Of a stretch of 64,000 bases of DNA, positions 1 to 64,000 are shown piece after piece. Below the pieces are notes generated by a model that was not told the DNA's origin, made no database searches, and saw only the letters and a program-made list of their open reading frames with translations. Made by a program: the position numbers and the translations under genes. The DNA comes from Voacanga thouarsii (lineage: Eukaryota; Streptophyta; Magnoliopsida; Gentianales; Apocynaceae): positions 682,001 through 746,000 of the forward strand of contig JANUWF010003376.1 in assembly GCA_026120185.1 (NCBI GenBank), given 5' to 3'. Each line of letters opens with the position of its first letter. Position 1 is the stretch's first letter.

Positions 1-1289
1 AATAAAAAAATTAATTTTCAGAAATTGTTTGAGAATTTATTATTTGTTTGTGCACGATTTTCGTTTGGAACAGACCCATTGTGTTTAAATAAGTGATCCA
101 TGTGAATGGTGGTCTTTCACAGTAAGGTATGGATCACGAGTTATTTAACACATAAACATTTATTCTTAACCTATTGATGAGACTGGGAACCTCATCATGT
201 TTAGGTTATTATGTTATGAATTCCGAATGGGGAATGGCTTACCTTTAGCCAGTGAGTAGTCCACTCACTTCATGACATAAGCATATTTCGAATACGTAGA
301 ACAAGACCTGTAGTAGTGGTTTCTCAAAGTACTATATGGTAGAAACCTAGACTACTACCGCTACAGCGTGGACTAGTACTCTACGACTTGAGTATGAGTT
401 GGTGGTCTGGCGAAGCTGGTAGCATATACTTTGATCTGCTAGAGTTGAGGTTCTATCGTAGGGCCAATATACTTGCATGTTGGGTATGCGTGACTAGTTA
501 GTTAAGACAGACTTATACAAGATGGTTTCTGCACTATATCGCCCCTTGTGGTTGTTCGGATGGTCTAAAATGTCCAGGGCCCTGGGAAACATGACTTGAA
601 TGTTTGCTTTAGGGTAGCTCCCTTGGAAAGCGAAAACACTCCAGGAAGTCATGGACCATTGGACTAGAAGCCTAAGTATGGTAGATGTCATTTAGGGGGG
701 TGTTAGTACACTTCTTCCTCTCTAAATGTACGGCGATGTGTAGAGGGGTATTTTAGTCATTTCACCTGTAGGTCGGAGACTTTGCGAATGCAGCATTGTC
801 CTCGGGGTCAATATTTCCTTATGGTAATATTAGAAAATATTTAAAATGCAAAATACAGCTATTTATATAGCAAGGGTATTTTGGTCATTCTAGCAGCCAA
901 GGCGATGTGTCTTTTTGGTCCTCGGAATAGCCCGTAAGTCCTAACTAATTTTGGGTTGAGGAATTGGTCTCATGTGAAGAGGATTTTATTTTATTTGATT
1001 TTATTTTATTTTATTCAGGAAGTCTAATTTATTATTGGACTGGAATAAAATAAATAAATAAATAAATAAAATAGGAGTTGAGAGAAATTAATTATCTAGT
1101 TTAATTGGTTAATTAATTATTCATTGTAAACGAACCGAACGTTCGCGAACAAAAGCTCGTTCGAGCTCGTTCGTGTTCGAATAAAGCTCGTTTGTTTAAT
1201 AAACGAACGAACTCGAACACGAACTCGAGCTCGAATAATAAACGAACGAACTCGAACATGTTCACGAACATATTCGAACATTCGCGAAC

Positions 1290-1325
<36 letters not shown>

Positions 1326-2558
1326 AATTAATTATATTTTATTAATTATTTTATTTATATTTTATAATATTAAGATTTATTAAGAATAAATCTTATATTA
1401 TAATTATAATTATAATATTAATATTAATAATACTATTATATATTTTATTTAATATTATAATATTCAATTATTTTTAATTAAAATTTGAATTATTATTTTT
1501 ATAAATTTTAAAATATAAAATATAAAATAAACGAACTCGAACAATTCGAACTCGAACGTTAATCGAGTTTTTCGAACTCGAACTTAAACGAACTCGAACA
1601 TTATCAAACAATAATCGAACGAACTCGAACAGCATTCGATTATATTCGAACTCGAGCTCGAAAATGTGATACTCGGTTCCTTCGTGTTCGAATACAGCTC
1701 TAGGTCCAGTATGAATAATTAAGAAATTAACCTGGGCTTAAACTAGGGGAAATAATTAATGTTTAAATTATTTATTGGGTTATTTATATAGGCCCAAGAA
1801 ATAAATAATTAAAGATTAATTATTATGGTTCATTTGGGCTTCTTAATTATTTATTGGGTTGTTTATATAAGTCCAGGAAATAAATAATTAATGTTTATTA
1901 TTTTGGGCCTTTTGGGTCCAAGGAAAATAATAAATATTTTTCTGGCCCAATAGCTTGGACCTTAGGGTTTTTTCCAGATACGGTCAAGAGGAGTTTAGGG
2001 TTAGGCCAAACTGATTCTCAGGGATAACATCCGGGTGTTTGAAATATGAAATCCCGGTGATATGTTTATCAGATAATGGGAGACCTAATTTTGGCTAACT
2101 AATAAATAACTCTCTGGAAAAAGAAAAACCCTAGTTTTCCCGGCCACAGAGAGAACTCACGTCTCTCTCGTGCTCTCTCACGCCACCTCCCTCTGTGTTT
2201 TCTTCTTGTCTTCTTTGCTAACTAATAGCAACTGAACCAAGGAGTTTTGAGTCCATTCTTCTTCTTTGTTGTATTCACCGGCTAGAGGTTAGGCAGAGGA
2301 ATATTCCGAGAGCTGGAAAGCTAGGCGTTCATGCAAACAAGACGGAGTAGAAGGCTAGCGGGTGTTCAACCGAAGCTTCTTCAAGTGGACAAAGTGAGGC
2401 GATTCCAGTCGTTCAATCTGCTCCTACTCAACCTTGAAGGGTTAAGGAGCGCAAAGGTATGATCTTCACGCTTCCGTATAGCCTTTAAGGCTCGCGGGTT
2501 TTTTTTCTCTGAATTTTTTTCCCGTGATCGTGCATGCCCCCTGTTTCCGTTTCCCTCA
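1..2558 (+). repeat. 5' LTR of Copia-1 (left end cut by window)
   Basis: Matches the 3' LTR (8318-10368) nearly base for base, apart from a ~570-bp insertion at about 1124-1694. It ends CCCTCA at 2558, three bases before the PBS. Differences from the 3' copy are mainly C/T and G/A transitions, as expected from deamination of methylated cytosines. Confidence 0.93.
1124..1694. mobile_element. insertion in the 5' LTR made of repeated cgaactcgaac motifs
   Basis: Absent from the 3' LTR, where ...aattattca is followed directly by gggcctaagtcc. The insert carries many direct and inverted copies of cgaac/gttcg motifs (cgaactcgaac, gagctcg, gttcgcgaac) in two blocks, about 1130-1290 and 1530-1700. 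An AT-rich core with a TA microsatellite (about 1291-1322) lies between. The inverted-motif layout and lack of coding capacity suggest a small non-autonomous DNA element. The edges are blurred and I cannot define a clean TSD, so superfamily is unassigned. Confidence 0.75.
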
Positions 2559-2561
2559 ATG

Positions 2562-2574
2562 TGGTATCAGAGCC
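2562..2574 (+). other. primer binding site of Copia-1 (tRNA-Met type)
   Basis: TGGTATCAGAGCC three bases after the LTR end is the standard plant Copia primer site, complementary to the 3' end of initiator tRNA-Met. Confidence 0.92.
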
Positions 2575-4402
2575 ACTGGTTTTTTTATCAATATAAGGAG
2601 CATGGTAGTTAATAAAAATGGAGAAGATGATTATACCTATGATCCTTTGCTGTTTTGGTATGGGATAGGCTTGATGTAAGCTTCATCGTTGAAGCATAGG
2701 AGGCCACTGTAAAATTTTTGGTTTTAATGGTTTAATCGTGTAAACCCAATTTTAATGGGTATAGGCGGTTGTGTTTTTGTTTTGGATGTTTTTTGTAAGT
2801 AAAAATGTCCAAAGAAGCCAAAGAAATAAGAAAGAAATCGAAAAAGGAAGGTTCTGCAATTTCGCGTGCGGACAGTGGAAAAACGAAGAAGATGATACTG
2901 TTCATAAGCCGTGAAGCCGAGCCGAGCCGCTGCCATTTTGTGCCTGGAGCCATCTGGCTACTCGCTAAGAGCCGAGCCGATTGGAGGTGATTTGAAGCTG
3001 ATTTTGCAATTGCAAAATTGCAATTGCAACTTCAAATTCGCGCGGGTTGTGCGCGGGCCGGACGCCAGAAAACGGGCCAACACGCGGGCGGGTGAGGCGG
3101 AGCTGGGCAGGGGTCACGGGCGGGCGGAGTGCTCCACGGGTTGAAGTAGCTGCCGATCAAATGCGGTTGGTGCACCGAGGGGCGCGGTGGACCGCAGTAC
3201 AAAAGGCGCCGATCTGATGCATTCGGTGCAATGGACCGCCAGCGTTTTTTTTTTTTTTTTGCATTTTTTGTTTATTTTTTTTTTCCTTTTTCGTTTTGGG
3301 TTCCATACCAGGTGAAGTTAATATTTTTGCAATATTTATATTCTTGGAATATATTTGCATGAAAAATATTAGTAAGGGATTTTAGGATTAAACAAGGTCA
3401 TTAATTAATTAATTAATTAATGTGTTTAATTCTATTATTTGGGCACTTAGGTTTAAAAAATAGAAAAGCATGAAAACGTTTATTGTTTTCTAGCATGCTG
3501 TTATTTTTATGTGCCTATGTGTGCTTTTCCTCAAAGACCAAAGTCTTTGGGAAATTTTTTTTTTTTTTAACAAGAAAAATATTTTTCTTCAAAAACTAAA
3601 TGGTTATTTTACTTGGTACAAAAATTAATCCTTGAATATTTTCTCAAAGGATTTAATCCTTGACATAGAAAATATATTGGATTTAGATATTTTTGTAAAT
3701 TAAAATGGAGAGCCATTTTTGTTTTGTTTGGATTAGAAAAATGATTTTGTCAAATAAACTTGAGACCAAAGTCTCTAGAAAGTTTTAATTGGAAAAATTT
3801 TGAAATCATTAAGTTTTAACTTAAATAAAATTAGTCCATGGAGAAAATCTCTCAAAGGATATAAGCTTTGACATAGAGATTTTGTTGGACTTAGATATTT
3901 TATTTTATGAGTTAAGGAAAAACTTAATGGAAATTTCAAAAGGATATTTTCCAGAAAACCTTTATTTTAAAAGACTAAGTGGGAGAGGGGTTCCAACGGC
4001 CCCACGGCTTCCATCACGGTCATCATTAGAGATCGTGGATCCCCTCGCGTCACCCTGTGAGTGAACCCGTATAGGATGGGGATACCATAAGGATCTAGAT
4101 CTAATGGAAGGATGTAATTAATAACCCGGGGCATGTACTATGATCGGCCAGCCCACGTTGGAGGTTGTAGTGCGAGGTATGTCCATAGGAAATGAGAGGA
4201 AACGACCATCCCACGATGGAGTTATTCTCCAGACCATTACCTAGAAGGGAAATTAATTTGTGGTGGTTACACTTAGCTTAGGAAACTGTTAATCTTCCCA
4301 AGAAGTTATGTCAGTTTTCCTAAGAGCCAAATTATTTTCAGTGCACAAATTTCATTTTGTTTTCACAAACTAAATTCTTTCTTTTATTTTCGATTTTCAG
4401 AA
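2575..4402 (+). other. long untranslated leader of Copia-1
   Basis: About 1.8 kb between PBS and gag ATG without a convincing coding region. It contains a GC- and CpG-rich patch (about 2990-3240) next to a T-run (3245-3260), then AT-rich sequence. Short ORFs here look like chance frames. The last ~400 bp (about 3980-4400) are less AT-rich and lead into gag. Confidence 0.7.
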
Positions 4403-5371
4403 ATGGTGGGAGGTTCTTTTAGTCCATTGGCCGTTATTCTCAGGGAGAATGAGCTAACGGGTCCAAACTATGTGGACTGGAAAAGGAACCTGGACATAAT
4501 ACTCACAGCTGAGGAGTATAAGTATGTCCTTTAAGAGACCTGCCCTGTTATCGGGGAAGGTTCCACCGCTGAAGAATGAGAGGCTGAAAAGGCATGGAAG
4601 AAAGCTGACGAAATGGCACGTTGCTATATGTTAGTTTCCATGTCTAATGTGCTCCAGTCAAAACACGAGTGCATGGCTTCTGCATATGACATAAGTCAAT
4701 CATTGGCAACTATGTTCGCAGACAAGAGCCGGCCCGCAAGGCAGGAGGCTCTTCGAACTATTGTGAACACTAAGATGGCTGAGGGAGCATCAGTCCGAGA
4801 GCATATGCTCAAGATGATTGCTGCTTTCGAGGAGGCTGAAATCTTAGGGGCTGTCATTGACCCCGAGAGCCAAGTGGACATGGTTCTCGAATCTCTACCA
4901 GGCTCTTTCACTCAGTTCAAGTTAAACTATAACATGAACAAGTTGAACATGAGTTTAACTGAACTGATGAAGGAGCTCCAGATGGCAGAGAAGGTCATGA
5001 AGCCGCAGTCTAAGGCCATGATTGCTAAAGCCTCTTCTTCAAGAACTGGGCCTAAGCCAAGAAAGTTCAAGAGGAAGAAGGGGAATGCAGCAGCCCAGCC
5101 CAAGAACCAGCCCAAGGACAAACCAAAGGGCAAGTGCTTCAAATGTGGAAAGAAGGGACACTGGAAAAAAGAGTGTCCAGATCTTCAGGCCAAGAAAAAC
5201 CCCACAGGTAATGTTTACTATCTAGAGTCCATATCAATGGTAGGATCAACTTCCACTTGGATTGTTGATTCAGGAGCCACTGATCATATCTGTAACTCCT
5301 TGCAGGGGTTTAGGCAGATAAGAAGACTCAAGAAGGGCGAACATGGGCTTCGAGTGGGTAATGGAGCATAA
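4403..5371 (+). pseudogene. Copia-1 gag and protease, broken
   Basis: Structural nucleocapsid protein and aspartic protease of the element. The ATG at 4403 opens a frame with the usual N-terminal Copia gag context (NELTGPNYVDW). That frame is stopped by TAA at 4532-4534 and TGA at 4577-4579. It continues through a UBN2/Retrotran-gag-like region, a basic stretch and a CCHC zinc knuckle (CFKCGKKGHWKKEC, about 5135-5176) that binds RNA. The protease active site WIVDSGATDHIC follows at about 5259-5294. The frame ends at 5371 and coding resumes in another frame, so a frameshift lies near 5345-5371. Both stops can be explained by single transitions (CAA to TAA, TGG to TGA). Confidence 0.9.
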
Positions 5372-6500
5372 GTCTGGGCGGGCAGTGGGAGAGCTGAATC
5401 TTATTTTTTATTGTAATAAGATAGTGGTTTTAAAAGACATTTTATATGTACCTGGTTTTTGTCAGAATTTGATTTTAGTTGCAAAACTTATTAATCAAGG
5501 ATATTTTGTATCTTTCCATTCTGGTATTTCTATCAATAGAGATGGAGAAATTTTATGTATTGGGCACATGCATGGTAATCTGTTCTTTTTAAACCCTATT
5601 AACAACCAATCAAATAACGCTCTGTCTAAACCTTTAACTAAGAAGAGAAAGACCAATATCAATGATTCATACATTTGGCATCTAAGGTTGGGTCATATTA
5701 ACTCAACCAGGATTCAGAGGCTAATCCATGATGGGCCTTTGGGCTCATTGAGATTGGAAAGTTGGCCTCAGTGTGAATCCTGCCTAATGGAAAAAATGAC
5801 CAAGAGGTCATTTACACCAAAGGCAGATAGAGCCAAGGAGGTGTTGAGTCTTGTTCACACCGATGTGTGTGGTCCATTGTCTACACTAGCTAGAGGAGGT
5901 TTTGAGTACTTTATCACGTTCACGGATGATTGTACGAGGTATGGTTACAGTTACTTGATGAGACGCAAGTCTGACTCTTTTGACAAGTTCAAAGAGTTTA
6001 AGGCTAAAGTGGGGCGTCGGACGGGTAAATTAATCAAAACCTTACGATCGGATCGTGGTGGAGAGTACCTCCTAGGTGAATTCAAGGACTACATGGTACA
6101 TCATGGGATAATATCCCAACTCTCTGCGCCGAGAACCCCCCAGCAGAACGGAGTAGCTGAGAGAAAGAACAGGACATTGATGGAAATGGTCCGAAGCATG
6201 ATGTCTCATGCTACTCTTCCAGTGTCCTTTTGGGGATATGCCTTGGAAACAGCGGCATATATTCTGAACTTGGTGCCTTCCAAGTCAGTACCTAGGACTC
6301 CCTATGAGATGTTGACTGGGCGTAAGCCAAGTCTGAATCATCTCAGGATTTGGGGTTGTCCAGCTTATGTACTGATCAAGGGAGACAAGTTGGAACCAAG
6401 ATCAGAATTATGCTATTTTGTTAGGTATCCAAAAGGGACAAAAAGAGGTTACTTTTATCATCCTAAGGAGCAGAAGGTAGTACCAATGCTAGATACTTAG
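5343..6500 (+). pseudogene. Copia-1 GAG-pre-integrase and integrase
   Basis: Inserts the element's cDNA into chromosomes. The frame shows the GAG-pre-integrase zinc region with its HHCC pattern (WHLRLGH ... CESC), then the integrase core. The three catalytic acidic positions are visible: D in VHTDVCGPL, D in SDRGGEY and E in the PQQNGVAERKNR motif. The GKGPR-like C-terminal segment is also present (LRIWGCPAYV). This domain is the best preserved of the polyprotein and reads openly for 385 codons. A frameshift near 6490 produces the stop at 6498-6500, after which the coding signal moves to another frame (about 6487-6715). Confidence 0.92.
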
Positions 6501-8295
6501 AAGATGATCAAAGTACTTCCACTAAAGGTTCAACGAGGTTGGAACTTGAGAAGAAGTTATCTACGGAATCAACTTCTTCTGACCTGATTGTGGGACAAGA
6601 AGAGGCACAGCCTCAAGAGCCTGTGCAAATGGAGCCTCGTCGTAGTGGGAGGGTGTCTAGGGTTTCGGATAGATGGATTGGAGAAGCTTTTGAGCTGGTC
6701 TCTGACCATCAGGAATAAGACCCCACTAGATACGAGGAGGCTATTGCTGATGCCGATGCAAATCTGTGGCATGAAGCAATGAAAGCCGAGATTGAGTATA
6801 TATGTACCTCAATCAGGTTTGGGATTTTGTAGGTTCACCTGAAAGGATAAAACTCATTGGGTGCAAGTGGGTATACAAGAGGAAGAGAGGAGCGGATGGG
6901 AAGGTGGAAACCTTCAAAGCTAGGCTTGTGGCGAAAGGGTATACTCAGAAAGAAGGTATCGACTATGAGGAAACCTTTTCCCCGGTAGCCATGCTTAAAT
7001 CCATCCACATCCTCCTTGCCATCGCATGTCACTATGACTACGAGATATGGCAAATGGATGTCAAGACGGCATTCTTGAATGGCCATCTTAGCGAAGACAT
7101 CTATATGTCTCAACCGGAAGGCTTCATTGCTGAAGGCCAGGAACACATGGTTTGCAAGCTCAAGAAGTCCATTTTTGGATTTAAGCAGGCATCGAGAGCA
7201 TGGAACATTCGTTTTGATGAGACCGTAAAGTCTTATGGTTTTATTTAAAACGAAGATGAACCATGCGTGTACAGGAAACTTGAAGGCATTAATGTGATTT
7301 TTCTTGTCCTCTATGTGGATGACATTCTACTCATTGGAAATGATGTAGGGACATTATCATCTACAAAGGTTTGGCTATCTAGTCAATTCAGTATGAAGGA
7401 CTTGGGAGAAGCCAGCTACATTCTCGAGATTAGGCTTCAATGAAATAGGAAGCAGAGAATGTTAGGGTTATCCCAAGCGACATACATTGACAAGATGTTG
7501 GCCAAGTACAGCATGGACTCATGCAAGGGAGCTCTAATCCCTTGCAGACATGGGTTGTCATTTTCTTCGAAGGACTGTCCTAAGTCTCAAGAAGAAAAGG
7601 ACAGAATGAGTAGGATTACCTACGCTTCGGCTGTGGGAAGTCTCATGTACGCCATGCTATGTACTAAGCCAGATATCTGTTTTGCCATGGGCTTAGTTAG
7701 CAGATATCAGTCAAACCCAGGGGAGGTTCATTGGCAAGCTGTAAAGCATATTCTCAAGTACCTCAAGGGAACGAGAGATTATATGCTGGTTTACAGGGCT
7801 GATGATTTGGTTCCTACAGGATACACAGACTCAGACTTCCAGGCGGATAAGGTTGAGAGAAAATCCACTAGTGGATATGTCTTCACCTTGTCTGGAGGAG
7901 CAATTTCATGGAGGAGTATCAAGCAATCTTGTATTACAGACTCAACAATGGAAGCTGAGTATGTGGCAGCTTCGGAAGCGTCCAAAGAAGCAGTTTGGCT
8001 CCGGAAGTTCCTTTCAAAACTTGGAGTCGTACCACATATGGACAGGCCGATTGTGATGTATTGTGGCAACACTGGAGCAGTATCGCAATCTAAGGAACCT
8101 CGGAACCACAAGAAGGAGAAACACATCGAGAGGAAGTACCACCTGATCCGGGATTTCATCCAGAGATGGGAAGTCGTGGTAGAGCATATTACCTCGGAAA
8201 ACAATCTAGCAGATCCATTCACTAAGCCTTTGGCTGAGAGAGTCTTCAAGAGACACTTAGACGCCATAGGGGTAGGCACCTACGGACTTACCTAG
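6501..8295 (+). pseudogene. Copia-1 reverse transcriptase and RNase H, broken
   Basis: Copies element RNA into DNA and removes the RNA strand. The RVT_2 domain starts about 6800 (VWDFV, then GCKWVYKRKRG) and includes DVKTAFLNG and the polymerase motif YVDDILLIG (about 7312-7338). The RNase H region (about 7800-8250) has TDSDFQ, STMEAEY and the terminal NLADPFTKPL. Stops or frameshifts lie at about 6716, 6795, 7246 and 7441. In RNase H, the motif normally read CDN is CGN (codon GGC at 8065-8067), so one catalytic Asp is lost. The terminal stop is at 8293-8295, just before the PPT. Confidence 0.92.
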
Positions 8296-8305
8296 TCTTA
8301 GAGTG

Positions 8306-8317
8306 CAAGTGGGAGAT
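8306..8317 (+). other. polypurine tract of Copia-1
   Basis: CAAGTGGGAGAT lies immediately before the TGTTGG start of the 3' LTR, the usual plus-strand priming site position and sequence type for plant Copia. Confidence 0.85.
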
Positions 8318-10368
8318 TGTTGGATTGTATGCCCTCTTAGACTAGGTTTCTGATGTAAAATCGAATATTTTAATAAAAGAAGTTATTTTCAGAAATTGTT
8401 TGTGAATTTATTTTTTTTTTTTTTTGTGCACGATTTTCATTTGGAACAGACCCATTGTGTTTAAATAAGTGATCCATGTGAATGGTGGTCTTTCACAGTA
8501 AGGTATGGATCACAGGTTATTTAATACATAAACATTTGTTCTTAACCTATTGATGAGACTGAGAACCTCATCATGTTTAGGTTATTATGTTATGAATTCC
8601 AAATGGGGAATGGCTTACCTTTAGCCAGTGAGTAATCCACTCACTTCATGACATAAGCGTATTTCGAATACGTAAAACAAGACCTGTAGTAGTGGTTTCT
8701 CAAAGTACTATATGGTAGAAACCTAGACTACTACCGCTACAGCGTGGACTAGTACTCTACGACTTGAGTATGAGTTGGTGGTCTGGCGAAGCTGGTAGCA
8801 TATACTTTGATCTGCTAGAGTTGAGGTTCTATCGTAGGGCCAATATACTTGCATGTTGGGTATGTGTGACTAGTTAGTTAAGACCGACTTATACAAGATA
8901 GTTTCTGCACTATATCGCCCCTTGTGGTTGTCCGGATGGTCTAAAATGTCCAGGGCCCTGCGAAACATGACTTAGATGTTTGCTTTAGGGTAGCTCTCTT
9001 GGAAAGCGGAAACACTCCAGGAAGTCGTGGACCATTGGACTAGAAGCCTAAGTATGGTAGATGTCATTTAGGGGGGTGTTAGTACACTTCTTCCTCTCTA
9101 AATGTACGGCGATGTGTAGAGGGGTATTTTAGTCATTTCACCTGTAGGTCGGAGACTTTGCGAATGCAGCATTGTCCTTGGGGTCAATATTTCCTTATGG
9201 TGATATTAGGAAATATTTAAAATGCAAAATACAGCTATTTATATAGTAGGGGTATTTTGGTCATTCTAGCAACCAAGGCGATGTGTCTTTTTGGTCCTCG
9301 GAATAGCCCGTAAGTCCTAACTAATTTTAGGTTGAGGAATTGGTCTCATGTGAAGAGGATTTTATTTTATTTGATTTTATTTTATTTTATTCAGGAAGTC
9401 TAATTTATTATTGGATTGGAATAAAATAAATAAATAAATAAATAAATAAAATAGGAGTTGAGAGAAATTAATTATCTAGTTCAATTGGTTAATTAATTAT
9501 TCAGGGCCTAAGTCCAGTATGAATAATTAAGAAATTAACCTGGGCTTAAACTAGGGGAAATAATTAATGTTTAAATTATTTATTGGGTTATTTATATAGA
9601 CCCAAGAAATAAATAATTAAAGATTAATTATTATGGTTCATTTGGGCTTCTTAATTATTTATTGGGTTGTTTATATAAGTCCAGGAAATAAATAATTAAT
9701 ATTTTTTATTTTCGGCCTTTTGGGTCCAAGGAAAATAATAAATATTTTTCTGGCCCAATAGCTTGGACCTTAGGGTTTTTTCCAGATACGGTCAAGAGGA
9801 GTTTAGGGTTAGGCCAAACTGATTCTTAGGGATAACATCCGGGTGTTTGAAATATGAAATCCCGGTGATATGTTTATCAAATAATGGGAGACCTAATTTT
9901 GGCTAACTAATAAATAACTCTCTGGAAAAAGAAAAACCCTAGTTTTTCCCGGCCACAGAGAGTACTCACGTCTCTCTCTTGCTCTCTCACGCCACCTCCC
10001 TCTGTGTTTTCTTCTTATCTTCTTTGCTAACTAATAGCAACTGAACCAAGGTGTTTTGAGTCCATTCTTCTTCTCTGTTGTGTTCACCGACTAGAGGTTA
10101 GGCAGAGGAATATTCCGAGAGCTGGAAAGCTAGGCGTTCATGCAAACAAGACGGAGTAGAAGGCTAGCGGGTGTTTAACCGGAAGCTTCTTCAAGTGGAC
10201 AAAGCGAGGCGATTCCAGTCGTTCAATCTGCTCCTACTCAACCTAGAAGGGTTAAGGAGCGCAAAGGTATGATCTTCACGCTTCCGTATAGCCTTTAAGG
10301 CTCGCGGGTTTTTTTTCTCTGAATTTTTTTCCCGTGACCGTGCATGCCCCCTGTTTCCGTTTCCCTCA
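8318..10368 (+). repeat. 3' LTR of Copia-1
   Basis: 2,051 bp, beginning TGTTGG after the PPT and ending CCCTCA. It is the uninterrupted reference copy for the 5' LTR and defines the extra insertion there. A TTTATTTTATT-rich block and an AAATA microsatellite (about 9360-9450) are shared by both LTRs. Confidence 0.94.
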
Positions 10369-11871
10369 ATTATCTCTAACAGAAATCCACACGGAGGAAC
10401 ACTCAAGCACCAAGATTTTCTGTGCTAGCAGAAACAACAATGGCGGCTAGGGTTTTGTTCAAGAACAACGAGAGAGAGAAGAGAAGAGAAGAAAACCGTG
10501 TATCCTCTAGGGTTTGGAGAGTTTTTTGTGTGTATTGCCCACTAGGAATTTCGTGCATATCACATATATCTCACGAAAATCCTACTGAAAAATACTCTAT
10601 CTAAGAATTCTAAAACAGTTAGAATTCCCTAATTGTAATTGGAAACATCAAGTTCTCACAATTACGATTTGGATCATAAATTATAACTAATTATAATTTG
10701 TCCACAACAACTTCTCTTTCTCACAATTAACCCCACTATGTTATCAAATAACATCTTGAGTATATAATCATCTATTGTGTGTGAACAATTAGGTTTTCCA
10801 ATCAATTGGTAGCGAATATGAATTAATCCAAACGTTTTTTAGATTAATAATCCATAATTAATTAGAATTAATCATATCAATTCTAATCATGATTGGTTTA
10901 TTAATTCATCAATTAATAAACCCATATTCCCAAATCATGAGCGGTATCTAGCAACACATCATGACCACCCAAGAGTTCAGGAAGTCAAGTGGCTTGACAT
11001 CAACCCTTCAATAACAAACTACAGTGTAATTAACTCATTTCACCATACAATATCTCATTCGGTTTGGAATACGGAATTAGTGCCAACTCCCTCCAGAATA
11101 TATTAATTCTGGTCCAAATATAATAGTACTTCTACCAAGAACCTACTACTCTAGATGTGTATCAATTGAAACTATTTCCAATACACAGTCGTCTTGTCCA
11201 AGGATTTCTCGAGTAGTAATTCCTACAAGTAGTCGTGAGATATTCGCCCCTACTTTTAGGAGTGGTGAATCCTTTATTAACCCTCTCAACTACTTTCGTT
11301 TACCTCACAATGTACCCAATATCCATCCCATAGGCGGCCCTCGATCTGGCTCCAGAGATTGGAATCAAAGCACAATGCTCAGCAAACAAAGTGCCTTGGA
11401 GATCTCAAGTCTAAGGATACTTGCACGTTTGCTATATTGAGATTATATCACTGGCACTAAATAGTTATCCATGTGATTATCTCATAGCTAGATCGTCCAA
11501 TGTACTTGTTCCATTAACAAGCATTTATGTGTTAATTTTGAGTATCTCAATACTCATGGATATGAGAACCACCACCTGATCAAATCAGGAAGTCTAACAC
11601 ATGCTAGTCTTAACGCATTAATAATGTCCAATCTCATTAATACTACGACTAGGGACAATTTAAGTGCTAATACTATACAGTGTAGTAGGAATCCCATATC
11701 ATGATCTCTATCATGATTTTCGTAACACAGTGTTGTACTAGAGACTTTATCTAACAATTATATTATATAAAAGTAAACAAAAGAAACTGTAAGATAAATA
11801 ATGTATTTTATTAAAATAAAATGTGTCATATACAACGTACAAGTGATTGCCTCTAGGGCATAACATTAACA
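10369..11871 (-). mobile_element. LTR of a second Copia family, minus strand, cut by Copia-1
   Basis: Read on the minus strand from 11871 it begins TGTTAATGTTATGCCCTAGA. This resembles plant Angela/Tork-type Copia LTR starts and recalls the Copia-1 LTR start (TGTTGGATTGTATGCCCT). No coding frame is seen. The right edge abuts Gypsy gag sequence at 11872. The left edge is the Copia-1 insertion point, so the rest lies upstream of the window. It may be a solo LTR or the 5' LTR of a larger element. The following 5 bp (ATGGT) would be its TSD. Confidence 0.75.
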
Positions 11872-12296
11872 ATGGTTCTATCTAACTTAGTTCAACTCTT
11901 CTATTCCTAGTCTTGAGGCTTTTTCTACAGCCATGTTGTAGCCTATTGGGGCAATAGCAATCAGTGTTCTCTTTAATTCAAGTTGTAATCCTTTTATGAA
12001 TCGCCAAGTTCGATCAGAGTCTAGTTGTACCAATGAAAGGCAATATTTGGAAAGTCGAATAAACTCAGCAGCATATTTCCCAACAGTCCTTTCTTCTTGA
12101 GAAATATTTTGAAATTCTTCTTCTTTATTTTCAACTACCCATCGAGGTATGAATTCATTCTTAAATTCTTCTAAAAATTCTTTCCAAATCTAGTCCTTTT
12201 GTACTTGTTCTCGTACCTCTTTCTTCCTTAACCACCAATCTCGAGCAGGTCCTTAAAGCCTAAATATAGAAAAGTAGACTTTCCTCTACTCAGAAT
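11872..12296 (-). pseudogene. Gypsy gag, C-terminal segment (minus strand)
   Basis: Translation of the minus strand gives a Retrotrans_gag domain: WWLRKKEV, then FLEEFKNEFIPRWV, FQNISQEERTVGKYAAEF and the LQLELKRTL region. It continues exactly from the N-terminal gag piece at 34804-35125. The two were one frame until the SIRE-like Copia inserted with TSD AGAAT. At least three stops lie in the joined frame. The leftward continuation is cut off by the Copia LTR at 11871. Confidence 0.88.
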
Positions 12297-12987
12297 TGTT
12301 AGCTCAAAGGGCATTCTCCTGTGTTTTGACTTGTAACAAATATTGATGTGGACTAATGTATATGTTTACATGTGATAGAAATTTTTCGATATGATATGTT
12401 TAACCTTCACTCTTCAAGGTCTTGAGAATATTGAATGATCCATGCAACTTAAGGGTAATGATGAATGATCAACTGAGGTTGCATATATTGAAGACTTTCT
12501 TCAAGAATTGCAAACTAGGAATTTTTGCTTCAGTGTATTGTCTGTAATTCCTATGTCTCGTTACCTTGGCTTTATTTTATTTTACATTGAAGCACTTACA
12601 AAAGTTTTTTAAATGAAAATTTTTGAATTTAACTTTTATAAATGTTCTGGAGAAGTGTTTTGGACGAAACTCTGAATTCAAAACATCCATCCAGTACTCT
12701 GTAGAATTTTCTAAACACTCTTTTCAATAAATAGTTCTGTTTTGGATGCACATCCTTCCACTTCATAGATCCAAAATGCTAAAGATCCTGATAGAAAATT
12801 AGCCGTTAACTAGTTGTTGGAGCTTCACTTTTTGCTTTTATAAAAGCCAATTAAACACGATTTTCTAAATGATTTTTATGCTAACTTATTTAGAAACACT
12901 ATTATACCTTCAAAACACAAAAATCTCTCTTCCATTATGCTTCATTGTAAAATCAAATCATCCAAAAGTAAAAAGCAAAAGGTGCTC
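12297..12987 (+). repeat. truncated 5' LTR of SIRE-like Copia
   Basis: Aligns to the first ~690 bp of the 3' LTR (33523 onward). Similarity stops abruptly at the shared AAAGGTGCTC (about 12987, matching about 34211). The remaining ~580 bp of LTR, the PBS and the gag start are missing, and the LTR is fused directly to gag zinc-knuckle sequence. Confidence 0.88.
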
Positions 12988-13269
12988 CAACAGAAGTAGT
13001 CTTAGCTATAGGAAAGTGCACAAAGTAAAAAAATGCAAATCTTATTTTGTGAGAGCAAGCTCCTCAAACGCAAATTATACATGTTGTACTTGTTATGGTA
13101 AAAATGGACACAATGCATCTAGGTTTCATGTTAGGAAAAGCATTGAATTGGGAATAAAAAATATTAGAGAGTTAAAAGAACCATCACTAACCTTTGTGGA
13201 CCCAAGAAGGCATGGGTACCAAAAGTCACTCTCCCATCTCATGTATAAGTACATTTATCGGACAAAATG
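12988..13269 (+). pseudogene. gag zinc-knuckle remnant of SIRE-like Copia
   Basis: The translation contains CTCYGKNGHNASRF, a CCHC knuckle whose last Cys is replaced. The SIRE-type motif KKAWVPK follows in a shifted frame (about 13206-13227). Typical SIRE gag has this motif just before the protease. The frame carries over the solo-LTR insertion site into the protease at 14800. Confidence 0.82.
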
Positions 13270-13274
13270 AGCTT

Positions 13275-14794
13275 TGATAAAGCCTAAATTAGTCATATAT
13301 TTTCTAGTTATTTGAGATTATTTTGTGATACATTTTGTTCAATAACTGGTCATATTCCTTCATATTTGAGATTTTACCTTTGGAAAAGTATTTTGTGCAT
13401 TATTTCAAATTTTAGGGGTAAAATAAGATAAAAACGTCGCTAAACAGAGTAGAGGCGACGCCGACCAGGACAGGGGAACCAGCGCCAGCCACATGCTGTT
13501 GGCACGCACATCAAAGTGATAAAACATCGGTGAAACAGAGCTAGACAAAACACAGCCGGCGATGGCGCCAGCTACAGTCTAGAAGGGTTGGTGTGAAAAT
13601 AAAAAAAAAATCGGCAAATGAACAAAGGAACAGACCACAACCGGCACTGGCCCTAGGTAGGACAACGGTATTGGCTGTGCATTAGTGTCGAGGCGATGCC
13701 TTAATTTTCGCTCACGTTTTTTGGTAATTTACAGATTTTTAGTATTTTCCTACTTCTAGTCAGTCAAAAACCCTAAAGGAATGATTTTAGGCAGTTTTAA
13801 AGCCTATAAATAGAGGGGAAACACAAGACAAAAGGGAGGATTCGCAGATCAAAATAGAAAATCACTCAAATTAAATGAGGAATTCTTCAAATCAAAGAGG
13901 ATTGTACAAGAGGGTCTACAAAGGAAGAAGAAGGAGGCTTGTCTATGAGTGCTTTCTTTTAACTTTGTTTTCTTTTTCTTGAACAATGGTGTATTAATTG
14001 TTTTATTGTAATTTGACATTATTTTATGTATTCATGATTTTTAGAGTTACTTTGATCGTTTGATTAATTGATTGTTATTCTTGGTATTTAATTACTTATG
14101 CTGATTACGAGATTAATTTGTTGTTTCTTTCCATTAACTTGCTTGGAAAAGAGATTTGTGGTGGTTTCAATTCATTAATTTCATATTTGTTGTCCATTAA
14201 CTTTCTTGAAAAAAATGGTTAATTGCTAAGAACTATGTAATTAAAGGTTAATTGATGTCTGCCAGGATATGGATTCATTGGTTAATTTCATATCTTAATT
14301 TTCTAGGATATAGAAATTTAATTAAGGATTGTGCTTAATGCATCTTTTGGGTGAATTAGTTGAGACAAGATATGTGATGCTAATTTGTTTAGAAGATAGT
14401 GATTTCATGGATTGGAAAAAAAGTGAATCTATGTTAATCCTTCATGATGCCAAGAGAATAATTAATTATGATAATTATTGAGTATTTTAAGATCATGTTT
14501 GTCAAAATAATGGTTTGAGTTACATAATCTCCATTCTTGACATGTATATATTCTTTATTTTATTTTATTTTATTTTTATTCCTTTTCACTTTATTGAGTC
14601 GGTTAAATAATGAAAGAAAAGTGATTAATGTATATTTGTTCCTTAAGGATCGATACTCATTTTAAACCCTATGCAATGCTTAATAATGAGTACGCTTGCT
14701 CATATGTGTAATTTGAGATTAACGTTTTAATTTAAACTTGATTGGGAATGTGTTTGTTTTTATATGATTTTTATACCCAAATTCAAACACATCA
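13275..14794 (+). mobile_element. solo LTR, 1,520 bp, TSD AGCTT
   Basis: Starts TGATAAAGCC and ends AACACATCA, with perfect 5-bp TSD AGCTT at 13270-13274 and 14795-14799. Deleting the insert plus one TSD copy rejoins the gag-protease frame. No coding sequence. A GC-richer tract (about 13430-13700) precedes a TATA box (CTATAAATAGAGG at 13804), so the LTR is on the plus strand. Family unassigned; the CATCA end would fit Gypsy Tat/Athila types. Confidence 0.9.
13804..13816 (+). promoter_or_regulatory. TATA box of the solo LTR
   Basis: CTATAAATAGAGG lies mid-LTR, as expected at the U3/R boundary. The downstream A/G-rich sequence would be the 5' end of the retroelement transcript. Confidence 0.6.
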
Positions 14795-15109
14795 AGCTTC
14801 ACAAAGTGGTTCCTGGATAGTGGATGCTCAAGACACATGACTAGAAATGCAGCCCTATTAGAAAATGTTCAAGCTACAAATGGTGGGTTTGTTACGTTTA
14901 GAGACAAAAAGAAAGGAAAAATTCTTGGCATAGGTAACATTGGTAAAGGATCTTCTACCATTATCAAACAAGTATTATTGATTGATGAGCTAAAATACAA
15001 CTTACTTAGCATTAGTCAATTATGTGACAATAGCTACAAAGTTATTTTTGAGAAAGATTTTTGCTCTATTATGGACAACTCTAGTAATGAAATAATTTTT
15101 GTTGCTTGG

Positions 15110-15146
<37 letters not shown>

Positions 15147-15556
15147 CTTGATGATCTTATGGCTCATGATATTATATGCCTTTTCGTGCATGATAATGAT
15201 GACTACCTTTGGCATAGAAGACTGGGCCATGTATCATTCAATTCGCTGAGCAAATTATCTTCAAAAGAGCTTGTTAGAGGACCACCCAAAATGAAATTTG
15301 ATAAAGATAGAATATGTAATGCATGCCAATTTGGAAAACAGATCAAAATCTTTTTTAAACCCAAGAAAATAATTTCTACATCAAAACCCCTTGAATTAGT
15401 ACATATGGATTTGTTTGGACCAATGAAGGCCACTAGCCTTAGTAGTAAGAGGTATGCTTATACACTAGTAGATGATTTCTCAAGATTTACTTAGACTTTA
15501 TTTCTTAAACAAAAAGATGAGGCATTCTCTAAATTTTCTAGACTATTCAAACGTTT
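14795..15556 (+). pseudogene. SIRE-like Copia protease and integrase N-terminal part
   Basis: Protease active site FLDSGCSRHMT (about 14813-14845), then a GAG-pre-integrase region (LLSISQLCD, WHRRLGH with its zinc ligands, CNACQFGKQ). The integrase core starts with the first catalytic Asp in VHMDLFGPM (about 15400-15425). A TA microsatellite (15113-15141) expanded inside the pre-integrase frame. TAG at 15492-15494 interrupts the core. The frame is then cut by the LINE insertion at 15567. Confidence 0.9.
15113..15141. repeat. TA microsatellite inside pol
   Basis: Pure (TA)n run in the coding frame of the SIRE-like integrase region. It inserts a run of alternating Ile/Tyr codons and helps mark this frame as non-functional. 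Confidence 0.95.
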
Positions 15557-15740
15557 TCAAAATTATACAACAACAACAACAAACTAAACCTTAATCCCAA
15601 GTAACTTGGGGTTGGCTACATGAACCAACATCAGGCAACGTGTAGTCATCCACATGAATCCTCTCTCGCCACTTTCTTCTATCGAACGTCATACTTTCAT
15701 CCAAATCTAACAAAAACATATCTCTCTTAATTACCTCTAT

Positions 15741-17264
15741 CTATGTCGTTTTAGGCCTACCTCTACCTCTACCTCTGTCTAATCTATCCTGCCTTACTCT
15801 CTCCATCGCCCTAACAGGAGCATCCCTCAGTCTTCTCTGAACGTGTCCAAACCAACGCAGACGACTTTCTCTCATCTTTTCCTCAATAGATGCCACACCC
15901 ACCTTTTCCCTAATGATCTCATTTCTAACTCTATCCTTCCTAGTATATCCACACATCCACCGTAACATACGCATCTCAGCTACTTTCATTTTGTGAATAT
16001 GATACTTTTTAGCTGCCCAATATTCCGTACTATATAACAAAGCAAGTCGTACGACTGCCTTGTACAACTTTCCCTTTAAATTCAACGGTGCATTACGATC
16101 ACAAAGAATACCAGTTGCACTCCTCCATTTCAACCAACCCGCCTTAACTCGATGTGCAACGTCGCTATCGAGCTCTTCGTCTTTCTGAATAATAGATCCT
16201 AGATAGCGAAAACAATCAGCTAACGGTATATCTCTACCTTCTAAAGTTACACTCTGGGCTATGTTTCTGCTACCACTAAACTTGCATCCCATATACTCTG
16301 TTTTACTCTTACTAATTCTGAAACCCTTGGATTCCAATATCTGCCGCCATAACTCCAATTTAGCATTTATACCAGCTCTAGTCTCACCAATTAATACAAT
16401 ATCATTCGCAAACAACATACACCATGGCACAGCCTCCTGTATAGTGCAGGTCAACTCATCCACAACGGCTGCAAAGAGGAAAGGGCTAAGCGTTGATCCT
16501 TGATGCACCCCGATATTAATAGAGAACTCTGCAGTCACTCCAGCGCCAATCCTTACACTTGTACATGCTCCCTCATACATATCTTTAATAAGAGTAATAT
16601 ACTTTATTGATACACCTTTCTTAGCCAGCACCCACCAAACTACTTCTCTAGGGACCCTGTCATAGGCTTTTCTAGGTCAATAAATACCATATGTAAATCT
16701 TTCTTTCTTTCCCTATGATATTGCTCCTTCATACATATCTTTAATGAGAGTAATATACTTTATTAATACACCTTTCTTGGCCAGCACCCACCAAACTACT
16801 TCTCTAGGAACCCTGTCATAGGCTTTTCCAGGTCAATAAATACCATATGTAAATCTTTCTTTCTTTCCCTATGATATTCAATCATCTGCCGTAATAAATG
16901 AATTGCCTCCGTAGTGGAACGCCCAGGCATAAAACCAAACTGATTATCTGAAATTTGTATAATGCCCCGTAACCTCTGTTCAATCACTCTCTCCCAAAGC
17001 TTCATAGTATGACTTATGAGTTTAATCCCATGGTAATTGGCACAATCCTGGACATCTTCTTTATTCTTGTACAGAGGAATCAGAGTACTCTTCCTCCACT
17101 CTGTAGGCATCCTATTAACTTTATATATCTTGTTGAACAGACTTGTCAGCCACGTAATACCTATATCTCCTAAACACTTCCAAACCTCGATTGGTATACC
17201 ATCCGGTCTTACAGCTTTTTTTGGACTCATCCTTTTAAGGGCATCACGGACTTCATGCTTCTGA
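15741..17264 (-). pseudogene. RTE LINE reverse transcriptase, broken
   Basis: Target-primed reverse transcriptase. The minus strand shows LINE RT blocks in order: [56 protein letters not shown], then GVHQGSTLSPFLFA and MLFANDIVLIGET. The plant-RTE C-terminal block follows (MRMLRWMCGYTRKDR, RLRWFGHVQRR). The polymerase motif normally F-A-D-D is F-A-N-D (codon for N at 16404-16406), losing a catalytic Asp. A one-base deletion after DLEK shifts the frame in both copies of a 156-bp tandem duplication. The apurinic endonuclease domain is missing because of 5' truncation. Confidence 0.92.
16567..16878. repeat. 156-bp tandem duplication inside LINE RT
   Basis: Copy 1 is 16567-16722 and copy 2 is 16723-16878. 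They differ at several bases. The length is 52 codons, so the duplication alone keeps phase. Both copies share the one-base deletion in the DLEKAYD region. Confidence 0.93.
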
Positions 17265-17367
17265 ATATGACGAATCCATGCACGGTTAACCTCTTCGTTC
17301 GAAAGCGCCAGGCTACCTACACTCGGAACTTGGACTTGACTCCTGTTGAATAACTTATCAAAATTAT

Positions 17368-17431
17368 CTTAGATGCAAATTAATTTCAATTAAAAGTGAC
17401 AATGGTAGAGAATTTTGCAACCATGAGTTTA
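17368..17431 (+). pseudogene. SIRE-like integrase core fragment
   Basis: Codes for the second catalytic block of the integrase (SIKSDNGREFCNHEF). It lies between the LINE (left) and the CACTA element (right) and joins both neighbouring pol pieces in frame once they are removed. Confidence 0.9.
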
Positions 17432-17443
17432 CACTACAAGAAA

Positions 17444-18099
17444 GGCAGGAATTTGCGAGGGATTAGCGAGGGATAAACACAGATTGACTTTCCATTGCTA
17501 ATCACTAGCTGATTAGCGATGGATCGGCTTTAACACGAATCCCTTTCAAATTAGCGAAGGATTTAAATATCCAATTATAATCCGTTGCAAATTTGATAGA
17601 GATTTGCAATGGATTTTTTATTTTTACTTAATATTCATTGTAAATTTTTAGCTTCGGATTTGCGACGAGACCCAAGCTAATCCCACGCTAATTTGTGAGG
17701 GAATAGCGACGGATATGTCCGTTGCAATTCATTGCCTGATTTACAATGGATTTGAGTTTTATTAGCAAGGGATATTAAAATCCCTCGCTAATCCGTCACG
17801 AAAATTTTCCACCCCCATTCCTTCACTAATTTCCATCCCCATTTTTGTGGATTCTCAAATTTTTTCCTCACAATACTTTTGTGTGTGGTAAATTTTTTTA
17901 TGTAATATCCTTACAAATACGTAATTCTTTATTATTTATTGAATTATAACCAATTTATTTGCATTCAATATATGTGTAATTACCATGGACAAGTTATAAA
18001 GTATAGATTATAATTAAATAATATGCATACATTATACCTCTGTACAAGTTCATCATGTCTAGTATATTTATAATACATTGATAATTTTATATGCATATA

Positions 18100-18135
<36 letters not shown>

Positions 18136-18870
18136 AGAGAGATGCATTGATCATATGGTCGATGTATAATTATGCAAATATGAACACATGCACGTTTAAT
18201 TACTATGAGAGTTTACGTGTACAATCAAAGTTCTATATATTACATTTTATGACATTTGATTAGGGTAATAAATACAATTTTAGGATATGAAAACACGTCA
18301 ATACTAATTAAACTTTTCATATGTTAGTAAGCGTAACAGGATCGATGTTAATTAAACCTAAATAAACACCATGATGAATATTTAGAATTGTTCACTGGCA
18401 AAATATTTCATGCTCTTAATTCATAGCTAAGTAGGAAGTAGTTAAGTGTTGATAGAAATAAATATGTTTTCCCAGTAGAGTATTGGAAAAAGTGAGAAAA
18501 ATGTCATATCCGTCAATAATCCATCTCTAAATAGCGACGGCATCTAACAATAAGGGATTTTAGAGGGATTAGCTAGAGATTTAATATAACTTGAAGCAAA
18601 AATTTTGGCGGAATCTGAAATTCAAAAAATTCGACGCTGATCCCTTTCTAATACAACACAATTAGCGAGGGATTAGAAAGGCACTAAAAATGCATTGAGG
18701 TTGACCCTCGCTAATCCATCGCTAAATGATTCCCTCGCTAATCACATGCTATTTTGCAAGGGATTAGTGAGGGATTTATTTTATTTTATTTTTAGAATCT
18801 GTCGCTAATCCCTCTCTATTAGCAAGTGATTAGCGACAGAAATTTCCCTCGCAAATCCAACGACTAATAC
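17444..18870. repeat. 5' subterminal repeat arrays of CACTA-1
   Basis: Many direct and inverted copies of a degenerate ATTAGCGAGGGATT / AATCCCTCGCTAAT motif. They occur in two blocks (17444-17815 and about 18505-18870). The ~690 bp between carries no motif but has a GT/GA microsatellite (18101-18142). In CACTA elements such motifs bind the element's own TNPA-like protein. The motif-free gap may be a later insertion. Confidence 0.88.
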
Positions 18871-18879
18871 ATCTCTGTT

Positions 18880-21800
18880 CTATCTTTCCCAGACCCGGCT
18901 TCTTCTTTCTCTGTTCTGTCTTCCCCACCCATCTTTTTCCCTTTTCTTCAGCTAATCCCTCTTAAATCCTTTCCAATCCCTTCCATCCACCGACCCACCG
19001 GCAACCTTATCTGAACACATTAGCGAGGGACATCTACCACCACCGCGACGTGACCTTGAGTTCATTCCATCCAAAATTCCATCGGAAACCGCCGCAGTAG
19101 CTCGACATCCACAATCCCCCACCGGAGCTGATATTGTTACTAGTTCTTCAAGGTCTCATCAATTTTCATTGATTGTTGCTTTTTAATTTCGTTACCCTTA
19201 CTGGTTCTTCAAGGTCTCATCAATTTTCCTTGGATGTATGTCAAATCGACTGAACTGTGTAATTATTAGAATTCTGTATGCACCTTAAGAAGATCGCATT
19301 AGGTGGCGAAATAAGTCTCCTATCATTTGGTCATTGTATTATGTATTTATTCTATCTGTGAGTTTAAGTCTTAAGTTTTTCAATTATGATGCTCAAAATA
19401 GTTCTTAAAATGGTGTGATGGTTATTCTAATTTGTTTTAGTCAATTGAGCATATTATTAGTTTAGATGGTTGTTATTATGAATTCTTACAGTGAATATGT
19501 CTTTCATTTGCATAGTATGTTTTGGAGGAAGGTAATTAGTGTTAGTAAATATTTTTTTCTTATTTATTTTTTTAATAGTGCTATGGTTGAGAAGAAGGGA
19601 TGGAGATTGATTGGGTGTTTTGAGTGGTATGGCATACTTGAAAGTTGTCTTTGAAGAATATGTCATTGTCTATGGTGGCTATTTATAGAGGGTTTTGGAT
19701 AATTGAAGTGTTTGTTAGTGTTTAACTATTTGCAATTGAACTACTATTGATGTGAATGTATGGATATTTGATTTGAATAAAAATGTTAGATTTTGATGTT
19801 AATAGTATTGATGTTTGGATTTAGGAAATTCTTAGATTATTGAGTTTGATAGTTGTTAAATTAATGCATTAGATGTAATATTTTAGTAGAACTAATTAAA
19901 AAAACAAGTCTTAAGTCTTTCTTTATAAGGATATAATACCTTAAAAAGTATTATGATGCATGTTTAATAGTGAATTATAAATACGTGAATAGCTTTGTGG
20001 TACTTGATATGTTATAATGTAGTGATATGGTTTTGTTGGAGATTTGTGTGGTGGTGAACTTGTGAATGGCTTTGGTGTGATTTTTGTGCTGTTATATGAT
20101 GTTTTGGAGGAGTGATGAAAGGATATTCATGGCTGAAATCATGACTAAATGAAGGAAGAAGAAAATGAATTCATGTAATTATTACATAAAATCAAAGCTT
20201 AATGGTTATTATTCTAAGCAGACGGTTTTAGTTGTGGTAATTATGGGATTTTCTGCTTTCATCATGGCTGTAATTAGGATGGTTTTATGATGTTAACATG
20301 AGTAGTGAAGTGAATCAAATGAGATGTAAGTAGTAAAATGAAGTTAGAATATATGGAGTGTGAATTTAGCAAGATAATGCTTTGTTACATAGAAAATTCT
20401 TGATGTTTTGCTCCTAGTAGTTTTCTTCTGGTTCAGGATCAGTCCAAAAAAGACTTCATAATTTTGTAGCCAAGGATCTTAGGAGCGTTTTGGCACAAAT
20501 TTGAGGTTAATCGAACTTGTAAATAAAAAGTTATGGCTAAAATACAAAAGTGTGCCATAATAGTGAAAATGCAGGATTTTTTTATTTTTGTATAACTAAC
20601 AAATGCTTATATTGATTCCATTAGTTAAAATTATGGTGTATTTATGTGTGACATGTTAAATATGTGCTAATTGTGTATAATGTTAACTAATGGTATATTT
20701 TGAAAAATCAAGATATACACCATATATTAAATATGTGCTAATTGTACAGGAAGCATAAATGATTATACTATACTCAAGCATGCTATATTTTGAAAAATCA
20801 TTTTATGATGGATAATGCCTTATGATGAAAAACCTTCTTTTGGACTTAACCATACTTTACCTAGAAAACCTTCTTTTGGACTTAATCTTTTGTTTTAGCC
20901 TCATTTGGCCTTTTTAAACTCAAAAGTTCACTGATGGATAATGCCTTTTAATCTCATTCTATTTACTTAAATAATTAAGATTTTGTTCCGTCAGATGACA
21001 AGACTATGTGACACTTATAATTTATTCTACAGTAACCTTATGTTATTGTTACGCACAAGTTAGGCATACAGTTCTTCATTGATTGTTTTGGACAGACGAG
21101 CTATTCTTTACTAAGAAAATCCTCCAATTACATCTTTAAAATCCCGTGAGTGATAGGTGATCATTCCCCGTGAGTGATGGGTGATCACTCCCTATGGGTA
21201 ATGGGTGATTACCCTCAAATTTGGTGTTGTTGATTAAATGTTTTGAGGTTATTTGTGTTTTGTGAGTTTTTTACAATGAATGTTGTATGAATTGTGGTGG
21301 CTTTGTGCCTGGAAAACGTTCAAGTTATAAGGGAAACTCTGTTAAATTTTTTTTAAAAATTGAGGTGGCATACCAAGAGATTCTTATTGATTCTTACCTA
21401 GTGTATTTCCATATGTCCTTTTCATTGTGAAGTTGATCTATGCATGGTGAGGAACATTTTGAATTAAGTTTTGATGGTTGAAGCTGAATGAATTCATGAT
21501 GGAGACTTTTAGAAAAATTCTGTTTGTGTGTTGTTTGTGTAGGATGTTAACTAGACTGTTTGAGAGTATTTTGGTGTGATTTTTTAGTTCATTTTATGTG
21601 TTTTGGTGCAAAGAAAAAGAAATAAAAAGAAGGGCAAGAACAAAGGGTAGTATTAAATTTTGGAAGAAAAGGGATAATGAATATTTATAGCTAACTAGCA
21701 CTGAAAACTAATCTTCATTAATCCTAGATTTTGCTCTACTCCAAAATCACTTCAAATCCACTTTCAGATCCCTAACACATCGAGGAAGGTTTAGGAACCT

Positions 21801-22164
21801 TAGTGTATAGCAAGGGGATAACAAACTACCATTCTAAAGCCTATTACATTAAATAAATGCAAATAAGAATTTTTGTTTTCTAGGTTTGGCAATATTGGTA
21901 GAAAATTCATAACCTTCTATACATAAGTCTAAATCATGTCAAATTTGTTCGAAAATCTTCCTAAGACATTTATCTTCAAATTTTTTTTAAAGGATTTAGA
22001 ATACACAAATCGATAGTTGATAGTATTTCTTCGGTATCATTATTCAATCTTTCTTCCATAATTCATAATGAGTATATTAGGGTCCTCGACCTTCACAATC
22101 ATCATCGTTCCTCATTCGAATTATACAAGTATGAATAAGCTACATGGTTATGGCCTAAATGTAG
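18880..22164 (+). other. CACTA-1 5' non-coding region
   Basis: 3.3 kb without a convincing gene. It opens with a CT-rich, GC-richer tract (18880-19150) that looks like a transcript leader. Next is a local duplication of cttcaaggtctcatcaatttt (about 19146 and 19208). The rest is AT-rich, with three ~24-bp units of a gtgatcactcc type at about 21146-21215. Probably promoter, leader and intron sequence of the transposase gene. Confidence 0.55.
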
Positions 22165-25100
22165 ATGGATGATCGGAGTTGGATGTACAAAAGACACTTA
22201 CAAGGGATTAAAGGAATTACATCTGAGTTTGAACAGGGGTCAAGCAATTCATTGCATATTATTTGTCAATTGGTCCAGCCTCAGTTATAAGGTGTCCATG
22301 TGGAAAGTATAAAAACAAAGCGTACCTTTCCCAGATGAAGTAGAGCTGCACCTGTATAGATTTGGGTTTGTTGCTAATTACCAAAGATGGACTAGTCATG
22401 GTGAGGGTATTAATCCGTCGCCAGCCGCAATAACCGGCACTTGTACGACTGCAGTCGAGTCAAACTCTAATAATCCGTATCGAGATATGGTGATTGATGT
22501 AGTTGCACATCAATTTCCAACTAAACCTTCATCATCAGAGAATGTTGAGGAACCACCTAACTCGAATGCACAGAAATTTTATGACATGCTAAGAGTTTCA
22601 GAAACTCCTATATGGGATGGATGCAGGAATCATAGTATGTTATTAGTTGTTTCTCAGCTTTTGAATATTAAATCCGAAAACAGCGTGTTAGAAAAATGCT
22701 TTAATCAAGTGATGCAATTGATGAATGAGGTATTACCAAGCAGTAATAAGCTTCTGGATGACTTCTATCAAACAAAGAAGTTGGTATCTGGTCTAGGGCT
22801 ACCTGTTCAGAAGATAGATGTCTGCCTAAATGGATGCATGCTCTACTAGAAGGACGACAATGTTAGAAGGGACTGCAAATTCAGTGGACATGGCAGATAT
22901 ATGGCGAAAAATAAAGGTGCAAAGGACAAACAACAAAAAGACGTTCATTTCAAGAAGATGTATTACTTCCCATTAACACTCAGACTGCAGAGACTGTTTG
23001 CACCCTCCACAACAGCAGAGCACATGAGATGGCATGCAGAGAGTCAACCGGAAGAGGACGTTATGAGCTATCCACGCGATGGTGAAGCTTAGAAACACTT
23101 CGACCGTAGTCATCTTGAATTTGCAGCTAAAATTCATAATGTGCGTCTTGGGTTATACATAGATGGATTTTCACCATTTAGAATGTCGGGGAAACAATAC
23201 TCTTGTTAGCCTGTTATTGTTACTCCATATAATTTACCTCCGTCGATGTGCATGAAGGATCCATTTATGTTTTTTACCGTCATTGTCCAGGGACCTAAGA
23301 ATTTGAAGCATAAAATTAATGTCTATCTACAACCTTTAGTAGATGAATTAAGGATGATGTGGTTTAATAGAGTTTCTACATATGATATTTCAAAGAAACA
23401 GAACTTTTGTCTATGAGCAGCACTTCTTTGGACAATAAACGACTTCCCGGCATATGGGATGCTAAGTGGTTGGAGCATAACTGGTAGATTAGCATGTCCG
23501 TATTACATGGAGTGGACAAAATCATTTCACTTGCAAAATGGAGGTAAACATTCTTGGTTTGACTGCCACTGGTGCTTCTTGCCTTTAGATCATCCATACA
23601 GAAAAGATGCTAGGTCTTTCAAGAAGGATAAAGGTCGTGAGACTGCACAACCTGTACAACGCACTTCTAGAGATGGTATGTGGGATAGAGTGTGCCATTT
23701 ACCAAAAATAACCGAGACAGCTGTGGAGCTTAGTAGGGATGATGGCAAAGGCATTTACCATAATTGGGCTAAAAGGAGTATCTTTTGGGATTTGCCATAT
23801 TGGAGAACACACTTAATTCGTCATAACATAGATGTGATGCACAATGAAAAAATGTGCTCGATAATGTCTTTAACACAGTCATGAATGTAAAGGGAAAAAC
23901 AAAGGACAATGTAAAGGCGCGACGTGATCTGTTGGCATATTGTGATAGACCTAAATTATATGTGATTGGCTTGGGTGACGGGAGGACATTAATGCCAAAG
24001 GCTAAATACTCTATTACACCCGAACAAAAGAGACTTCTACTTGAGTGGGTTAAAGATTTGCGACTTCCGAATGGATATGCTTCAAATTTAAGTAGGTGTA
24101 TTGATTTGAATGAGCTCAAAATGTCGGGTATGAAAAGCCATAACTGCCATGTGTTTATGGAAAGGTTGCTTCCAACTGCATTTAAAGAATTACTCCCGAT
24201 GTCAAATTGGAATGTTTTAACTAAAGTCAGTCTCTTTTACCGCGACTTATGTTCTCCTAAACTTTCCACAACTCATATAAAGCAATTGGAAGATAATATT
24301 GCTTTACTCATCTATAAATTTGAGAAGATCTTCCTACCCGGCTTCTTTGACGTGATGGAGCACCTTATGGTCCACTTGCCATACGAGGCTAGGGTTGGTG
24401 GCCCTGTTCAATATAGATGGATGTATCCATTCGAGCGGTAAAATATTGTGTATTATTATATCTATATATACATCTACTATGTGAATCAGTTCTAACTATA
24501 AAAAATGCATTAGGTTCTTATATCGTTTGAAGACCAAAGTTAAAAATAAGGTGAGAGTGGAGGGATCAATTTGCAATGCTTATTTAGTTGAAGAGGTATC
24601 TACATTCTTCTTCTATTATTTTGAGCCACATGTGCAACTCGACAAACAGCTATGGCTCAAAATGATGACGGCGTTCATGATACAAACTCAAGTGACACTG
24701 TGTTGTCTAGATGCACCGTTCCAGTGAGGGTTTTAGGAAATATTCAGAGTAGATATCTTACCCCAAATGAATTTAAGACTGCCACAAATTATATATACCT
24801 AAACTGTGAAGAAGTTCAGCCATACATTACGTAAGTATACCACCATTTTGCACATTTCTAGATTTTATACGATAATACTTTGAACAAGTATCCTTATGTG
24901 TTCGTTTTGGTAATTTTTGGAAATTCAAAAATGACTTGCAGTTGTATGAGCCGAGTATAACAGACCCTGAAGTTGATAGGAGAATAGAGTCGGAGTTTGC
25001 AAGATGGTTTAGGACTTATGTGAGTTGAGCACATCCAAAATGAGACTTTAAAATAAATTACATTGATAATGAAGGTGCATTAACACTTTATTTTTTGCTA

Positions 25101-25846
25101 GGTTCATGATCCATAAAATCAAGTGATTGAACAACACTTAAAAAGCTTGGCCTAGGGACCTTCGAGACAAGTGAAATACTTCCATGGCTATTTCATAAAT
25201 GGTTTTAGGTTCCATACACATGATCGGTCATTCAGAAAAAAAAAACAATTAACAGCGGAGTTTGTGTTAAATGCGACAGAGATAGTGCCAACGATTATTA
25301 TGGAGTGTTGAAGGAGGTTGTTGAACTTCAGTTCCCTGGGACTCCTTGTTTAAAAGTTGTCCTATTCAAGTGTGATTGGTTTGATCCAACGCTAAATCGG
25401 GGGGTTAAAATTCATCCTCACTACAAATTTGTTGACATCAACTGCAAGAGAAATTACCCAAAATATGATCCATTTGTGTTAGCTTAACAAGCAACTCAAG
25501 TGTATTTCCTATCCTACCCGAGGAGCAAAAGACCAAAATCTGATTGGGTAGCTGTTTCTAAATCGAAAGCTCGACATGTCATTAATGCACCCGTTGTCGA
25601 GGCACCATATCAGGAGGAAGTAGATGATACGCTGGCAATGAATTTATGTGTGGAGGATGACAACTTTAGAAGATTAGCATATGAGTTCGATATTAGAGAT
25701 ACAATCGATGATATGGATTCGGGTTTAATGATAGAGGAAGTACAACTGAACAATGAAAACGAGGATGAGGAAGAAGAATGGGAGACAGGGTCCTCTACAG
25801 ATGACGATATGGAAGGTTACTCATCCGATGATGACAGAAGTCAATA
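22165..25846 (+). pseudogene. CACTA TNP2-type transposase, broken
   Basis: Catalyses excision and insertion. From the ATG at 22165 (MDDRSWMYKRHLQG) a transposase-associated domain is visible (CPCGKYKNKAYL). Then Transposase_21: FPLTLRLQRLF, VRLGLYIDGFSPF with a candidate catalytic Asp, TPYNLPPSMCMK, FPAYGMLSGWS and IRHNIDVMH. DUF4218 follows (24170-24437, ending YPFER), an intron (about 24438-24513), then DUF4216 (about 25160-25490, VVLFKCDWFDP and YDPFVLA). The acidic tail ends at 25844-25846. In-frame stops (for example near 23090 and 23416) and frameshifts (about 22245 and 23860) make it a pseudogene. Splice sites look intact in places. Confidence 0.9.
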
Positions 25847-25998
25847 GACAGGGATCAAGTTTAACTATTGTATAGAAATAATTATTAGTTTTGCTATCGT
25901 TACATTACAAGCATTTTACTTTTCCATAATACTTTTAAATTTTTTTTTCTTCTCCCAAAATATGACCATTTTATGTTTTTAAATAATTCCAGTTACAT

Positions 25999-27678
25999 AT
26001 GGTTTCCGATGCCTCACCCGATGATCAGTTAGCGACTCATGAGTCATCGAGGGCAGATGAGACACCGTCCCCGAGCATCGCGCCATGTATACCTGCTCCA
26101 CAGCCATTACTCCCAAATGAGGACCGATCAGAGCAAGTCCCTACCCCGATCCCAGGTTCTTCGAGATCCACAGTTGGCGCTCCCCATACTAATGATACGC
26201 GATTGCTGATTGAGCCAGTTGGTGACTCGTAAGTCGGCTACATAATTACTTATTATACGCTTATCTGAATTTTCAAAATTATAACTTTGTCTTATATTAC
26301 AAAATCTATTTTCTCATAACAGGTTCACACATTCGGTTCAATATATGAGAGAGATAGTTGAGATTTTTAGACGACACTACACTGGAGCCTATGCTACCTT
26401 CTCACAGGTTCCAATTGATGTTCGGAACATGTGGTTCAATCTTTGGAGTGTGAGTTCGACTTGCAATTATTACTTGTAGTATTTTTAGTACTTTTAATAT
26501 GTTTTCTTACTTGTAACTACTTACTAATTGCTACTTTGATTTTGCAGTCTTTCTTCTGTTGGCACCCCGAGAATACCACACAAATCCGGGCTAATTGGGA
26601 GGAAAAGTGTAAGGCTAGACTTTCCGACATATTGTCGAAGGTTCGGAAGAAGTATGGGGGTAGCTGCCCCAAGTGGATTTCTCCAGACCATTGGGCTACT
26701 TTATCGGAGCCTTGGGGGTCCGATAGGTAGCAACGTATTTCTTTCGCTACTAAGCGGAATAGATCCACTGGTGAGGCATCACACACAGGAGGATCCATTT
26801 CTTTTGCTGAGCATGAGGAGCGGACAGTAAGTACAAAAATTTTTTTTGTTTGATATATCCGCTATTTTACACTTGGTCCATCATCAAAACTAACATCTAG
26901 TTGTTTCTTGTTACAATGATAGCGGAGACCGTTAGGTCCTAACTTCATTTACATCGACTTCTTCAGATGCACCCACATATTTCAGGACGAGCCGAGGAAG
27001 GGCTAATATGTCAGTGATCGATCGCGCCATACACTTATAAGAATACACAATCTTATACGTTTTTAAGTTTAATATTATTTATATTTTAATCGCTAATTTT
27101 AATAAAGCAATTTTATGCTTGTTTCCTTGCCCCAAATTCGACAGGATATTGTCACTGCTATTAGTGAGCGTTATGCGCAGTTGGGTTCTCAAACAGATTC
27201 TACGAGCATACTTACACCAAGTAGGGTGCCCGATAAGAAGACACTGTTCGTCGAGGTGGATGACAGAGCGTGCAAGAAGGAGCAAGTATACAGATTAGGC
27301 TCCGAGTCTTCGAAGGTGAGACGGAGGTTACAGCATCCATCTTCGTCTGAGTCATCGACTTCTTCTACCTTGTTAGATGTGAGCCAACTACAGAGAGAGT
27401 TACACACGGAGAGGAAGAGGCGGGAGAGAGTTGAGCATTAGGTACAGGTATATCGGAGCCACGGCCAGAGCTTGACTGAGTACCTGACGCTTATGTCTCA
27501 GAATTTGAATCTACCTCCACCACCGCCGATACCAACTGTTCAGGAGGACGCTGCTAAGGATAAGCAGGACTTTGTCATCAGTCCTCCAGATTCACATCCT
27601 AGTCATCAACCAGGCCCTTCCGATCCACCCCCACCCCCTCCGTCGACTCTAGCATCCGCACCGATTCCTACTTCATAG
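25999..27678 (+). pseudogene. second CACTA gene (Transposase_24, TNPA-like), broken
   Basis: Starts at the ATG at 25999 with a Ser/Pro-rich segment. A Transposase_24 (Ptta/En/Spm) domain follows: FRRHYTGAYATFSQVP, VRNMWFNLW, then across an intron IRANWEEKCKARL and KYGGSCPKWISPDHWATL. A TAG (26728-26730) replaces the expected next codon. Further exons (from about 27145) give a charged, coiled-coil-like stretch and a proline-rich tail (PPPPPIP, DPPPPPPSTL) ending at 27676-27678. Another TAG near 27439 breaks the frame. In this family the product binds subterminal repeats and assists the transposase. Position downstream of TNP2 on the same strand fits. Confidence 0.82.
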
Positions 27679-27897
27679 TTATGATATTTAGACTACATTT
27701 TTATGTATTATTCATATTTTTTTCATTATTTTATTTATTTAGAATATTTAGACAACATTTTTATATATTATTCATATTTGTCATTATTATACTTTTTTTT
27801 TATTTAATTGAATTTTGGCATTACTTTGACCAATGAACTTTCTTCTAATACAAGACATTTTTTAAAATATTTTATAAATATTCTAAAATTATACAAT

Positions 27898-28430
27898 ATT
27901 AGCGAGGGAACAGAAGGAGTCGGCCAAACAATCCGTCATTATTCGCTCGCTATTAGCGAGGGATTAGCGACAGACTTCCAAACCATTTATTTTAAAAGAT
28001 ATTTCCAAAGCTAATCCCTCACTAATTAGCTTGGGATTAGCGACAGTCCTTTAAACAGTTAAATTAAAAAGGAAATATCCGTAGCTAGTCCCTCACTAAT
28101 TAGCAATGGATTAAAGACGGAAAATTCCCTATTTACAAACATTTTACTTTTATTAATTATTAAGATATCCATCGCTAATCCCTTTCTATTTAGAAAGGGA
28201 TCTACGATGGATAGAAATAAATCCCTCGCAAATCTGTTTCAAAATTCATTGCCGAAGTCATTGACTGCTGACAAATTCCCTCGCAAATCCATCGCTACTT
28301 GCGAAGGAGTTTTAAATCTGTTGCAAAAATTTGCCTTTGCAAGGAAGAAATTAGCGAGGGATTTTTCCCTCGCTAATCTGTCGCTAAAATAAATTAGCGA
28401 CGGAATTGGCCCTCGCTAATTCTCTGTTTT
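27898..28430. repeat. 3' subterminal repeat array of CACTA-1
   Basis: Dense direct and inverted copies of attagcgaggg / ccctcgctaat motifs, matching the 5' arrays, immediately inside the right terminal repeat. Confidence 0.9.
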
Positions 28431-28442
28431 CTTGTAGTGTTA

Positions 28443-30706
28443 CACATTTTTGTGATGTGAATGGAGTCTTTCACAACTTCTCTGCTGCTAAAATCCCTCA
28501 ACAAAATGGTGTTGTTGAGAGAAAGAATAGAATCTTACAAAAAATGACTAGATCTATGATTTGTGAAAACTCTCTCCCAAAATACTTTTAAGTTGAAGTT
28601 GTTAATACAGCTTGTTATATTGTCAACCGAGTCATGTTGAGACCTTTTTTTAAGAAAAACACCCTTTGAGGTTATGTTTGACAAAACTCCATCAATTTTC
28701 TATTTTAAAGTCTTTGGTTGCAAATTTTTTGTTCTCAATACTCGAGACAATCTTAAAAAATTTGATAGCAAATCTGATGAGGCTATATTTTTTGGATACT
28801 CTTCCAACAAAAAGGCATATAGAGTGTACAATAAAAAATAAAAAAAAAAAACTCTATGTGTGCAAGAATCCGCACATGTTGTCTTTGATGAATCTAATAT
28901 ATATACATCAAGAAAAGATGATGACATACGTATCTCAAAAGAAAAAGGCAGTGAACAGCACAAAGCTCTATTGCTCGACATTCATGCCAAAGAAAAAGAA
29001 TTGGAAGAACAACAAGCTGAACAAAGCAAGCAAGAAACTGAAAAGCACACTAATCAAGGGCTACGATTGGAAATACAAAACTGGTCATCCAAAAGAACAG
29101 ATCATTGGTGATCCTAGTTGTGCGGTCAAAACTAGATGGTACTTTGTCGACAATTTTTCTTTACTTTCAAGTATTAAACCTGACTGTATTGATGTAGCTT
29201 TGTGTGATAATTTTTGAATCCTAGCTATGCAAGAAGAACTAAACCAATTTGAAAGAAATTAAGTTTGAAAACTCATCTCTAGACCACTCAATCATCTGGT
29301 CATTGGTACGAAGTGGGTCTTCCAAAATAAACTTGATGAACATGGTGTGGTGATTAAAAATAAAGTTAAACTTGTTGCTCAAGGATTCAATCAAGAAGAG
29401 GGCATTAACTATGACGGGATATTTTCTCCTGTTTCTCGATTAAAGTCCATTAGAATGCTACTTGCCTTTGCATCCTTCAAAAATTTCATGCTTTACCAAA
29501 TGGATATTAAAAGTGCATTCTTAAATGGTTTTATTGAAAAAGAGGTGTATGTAGAATAACCTCCTGGTTTTATTTATGAGCTCTTTCCAAATCATGTTTT
29601 CAAACTTTCAAAAGCTCTTTATGGTTTAAAACAAGCCCCACGAGCTTGGTGTGAAAGGCTTAATGGATTTTTTACTCTCAAAAAGTTTTTCAAAAGACTT
29701 GATTGACACTACATTGTTTATTAAATCAGAAAAATCTGATGATCTTCTCATTGTCCAAATTTATATTGATGATATCATTTTTTATGCTACTAATGAATCA
29801 TTTTGTAAGATATTTACCAAGACTATGCAGCAAGAATTTGAGATGAGCATGATAGAAGAACTCAACTTCTTCCTCGGATTGCAAATCAAACAAACCAATA
29901 ATGGAATCTTTCTCAATCAAGTTAAGTACGCTAAGGAACTGCTCAAGAGATTTGATATGAATGAAGCCAAAGAAATTAATATGCCTATGAGCATATCACT
30001 AAAGCTTGACAATGATGAAAAGGGTAAGAAAGTGGATGAATCGAAATACAGAGATATGATTGGAAGTTTATTATAGCTTACTACTAATCGACTAGCTATT
30101 ATGTTCTCGGTCTACCTTTGTGTAAGATTTCAATCATGTCCAAAAAAATCCCACTTATCTACTGTGAAACGTAACCTTATATACTTGGTTGAGACACATG
30201 ATTATAGATTATAGTATTCTTGAACTAACTCCTTTGATCTTATAGGCTACACAAATGTAGATTACATAGGCTGCAAAGTTGAATGGAAAAGTACTAGTAG
30301 GCATTGCCAATTTTTTGAACATTCTCTAATATCATGGCATAGCAAAAAATAAGGTTATGTATCACTATCCACAACCGTGGCTGAATACATCACAGTAGGG
30401 AGCTATTGTGCGCAAATCTTATAGATGAAAAATACATTGTTTGATTTCAGTCTTAATTTTGATTGCATACCTATACTATGTGATAATACGAATGCAATTA
30501 ATTTGACCAAAAATCTAGTTCATTATTCTAGGACTAAGCACATTGAGGTTAAGCATCATTTTACTAGAGATCGTGTGCTTAAAGGTGATGTTTATGTAGA
30601 ATATATCCTCATTAATGATCAACTTGCAGATATATTCAGAAAACCCCTAGCTGAAGACAAATTCTTCATTTTAAGGAGAGGGTTGGGGATCACAAAAATT
30701 GTGTGA
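28443..30706 (+). pseudogene. SIRE-like integrase C-part, RT and RNase H, broken
   Basis: Resumes the integrase after the CACTA with the catalytic Glu region (PQQNGVVERKNR, about 28497-28530). RVT_2 blocks follow: [36 protein letters not shown] and YIDDIIF (about 29764-29784). RNase H has CDNTNAINL with its Asp present (about 30478-30505) and the terminal QLADIFRKPL. Stops at 28589, 29558, 30074 and others plus several frameshifts destroy the frame. The segment 28600-29270 (linker between integrase and RT) is the most decayed. Confidence 0.9.
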
Positions 30707-31204
30707 CTAAAGTTTTTGGAAAAGAATGACTGTCTATTTTTGCAGGCTTTTGAAGAAACATGATTTCGGAGGAAGACTTTAGATGCAATACTTCGAAGAG
30801 TAAATCTAAAATTCACCTTCCAAAACCCTCATTCTTAAAGAATTTTTTTCCTCTCAAATCGGATGAACATTTTGGACAGAGCCTTAATCCAAAATGAAAG
30901 TAACCTTGTGCTTCGTATAATTTTTTTATAAAAAAATAACTACGTCCAAAATATTCTTTTTGAAATTCAAAATGCTAGCACTTTTCAAAGATAGCTTTCG
31001 AAATCTCTGATGAAAGTTACTTTCTAATGTACTTGATTGTACCTATCTTCACAACTTCCTAGGAAACCCCAAAAAGCATTTTTTTTTTTTTTCTCTTTCC
31101 TCTCGAATTCTGAAACCGACATTGAGCTCTATCCTTCTCTCTTCAAAATTTCTCCATCTTCTCTCTGAAAAACCAAAAGCCCAAGCTTTTACCTTTAGAT
31201 CACA

Positions 31205-32829
31205 ATGGTTAAATCTTCAAAATTGACCAAACTATAGTAAAAAAAGGCCTAGAAAAGGAAGGAAGTCATTCCCGAACTCCCTACTTCTCAGACCGATTCT
31301 TGAAAACCAACTCCTGAACAAGAAAGCTCAGAGCCCCAGGTACCCTATTTCCTTTACCCTAAAAGTGAATCTGACTTTAATGACTGGGTTTCAAGAAACC
31401 GAACTATGATTATTGGTTACTACATTAATCTAGAGTCTTTCTTAAATTTTGCAAATATTTTGAATATCTTTGAGTCTTTCGGGTAGGGAGCCCTGTTATC
31501 TGTGGATGAAAAATTATACAATACTCTAGTGTGGAAATTTTATGCAAATCTAAGAAAGGGCCGATTAGAGGAGACTGGAGGTGGTTTTATGATCAGATGG
31601 TATACCTCGAGAGTTGGAGGAAAGAATCTTGAATTTGATCATCGCTTATTGAACAGAATATGTGGTGTTAGAGATGGAGGCATTCAATTTTTTGAATTGA
31701 ACAAGTACCCTGAGAGAACTGATCTGTTTGATTTGGAGAAATTTGAAAGAACATTCACTAGTAGGAGAAGCTTTAAGAATTCAAGCGAGAGGAACATTAA
31801 GTGGTTAAATAGGCTTGATAGAATTTTGCACCACATAGTTTCAACTGTGGTGGTACCGAGTTTTGGTCACAAAACGTCTGTAAACATCATACAAATGGTA
31901 ATGATGTTAGCGCTATTCGATAATAGGCCAATAAGTTTTGGTTTTCTTGCTGAGAAATTGATGATGCAAATAAAGGACACCTCAAACAAGGCCCTGCCCT
32001 ATGAAGATTTGTTAACCAAAGTGTTCAAACACTTCAATGTTGACTTGAGTTCGATCACTCCTGCTCCTTCAAAAATGAATGTTTACAACTTTGAGTCATT
32101 TGAGAAAATAGGATATATGCAAGTGAATAATGAGTGAAAGCTACTTAGAGATGTTTCTAGCAATAAAAAGAAAAGACTATTAAAGGTTAAGGCCGAAGGG
32201 AAGACTACTCAACCTATAGGAGCAAAGAGAAAGGATGAGATAGAAGTTCAAGTGCAGTTGTCTAACAAAGGAAACAGAGAATTCATGATATCGGAATCAA
32301 TCAGAACATTCAGAAACCATAAATTTGTTGGCTGTTAAAGTAGACAGCCTCAGTTCAAAAATCCAAAATTTTGGGAAAAGGTTAACTCTTGTGGAAAAGA
32401 AGGATCACAATGCTGAAAACATTCCTGCTAAATTAGCTTCTTCCAAAGAACAAGTGACTGAAGAACAAACTGCCCAAGAGAAAGAAAATGCCAATAAACA
32501 AGATGTTGAGAAGGAAAATGAGAGGGAGGATGAAAGAATGAAAGAAACCCAGATTGAAGAGGAACCAAGTAAGGCAGATAAAATGGATAAGGAACTAAAA
32601 GAAAAAGACCTTGGCCAAAGCAGACAACTGAGGAAGATAAACAAGGAAGGCAGACACCCGTGAGTGAGGAAGAATCAGCACTACCTGCTCCTACTATGAC
32701 TACTCACAAGCTTATTTCCTCGAGAAAAAGACAAAAACATATGGTGGTTAAGAGGAAATCCAGCAGACTTGCCGGACAATTTAAGAAAACTGGCAAAAGA
32801 GGAAAATCTGAGCCTGTCATCATCTCTTG
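31205..32829 (+). pseudogene. additional 3' ORF of SIRE-like Copia
   Basis: Lies between pol and the 3' LTR on the same strand. From the ATG at 31205 (MVKSSKLTK) the frame has early stops near 31232. It is open from 31502 to 32137 with a region like the 'putative plant transposon protein' domain of SIRE-type ORFs (VWKFYANLRKGR, GFMIRWYTSRVGGKNLEFD, LLNRICG). After a frameshift there is a highly charged, Glu/Lys-rich coiled-coil-like segment (32325-32640). A basic C-terminus (SSRKRQKHMVVKRKSSRLAG) ends at 32827-32829. Such ORFs are often called envelope-like by position. I see no signal peptide or membrane segment to support that, and its function is unknown. Confidence 0.78.
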
Positions 32830-33522
32830 AACATTGAAGCTGAAGTTTTTTTTGGGTTTTCACAATTTTTTTTTAATCCTTTTGCTATTTTTCTCCTGCT
32901 AGTTCCCTGATCCCATTCTAATGCTTTTGAACTGCCTTTGTTTCCCTGGACCCTGGCTACTAGTCTCATCTGTCTTACTTTTCCTACTTAGTGTATATTC
33001 TTTTTTATTGATGACAAAGGGGGAGAACAATTGGGATATATCTTTGGGATCAATATATCTTTAGATCATGTTCTAATACAAATTGTTTTTTATATAGCTT
33101 CTGATGGTTTATAGATATGGTCATGATTTACAGATTCTAATAATGGTTAATATTCTAATATTTTCTAATTATTAGTATATTCTCTAATAGTCAATAATTT
33201 GGCTATGTCTTCATGTGACCTATTCTAGTTTGATCTATGGTTTCGGTCACTGATTTGTTATTAGCTATAGTTAACGTTGTTGGTTCCTAAATGGGTTATG
33301 ATTCTAAAATGTGTCTGTCATGGCTGCAATAGGTTATAGTTCCTGACTATGCCATAACTGCTACATCTTATATCGTACTCATAAACACTCCTTGAGTCCT
33401 ATGATGAGAGACTGTATTTCAAACAATCTTAATGCTTTAAATCTCTCAGTCTTACATATCCATACAGCTTATATTATTGATCATATCCCATCAAGTTTGT
33501 CATCACTCAAAAAGGGGGAGAT
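32830..33522 (+). other. 3' untranslated region and polypurine tract of SIRE-like Copia
   Basis: T-rich non-coding sequence ending in the polypurine tract AAAAAGGGGGAGAT (33509-33522), directly before the 3' LTR. A second purine run (AAAGGGGGAGAA, about 33016) may be an internal PPT-like copy, common in SIRE elements. Confidence 0.75.
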
Positions 33523-34798
33523 TGTTAGCCCAAAGGGCATTCTCCTGTGTTTTAACTTATGACAAACATTGATGTGGACTAATATGTTTGTTTACATGTG
33601 ATAGAAATTTTTGGATATGATATGTTTAACCTTCACTCTTCAAGATCTTGAGAATATTAAATGATCCATGCAACTCAAAAGCAATGATGAATGATCAATT
33701 GAGGTTGCATAGATTGAAGACTTTCTTGAGAAATTGTAGACTAGGAATTTTTGCTTCAAGGTATTGTCTATAATTCCTATGTCTCGTTATCTAGCTTAAT
33801 TTTATTTTACATTGAAGCACTTATAAAAGTTTTTAAAATGAAAATGTTTTGAATCTGACTTTTATATATGTTCTGGAGAAGTGTCTTAGACGAAACTCTA
33901 AATCTAAAACATCCATTCAATATTCTGTAAAATTTTCAAAACACTCTTTTAAATGAATAGTGCTGTTTTAGACGCACATCCATCCACTTCGTGAATCTAA
34001 AATGCTGAATATCTTAACAGAAATTTTGCCATTAACTAGCCGTTGAAGCTTCACTTTTTACTTCTATAAAAGCCATGTAAACACGATTTTCAAAAAGATT
34101 TTTGTGCAAACTTATTCAGAAACTCTCTTATACTTTCAAACCACAAAAATCTCTCTTTCATTGTACTTCATTGTGAAATCAAATCATCCAAAGGTAAAAA
34201 GCCAAAGGTGCTCAAGTTTTTTAAGTCTATTTAAAATTGTGAGCTATCTCTGTCTTATTTCTCTAATCCTTTTGTATATCATGGTTGTGGTGTAAAACTC
34301 ATTTGGGGTGAGCCTTGATTTGTAGTTTGTTGAAAGGTTTTGGATAAAATTAAGTATGGTGATCCTCTTGTATAATTGGTGTAGTCTAATACCATTGATC
34401 TGATTGAGGTTTATAGTGATCTGGTTTAAAATCCTTAAGTGTAAGCTTAAGGTAGTAGATGTAGATCTTTAAGGATCGAACTAGTATACATCTTTTGTCC
34501 ATCTTCCTTGCATTTGTTTCTAAATGTATGTCAACCTCTCTACACAAAGTTTCAATCGCTCGAAGAGATCTTTATGACTTTCATCAACCCATCTTTACTA
34601 TTGTATTGATTGCACTTCACTTAACATATCTCTTTAAGATCCTAAATATCTCTTTAAAGCTGTACGAATTTCCACTTCGCATACTCTTCATACATCACGA
34701 TCTGTCTTTAAAACAAAAAGAGGATTTCAAAATCAGATTTCAAAAAAGTGCTTAAATTTACCAAAAACCTTATTCACTCCCCCCCCTAAGGTTTTTCA
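33523..34798 (+). repeat. 3' LTR of SIRE-like Copia (complete)
   Basis: 1,276 bp, TGTTAGCCC...TTTTTCA. It is the only complete LTR of the element; the 5' copy keeps only the first ~690 bp. Confidence 0.92.
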
Positions 34799-35125
34799 AG
34801 AATAATCTAGGACTACAAATATATCATCCATTTGCTCTATCCAAAACTCAGCTTTTTGTTCTGAGTCTGCATGTCCATAAAATTGAGGGGGATTGAACTT
34901 TAGAAATCGTTCTAATGCTTTATCCATCTCCTCCTCAGAATATTGTTCTCCTTGGGTTGGAGCTTCAATGATATACTGAAGTACTGAAGCAATGTTTTGT
35001 AATGCTTGCGCCATTTCATTTCCTTGAGATTGTGCTTCCATTCTAGGGGTGGTGTTTCCAATAATATTGGTCACGTTTCCGCCAGCTCGATCTCCAGTGC
35101 TGCTATGGGTAACCTTTCGCGACAT
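34799..35125 (-). pseudogene. Gypsy gag, N-terminal segment (minus strand)
   Basis: Minus-strand frame from the ATG at 35123-35125 (MSRKVTHSS). It gives a low-complexity N-terminus and then the Gypsy gag motif (KALERFLKFNPPQFYGHAD, KAEFWIEQMDDIF). The frame stops on entering the SIRE-like LTR and continues at 12291 downward. It lies about 840 bp from the PBS and the long LTR to the right. Motif style and tRNA-Met PBS fit a chromovirus (Del/Tekay-like) Gypsy. Confidence 0.88.
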
Positions 35126-35958
35126 ATCTTCTTCTCTTTAAATCTACTTTATGAAACACCAAGCAAATATATACATCTCAATACTTCCCATTCATATGAC
35201 ATGAAATAGAAGAAAATTTCTATTTTGCACATATAAACATGATATGTTGAGAAATTCTCATATCCTTTCAACCTAATAATATACCTTCACATACATCTTT
35301 CTCGTATAATCTATAATTAAACCTCATGTATATATATCATCTTGCATATAGATCATACTTTTGTTTTCTTAAACAATCATATATAACTTCCTTTCAACTT
35401 TCATTGGTACTTCACAGGAGTTACCCATCCTAGAATTTCTCTAATCCAAGCCCGTTTAACTTCAAATGTCTAATGATTCCTAGTACATTAGTGTTGATAT
35501 CATCATATCCTTTCACACATTAAAATAGGACTTTTAGCACTCAGATATAACACCGGAGTACTACACACATGTGCATATTCTTATCTACACAATTCGTCTC
35601 GCACTATACATATAGGGTCATTAAGTGTTTAACCTCATTTATTCATCATCTCACTATTATTGGTCACAAAATAAATAATTCAAATATAAGGTCTCCATGA
35701 CCTCAATCCCTTTACTATTGTTCGAGTTTAGGGTCACAGACCCTTTTCAAAGATATTAAAATTATCTCAAGTCACTCTTCTTCTGACTCATCAAAATAAA
35801 TTATACTTCAAAGTCACATGTCATATCTATTCCAATATCCAATTTCATAAAACACACTATCTCTATAGATTCACATTAACTCATACTATGATGAACTACC
35901 CAATATCCCATTAGAGGCTCCGCTATATTCCATCAGAAGCACCATTATGGTTTTCACT
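35126..35958 (-). other. leader of the minus-strand Gypsy
   Basis: Untranslated leader between PBS and gag. AT-rich, no coding frame supported. Confidence 0.7.
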
Positions 35959-35972
35959 GTGCTCTGATACCA
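35959..35972 (-). other. primer binding site of minus-strand Gypsy
   Basis: Minus strand reads TGGTATCAGAGCAC, the tRNA-Met-type PBS, two bases inside the LTR edge. This fixes the element's orientation. Confidence 0.88.
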
Positions 35973-35974
35973 TT

Positions 35975-38900
35975 TATAACACCCCATATTTCCATAACGT
36001 AGTGAGTTGTAACTTTATGAGATGTCGTCCCGTCTAATTACCCAGACAAGAGGTCTTTATAACAACTTCATCCAATATGCAGTGGAAATTCTTTTTCAAA
36101 ATTACATTTATTGAATATAGTAAAGTACATAGAATCTGAATTCAGATACATATACTCGAGGGTATAACATGAGCCTCTAGAAGTCCACTACGCTTCCGTT
36201 GCACTTCGATCCCTAAAATTTTTTAAAAGAAATAACACACATGTGAGCGTAAAGCTCAGTAAGTCCCATGTGTGCTAGTATTTTTCACTGAAAAGATCTC
36301 ATGAAGAGTAATCTCAATATAAGCAAGCTAGTTCAGAAATTTCTCGTGTGAAAACATTCTCAAAACAAGTATTCTAAGGATTTCAAGTGAAAATGTCCTG
36401 ATTCAAGTATTCAGGAATTCTAGTATAAAATATTCAGATTCAAGTATTCAAGCATTTGAGTATTCAGGTATTCAAGTATAGTCAGTGCTTACACCAAGTA
36501 GTTAAGTTAGTGCGTACGCCAAATGAACAAGTCGGTGCATACGTTAGGTATTCAAGTTAGTGCTTACGCCAAGTAATCAAGTTAATGCTTACACTTTAGT
36601 GCATACGCCAAGTATTCAACTAAGTGAATGCGCCAAGTATTTCAGTTAGTGTTTACGCCAAGTATTTAAATTAGTCCTTACACCAAGTATTCAAATTAGT
36701 ACTTACGCCAAATATTCAAGTTAGTCATGTATTGGATTCAAGGATTGACAAGTTCAAAAATTCAATATTTATATTGTTTATCATGTTTCCAAATCCATAT
36801 AGAAAGCTTGCACATGAGCACATCAGGAAACCATATTCTATATCAGGAAATTACTTTACCAAAACCGAGATTTGGAAATTGAAAAGATCGCACGAGATAT
36901 TTCATATTCAAGATATTCAAAAAACTGAGTGTTTAATGGTGCTTTCAAAATCAAGTGTAACATTCATCCCATAATATATCAGGAAAGTATTAACTGTATC
37001 AGGAGAGCACATGATCGTTTTAAGAAAACACTTAGCTAAAACAGGATTAAAAAAGGGAGTGGGACTCACTTCGTGTCCTACGTTATACTGCATTCGTAGT
37101 CCTTAAATCTTTGCGAGACCTTTAAGGTAGCACCCTACATTGGTCATCATTTCACACTTCCTTTAGTATTCTAGAGTTCACAACCAACACATATCACCAA
37201 CTATATGTTATTAATGATGTTACCAAATTTCCTATTCCTTCATCTCTTGCTCATCATAATATAAAGATTTGAGAATATCAAAGGTTCACTTATCCATTCC
37301 TTTATTTCATTCCTCAAATAAATATACGAAACTTTCATATGCTTCCTTGATCCTTCATGTATCGAATGTTACACACGAATCAACATATGAATTTATTCCT
37401 TTATCAACAAAATCTATGCATTTCCTCCTTCTTGGCACACTTGTTTGTTCATATCATAACTTTTGATTCATAAGTCTAATTGATGTCAAACAAGTTCTAA
37501 AATGTCCTCAAGACATTTCTTTATGATTTTCAATTCATGAACCACTGATTTCCCTTCTCATTTCATTCAGTTTTGCTTACAACATCTCAGCTTCTCAATC
37601 CCGTCACAGTTTTGGCAGCTTGGGGTATTTTCATCATAACTTTTTATTCACAACTCTAAATCATGTAAAATTGGTCCCAAAATAATATTAAGACATTTAG
37701 ATACAAGTTTTAGGTCATGGGGTTCCAAATAAACATTCCAATTTGTACAGTTTATTCATTCTTCAAGGCCACTCGGGATTTTCTTCAAAGCAGAATTTTT
37801 GTTTTGCTTCACACTATCTATCTATTCTACTTTAATCCTAACAATTATATAACACTTAAACCATCTTAAATTCCATCATAATGGCCGTCAATCCTCTGAT
37901 TTATAGAAATACTTAGTCTATCAAAATCATATTTTCCAACATCAAGTTCAACAAGTGCAAACAACAACATTAACAATTCATTTTCTTTATGATTAAGCTA
38001 GTTTTATTTCATTTCTTACACCTTCTTGTGCAGCCATGAACAACCACCCAAACCACCATCAATACACCTTCATATACCATATAAACATAGCATATAAACC
38101 CTCAAACAAACTAGCACACATATGCACACACCAATCTTCACCAAACATAGAAATCATGCTAAACAAATTCACATCTTCCATATTTTCTCAACAATATTCA
38201 TACCATAATAATTCTTGCAATGAAATCTACAACTTTAGTTCATGAAGTATAGCTTTTTACCTTATTTGTGTGATTCTCCAAGCTCAATTTCCCCCATTTT
38301 CTTCCTTTTTCTCTTGAGAAATGTTTTCTCTCTCCTTTTTTTGCCTTTTTTTTTTCCTATTTTCTCTTGCTTTTCTTTCCCTTCTCCTTTCTTTTTCTCT
38401 TCCTTTTCCTTTTTATTATTGCTGCCCGTTTTTCTTGCTGAAAACCAGCCTTCTCACCGCCATTCTCTTGGTCCAAATTGTGATCAAAGTTGGTCACAAG
38501 GTCAACCATTGTGGGCTATCCAATTTTCAACTATTTTTCCTATTGGTTAATTTAATTAATTCCTTAATTATTAATTCTATTCAATAAACTTTTACAATAA
38601 AATAATCCCACAAATATTTTACTCCCCCAATGGTATTTTGACACTTGTTTTCATCCTTCAATCATATTACGATGCTTGTCTTAATATCGACCACACTTTA
38701 GAATTTTCCTCAAAAAATAACTGTAATTTCGGTCCGTATTGGAAAAATATTTTATTCCACCAATAGAATCTATAATTTTTATTGAATTCAATAGTGGGAA
38801 TCAAAATTCTCAATTCCTTCTCAGTTCTTTCCAAATTGCGGTCAAAATCTTGATCGCTGTCAAAATTACGATATTGCCCCTGATAGCTTAATTTATACTA

Positions 38901-39185
38901 GGATATTCATCTCATTGTACTAATCAACTTTTGTTCTAGGCTTATACCCAAATTCTCACTATATTTAAAGTAGTCGCAATCTGAAGATTTAGGATATAGG
39001 TAGAACAAATTCAAAATTCAATTCAAGTCCCCATAATTTCAAATCTCCAATAATTCCCCTAAATATTTTTATTATACCAAAACGTTCATCTCATTATACT
39101 GGTTATTTCTTGTTCTGGTCATTTATACAAATTCTTATTCTATACATAGTAGTATCCAATTAAAGTACAGAAGTGAGGGTTAACA
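35975..39185 (-). repeat. 5' LTR of the minus-strand Gypsy (~3.2 kb)
   Basis: Bounded by the PBS-proximal TATAACACCCC (probably decayed from the TGTAACACCC seen in many Gypsy LTRs) and, at the far end on the minus strand, TGTTAACCCTC at 39185. It is non-coding and contains a ~26-bp tandem array (36480-36730) and a T/C-rich tract (38270-38440). The right edge is less certain because low-complexity DNA follows and the partner LTR is not in the window. Confidence 0.7.
36480..36730. repeat. tandem array of ~26-bp units inside Gypsy LTR
   Basis: About nine degenerate units around GTTAGTGCTTACGCCAAGTA plus TTCAA. Spacing stays near 26-28 bp. Possible LTR regulatory repeats. Confidence 0.9.
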
Positions 39186-39304
39186 CACACACACAAATAT
39201 ATAATATAATATAATATATAATAATATATATTATATTATATTATATTATCTCTCGTGTGTGTGTGTGTGTGTATGAATATATGTATATATTAGTATATAT
39301 ATAA

Positions 39305-39345
<41 letters not shown>
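39183..39345. repeat. microsatellite cluster with AC/AT/GT inverted repeat
   Basis: (AC)n, an AT palindromic tract, then (GT)n at 39183-39272, followed by a (TA)n run (about 39310-39344). The AC and GT runs are complementary, so 39183-39272 can fold into one long hairpin. Confidence 0.92.
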
Positions 39346-40240
39346 CTTAAAACCTAACGCATTTACAAAGATAGGTACAACAAATTAACGATCTAACTAT
39401 TAGATCTGTCGCACTTGATAAGAAAAGTATTATGACTAAATTTGAATATAATCGGATATATTTTGCCATATAATCTCTAAAAATGCCCAAAATCTAATGC
39501 ATTTACAAAGATATGTATATCAAATTACTGATCCAACCATTAAATTTGTTGAACTTGGTTAGAAAAGTGTTATGATCAAATTTGAACATAATCAGATATA
39601 TTTCACCACGTAATCAGTATAATATCTATTAAAATGCCCAAAACCTAACACATTTACAAAGATAGACTTATCAAATTAATGATCTAATCATTAGATCTAT
39701 TGAAATTGCTAAGAAAATTATTATAACCAAATTTGAAGGTGATCAGATATATTTTGGTATATAATCTAGTATAATCTCTATTAAAATGCCCAAAACCTAA
39801 CGCATTTACAAAGATGGGCATAACAAGTTAATGATCTAACTATTAGATCTGTTGAACTTCCTAAGAAAATTGTTATATCTCAATTTGAAGATAATCGGAT
39901 ATATTTTACAACATAATCTGGAATAACATCTATAAAAATGCCCAAAAATTAACATATTTACAAAGATAGGCATATCAAATTAATAATCTAACCATTAGAT
40001 TTCAACAAACTTGCTAAGAAACTTATTATGACCAAAGTTGAAGGTAATCATATATATTTTATCATGTAATCTAGCATAATCCCTATTAAAAAGCCCAAAA
40101 CCTAACGCATTTATAAAGATAGGCGTATCAAATTAACGATCCAATCGTTAAATCTATTAAACTTGCAAAAAGAAGTGCTATGACGAAATTTAAAGATAAT
40201 TAGATATATTTTGGTACTTAATCTAGCATAATCTCTAATT
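39346..40240. repeat. tandem array of ~152-bp satellite-like units
   Basis: The anchor atttacaaag recurs at 39361, 39501, 39652, 39804 and 39956, and as atttataaag at 40109. Spacings are 140, 151, 152, 152 and 153 bp. Each unit also carries aatgcccaaaacctaacgc, a gatctaac(c/t)attagatct block and an aatcggatatattt block. Divergence between units is substantial, so the array is not recent. Confidence 0.93.
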
Positions 40241-40670
40241 GTAATCCCACATATGCTCCTATTTTAGGATTAGGGCTTAAGTGTCAAATTATTGTTAAAT
40301 CGTAATTAAGGATTATGTTTTAGTTTGACAAATTATTCTAGTCTCTATTGGACTTATTTTTTCCTAAGTTTTGCTAGAGTAATAAATTTGGATGCATGAT
40401 AATATCTCTGTTATCATTGTTTTTACCTTTTAAATCCAAATTTAAACACTTCTTTTGTTGTATGTGTATTTGCATATAAGTAGCCAAGTAGAGTATCCAG
40501 TGATTGAATCACACAAAAGCATATGGATATTAAATACTTTAACAGACTTTCTGTTTTCTTTTCCTCTATATTCTGAATAAGGACAATAGATTTTGTTGAG
40601 GAAACCCATGTAGTCCCAAGTAACTTTGATAAGAAGCATCTCAAAAAAACAGCAATAAAAGCTCTACAAT
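40236..40670 (+). other. possible solo LTR fragment
   Basis: Begins TGTAATCCCACA, has a TATAAGTAG-like box (about 40477) and ends in an A-rich AATAAAAGCTCTACA. This is LTR-like, but I find no matching TSD and no partner copy. Confidence 0.3.
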
Positions 40671-40738
40671 TTCAATGTCATTGGTTAGATGTTTTTCAGA
40701 CTTCTATTTGATCAAGGTGCTTTGTAAGTCACTCTAGA

Positions 40739-41208
40739 TGTTCAAATGGGTTGAATTGTCTAAAAATTGGGGTTCCAATAGATGGGAGATATTTGTTTAG
40801 AGCAATAGCACATGTTGCATGCTTGAGGAGAGGGGAAGAGGTTTCTCACGAGAATCATTAGAGGGAACTTGCTCATGAATTAAGAGCTCAGGTGTGTTTC
40901 TAGCTTTTTTGGGATTAGTTGTTTTCCATTTTTGCAATTTTTTTATCATTTGATTCATTTTGGAAGCTTTCGTAGGTTGTTGAAGAGCTCTTAAAGAGGC
41001 GAAAAGAAGCAGAATGATGAGCTCTTTTTGCATGTTTGTTGTAGTTTTTATGCGCTTACGGTACATTTTTGTGATGTACATGATATTCATCTTGGTTTTA
41101 TAATAAGTTTATTGAATGGGATTTTGATGCTTATGTTCAAAGAATTGAAAAGCCATATGTTTGGGGTAGGGAACGTGAGTTGTTCATGACTTCTCATGTA
41201 CTCAAGTG
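40739..41208 (+). pseudogene. OTU-type cysteine protease (deubiquitinase) pseudogene fragment
   Basis: OTU proteases remove ubiquitin and use a Cys-His-Asp centre in a DGRCLFR-type motif. Exon 1 (40739-40891) reads PIDGRYLFRAIAHVACLR, then ELAHELRAQ. Exon 2 (40976 to about 41017) reads VVEELLKRRKEAE. Exon 3 (from 41108) reads FDAYVQRIEKPYVWG and ELFMTSHVLK. This is the order of plant OTU genes. The Cys codon is TAT (40790-40792), giving Tyr. TAG at 40859-40861 and TGA in place of the expected Trp at the end of exon 2 also break it. Introns with GT/AG edges remain, so it arose from genomic DNA and not from an mRNA copy. Confidence 0.8.
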
Positions 41209-42619
41209 AGTGCTTTTTACTATATTCTCTCATTTCAATTGTCTTTGATCATTTCAATTTTCTGTACTACGGTAATAATGAGTTATGCTATTTTGTTTGA
41301 TGCTTTGGTCTTACTTTGTTCATGGTTCAATATTTTCCTAATTTAACCTAAACTTTTAAGTGGATAATCGGTTTTGAAAGTTATTTTTACATTCATAATT
41401 GATTATAAAATTACAATAATCGAGTATGTACTTTTAATTGGCAACTTTACATATCCCTCAAGAAACTGTCTTCCTCTCTTCTTTTCTGATTCATTCTCCA
41501 AAACCCTACCCCGCAATATCTCCCACAATGTCACTGTTTCTGTCAGGTCCAATCCCTTCTCTTTTAGGCAAATGGCACAATTTAATCGTCGAACAATTGT
41601 GTGGCAGTGATTGCGGAAGCTGCAACAATGGTTAGCTCAATGGCCACTATAATGATTAGCTCTGATGGAATGTTTTTTTGTGATGCTAAATGAGAGCTGT
41701 TTGGAACTCAAATAACATGCGCTTAGTAATCTCAATATCTGCATTGACTACCATTGGCCTGACATTTCTACCTCCGTCTCCACGATGTATTTCTCAATTT
41801 ATTTCTATTCTCACTTTATATGCATTTGTGTGTTTGTGTGGAAGTATAGATGTGTTTATTTGGCTATGTTATTGAGGATTAGGGGTTTTCTGGGTGGGTT
41901 TGTAGTTGATTTTTTTTGGATTTTGGTAGGATGTGTCAAAGATATTGACCGATCAATTAAGTTTGGTTTCAATGCGAGATTGTAAGTTTTATTGATGTAT
42001 TTTATTGAGCTTGGTTGTATTGATGTCTATTATACATTTTTTTTTCTCAATTCCAATAGAATATCATTGATGAAGTATTATTTCATAGTTGATTGTATAT
42101 TTTCTGAATGATAATCGATTGTAACTTTTATATTATATATAAATTATCATCGATTATAAACTTAGAAATTATTGATTATAGGAATTGTTTTGAATGTTGT
42201 TATCGACATATTAATCCAAAGATGATATTAAAATTCTGTGAGCTAATATATAAGTTTTATAAACCACAAGGAGTCAAAGTACATTAATTCTTTATTTTTG
42301 TCACATAAAAAACTTTATTTTTTTGTTTTTTCATCAATATATAAAAATAGTATATAACATAAAATAATGATATCAAGTACAACGCATGAGTATCTTGCTA
42401 GTATAAAACTAATACTTCTAGATATCTGCAAGTTCATGATGAGAAATGGCATTGACAGAACTAGCTCCACACTCCAAAACTTTTTAAATTTTAATATTTT
42501 TTAATAAAATTAATTTTTAAAAATATATATCTAAAAAATTTATCTTTTGCGCTTTCAAAATTTTTTGAAAAATTATAATATTATTTGTAACATATCTTCT
42601 TATATAATTCGTTTTCAAA
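41209..42619. other. unassigned AT-rich interval
   Basis: No gene recognised. A short, less AT-rich patch (about 41440-41640) and open frames at 41690-41985 show no family motif I can name. At 42371-42400 there is acaacgcatgagtatcttgctagt, a motif with a relative at 55191. Confidence 0.4.
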
Positions 42620-42831
42620 TGTAAGTTTCTAATTTCGTCCGTAACAAATAGAAACGTCCACCCATGGACTGATGAAGTGTTGGGGTCATTTTTTCGCAAC
42701 TCGGAAGTTGAAGTTCTCCTTGCATGTTTGAAAGAGATCCACACATGAGAGGCTAATGGCAGCAATGGAAGGCTTTCAGGTGGCGATCGGGTTTGGATTT
42801 CACAGGTTAATCTTGGAAGGCGAATCCCATA
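42620..42831 (+). pseudogene. RNase H-like (RVT_3) fragment, left part
   Basis: The plus-strand frame gives MAAMEGFQVAIGFGFHRLIL followed by EGESH. This matches the helix-strand region of plant RVT_3 RNase H-like domains (…AI.LGF..VI.EGDS). It is interrupted by CACTA-2 at 42832. Removing CACTA-2 and one ATA copy continues the frame in phase into 51432-51495. The domain occurs at the ends of plant LINE polyproteins and in host-like genes; which applies is unclear. Confidence 0.65.
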
Positions 42832-43276
42832 CACTACAAGAAAAAAGGAGTTTTCGCAACTATATTATTTACGTCGGATGAATTTGGTTGCAAATGAGCA
42901 TTCAATTACATCGAAAAAAATATTCGTTGCAAATATCATGTACCTTTAATATTATGCAATGAAAATTGATCAATTGCAACAGAAGTATGTAGTTGCATGA
43001 ACCATCTTTATTTACGACAAAAATGATAACCTTTTGCAATGAAAAAAATGATAGCGATTATAATTTGAATATTGATATTTTATTTTTTAATTTAATTTAA
43101 AGTAGTTTTAAAAACAAATCTTAAGTGAATTTAAAAATAAATTTAAAATTAATAATATTTATTAACATTATGATTTATAAGTAAATATTAATCAAGTCTT
43201 GTAATTATCCATTTATTTGTGGGGAAAAAAAGTACCAAAAGAATATATATTAAAAAGGTTTCAAAGAAATTTTTGC

Positions 43277-43620
43277 CACTACAAGAAAAGATGGTTTCCG
43301 CTACCATTCTTTTGTGGGGGATAGATTTTCGTAGTAAATAAATTATTATTTTCAATAAAAATAATTTTGCTGCAAATAATTAAGTATTTGCTAGTTTTAT
43401 AATGAAAATTTACCATTTTTAACAAAAATAAACGGTTGAAAATAAGTCTATTATTTTCGATGTAATTTTTCTTAATTTGATCACAATTATATTTTCCTAA
43501 TAAAAACTTATATTTCCAACAAAAAATGTTGGTTAGAAATAATTTTATTATTTTTGAAAAAACATTTTATCTTTTACGATGACTAATTTAGTTGCAATCA
43601 AAATTTCAAATTAAACTATA
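43277..43620. mobile_element. second CACTA-like left end nested in CACTA-2
   Basis: CACTACAAGAAAAGATGG at 43277 followed by attttc/gaaaat-type subterminal sequence unlike the gttgcaa motifs outside it. No matching right terminus was found, so the inner element is truncated or its right end has decayed. Confidence 0.6.
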
Positions 43621-44499
43621 TATAATGTTATTTTTTTTACTTTATTCTGTTAAATTTACTCTCTCTTTTTTTTTTTTTTTTGGAGGGATAGTGGTTTTTC
43701 TCACTCACTAATTTTGAAATGGCTTTTTTTAGATAGTAATTGTGAAATGTTTATAAAAAAATTCAAAAGAAAAATAAAAAATTAAAGTATTGTTTAGGGG
43801 AAAAAATAGAAAAACTTGGTGGAATCAAAGACCCCCCACGTTGCAACAACTTAAAAAAAAAATGGAAAAAAAAAGTTATTCACAACAAAAAAGCAAAAAG
43901 CAAAACTTCATAATCAACATTTTGGTATCCTCAGTTTGCTCCCAACTGTGGTTGAGCCCCAAAAAGGGCATCTCAAGCTTCTTATAGTGCTGCTTCTTCA
44001 AGAAAATGAAAATCCAAGAGCCATCTCCATCTCGAGGTTTCTTCTCGGCTCGAGTCTGGTTGATGGTGCTTACTGCTAGCACTCTCAATCGCAGGGGTAT
44101 GGTTGGTTGGGGTCGCCATCTCTATTTTTCCTTTCAAGCCCTTCTCTGCCTTCTCGGATTTTCCTTTCCCTTGCTCCCAAAACATCTATTCCCTCCAAGC
44201 CCGACAGTTACGCAATATGGAATCCTAAATATGATCCAAAAATGCTATGATATTTCTATCCGAAATTGTCTACTAAACGCTGTTGCGAGCTATTGCAATC
44301 CTCGAGTAACAAGTATGTTCTTTTTCTTTTTTCTTTTCATAAGATTGTGTCCTAAAATCCATTGAAAAAACTTGTGGGACTGCATCAATTTGTACTCATT
44401 TTCTAATTCTTTTCTCTCTATTAATTAATTGATTCTTCATTTTTTTTTTTATTTGGGTGGGGGGAGGGGGTCGAAGTGTTCATTTATCTCTAATGCTAA
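43621..44499. other. unassigned interval inside CACTA-2
   Basis: T-runs (43665-43681, 44438-44449) around a less AT-rich block (43920-44290) that could be a captured exon or leader. No protein family recognised on either strand. Confidence 0.4.
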
Positions 44500-45210
44500 A
44501 ATGCTTGTTACACTAAACCCATTTGACATACTCAAGAACCAGCCAAAATTAAGAAATTCTAGTATAAGAGAAACTAAAATTATACACTGCCATTTACTAA
44601 GGACCAATAGGTTTAGTTTCAGTACTTTTACATCTAATATTCTGCTCGATTTTTACATTAAATGTGGTAGTATTGATTTTGCATTTAACTTATTTGAAAA
44701 AATTCCAAAGCCAAATATGATTCCTTGGAATTTGACAATTTGGGTTGTGATAAGAATGTTCTTTTGAGGACTCCTGGAGATTCTTTTATATGATGCATTA
44801 TGTGAGTGTGGATGGTCATTGTTATACTTATGGGGTTTTGCTTTAGCTTTTAGAGCTTTGGAATGTCTATTGTGGGGGGAGCAGGTTTATGGGTTTGGGA
44901 TGAAAAATGGTTTTTTTTTTTTTTTTTTTTGAATGGTTATATGAGGACTTGAATGATAGATTTGTTTTTTGGTTGTATTAGGTTCAAAGATGCTTTGAGG
45001 GTGTTCTACGATGTATTCTGTGGGAATGTGGTCTATTAAAACTGAGCTGGTCTTTGATGTGTTTGTCTGTAGTTTTCTTTTCGTAATGTACTCCAAGTGT
45101 AGTAGTTTGGAGGAATTTTATGAAGCCTTCAATATTCTTGAAGGCAAAGATACTGTTTCATGGTCCTCTATTATTGCAGGCTTTGTTAGTAATGTAAGTG
45201 TAGCTAATGC
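44500..45210 (+). pseudogene. captured pentatricopeptide repeat (PPR) gene fragment
   Basis: PPR proteins bind organellar RNA. Visible repeats are IIHCHLLRTNRF, NILLDFYIKCGSIDFAFNLF then EKIPKPNMIPWN, and after gaps and frame changes RFKDALRVFYDVFCGNVV, MYSKCSSLEE and EGKDTVSWSSIIAGFV. The last blocks belong to later repeats, so an internal part is missing. Frames shift at about 44765 and 44880, near the T-run 44909-44930. The set is PLS-type (SW at repeat ends). It is clearly a decayed partial copy. Confidence 0.85.
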
Positions 45211-45641
45211 AACTGATTGCTTTAAAAAAAAAAAAAAAAAACATCTTCAAATGGTTGTTTGTTAGAAGTTGGATCACTTAGGGAAATATGATCTATTTTA
45301 TTTCGGTTTCTGATAGTCTCAATTTATACCACTTATGTTATGCATTAAGTTGATTGTCGCTCTTGTAGACAGTTAACTATTGCTTTTCTAATGAGTTTTG
45401 AACCCTTGTCTCCTCCTCTACTCTTTGAGGTTTCAGTAAGCTTTAATGTTGCGCTACTATGTCCACATGCACAATATCATTTTATTGCTTTGCTTAGTTA
45501 TATTCCACTAATGGTTAGCGTCAGACATCATGTGGACCTTAAGCAATGGAACTTTAGGTTCTCACCGATAAATGATGATGTTTCATCTTTGTGATGTAGC
45601 ACTAGGAACACCTTTATGCATGCAAGGCTAACAAACACTAT

Positions 45642-46345
45642 CTCCTTTATCATCACACACTGGCAGAACTGAATAATATAGTTCTTTTGACTGAGAAACA
45701 TAATCCTGATGACCTATCAAGGAATTCACGGAGGCAGCTTTCTTGTTCTAATGAGACAGCGTTGCCAAGAAAGGTTTGGGTTACCATTTTTTTTCTTTTG
45801 TTTTTGAATTGCTGTTCGTGGTTGCCACTTAAACTAATTTGCAACTAGGTTTTAAGATATTTCTCTTCCTCTCTTCATCCCTTCCAACCTGGTTATATTT
45901 CCTTTATGGTTTAATTATTGGTTTTAGTTTGAAATCTTATAGTGGACTGTGTTATAATATCTGATATGTGTCTCAACTTTATCTTTTGTAGGTTAAAGGA
46001 GGCTATGTCACACATGCTCAGCTTGCTGAAGAATGGCTATTGAAGTCTTGCAAGATTCTTGAGAATCCATACTGCGGTGATTCTTATGCCAGTGCAATAA
46101 AAGTAGCTGGACAGTTTCTTTGGGCTGGTTCTAAAATGGATCCAGTGAGCTTGCAGTTTTAAGTAATGTGCTTTCTGCCTGGGTAATTAGTTATTCCTAT
46201 AGCGAATTGAGATGCCTCTTGCCATATGGTTATAGGTGCGAGACACAACAAAGAAATTGGTTGAAGCATAGAATTGGGCAGAAGTTGTGAGAGCTTGCAT
46301 CTCTAGAGTGGAATCTTGTTCTCATCATTGCAAGTGTCTTACGGT
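45642..46345 (+). pseudogene. captured KDM5/JMJ17-type demethylase fragment (PLU-1 region)
   Basis: Plant JMJ17-like histone demethylases carry a PLU-1-like helical region. Three exons with GT/AG borders are seen. 45642-45773 reads YHHTLAELNNIVLLTEKHNP. 45992-46144 reads AQLAEEWLLKSCKIL, then SYASAIKVAGQFLWAGSKMD. 46236 to about 46345 reads VRDTTKKLVEA, stop, NWAEVVRACISRVES. The exon 2/3 join gives DPVRD in phase, as in the family. A TAG interrupts exon 3. No catalytic JmjC domain is present. Identification rests on remembered family pattern (PLU-1, WAGSEMDPVRD type). Confidence 0.72.
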
Positions 46346-47500
46346 GTTTGTTCTTGTGACAGATTAGAAGTCAATTCTTGTAGCTGAGGTGGAAATTTCT
46401 AAGATCTCATTTGGATAAACAAGTGGAAATCCTTTGCTGCTAAGGTTTGCTTTGTAGTCCTTTTTTAGTTTAAATCTTCTACTTTGTTCTGTACTTCTTT
46501 TTTTTTTTTTTTTAATTAATCGTTTGCTCTTAGTTTTCTGCATAGTCCAGCTATTTCTTAATTTTCTGCTTAGTTTTGTGCACACTTGGAGGAAACTGAG
46601 CTTTATTTATCCTATTTTCTTAGTTTTCTATCTGTTTTATATTTTCCTCACAACCTTACTCTTTATATTTTCCCCCTCTTATCTAGAAAGATCCAAGGGG
46701 ATTAGTTTCTTACATTGTTTACCAGTCTTAACCAAAATGAAACTTCTCAATAGTTGCCACCCTATACAATCTTGATCACAATGTGTTGACAAAAGGGAGA
46801 AAATAATACTTTTCCTACTTGCTCAACTATTTTCTGGGTTAATTTGTAGTATGTATAGTTGATGCTTGTTTTTATATACTCCCTTAGTGCATCTATTATA
46901 CCATACCAGTACTTTTGTCATCAAATTTACCTGAACAGAAGAAAATTTACATATTTAGCTATTCAATCTCTTTTAGAAAATGAAAAGAATCATACTATTC
47001 ATTTTGGTCTCTCCTCTAATGTATCTATAACCCATATACAGTTGTTAGAATATCATGTCATTCTTTCCCACCTGTTGCATCTCTTCTTTCTCGATTTAAT
47101 TTTTTTTCTTGCTATGTGAACCATCTTTAGCACCTTCCCATCCTTTCACTTAGGGGAAAGCTGAGAAGTAGATGGAAAGGTGCTATAGATGATCATCACT
47201 CACTGCTGTTGTAAATGTCCACATATATAATTATCCCTAATATTGCATGAGACTGAAAAACTGATCATCCAAAACCTAGAACATCCATATGCAAAACTAG
47301 CCCATAGAGCATAAAATATGAAAATACACTAGCTATATTTAGCATGGTGAAGCAAAATGCGTTTGAAATTGGACAGGTAGCTTTTGTTTGTTGTTTTAGT
47401 CAATTTTTTAGCCAGTTATTGCTTGATTTGCTACTAGCATTTGTTAAATTCTACAGGTAATCTTGTATTGTTCTTATTTATTAAATTCTGAAGTTTATTA
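46346..47500. other. unassigned interval between captured fragments
   Basis: AT-rich, with a T-run (46498-46513). May contain intron sequence of the flanking captured genes. No coding match recognised. Confidence 0.4.
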
Positions 47501-49817
47501 CAGAAATATGTATAACTGGCTGCATCTTTGGAGGGGCTGTCTCCAAAGGTCCCACTGTACAAAGTGACACAAGGAAATGAGCCTTACTTTTTCACAACAT
47601 ATTTTTCATGGGATCCAACAAAAGCTATGGTATTTTCCAAAATAAATCTCCTTTTAAATTCTGCAGCTACATTTCTTTCTTAGTACAATTAGTCTATTCC
47701 TTGTTGAAAAGCAATTTAAAAACTGTTGATAGCCTGAAGAGAACTTGGAATTTTTTTTTATAAATGGTGTGAAACATTGTGTGGTGTACACTAAACAAAA
47801 GATTTGGCTAGACTCTGATGAGATGCCTAAGGTGTTAATAGAACTCGAGCTAACATGCTCAATTTGGGAAGTAACTTTCACAGCATTACATCGTGGTCTT
47901 GTTTTACTTGTGTCTGTTATATTGGTGAACATTTTCCTTCTCACCCATTATATGACAGTCAATTTTTTTTTATTAGCATGTTACAACTTTATTTTTCATG
48001 TAACAAGCACATGGAAACTCATTCCAAAAAAAGGTTATGCTATTTTTTTGGGATTGTTCATGCTGCAGAGGGAAATGCTTACTGAGAATTTATACAAGAT
48101 GCTTCCCATGTGTTTTGTATTTTCAAGATGTTGGAAAACCATTTCCTTGTCTTGGTCTATTGCATTGTTCTTCTGTTTCTTACTTTAGGACCATTGAGAG
48201 GCAACCTGTCATGATTTTTATTTTATAAGTTATTTATTAATGGCATTTAATGTGCTGACTTCATCATTTCCATTATCATACTTATACATCTGATGTTTAT
48301 TCCTTTTAGGATTGAATGGCCTGGTTTGTGTTATATTTGTGAACACATCATCTGTTGAGTTTTTGTAGGAAGTATATTGTTGTATGGAAATAATAGCCTT
48401 TCACACCATGGGCTGCAATCCCTTGGTGCCTTATCTATGAAATGTACACTACGTTCTCAATGAGGACCTGCATTGTCACCCCCTGGCACTTTGCTGTAGA
48501 CATTACCCTTGTCTTGAATCTTTATAAATAGTTGCTTGGGCCTATTTCTTTTACAAGCTCAGAGTTTTAGCCCTTTTTATTTCGTCATCCTTGGTTATAT
48601 GCTTGTCTATCCATTCAATGTTGGATTTCATACTTGACTTCTTGTTCCCAAGATCTTTTTCTTCACCACAGTCCCTGAATTCCTCTATCTTTTTGATTGT
48701 TTATTGGGAAGTAATATCTAGCAGGCAGCATCCGCATCTAATAGTTGTATAGAATTAGATTGGATGTAAATGAACTAGCTTATAGTTTATCTCTCTCTTG
48801 CTTTATTTTGTCATCCATCCTTATTGTTATGGGTTAGAAGTGTGTGAATTTGAAAAACAAGATGCGACTGTTTTACATAAAATTTATGTTATTTCCCTAG
48901 TTAAGGGAAATAAGTTCTAGAAAATTTCATATTTTTCTTGTACCTCTTATTTTTGTCTTTTTGTTCATTTTGATTTTCTTATAACCAGGATAGGACCAAT
49001 GGAACAAATCAAGGAGGACCAACTTAAAGAGCTTCAGCCTTAGCCACCCTAAATTCTGCATTTAATTAAACTCCTACCCCAAAAGCTTCTTCTGCAACAA
49101 GGTAAGCTAGACCAGTCAGGGATGACAAAGAGCTGCTACAGTTGCTACATTATCTTCTGTTCTTACTGCTGGAAAGAAACGATCACCTGAAGCATCTCCA
49201 TCTCGACCAAGTAGAAGTCCACCATCAGAAACTAGTAGTCCTGGTAATTAGATAAATTCCATTCCTTGACCTATTGATTGTATAATAATGGAAACTATAA
49301 GACCATATGCCACAAATATTGTACTCTTTTCCTAGAAAAAAGAACATTGAAAACTACATATATTGAATCTATTTATCTATCCATAGCATGTAGGTCATTT
49401 GGTAGGTTTGTGACTGTTATCTTGCAAAGGGTTGCTAGTGATGAGGCATTTGCTACTTGAACCTCTGAAGGAGTGAGATGGCATAGGTTTTCTTGTTAAA
49501 GCACCATCTGTTTTGTCATTGCCTAGGATGTAAGAGTTTTTAAGCATATGATATATTTTACCCCTGCTTGCAGGAGAATCCAAAAATGAAAATGCTCCTA
49601 TAAAGGTTGAAGGTTCTAAAGAAGCTTCAGAAGTCCAGGATACTGAGACAGATCAGACCAATGGAGAGGCTTCAGAACCAAAGCCAGAGCCAGAACCAGA
49701 AACAAAGCTAGAGCAGGATGAGAATGGTGATGAAAGTATCCAAACTATATTAGTTATGAACAGCTCAAGGATAAACCAGAGAACCCTGTCACTGGCATCA
49801 ATTTCAAAAGGAGAGAG
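47501..49817 (+). pseudogene. captured villin gene fragment (last gelsolin repeat, linker, start of headpiece)
   Basis: Villins bundle and sever actin filaments. Exon A (about 47501-47629) reads QKYV, stop, [16 protein letters not shown], then [20 protein letters not shown], the end of gelsolin repeat 6. Exon B (about 48989-49243) shows DRTNGTNQGGPT, then QRASALATLNSAFN with the Q codon now TAA, and AATVATLSSVLTAGKKRSPE in a shifted frame. Exon C (about 49574-49817) is the acidic linker (KPEPEPETKLEQDENGDES) and the headpiece start (SYEQLKDKPENPVTG, INFKRRE, frameshifted). The C-terminal KKGLF actin-binding end is absent. Introns are kept, so capture was from genomic DNA. Confidence 0.85.
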
Positions 49818-50055
49818 GTTGGTTGATTCATTATCCTATCACTTTTATTGATAGATGGACTGATTTACCAATTTTTCTCTTTTTCTGCATTACTATTATA
49901 TGAAGTATTCCGATACAGCAAACCACGTGATGAAATTTGACTTGTAAATAATAACATCTATAGCATTTGAAGCAAAAGACTATTCTGTAAGTTAAGAAGT
50001 TATTTTGGACAATTTTTTGAGTTGCTAAGTTGAACTAGATTTCTATTTCTTCTTG

Positions 50056-50221
50056 TAGGACATGAAATATAAAATGAAAACATGATTACCATAATTTCAA
50101 CCCCATAATTGCAAAGATGTACAAGGGTGCTGGTGGTGACATGGATGGTGCCATGGATAATGATGGTTTTGCTCCTATCGGTGGCAGCGGTGCTGCTCCT
50201 TTGATTGAGGACTTTGACTAA
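50056..50221 (+). pseudogene. captured HSP70 C-terminal exon fragment
   Basis: After an acceptor-like cttgtag (50051-50057) the sequence gives [20 protein letters not shown] and then [13 protein letters not shown], stop at 50219-50221. Plant cytosolic HSP70s end in [13 protein letters not shown] ... GPKIEEVD. The final EEVD, which binds TPR co-chaperones, is EDFD here. Only the lid tail is present; there is no ATPase or substrate-binding domain. Confidence 0.87.
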
Positions 50222-50585
50222 GCTTTTGTTGTTTGCTTCTTTTGTGTTTCTTGTCTTACTCTTAGCAAGAACAATTGTGGATTTAATTTGTCAAAGTGAA
50301 TTTATTTTGTCTTTAGATTATTAGGCTTTGGAACTAGTACTTTATGTAGAGCCTTGTTCTTCCTTTACAACAAATTTTTAACACAAATACCGGGGGAAAA
50401 GATGCTTCTTTTACAACAAATTTTTACTCTACTTTCTATTATGTTGTGTTCTATTCTGTTTCAAGGATTCTGCATAGGATTTCTACACAGGATTAAATTT
50501 GTAAATCTATTTGGCTGCCCTGCTAATGAGATTGTAGAATGCCTACTATAATCATATGTCACAATAGTAATCATATGTTGTAAAT

Positions 50586-51010
50586 TTTGAGAAATATTGA
50601 AAAAAAAAAAAAGTGATGCTAAATTTTGGGACACTACGGAAAAATTAGTGTTGTGAAAAAGGGACGCAATCATACTTATAGGTCGTAATTTGGGGATATT
50701 TTTTTGGGATGTTATGGATTATTTCATCACTAAAAAAGGGGACAGAGTCATAATTACGTGTCGTCATTTTAAGGACATTTATATAAAAAAGTGTCACCAA
50801 ATTTGGGACACTACACAATCATAGTGTAGTAAAAAAGGGGACTCAAGCGTAATCTTTGGTTGCTAATTTGGAGACGCTTATACAAAACGTGTCATCGGGA
50901 AAAAAAAATCTATATAATAAATATTAGTAAATTAGATGACACTAACAAATATAAGTGTCGTAAAATTAGACCCACTTATATAATAAGTGTCGGAAATTAT
51001 GCAACATAAA
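50586..51010. repeat. CACTA-like subterminal block of a different style
   Basis: Repeated aagtgtcg(t/g)aaatt and gggacactac motifs in both orientations. This is typical of another plant CACTA subfamily and unlike the gttgcaa motifs that follow to 51428. Probably the right-hand remnant of an inner or older element. Confidence 0.65.
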
Positions 51011-51431
51011 ATTTTAGAACGCATAGAAGTAGGGATACATTTAAAAGTGATGGGAATTAATTAAATATTTATTTAAAAATAAAAATTCATTATAATATTA
51101 AATATTTGCAACAAGCAATAATTGTATTTACGACAAATAAAATCCGTTAAAAAAAAAGCCTATTTGCAACGGCCATGCAATGGAAAAAGAACCGTTGCAT
51201 TTAGTTTGGATAGATTTGAGGTTTCTTGCAACGAAAAAAAAAAAGTTGTAAAAAGAGGTATTTTTCGTGGAAAATAGATTATTGCGACGGTGTTTATGGT
51301 TGCAAAAGCAATTGCAACCCCCTTCAATAGCAACGACTATTTTTCCGTTGCAATTGATCATTTACGATCAAATCCATCATTTTTCTCACGAAATTCAATG
51401 ATTGCGGAAATTTATTTTTCTTGTAGTGATA

Positions 51432-51610
51432 TTATCGTTTCTAAGCTGTCTTCTTTTGATGAAGAACTTTCTGAATTAGGCTCTTTGGTTTCTTAGTTTA
51501 TGACAGTTTTCATCATGTATTGTTTTCAACGTCTGTTTGTTTCTTTGTGGGGTTGGGAATTATCCGGCTCAATTGCTTGCCCAAAACGAAGGCTACAATG
51601 ACCAAACCAA
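51432..51610 (+). pseudogene. RNase H-like (RVT_3) fragment, right part
   Basis: Continues the left part after CACTA-2: VSKLSSFDEELSELGSLVS then TAG (51493-51495). A shifted frame gives GNYPAQLLAQNEG (about 51555-51595), matching the GN.aAh.LA.. motif at the end of RVT_3 domains. The domain is thus nearly complete but frameshifted. Confidence 0.65.
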
Positions 51611-53528
51611 ATAGAAGCATGCGGGAACAAGTGATCTATACCAAAAATTTTAAAAGTTCAGTAAACTTTTGAGCGACTCCACTAATTGAGTGTCAAAAAA
51701 TATATATTGATTTAATTAAATTGCTTTTTGAATACCAAAAAATATATAGTATTTTAATTATAAATAAAAAAAGTAAAAAAAAAATTGCTTTATCTTTATA
51801 ATTGCATCCTTACCTCGCATAGCATGGGCGACTTCTGTTTTTAATTTACTTCTCTCTCACCTCTTCATTGTCCTTTTCTTTTCCCAATTCCTACCTTTTG
51901 CAGAGGCCTTCATTCTAACATGTGGGTCTGCATGTAATATATTTGAAGTGAACTTTGGATTTTGGATCTTTCACGTTTAACTAAGCTAATGATCGTGCAA
52001 CGGATATAAAATAAAATACATTAAATAAATAATTTTTAATTATAATTTTATTATTTTTTAAAAGTTTATTAAATAATTTTTATTTATAATTTTATAAATT
52101 TTTAAAAATTTATTAAATAATTTTTATCTAAATTAATAATATTTTATATATTTTTTAAAAAATATTTATTTAAATTTAATGCGACGCATGTTAACAATTA
52201 ATAAACTTTTTGTTTTAAAGAAACGGCTGAAAATGGAATCTCACAAATAGAATGTTATCCTTCGTGTTTCTCCATGCATTGACTGCTGGGCGTGGTTCAA
52301 ACTATTCTTGGAGTTTTGAGTTGATTAATAATGGGTAAATGTTATGTTCTCGTTGTCTTAAATTATTTAGCTTATTTTTAATTTAATTTTTATTTTAAAT
52401 TATTTATTTTGTTAAAAAATTAAGATTTAATATATCAAAAATTTGTCTCTATTTAATAAAACTTTATTTTCTAAACATATTAAATAATTTCTTTCCTAAT
52501 AAATTGATCTCATTTAAATAATAGGAGAAATAAGTAATTTAGAGTATATCAAAACTTTGAAATTTGAGCATTTCTTAATAAATAGAGAGAATAAATTAAA
52601 TTTTAAAGATAAAAATAAAAATAAAATTTTAATTAAATAAAAAATCTATTCATTTTAATACCCACATAATCGATTAATAAAATAGATAATTTAGGACGGA
52701 ATGAGTATAAACTCTAGACATAGCTTAATGGTAAAAAAAGTCTACATATAAAAGGCATTTATTAAAGCGGCCGGTTTGCACCAATGCTCTACACATGTTG
52801 TCCAACCGGATAGAATTTCCTTTCACATAATATATTAGTACTTTTACATCCTAAAAAGATTTAAAAATTAAGAAATTATTAAAATTTATATAATTATAAT
52901 AGAAAATAACTATTATACCCATAAATAAAAATAAATATTTATTAATTATTTTTTTATATATTCATTAATGATTTATTAGAAATGTACATATTTTTTATTG
53001 ATGAATGAGTAAATTAAGAATATAAATTTTTTACATGATTTTTAAAATGAATGGAATATTATTTTTTCAGAGCAATAATATATATTTTTTTGTGTTTGTG
53101 CACATCCGTACGTATGTATATACCCATAAAATACGTATGTATAATTTAAATTGTATAAGAGTTATAATTTAAGATTATATTAGATGTATATTTAGGGTAA
53201 CATATTTTAAATTGCACAAGAACATCCCCTTAGTCCATGCTGAAATTTTGAGCTCTCCGACGAGTATGGTCAGTCGTGAAGTCATGAGCCTGGGGTCATG
53301 GCGTCAATGAATACTATAAATAATTTTTTTACAAGTTTTGGTTTAAAAGATTTGTTTATAGTTTAGGAAGAGAATCAAAATATCTAATATTATTTTTTCT
53401 GTATAAATTTTATACTAAAAAAAAAAAGTCTAACTACATCGAGATTATTAAATATGAACGAGTTAGCATCTAGGGCTAGGGTTGATAAGTTTATTTTGTA
53501 GTAGAGAGAATGTTTTAACTTCGATCTT

Positions 53529-53573
<45 letters not shown>

Positions 53574-53776
53574 GGAATTGCAGAAGCCTCCTATTATAAC
53601 ATATAACATTCTTCTACATTGACATTTGGCACATTGAATTTAAAATTTTTTTAGAATTTTTTTTCCCCTGTGAAGAAATTTTAAGAGTTTTTTTTTTTTA
53701 ATATTAGAGTTATCTGAATTTATTAAAGTCAGATAAGATAGAACTTATCTTATCTAAATTCAATGAATTCAGATTT
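51611..53776. other. AT-rich interval without recognisable gene
   Basis: Very AT-rich with many TTTAAATAATTTTTA-type runs and a TA microsatellite (53528-53569). I see no coding feature or terminal repeat here. Confidence 0.6.
53528..53569. repeat. TA microsatellite
   Basis: Uninterrupted (TA)n run of about 40 bp in AT-rich DNA. Confidence 0.95.
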
Positions 53777-53974
53777 CTAAGGGTTGCTTCTCTTATTTAA
53801 GAAGACATCTTCTACCTGAATAGATGAATGTCGCGAAATCTCTGGACTTCTCAGCACATTGTCAGAGTGTTGGAACAAAATATGGTAAGGTTCATGTTTC
53901 TTCCTCAAGGTGTTGGAACAAAATACTTGATCGACTGTAAAACTCATATAGATATTGAACTGCAACCTTTGAGC

Positions 53975-54028
53975 AGATATGCTTTTGGAGCTTTCAAGAA
54001 GAGATATGCTTTTGGAGCTTTCAAGAAG
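53975..54028. repeat. perfect 27-bp tandem duplication
   Basis: Two identical 27-bp units (agatatgcttttggagcttt plus caagaag) back to back. They sit in a short open frame (53828-54043) of unknown meaning. Confidence 0.95.
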
Positions 54029-54086
54029 AGAAAAAACTGCTGATGTAAAGCCCGATAAAAATCTTGATATATTCATGAAGGTAAAA

Positions 54087-54413
54087 CTATTTGTCTGTAG
54101 TTTCTTCTTTTGAGTCGACATTCAAGTTGTTTGATCCGCTGGCCTCAAATCTGTCAAGAAAACCTTTAAATCCGTCAGGTCCTGCCACCCCACCTTCAGT
54201 GTAGTCGTCATATATTGACTCAAATGTAATGGAATTGGAACTTCCTTGGACAGACCTGACACTGGATGATGTGGTAGCTACAGTAATTTTGATTCCTTTG
54301 GAGGCAAGTCTTTTAGCAAATTGAACCATTGGATTCATGTGCCCCTGCCCATGATATGGAAGCACAAGTGCATGAGCTCTGTAAGCACTTTCTTCCTCCA
54401 TAGCAATCTGCAA
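54087..54413 (-). pseudogene. UDP-glycosyltransferase (UGT74-like) 5' fragment
   Basis: Family 1 UGTs transfer sugar from UDP-sugars to small molecules. The minus-strand frame reads HALVLPYHGQGHMNPMVQFA, then KRLASKGIKITVATT and SITFESIYDDYTEGG. This is the N-terminal acceptor-binding fold with the family's catalytic-His position in the GQGH motif. It matches UGT74 in style (YDDG.EGG, FLDRFEASGS). The frame stops at 54087-54089 after about 108 residues, against ~460 in full enzymes. The C-terminal PSPG box is absent from the following ~2 kb. The start is at 54413 or the ATG 12 bases inside. Confidence 0.85.
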
Positions 54414-56006
54414 GGTACAAAATCCGTATCTTGATGTGGTGGAAGATTATCATTGAAGATCGACAAAACAACTGGTAGCACAAGTAATAAAGATAAGTAT
54501 TATTTTGTTTTGGCATCTGGATAATGTCATCCATGCAGCCTTAAGACGAATAATGGAACTTGAAAGGTTGCTTTCTTCTTAGTCAAGAACCAAAAAAACG
54601 AAAAAGAAGGCCGGTTTCCTCTAGATGGTGCAATACACACATAAAGGCATCGTGAATCTCAACACATTATAGTTAAAAGTGAAACTAGTAAACTTAGTAA
54701 ATATGAAAAATGCACTATATACTCTAGATGATGCACTATATAAAGCAAAAATGTTATTTCTTTGTACATTTTCGGTTTTTGATTGACGCCCAATTCATAT
54801 TTTTTTGGAAATAGGAACCAAAAAAGAAGCCAATGGATCCTATGGACAAGGAAATCACTAAAGCAACTCAATCATCCACGAAAATGTGAATTTGAAGGGT
54901 TTACTTTTTTTTAAAGGAAATGTCAAGAGTTTTTTTTAATTTTAAATATCACTATTATCTATATTTTTATTTTAAGTATCAAGATTCTCTAAATTCAATT
55001 AATTCAGATAAATTAAATAAATATATTTTTTATTTTTCAAGAAAATATTAAGAGTATTTAGATTCATTGAATCTTAACCTTTATCTGAATAATTAATTCA
55101 TATTATTTTTTAAAAAATAATATAAAAGTTATCTTAAATCACAAAAATCAAATGAATTTAAATAATTTTTTATACAGAAATTATCCCGTGCAACGCACGA
55201 GTATCAACCTAGTTCATATAATTATGAGAACAATGTATAATACAAAATAATGAATGGAGAAATAATGAATGTTCTTATTATTGTTCATATAATGAATGTT
55301 CTTATTCTTATACATTCATTATAAAACATTCATTATTATACATTCATATAACTACATTCATTATTATAGAACAATGTATATAATTATATAATTATACACA
55401 TTGTTCTTCAAATTCTATAAAGGTAAAATTTGATAGAATAATGTATATAACTATATTTATTTAGACTTTAAAATTTGGTTCTGCACATTGAGTTTATGCT
55501 ATTTTCTTTCAACTTGATGCTACAATTATCCTATTATTTTTGGGTAAACAATTTGCCGCTGCTAAGAAATGTTTAAAATGAAGCTGCAATTACCCACGTT
55601 CATAGCTGCAATTGGAATTGGTGTTAATTTTTGGTAAACAATAAATGTTTAAACATTTATCCAAGAATATGCGTTCAAAACTTAGGAACTTAATAGATCA
55701 TTGTTTAGTATGTTCTTGACTAAAGCCTGAATATGTTATTCCATCCCACAATCTCCAAGTTTCACCAAACTAGTGAATATGTTTTTTATACTTCCATGAT
55801 GTCGCCTATTGATTTAGTTATTCATAAGCATATGCATTTTGTTAGATACATGAATAAAGGACAGGAAGATAAATACTCCATGGTCCTTTTAATCTCCTAA
55901 CTAGTTTGTTTAAGCCTGGAAAGTTTTCGTATGCTATTTTGACTGCTAATAATGCGCATAGATACAATCGTAGTTTAATTGTGTGAACCTAATTTAAATA
56001 GGTACA
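54414..56006. other. AT-rich interval left of the PMD/MULE pair
   Basis: No gene seen. Contains attcattatt repeats (about 55250-55370) and the motif cgtgcaacgcacgagtatca (55191). The left terminal repeat of the Mutator-like element may lie here, but I cannot recognise it. Confidence 0.4.
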
Positions 56007-56792
56007 ATGGATCACATGCACATAGATATCTATTCGGGGCCGCTTGTCGACACTTTATTATCTCTTCAGTCGAGTCATCATTCGTTTTTGGTATGGTTTG
56101 GAGATTAGCATGCTTGTAAGATTTCATTGGTGTATAGATGATACGATTCTGCATTTTGGAAGCATAGGCCCCTTTCCGGTAGAATGGCGGAGTTAGTGGA
56201 TAGGGCTGGTTTTGATGGAGTTAGGTGAGCTGGACGTATCCATGTTGATCATGCTCACGTTACCATACTGGTAGAGCGATGGCGTCAGAAGACTCATACA
56301 TTTTATTTCCCTTTAGGAGAGGTTACCGTGACATTAAAGGATGTAGCGATATTATGGGGTCTTGGGGTAGATGGGGATCCAGTGATAGGGCCTCCTTATC
56401 ATTATAGTAAACTTGACTAGATTAACCTTTGCGATAGACTGCTTGGTATTAGGCCATCGGCTGAGGACATATGGGGAAATAGGATTAGGAAAGGTCCTAT
56501 TGAGGAGGCCTTGGAGTTTCCTTTGACTGATGATACGACTGATGACATCGTCATGCTGCATACTCGTTGTCTTTTCTTCCTATTAATTGGGGGGGCTACT
56601 TTTTTCTGACAAGTTAGGGAACCTGCTTCACTTGAGATGCTTACCTCTCATCGAGGATTTGGAGGCATATGGCACGCTTAGCTGGGGTAGTGTTATTCTA
56701 GCATTCCTATATAGATGTCTGTGTCACGCTTCTATTAGGTCGGTGCAAGAGATTTGTGGCCCGATGGTCTTACTCCAGGTACGAATTCGAAT

Positions 56793-56833
<41 letters not shown>

Positions 56834-58179
56834 CTTATAAACATGTGTGCTACGAGTCTAACACATTTGTGACTACATTGTAGCTGTGGGCATGGGAGCA
56901 TGTTCGGGTTATACGGCCAGAGCAGAGTATACCTTGCGATGATCTCCCACTGCTTGCATCTTATGGTGCTTGATGGGATGTACCAGTACAGCTTTTTCGG
57001 ATGTTTACACATGTTCTCGTGACATATTGCTTCCAACTCGATGCCCTCTCAGATGAAGATGTGAGTATATACACATACTTTTTGGCTATATCGATGCTTT
57101 ATATACAACTCTTCATTTGTTCAACACTAACATTCATTATTTATATGACAGTTTGTCTGGCAGCCTTATCAGACTGATTTGGTTAGTCTCCTCCTCCCTA
57201 GTTATTTGGAGGGATTTGATATTTGGAGGTCACGCACGACGCTGATTAATTAGGAGGTGGTCGAGCTATACTTTTTAGACCTGGTGATGTGATAATTTGG
57301 GATGCTTTAGTCTATACCGATAGATTGCAATACGAGGATTGACCTGCATGAGGTTGATGGGCGAAGCAATCCCTCTAGAGATTACAATATATATCATGGG
57401 CCGTATTTTTAGATGTGGGCAAATTGAGTAGAACTTATCCAGACTAGTATGATGGGCGTTTAGGTCGCAGTGGATTATATGCAATGGTATAGGGACTGTA
57501 CCCGTCTTCGAATCGGGAACCCCATTACTCGTGCTTCTCTACCGTTGGAATATCATCCTATCGGGTCTAGTACAGTTGTCATAGTATGAGAACTTGCAGC
57601 ATGTCATCAAGAATACGATAGGTATGTTAGTCCAATACTGGTCTACTCAAGCGAGCGAACCATCGCAATGATTCATCCTATGTCGAGGTCTTGAGACCCT
57701 ATTGATGGATGTACGCACCTAGGAGTGAGGCGTGGGGGCAGGAGACTCCGAGTTCAAGCACATTCTCCACCTGGCCATCCTGCTGAGGTTGATGATGTGA
57801 CAGTTCCGGAGGTGCACCAGGAGTCTGAGATTCAGAATGAGACGGGAGGTGGCACGCAGATCGAGATTAGTACAGATGATTTCTTCAATAATGATTTCGT
57901 GGTTATTCCGGTTGTATCTCCACGGATGCCAGAGGATCTGTATAGTACTATTGAGCAGGCTACTGCGAGCGTGCATACTACTATTGATGACCTCCCCATT
58001 CAACCATTTAGTGGGATAGTATGTCGTAGGCGACCAAGACCGATTGCAAACCCACCCCCAATAAAATCCAGATCCCAGCCCTACTCTCCAAGAAGACCCG
58101 CAACCTGTCGCTCTAGTCCTAGGTGATAATGCTAACGCCACTGGGAGACCGAGGAGAAAGATTAAGCCTCGCCGACCAT
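56007..58179 (+). pseudogene. plant mobile domain (PMD, MAIN/MAIL-like) pseudogene
   Basis: PMD proteins occur in MULE and Gypsy elements and in domesticated plant genes such as MAIN and MAIL1, which act in silencing. From the ATG at 56007 (MDHMHIDIYSGPLVD) the frames show ILVERWRQKTHTFYFPLGE, then VTLKDVAILWGLGVDGDPV. After an intron (about 56779-56882, containing a TA microsatellite) come LWAWEHVRVIRPE and FVWQPYQTDLVSLLPSYL. The second intron is about 57061-57151. A low-complexity tail follows (57725-58126) with ESEIQNETGGG and proline/arginine-rich sequence. Stops (such as 56098-56100, 56419) and frameshifts break it. Introns retain GT/AG borders. Confidence 0.82.
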
Positions 58180-58779
58180 GTGTACTCTTGCCCCATTAGA
58201 TACCATATAATTGAGATTTAGCAATGAACAACAAGAAGACTAGGGTAGAATGTTGGAGGTTTGTACATGTTTTTCCTCATTTCTAATTGTTATGCAAACA
58301 TGTTTTGCAATGAAAGAGATTTGTTTTCATATTGTGTGTTAGTAGAATATAGGTTTCAATGATGTGTATGTGATTGTAATTGTTAACTGAATATGTTTTG
58401 AAGTGAAGGAGTACAGGTTGTAAGTATGGATTAACGCGACGTGACCTGAACGTGTTTCCATCTTCTCACCGCTCTGGATCTGGATCTATTTCATGCCAAT
58501 ACACACTTCTATTTGCTGGGAAATGTCTCAACATGATGGGCTCTCTGTAGTTCCAAAAATGAATGTAGCGGGAGATTAGTCTTCTTACAAATTTAAGTAT
58601 TGGGGTAACTTCATCTCAAAACTATACTTCTATTTGCTTTCCATTTTTCATCTGGTGAGCTTATTTACACTTGTTATCATTTTTTGTTTTACCCTAAATT
58701 GAAATGCACCTACTATTTTGTGTATCTCAGATTATGCCAACATTGTTATTTTGGCTGAATTGGACCCATCTATTGTGTT

Positions 58780-61619
58780 GTATTTTTTTAGGATTGTTAA
58801 ATACAACGTGATTATCGGGGCTCTATATGGTTTGACGGGGCAATTAAAAAAACATGCATTCTCCAACGTCAGATATCTTACTCTAAACTTGTTTAAAAGG
58901 TTCGTGCATATCTTGGTTTGGGAGGAAGAAATGTGGCAATCAAGATTACACTGAGACATCCATTTCTTTATGGATCTAACTAAAAATATGTTGTAAATGA
59001 GTTAAGCGATGACGATGATATGGATGTTTTATAGATGTTGCCACATGAACTTAAATCTCAGAGTGTTTAACTTCATGTTACTTATTCAGATGTGACTTCC
59101 CAATGCCCGAGTCATTTATCTAAGGTATCCCCAGTCCCGGGTTCATTCGTTGCAATACTTAATCATGTCACGGGTTTGGATTCTTCGATTTAAGAACAAT
59201 ACAATTCATTCTCTATGCTCCCTATGGGCATGGTATCTCAAAACTCTAACTACATGCATCCCCAACCATTTTACCAACCACTAGAAAATACAGGGGCAGC
59301 ATTAAACAACAGAGGAATTGAATACATTAGTTCAATAGGTAGTAATGCTGGGACAGTTAATGTTGGGCACACATCTGAAGGATTGGAAAATAGATGTAGC
59401 ATGATCAACTCTGAACGTATCTTGGTTTCTACACGAAGTCCAGTACTTGGTACATATCAGGGGGAAGAAAATTGTCGTCATAACACCACTTCCTCACATG
59501 GTATCACATCACAGTCACATATAGCCACTGTTGCAACAAATGTTGTTTCGATAGTGCATAGAGATGATGGCGAAAAAGATGATCATGGATTCACAGGCTC
59601 TGAGGGACTAATGAATTGGAGTGATAAAGATGATGGTGAAGAAGATGACATTCCAGTAAACAGTCCATGTCATGATCCCAATTCCTTTACAAGATGATAG
59701 GAATAACATAGCGGGGCCTTTCAATATCACATGAGAATCAACAAGATTTTCAATATTTGACGACATAAAGTTTGATGCGTGTGCTAATGAATCACTTCAC
59801 AAGTGTTTAGTTGATGTCACAAGAAGTTGGTCTGACACTAACATTGATTTACATCTAAACATGTGGTTTCAGAACAAGAACAAGGCTATATATGCAGTAA
59901 AAAAGTGGTCTATTCAAGCAGGTTGGGAATTCAAGGTCTTGAAGAGTAAGAAAGATTACTGGTATGCAAAGTATAAGCATGCAAGTACCGACAATCCTTG
60001 TCATTGGCATATTCATATTATACATAAGAAGACTCATGGAAAGTGACAGATAATAGTTTTGAACAAAGAACACACATGCGTCATTACAGTTGTGAACAAT
60101 GTGCATAGAAACATGGATCATCGATTTATAGCACATAATGTGACACATTTGGTTTTAAATAACCTCGAATGCCATGTGAGTGATGTTATTGCAGAAGTTC
60201 AGAAACTGTGGAGGATGGGTTATTCTTATAAGAAAGCTTGGAAAGTCCGAAAAGTAACTCTGGAACTTGTTTATGGTAATTAGCCCTCTATGTGGATTGC
60301 CCTACCAAAATACATTTTTGCATTGCGGGATTCCAATTCTGGGACTATTGTGAAGTGGAGATACCATTGGATTAGTTTGGGTGATTTAAAAGCTTTTGGT
60401 TTCCTTTTTTGGTCATTCAAGCCTTCAATTATTGGGTTCAAATATTGTCATCCAGTGATATCTATTGATGACACTCATTTATGGGGACTTTACAGGGACA
60501 AATTATTGGTGGCGTCCACTTGGAATGCAAACAATCACCTTTTGCCCCTTGCCTTTGCTATCGTAGACAAGGAGTCATTAAAGAGTTAGAGTTGGTTCTT
60601 AAAACTCTTGCATCAACATGTCATTTTGGAAAGACATATATGTCTGATTTCAGATAAACATAAAGGCATAATCAATTATGCACGTCATATGAATGAGTGG
60701 CAAGAACATTTGGCTATTCATCGATATTGCCTCAGACACATTAAGGGAAATTTTCATGCCAAGTATAAGGATACTAATTTGACAAATTTAATGTACACTG
60801 CGGATTTGGAACGTAAAAGGACCAAGTGTTAATCATATTTGGATAAAATCAGGATCCGAAAAGAAGATGCATTTAAATATTTGATGAAAATTGGTTTGGA
60901 GAAATGAATTTTGTCATATGATGAAAGATATAGATATAGTTCAATGACTACTAGTTTGTCTGAATGCATGAACAGTGTGCTCAAGAAAGTAAGATCTTTC
61001 CTACTAAAAGTTTTAGTTGAAACTTCATTTCTAAAGTTAGTTAAGTATTTTAATAAATATAGAGATGAGGCATCTAACTTGAGATATCCTTTACCATATA
61101 AAATGTAAAAGTCGTATTCTTATTTTGAGGACAAATCTAGAGGGCGTGTTGTGACTAAATTTAATGCACAGGCCGGTATATATGGGATCAAATCATCGGT
61201 TCAACAAGGGGGTAAAAGTCTAAATGTTTACAGTGTCAATTTGAGAGAGAGAACATGCAGTTGCCAAAAGTGGAGTATATATGGTATACCTTGTTCGCAT
61301 CGGTTTGCAGCATGTCGTTATAGAGTTGGAACTCCATTGATTTTGTTTTGGAGTTCTATACTAGAAGGAATTATGAGTTGACATATGAGGATTAGTTTTT
61401 TCATGTAGCAGATGAACAATACTGGAGGCTTTCAACATTTACGCTTGCACCTTTGGAGGAAATGATGAGGAATGAAGTTTCTGGCCATCCACGAACAACG
61501 ATACCTTGTGATATGGATTATCGGACATCCAACTCTCCTCCAAGATGCAACAACTGTCATAGGGACGAGCAAACTAGAAGGAATTATAATAATAATACTT
61601 CTACTGTTTTGAGAGATTA
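58780..61619 (+). pseudogene. Mutator-like (MULE) transposase, broken
   Basis: Catalyses cut-and-paste transposition. N-terminal PB1-like region in shifted frames (about 58900-59060: GLGGRNVAIKITLRHPFLYG then NELSDDDDMDVL). Acidic linker (59215-59697). MuDR DNA-binding domain (59861-60046: NKAIYAVKKWSIQAGWEFKV then CHWHIHI). DDE core: SIDDTHLWGLYRDKLLVAST (about 60460-60520) with the first catalytic Asp, LPLAFAIVDKES, and ICLISDKHKGI with the second Asp. The SWIM zinc finger (61253-61310: CSCQKWSIYGIPCSHRFAAC) has its C-x-C and C-x-H ligands. Stops occur near 60044, 60281, 60587, 60830, 60905 and 61106. It follows the PMD gene on the same strand. Confidence 0.92.
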
Positions 61620-61736
61620 GCCCATTCATTTATCTATTTATTCGTATTCTGTTGTATCGTATTTTGACTATGGTACTTGTAATATTGAAATTTATATTTT
61701 GAATGTTTCAATAGACTACATATATTGTTATACATT

Positions 61737-62437
61737 TGTTGACGTCAACTTTGCCGAGCCGACGCAACAGTTACTTTAAGCCGATTTGATAAATGAGGAC
61801 GAGCCGATAAAGTCAACCTTTTCGAACAGCCAATAGCTATGGTCAACATCGGCACCGCGGAGCCGATAAGAAAGAACAAACAGAATCCTAATCTTTCGGC
61901 TCAAGGGACTCTACATGATCGTTGGGAAAATTCTTGGGCCTGAAGAAACTCCACGATCTGTTCATGGTTCATTTGCAGCAAGCATAAAAAGAGGAGCATC
62001 GCCCATAAGGAGGGGGGATCAAACCATCAAATCAGCAAAGCTCAATTTCATTTTCTTTTTCCTCATCATCATTTCCAGCTTTCTAGTCTAGGATTTTGTT
62101 TCTTTACAGCTTTCTTACTGTTTTGTTCTAGTGTCCTTTTACCAGCTTTGTTTACAGTCTTTTTTACAGTTTTCAGTTCATACTTTTGATATCAGCTTTT
62201 TCTGTACTTTCCATTGAGATGATCAGTATAAATATCATTCCATGTTCCAAAAAAGTCCTTCTGTTTAGCCTTCTCAATTGACTTTCTTGAACCCTTTCTT
62301 TAGTAAGCTCAAGGAACCCGGTCCCTGATTCAAAAAAGGTCCGATACCATTTGCTGTTACTCCCTGTCGGATCGTTTGTATTTGTCGGATACGAAGCCGA
62401 TTCCCATTTGCATCGGTTCCTTATTTTGACAGCAACA
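61737..62437 (+). repeat. 5' LTR of the right-hand Gypsy
   Basis: Starts TGTTGACGTCAAC and ends AGCAACA (or two bases later). It is followed after a few bases by the PBS. It contains several copies of (g)agccgat/atcggct-type motifs and poly-T/C stretches. The TATA element may be AGTATAAATATC (about 62225). Confidence 0.8.
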
Positions 62438-62442
62438 CAGAT

Positions 62443-62460
62443 CGGCACGCCCAGTGGGAC
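62443..62460 (+). other. primer binding site of right-hand Gypsy
   Basis: CGGCACGCCCAGTGGGAC is the GGCACGCCCAGTGGGAC-type primer site used by several plant Gypsy families; I do not assign the tRNA. Confidence 0.75.
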
Positions 62461-62495
62461 TCGAAGGTCAGTATTCGTATGCTATTGCGGTCAGG

Positions 62496-64000
62496 ATGCA
62501 TAATGGCGAGCAATCCATAACAACCACAGGCACCGGAGACATCTGAGCGACCCCCAATCCGTGCCCTCTGGGGAGTCTTTGATCTTGCGGTTACCGGTGG
62601 TACTCAGGGTACTACTGTGGAGCAAGGGGGGCAGTCCTCACCCCCGGCGTCTCAGTCGATGTCCACCTCACTAACTGCCATTCGACATACTATGGAACAG
62701 TGTACTGGTGAACTCTTACAAGGACTTATTCCACAGTTTGATACTATTTTTCGACATTTGCTTCAGAATGAGCTACAGCAGTTTGCGCAGAGATAAAGTA
62801 TGCAACCTTTCACTCAGCCCTTGGGGTACCCTGTACCAGGGACCAATATGGCACCAGCATACCCCATGCCGTCGGCTAATATTGCACCTACTTATGGCTC
62901 AGTACATCTCTTGCGAAGAGACACATCCTTCCCAGCCACTAGGGGGCATTTCCTGGCAGAAGTCCGGGCCTAACAGCAGGGTTACCAATGACATATGAAG
63001 CGGTTCCCACCTATGCTAGGGGAAACATGCCACCTTTTGGGGGGCAATCACATTACCCTGCGCCGTACCCTCCTGTATATCCGTCAGTCACAGCGGCTAA
63101 CCCAGGGCAGGGCACTGGCAGCACCGAGCCCTCCATAAGGCAAGGTCCTCGGCCTTTCATGCAAAGCCCCTCACCTCAGTTTCAACAGACGTACCAGCCG
63201 ATGGATATGGTAATGCGGCAGACACGAGATCGGCTCATATACCAAAAGCCTTACCCCGAATGGGTGGATTCCATGGCTGTGCTCCCCCGAGGGTACAAGT
63301 TGTCGGAGTTTTCAACATTTTTCGGCGAAGACAATAAGTCCACCATAGAACATATCGAAAGATTCACAGCACAATGTGGTGAGTTGAGAAACAATGACTG
63401 GCATAAGTTACAACTGTTCTCATTATCATTGACAGGAGCAGCGTTCACATGGTATGCAAGTCTAATGCCTAATTCCATATATTCCTGGGCGGACATGGAA
63501 AGAATGTTCCACCAACGTTTCTTTAAGCCTATACCGGAAGTCTCCATTGCAGACCTTTTGGCCATCAAGCAAAAGGGATCAGAAGATGTGGCGGATTTTA
63601 TCGAACGTTTCCGACAAACCAAGTCCAAATGTACAACCCAATTGCCTGAAACAGAGTGTGCACGAATCGCCATTAGTAGGATGCATCCGCAGCTCAAAGA
63701 ATGACTCATTCTCCAAGACTTCTCGGATTTATCTCGATTATTATCTCATGATGTCCGAATAGAAGAGATGATCAAAGAGAAAGAGAAGAGACGTTCTGTC
63801 AAGTTCTCTCATGGCCAGATAATGATATCCGTCATAGATGATATTAACGAGGAGGAAGAAGAGCAGGCCAGTGAGATGATGGCAGCAGAGTTGGTAAAGG
63901 GCGCATCCTATATGTGTCCTCACTTGAAACCCGGCAAGGGAAAGGAGGAAATGGCCACATCAGGAACCACCTATTCTTTTGACGTTTCAAAAGCGGAACA
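62496..64000 (+). pseudogene. Gypsy gag, frameshifted, incomplete at window end
   Basis: Capsid protein of the element. The N-terminal part lies in one frame (about 62555-62795, FDLAVTGGTQG, LLQGLIPQFDTIF). TAA at about 62794 interrupts it, and coding moves near 62960 to the frame open at 62988-63704. That frame has a Pro/Gln-rich stretch, then the Retrotrans_gag domain: YPEWVDSMAVLPRGYKLSEF, FTAQCGELRNNDWHKLQLF, TWYASLMPNSIYSWADME and FIERFRQTKSKC. TGA at 63702-63704 is followed by further in-frame coding (LILQDFSDLSRLLSHDVRIE) and an acidic stretch (NEEEEEQASE) to the window end. Protease and pol are outside. Confidence 0.88.

Follow-up and report, generated by a model that had tools for sequence, protein, structure and literature searches.

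A CACTA element of Voacanga thouarsii with decayed pieces of four genes: probable stepwise assembly and movement as a unit

Results

A CACTA element with four gene pieces

The window analysed here, a stretch of 64 000 nucleotides of the Voacanga thouarsii genome (assembly GCA_026120185.1, contig JANUWF010003376.1, positions 682,001–746,000), contains at 42832–51428 a CACTA element, hereafter E1, carrying pieces of PPR, KDM5/JMJ17, villin and HSP70 genes, all on the plus strand. The TIR CACTACAAGAAAAA starts at 42832 and its complement ends at 51428, the first 14 bases being identical at both ends; the CACTA ends and flanking ATA given in a preliminary description of the locus proved exact. The four gene pieces reported there are likewise present, with their borders adjusted as follows.

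42829..42831, no strand: left target site duplication (TSD) ATA
42832..43276, plus strand: outer 5' end, with TIR CACTACAAGAAAAA and subterminal TTGCAAC-type repeats
43277..43553, plus strand: relict inner CACTA 5' end (CACTACAAGAAAAGATGG)
about 44490–45210, plus strand: decayed piece of a PPR gene for which no donor was found
45246..46333, plus strand: KDM5/JMJ17 piece comprising two complete introns, a portion of a further intron and portions of three exons; matches a gene on contig C621
46329..47357, plus strand: element interior, found without KDM5 in C908 (to 47238, the end of that locus) and without villin in C1822b
47350..49933, plus strand: villin piece, exons and introns until just before the headpiece exon; matches a gene on contig C641
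49934..50091, plus strand: linker, its first ~95 bp also in C139
50092..50335, plus strand: C-terminal tail of HSP70 with its stop codon and the sequence 3' of it; matches an HSP70 gene at the DNA level
50556..51428, plus strand: 3' terminal module, which includes subterminal repeats and the TIR
51429..51431, no strand: right TSD ATA

TIRs starting with CACTA, a 3-bp TSD and subterminal repeats, the hallmarks of CACTA (En/Spm) elements, are all found in E1. The 13-nt end has five matches in the window at no more than one mismatch, against 0.17 expected, and TTGCAA occurs 10 times in the terminal 825 bp (mean 0.25 and maximum 3 in 2000 single-base shuffles). The inner 5' end at 43277 had been overlooked in the preliminary description. 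The absence of a visible transposase, which had been noted there, held in a Pfam scan of eight pieces of E1 and in a tblastn search that used three TNP2-type pieces from the window's other CACTA element and gave no match at E up to 1. That element, at 17432–28439, has the TNP2/Transposase_21 domain, which is required in autonomous CACTA members only. It was rejected as the direct parent of E1 because the subterminal repeats differ: TTAGCGA, absent from E1, is found 10 times in the two 400-bp stretches at the ends of that element. Joining the flanks of E1 with a single ATA restores one open frame across the insertion site, weakly RNase-H-like (Pfam RVT_3, E 0.058, below the cut-off); the insertion target is a transposon-like frame and no gene intron.

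The PPR piece scores below the Pfam cut-off in E1 and above it in two sister copies. Pfam and PDB searches with the villin and KDM5 pieces of E1 gave no or weak matches. A protein search recovered a JMJ17 homologue for the KDM5 piece (one of three candidates); among 24 candidates for villin and 10 for PPR it recovered no match. The DNA match to the HSP70 gene begins at 50092, and its stop codon lies at 50219–50221. Because four pieces would point in one direction with a chance of 1 in 8, their shared orientation is not remarkable.

Donor genes

The KDM5 piece is 92.9% identical to the C621 gene. This gene was partly read, and a stretch of it encodes residues 447–1592 of the JMJ17 homologue P0001, in order. 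The villin piece is 93–94% identical to a gene on C641 near 0.67 Mb, the start of which was read by eye; among its frames, Gelsolin exceeds the Pfam cut-off in three of five pieces and the villin headpiece in one of five. An open HSP70 gene on the same contig (C641:3865138–3868027, minus strand, near 3.87 Mb) shows 85% identity to the E1 piece and is, by its coordinates, a candidate third donor. Accordingly, the search for four parent genes suggested in the preliminary description led to KDM5 and villin, which were read, and to a candidate for HSP70, but not to a PPR donor. A match on C1822 (86%) was rejected as the KDM5 donor, having turned out to be an older copy of the element. The villin and HSP70 loci lie ~3.2 Mb apart and the KDM5 locus is on a separate contig. 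Since the donors lie elsewhere (C621 and C641), the pieces in E1 are not native neighbours.

Sister copies with and without the gene pieces

Pieces of all four genes were read at seven loci, namely the window, C904, C4, C1028, C1831, C1829 and C731. Both ends are visible in six of these, each with a matching 3-bp TSD (ATA, GTG, AAT, AAT, AGA and AAA); the C4 copy runs off its contig. The four-gene chimera has therefore moved and multiplied as a unit. The transduplication (Pack-CACTA) pattern proposed earlier, with a non-autonomous element, is borne out by donors located elsewhere, two read on other contigs and the HSP70 candidate placed by coordinates, and by further copies that share both the fragment set and the ends of E1.

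The series also includes copies that lack pieces. C908 follows E1 from 42902 to 45250, continues with ~245 bp and resumes with E1 46329–47238, so that PPR is present and KDM5 absent. The ~245 bp at the position of KDM5 are older element DNA: C887 shares 160 bp of this segment at 93%, and C530 shares 35 bp at 94%. Because C887 and C530 have this segment and all three copies are basal branches of the 5' tree (midpoint root), their lack of KDM5 is probably the ancestral state, and C908 is unlikely to be a product of KDM5 loss. Gene pieces can nevertheless be lost, as in C753, which is nested among the KDM5-carrying copies in the 5' tree and is without a KDM5 match; this example leaves some probability of loss for C908. 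Villin and HSP70 are both missing from C1822b, the part of C139 that was read shows no match to HSP70, and C1099 carries a longer villin piece than E1. C1013 begins, with a mutated terminus, at the inner end 43277, and the outer 445 bp of E1 were not found upstream of it; the relict at 43277 probably marks the 5' edge of an older element of this kind that carried PPR.

Junctions, coding decay and CHG loss

In the KDM5 capture, 1.09 kb of gene DNA stands in place of ~245 bp of internal element DNA, with microhomology of 5 and 4 bp at the two junctions; the third clean junction, on the 5' side of villin, has 3 bp. Under random breakpoints, P is 0.009, 0.026 and 0.071, respectively, the third value lying above 0.05 and all breakpoints having been set by eye on decayed sequence. 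TIR relics at seven junction points do not exceed chance, and the relic at 43277 is perfect.

The selection test covered the KDM5 and villin pieces, in which E1 differs from the donors by 48 nonsynonymous and 12 synonymous changes (pN/pS 1.22), with seven new stops and two frameshift indels in its coding pieces. Across copies, pN/pS is at least 0.93 in 18 of 19, C139 showing 0.52 (20 nonsynonymous, 12 synonymous), and every one of the 19 has at least one new stop. These coding pieces decay neutrally, without purifying selection, and a chimeric protein from E1 was rejected on the stops, frameshifts and pN/pS. Introns are kept, as had been described: of the 14 splice dinucleotides of the donors, E1 retains 12 and C4 all 14, and 87 of the 94 aligned are kept when seven copies are summed. 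This retention, slightly above the expectation from base divergence alone, leans mildly toward kept splicing.

Plants methylate silenced transposons, and the CHG loss inside the element looks like a footprint of such methylation. Over 19 copies, which are related so that the counts are not independent, CHG loss amounts to 590/3444 against 579/11757 for CHH, and in the reverse direction to 53/2301 for CHG and 213/11996 for CHH. For E1 alone the odds ratio of CHG loss is 4.03 (P 3.6e-10), likely a fossil of transposon-type methylation. Compared with E1, the KDM5 and villin donors show 3/204 for CHG and 15/1055 for CHH in the stretches that match (P 1), and the CHG excess over CHH in the donors is significant against none of seven copies. 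Therefore, long-lasting CHG methylation does not seem to have spread to these two donors.

Discussion

We consider E1 to be a CACTA element in which no transposase was found and which carries decayed pieces of four genes, built stepwise by gene copying into elements and by joining of lineages and subsequently mobile as a unit (probability about 0.77). The direct evidence consists of the four pieces, the two donors read, the copies lacking pieces, the junctions, the TSDs of each copy, the CHG loss and the coding decay. Which enzymes acted, through which repair pathway, in what order the joining and outer-end steps took place, and that the element was silenced are inferred. An older PPR-carrying element, its 5' end now the relict at 43277, would have gained the outer end at 42832. 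A break inside the PPR element was likely repaired by copying from the KDM5 gene, the template changing at the 4–5 bp microhomologies, and this repair would account for the replacement of element DNA by gene DNA. At 47350, the half that carries villin and HSP70 likely came in from a different element lineage; the 3-bp microhomology there and the longer villin piece in C1099 suggest a template switch. One lineage that later underwent a deletion at this point would look the same. The chimera would then have transposed to several places, seven of them read here, presumably with a transposase from elsewhere, and was probably silenced by CHG methylation, its coding pieces decaying without selection.

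The gene DNA could alternatively have been acquired entirely by tandem fusion, whereby two neighbouring elements are mobilized from their outer ends and take along the host DNA between them. Under this route, the Catoni model put forward for Pack-CACTAs of Arabidopsis, relict internal TIRs would be left at the capture borders. The perfect relict end at 43277 is what such a fusion would leave, as is a copy, C1013, that starts there without the outer 445 bp. By contrast, no TIR relic above chance surrounds the KDM5, villin or HSP70 junctions, and KDM5 replaced internal DNA with microhomology on both sides, whereas fusion would add DNA from between two elements at the donor gene. Tandem fusion, as modelled for Arabidopsis Pack-CACTAs in PMC8903248, is thus unlikely to explain all the gene DNA. 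A degraded native gene neighbourhood flanked by transposons by chance would fit the single strand and the kept introns, but its probability is negligible given the dispersed donors, the recurrence of the set at seven loci, of which six show both ends and TSDs of their own, and the continuous frame at the empty site.

The preliminary description had also raised the prospect of a chimeric transcript or of small RNAs acting on the parent genes, and as far as this could be tested neither found support. The view that E1 makes a chimeric transcript or protein of use to the host draws on the common direction of the pieces, on the surviving splice dinucleotides and on soybean Tgm-Express1, the fragments of which are spliced into chimeric RNAs (PMC1947982). 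It is nevertheless very improbable: co-orientation has a chance of 1 in 8, the KDM5 and villin pieces of E1 carry stops and frameshifts and have a pN/pS of 1.22, new stops recur in all 19 copies and a pN/pS of at least 0.93 in 18 of them, and the CHG decay suggests long methylation of E1. Because the splice sites are mostly kept, splicing into chimeric RNA as such may still occur. Somewhat less improbable, although still unlikely, is E1 as a source of small RNAs silencing the donor genes in trans; the CHG loss in E1 does resemble the footprint of silenced transposons, but the KDM5 and villin donor stretches are without significant CHG excess over CHH. The preferred reading remains stepwise assembly, followed by probable silencing of the element itself.

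Tgm-Express1, a soybean CACTA element with five host gene fragments (PMC1947982), resembles E1 in its superfamily and in combining exonic and intronic fragments of several unrelated genes; it differs in that the E1 family is multi-copy, some copies lack one or more pieces and two donors were read, and in its target, a gene intron rather than a transposon-like frame. Arabidopsis and maize Pack-CACTAs share CACTA-type TIRs, TSDs and genic DNA with E1; the genic DNA of the maize elements often stems from more than one locus, and some cases fit element fusion (PMC8903248); unlike the products of tandem fusion, the KDM5 piece of E1 is an in-place replacement with microhomology. Closer in this respect are animal Pack-TIRs formed by gap filling/FoSTeST (PMC8277862), with internal breakpoints, small losses of element DNA, short junction microhomology and multi-copy cases, although E1 is a plant CACTA with donors on other contigs and several rounds of capture in one element. 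Grapevine Cactavine-5 likewise carries a PPR fragment, which there follows a transposase frame and points the opposite way (PMC2528002), whereas E1 has four donors, pieces in sense to one another and no transposase found.

E1 is another Pack-CACTA, with an unusually clear before-and-after series. Gene uptake by CACTAs has so far been mostly a matter of models, tandem fusion being favoured in PMC13317346 and PMC8903248, and abortive gap repair being cited in PMC8978399. The debated silencing of donors by captured pieces becomes countable from nucleotide counts alone through the CHG test, which gave no sign of it for the two donors covered, KDM5 and villin. With donors and copies with and without a given piece in one genome, captures can be read as before/after pairs with base-level borders. 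Tentatively, and with a chance near one half, the CACTAs here may form a recombining pool, in which genes are taken up in place by microhomology-guided gap filling, cargo halves are swapped between lineages and four-gene chimeras arise from separately loaded elements without tandem fusion; the cargo would be CHG-methylated early and the donors left untouched, making capture cheap for the donors.

Ends and insertion site

E1, the CACTA element at 42832–51428 that holds pieces of PPR, KDM5/JMJ17, villin and HSP70 genes, carries the same first 14 bases at both ends and has ATA on either side; its terminal 825 bp contain 10 TTGCAA subterminal repeats, where 2000 single-base shuffles gave at most 3. 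Joined with a single ATA, the flanks form a continuous frame with a weak likeness to an RNase-H-like domain; E1 is therefore a genuine insertion, probably into another mobile sequence. The CACTA ends and ATA TSD given in the preliminary description are thus borne out. By eye, recurring GTGTC/GACAC words at 50615–51010, in the 3′ module, resemble the subterminal repeats of a further CACTA-like type. The window is transposon-rich, given its gag-pol, RVT_1, Transposase_32 and Retrotrans_gag features:

4580–8295, Copia-like gag-pol, named by eye
15741–17368, minus strand, reverse transcriptase (RVT_1)
17432–28439, second CACTA element, TSD TTA, ends CACTACAAGAAAG and CACTACAAGAAAA, subterminal TTAGCGAGGG repeats
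31487–32134, Transposase_32 (PF20167) protein
62943–63704, Retrotrans_gag frame

In separate frames, the second CACTA element encodes the TNP2-type domains Transposase_21, Transpos_assoc and DUF4218; it sits in an apparent copia integrase frame, as read by eye.

Donor genes

The genome searched, which its genes and transposons indicate to be that of a plant, comprises 1.35 Gb in 1848 contigs (C numbers denote its contigs or loci); the window belongs to C1822. In a protein search, the 56-residue KDM5 exon matched, among 3 candidates, one 1852-aa protein at 83% identity; its six Pfam accessions are, as we take them, JmjN, ARID, PHD, JmjC, C5HC2 and PLU-1. A 291-bp KDM5 DNA query yielded 11 rows at 10 places, nine of these being element copies and the tenth C621, in which 15 kb of sequence codes for residues 447–1592 in order; E1 45246–46333 matches C621 at 92.9% and stops inside an exon. 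The villin query yielded 20 rows, and E1 47350–49933 is 93–94% identical to the villin gene of C641, whose start was read by eye; of five of its frames compared with Pfam, three matched Gelsolin, one matched villin headpiece and one had no match.

The HSP70 tail matches PDB HSP70 chains, and its DNA returned at least 41 rows at 71–100% identity (the best 40 of 97 first-look candidates were scored). Of the 41 listed rows, 34 begin at query bases 1–3, before the HSP70 match starts, so the majority probably represent element copies; HSP70 would then be the most widely spread of the four captured pieces. The 97 candidates and the identity range of the listed rows point to an old, widespread family of HSP70-carrying elements (tail plus flank, 50040–50420), which probably exists. 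The PPR match is weak in E1 and exceeds the Pfam cut-off in C1013 and C530; 14 of the 27 rows of the PPR genome query lie at 82–85%. The search for four parent genes thus succeeded in part: the KDM5 and villin donors were located, HSP70 has a candidate (C641:3865138–3865372, 85%, adjoining a stop-free HSP70 frame) and no donor was found among the 27 PPR rows. A fifth captured piece may be present in a 125-codon open frame at 43988–44362, upstream of PPR, which is partly conserved in C530 and matched nothing in Pfam at E under 0.05.

Copies of the four-piece element

Other copies with the same gene set, anticipated in the preliminary description, do exist: among the loci read, pieces of all four genes occur in the window and at six more (C904, C4, C1028, C1831, C1829 and C731). 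Matching 3-bp TSDs flank all six four-piece copies with both ends visible; C4 runs off its contig. C1829 and C731 have a 910-bp villin deletion in common. C239 (TSD TTT), in which 45533 is joined to 49478, is probably a deletion derivative, and C1103 tracks E1 to 46711 only and contains an insert. In six module trees, C4 paired with C1028 in all five holding both, C1829 with C731 in five of six (the exception being the mid-segment tree) and E1 with C239 in three of four (the exception being the short HSP70 tree). These pairings agree with inheritance as a unit, the forks being weak in short trees.

Proposed assembly of the element

A second CACTA 5′ end, a perfect CACTACAAGAAAA, lies inside E1 at 43277, and one element begins at the equivalent position:

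L060 (C1013) 1639–3018, PPR-carrying element, 5′ end corresponding to 43277

It has the terminus CACCG, lacks the outer 445 bp and carries PPR from 44521. The closest TIR match at each of seven further junction points had 3–4 mismatches, a level also seen in 261 of 300 interior windows drawn at random. The relict end and C1013 fit the fusion model found in passages of PMC8903248; part of a review (PMC13317346) also gives such a model for plants. Excerpts of other papers cite CACTA capture by abortive gap repair (PMC8978399) and describe gap filling with microhomology in animals (PMC8277862). At the KDM5 junctions, element and donor have TTCAA (5 bp; random-breakpoint P 0.009) and GCAA (4 bp; 0.026) in common, and the villin junction has AAG microhomology (3 bp; 0.071).

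In C908, which has PPR and lacks KDM5, 42902–45250 is followed by ~245 bp and then by 46329–47238, at the locus end. Of the ~245 bp, 160 bp recur in C887 (93%) and 35 bp in C530 (94%), and with midpoint rooting all three are basal branches of the 5′ tree; the most likely reading is therefore that the KDM5 piece took the place of element DNA. C753 counts against this reading: it lies inside the KDM5-carrying clade yet has no KDM5 match, so that gene pieces can also be lost. Between the KDM5 and villin pieces, E1 has ~1 kb of element interior (46333–47350) that is also present in C908 (to 47238) and in C1822b, a separate copy on the contig of the window.

C1822b tracks E1 to 47357 and continues with 673 bp of its own and then the 3′ module, without villin and HSP70; 298 of the 673 bp recur in C139, after its villin piece; C139 matches E1 as far as 50028, short of HSP70. 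C1099 has a longer villin piece (C641 4851–8360), the same villin 3′ border as E1, and HSP70; no PPR or KDM5 rows lie near it among the genome matches. The E1 type therefore cannot be its source. On the simplest reading of these layouts, two element lineages would have been joined at 47350.

Part of the Tgm-Express1 report (PMC1947982) gives five gene fragments, so the four of E1 are no record; in passages of PMC8903248, maize Pack-TYPE elements are described as carrying several loci, with Pack-CACTAs carrying the most. Among the papers listed by literature searches we recognized none describing E1, a weak negative.

Coding decay and probable silencing

Relative to the donors, the KDM5 and villin exons of E1 show 48 nonsynonymous and 12 synonymous changes (pN/pS 1.22), 7 new stops and 2 frameshift indels; pN/pS is at least 0.93 in 18 of the 19 copies with such exons (C139, 0.52). 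Splice dinucleotides are kept at 12/14 positions in E1, 13/14 in C904, C1028 and C1831, 14/14 in C4, 12/12 in C1829 and 10/12 in C731.

Across the 19 copies, donor C became copy T at 590/3444 CHG, 579/11757 CHH and 152/675 CG sites, compared with 53/2301, 213/11996 and 89/454 for copy C to donor T; within CHG, CCG was spared (4/84; CAG 350/1680, CTG 236/1680). As these totals pool related copies, single-copy tests weigh more: E1 alone gave CHG 48/299 versus CHH 47/1037 (P 3.6e-10), and all seven copies tested singly were alike in their CHG excess. CG loss is similar in the two directions, as would result if the donor genes carry gene-body CG methylation. Changes of other kinds are frequent at CG sites too (0.148 vs 0.025). 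The donors showed a significant CHG excess against none of the seven copies. Silenced plant transposons are marked by CHG methylation, CCG being less methylated; CHG loss with CCG spared therefore likely reflects long silencing of the element, with no spread of silencing to the KDM5 and villin donors.
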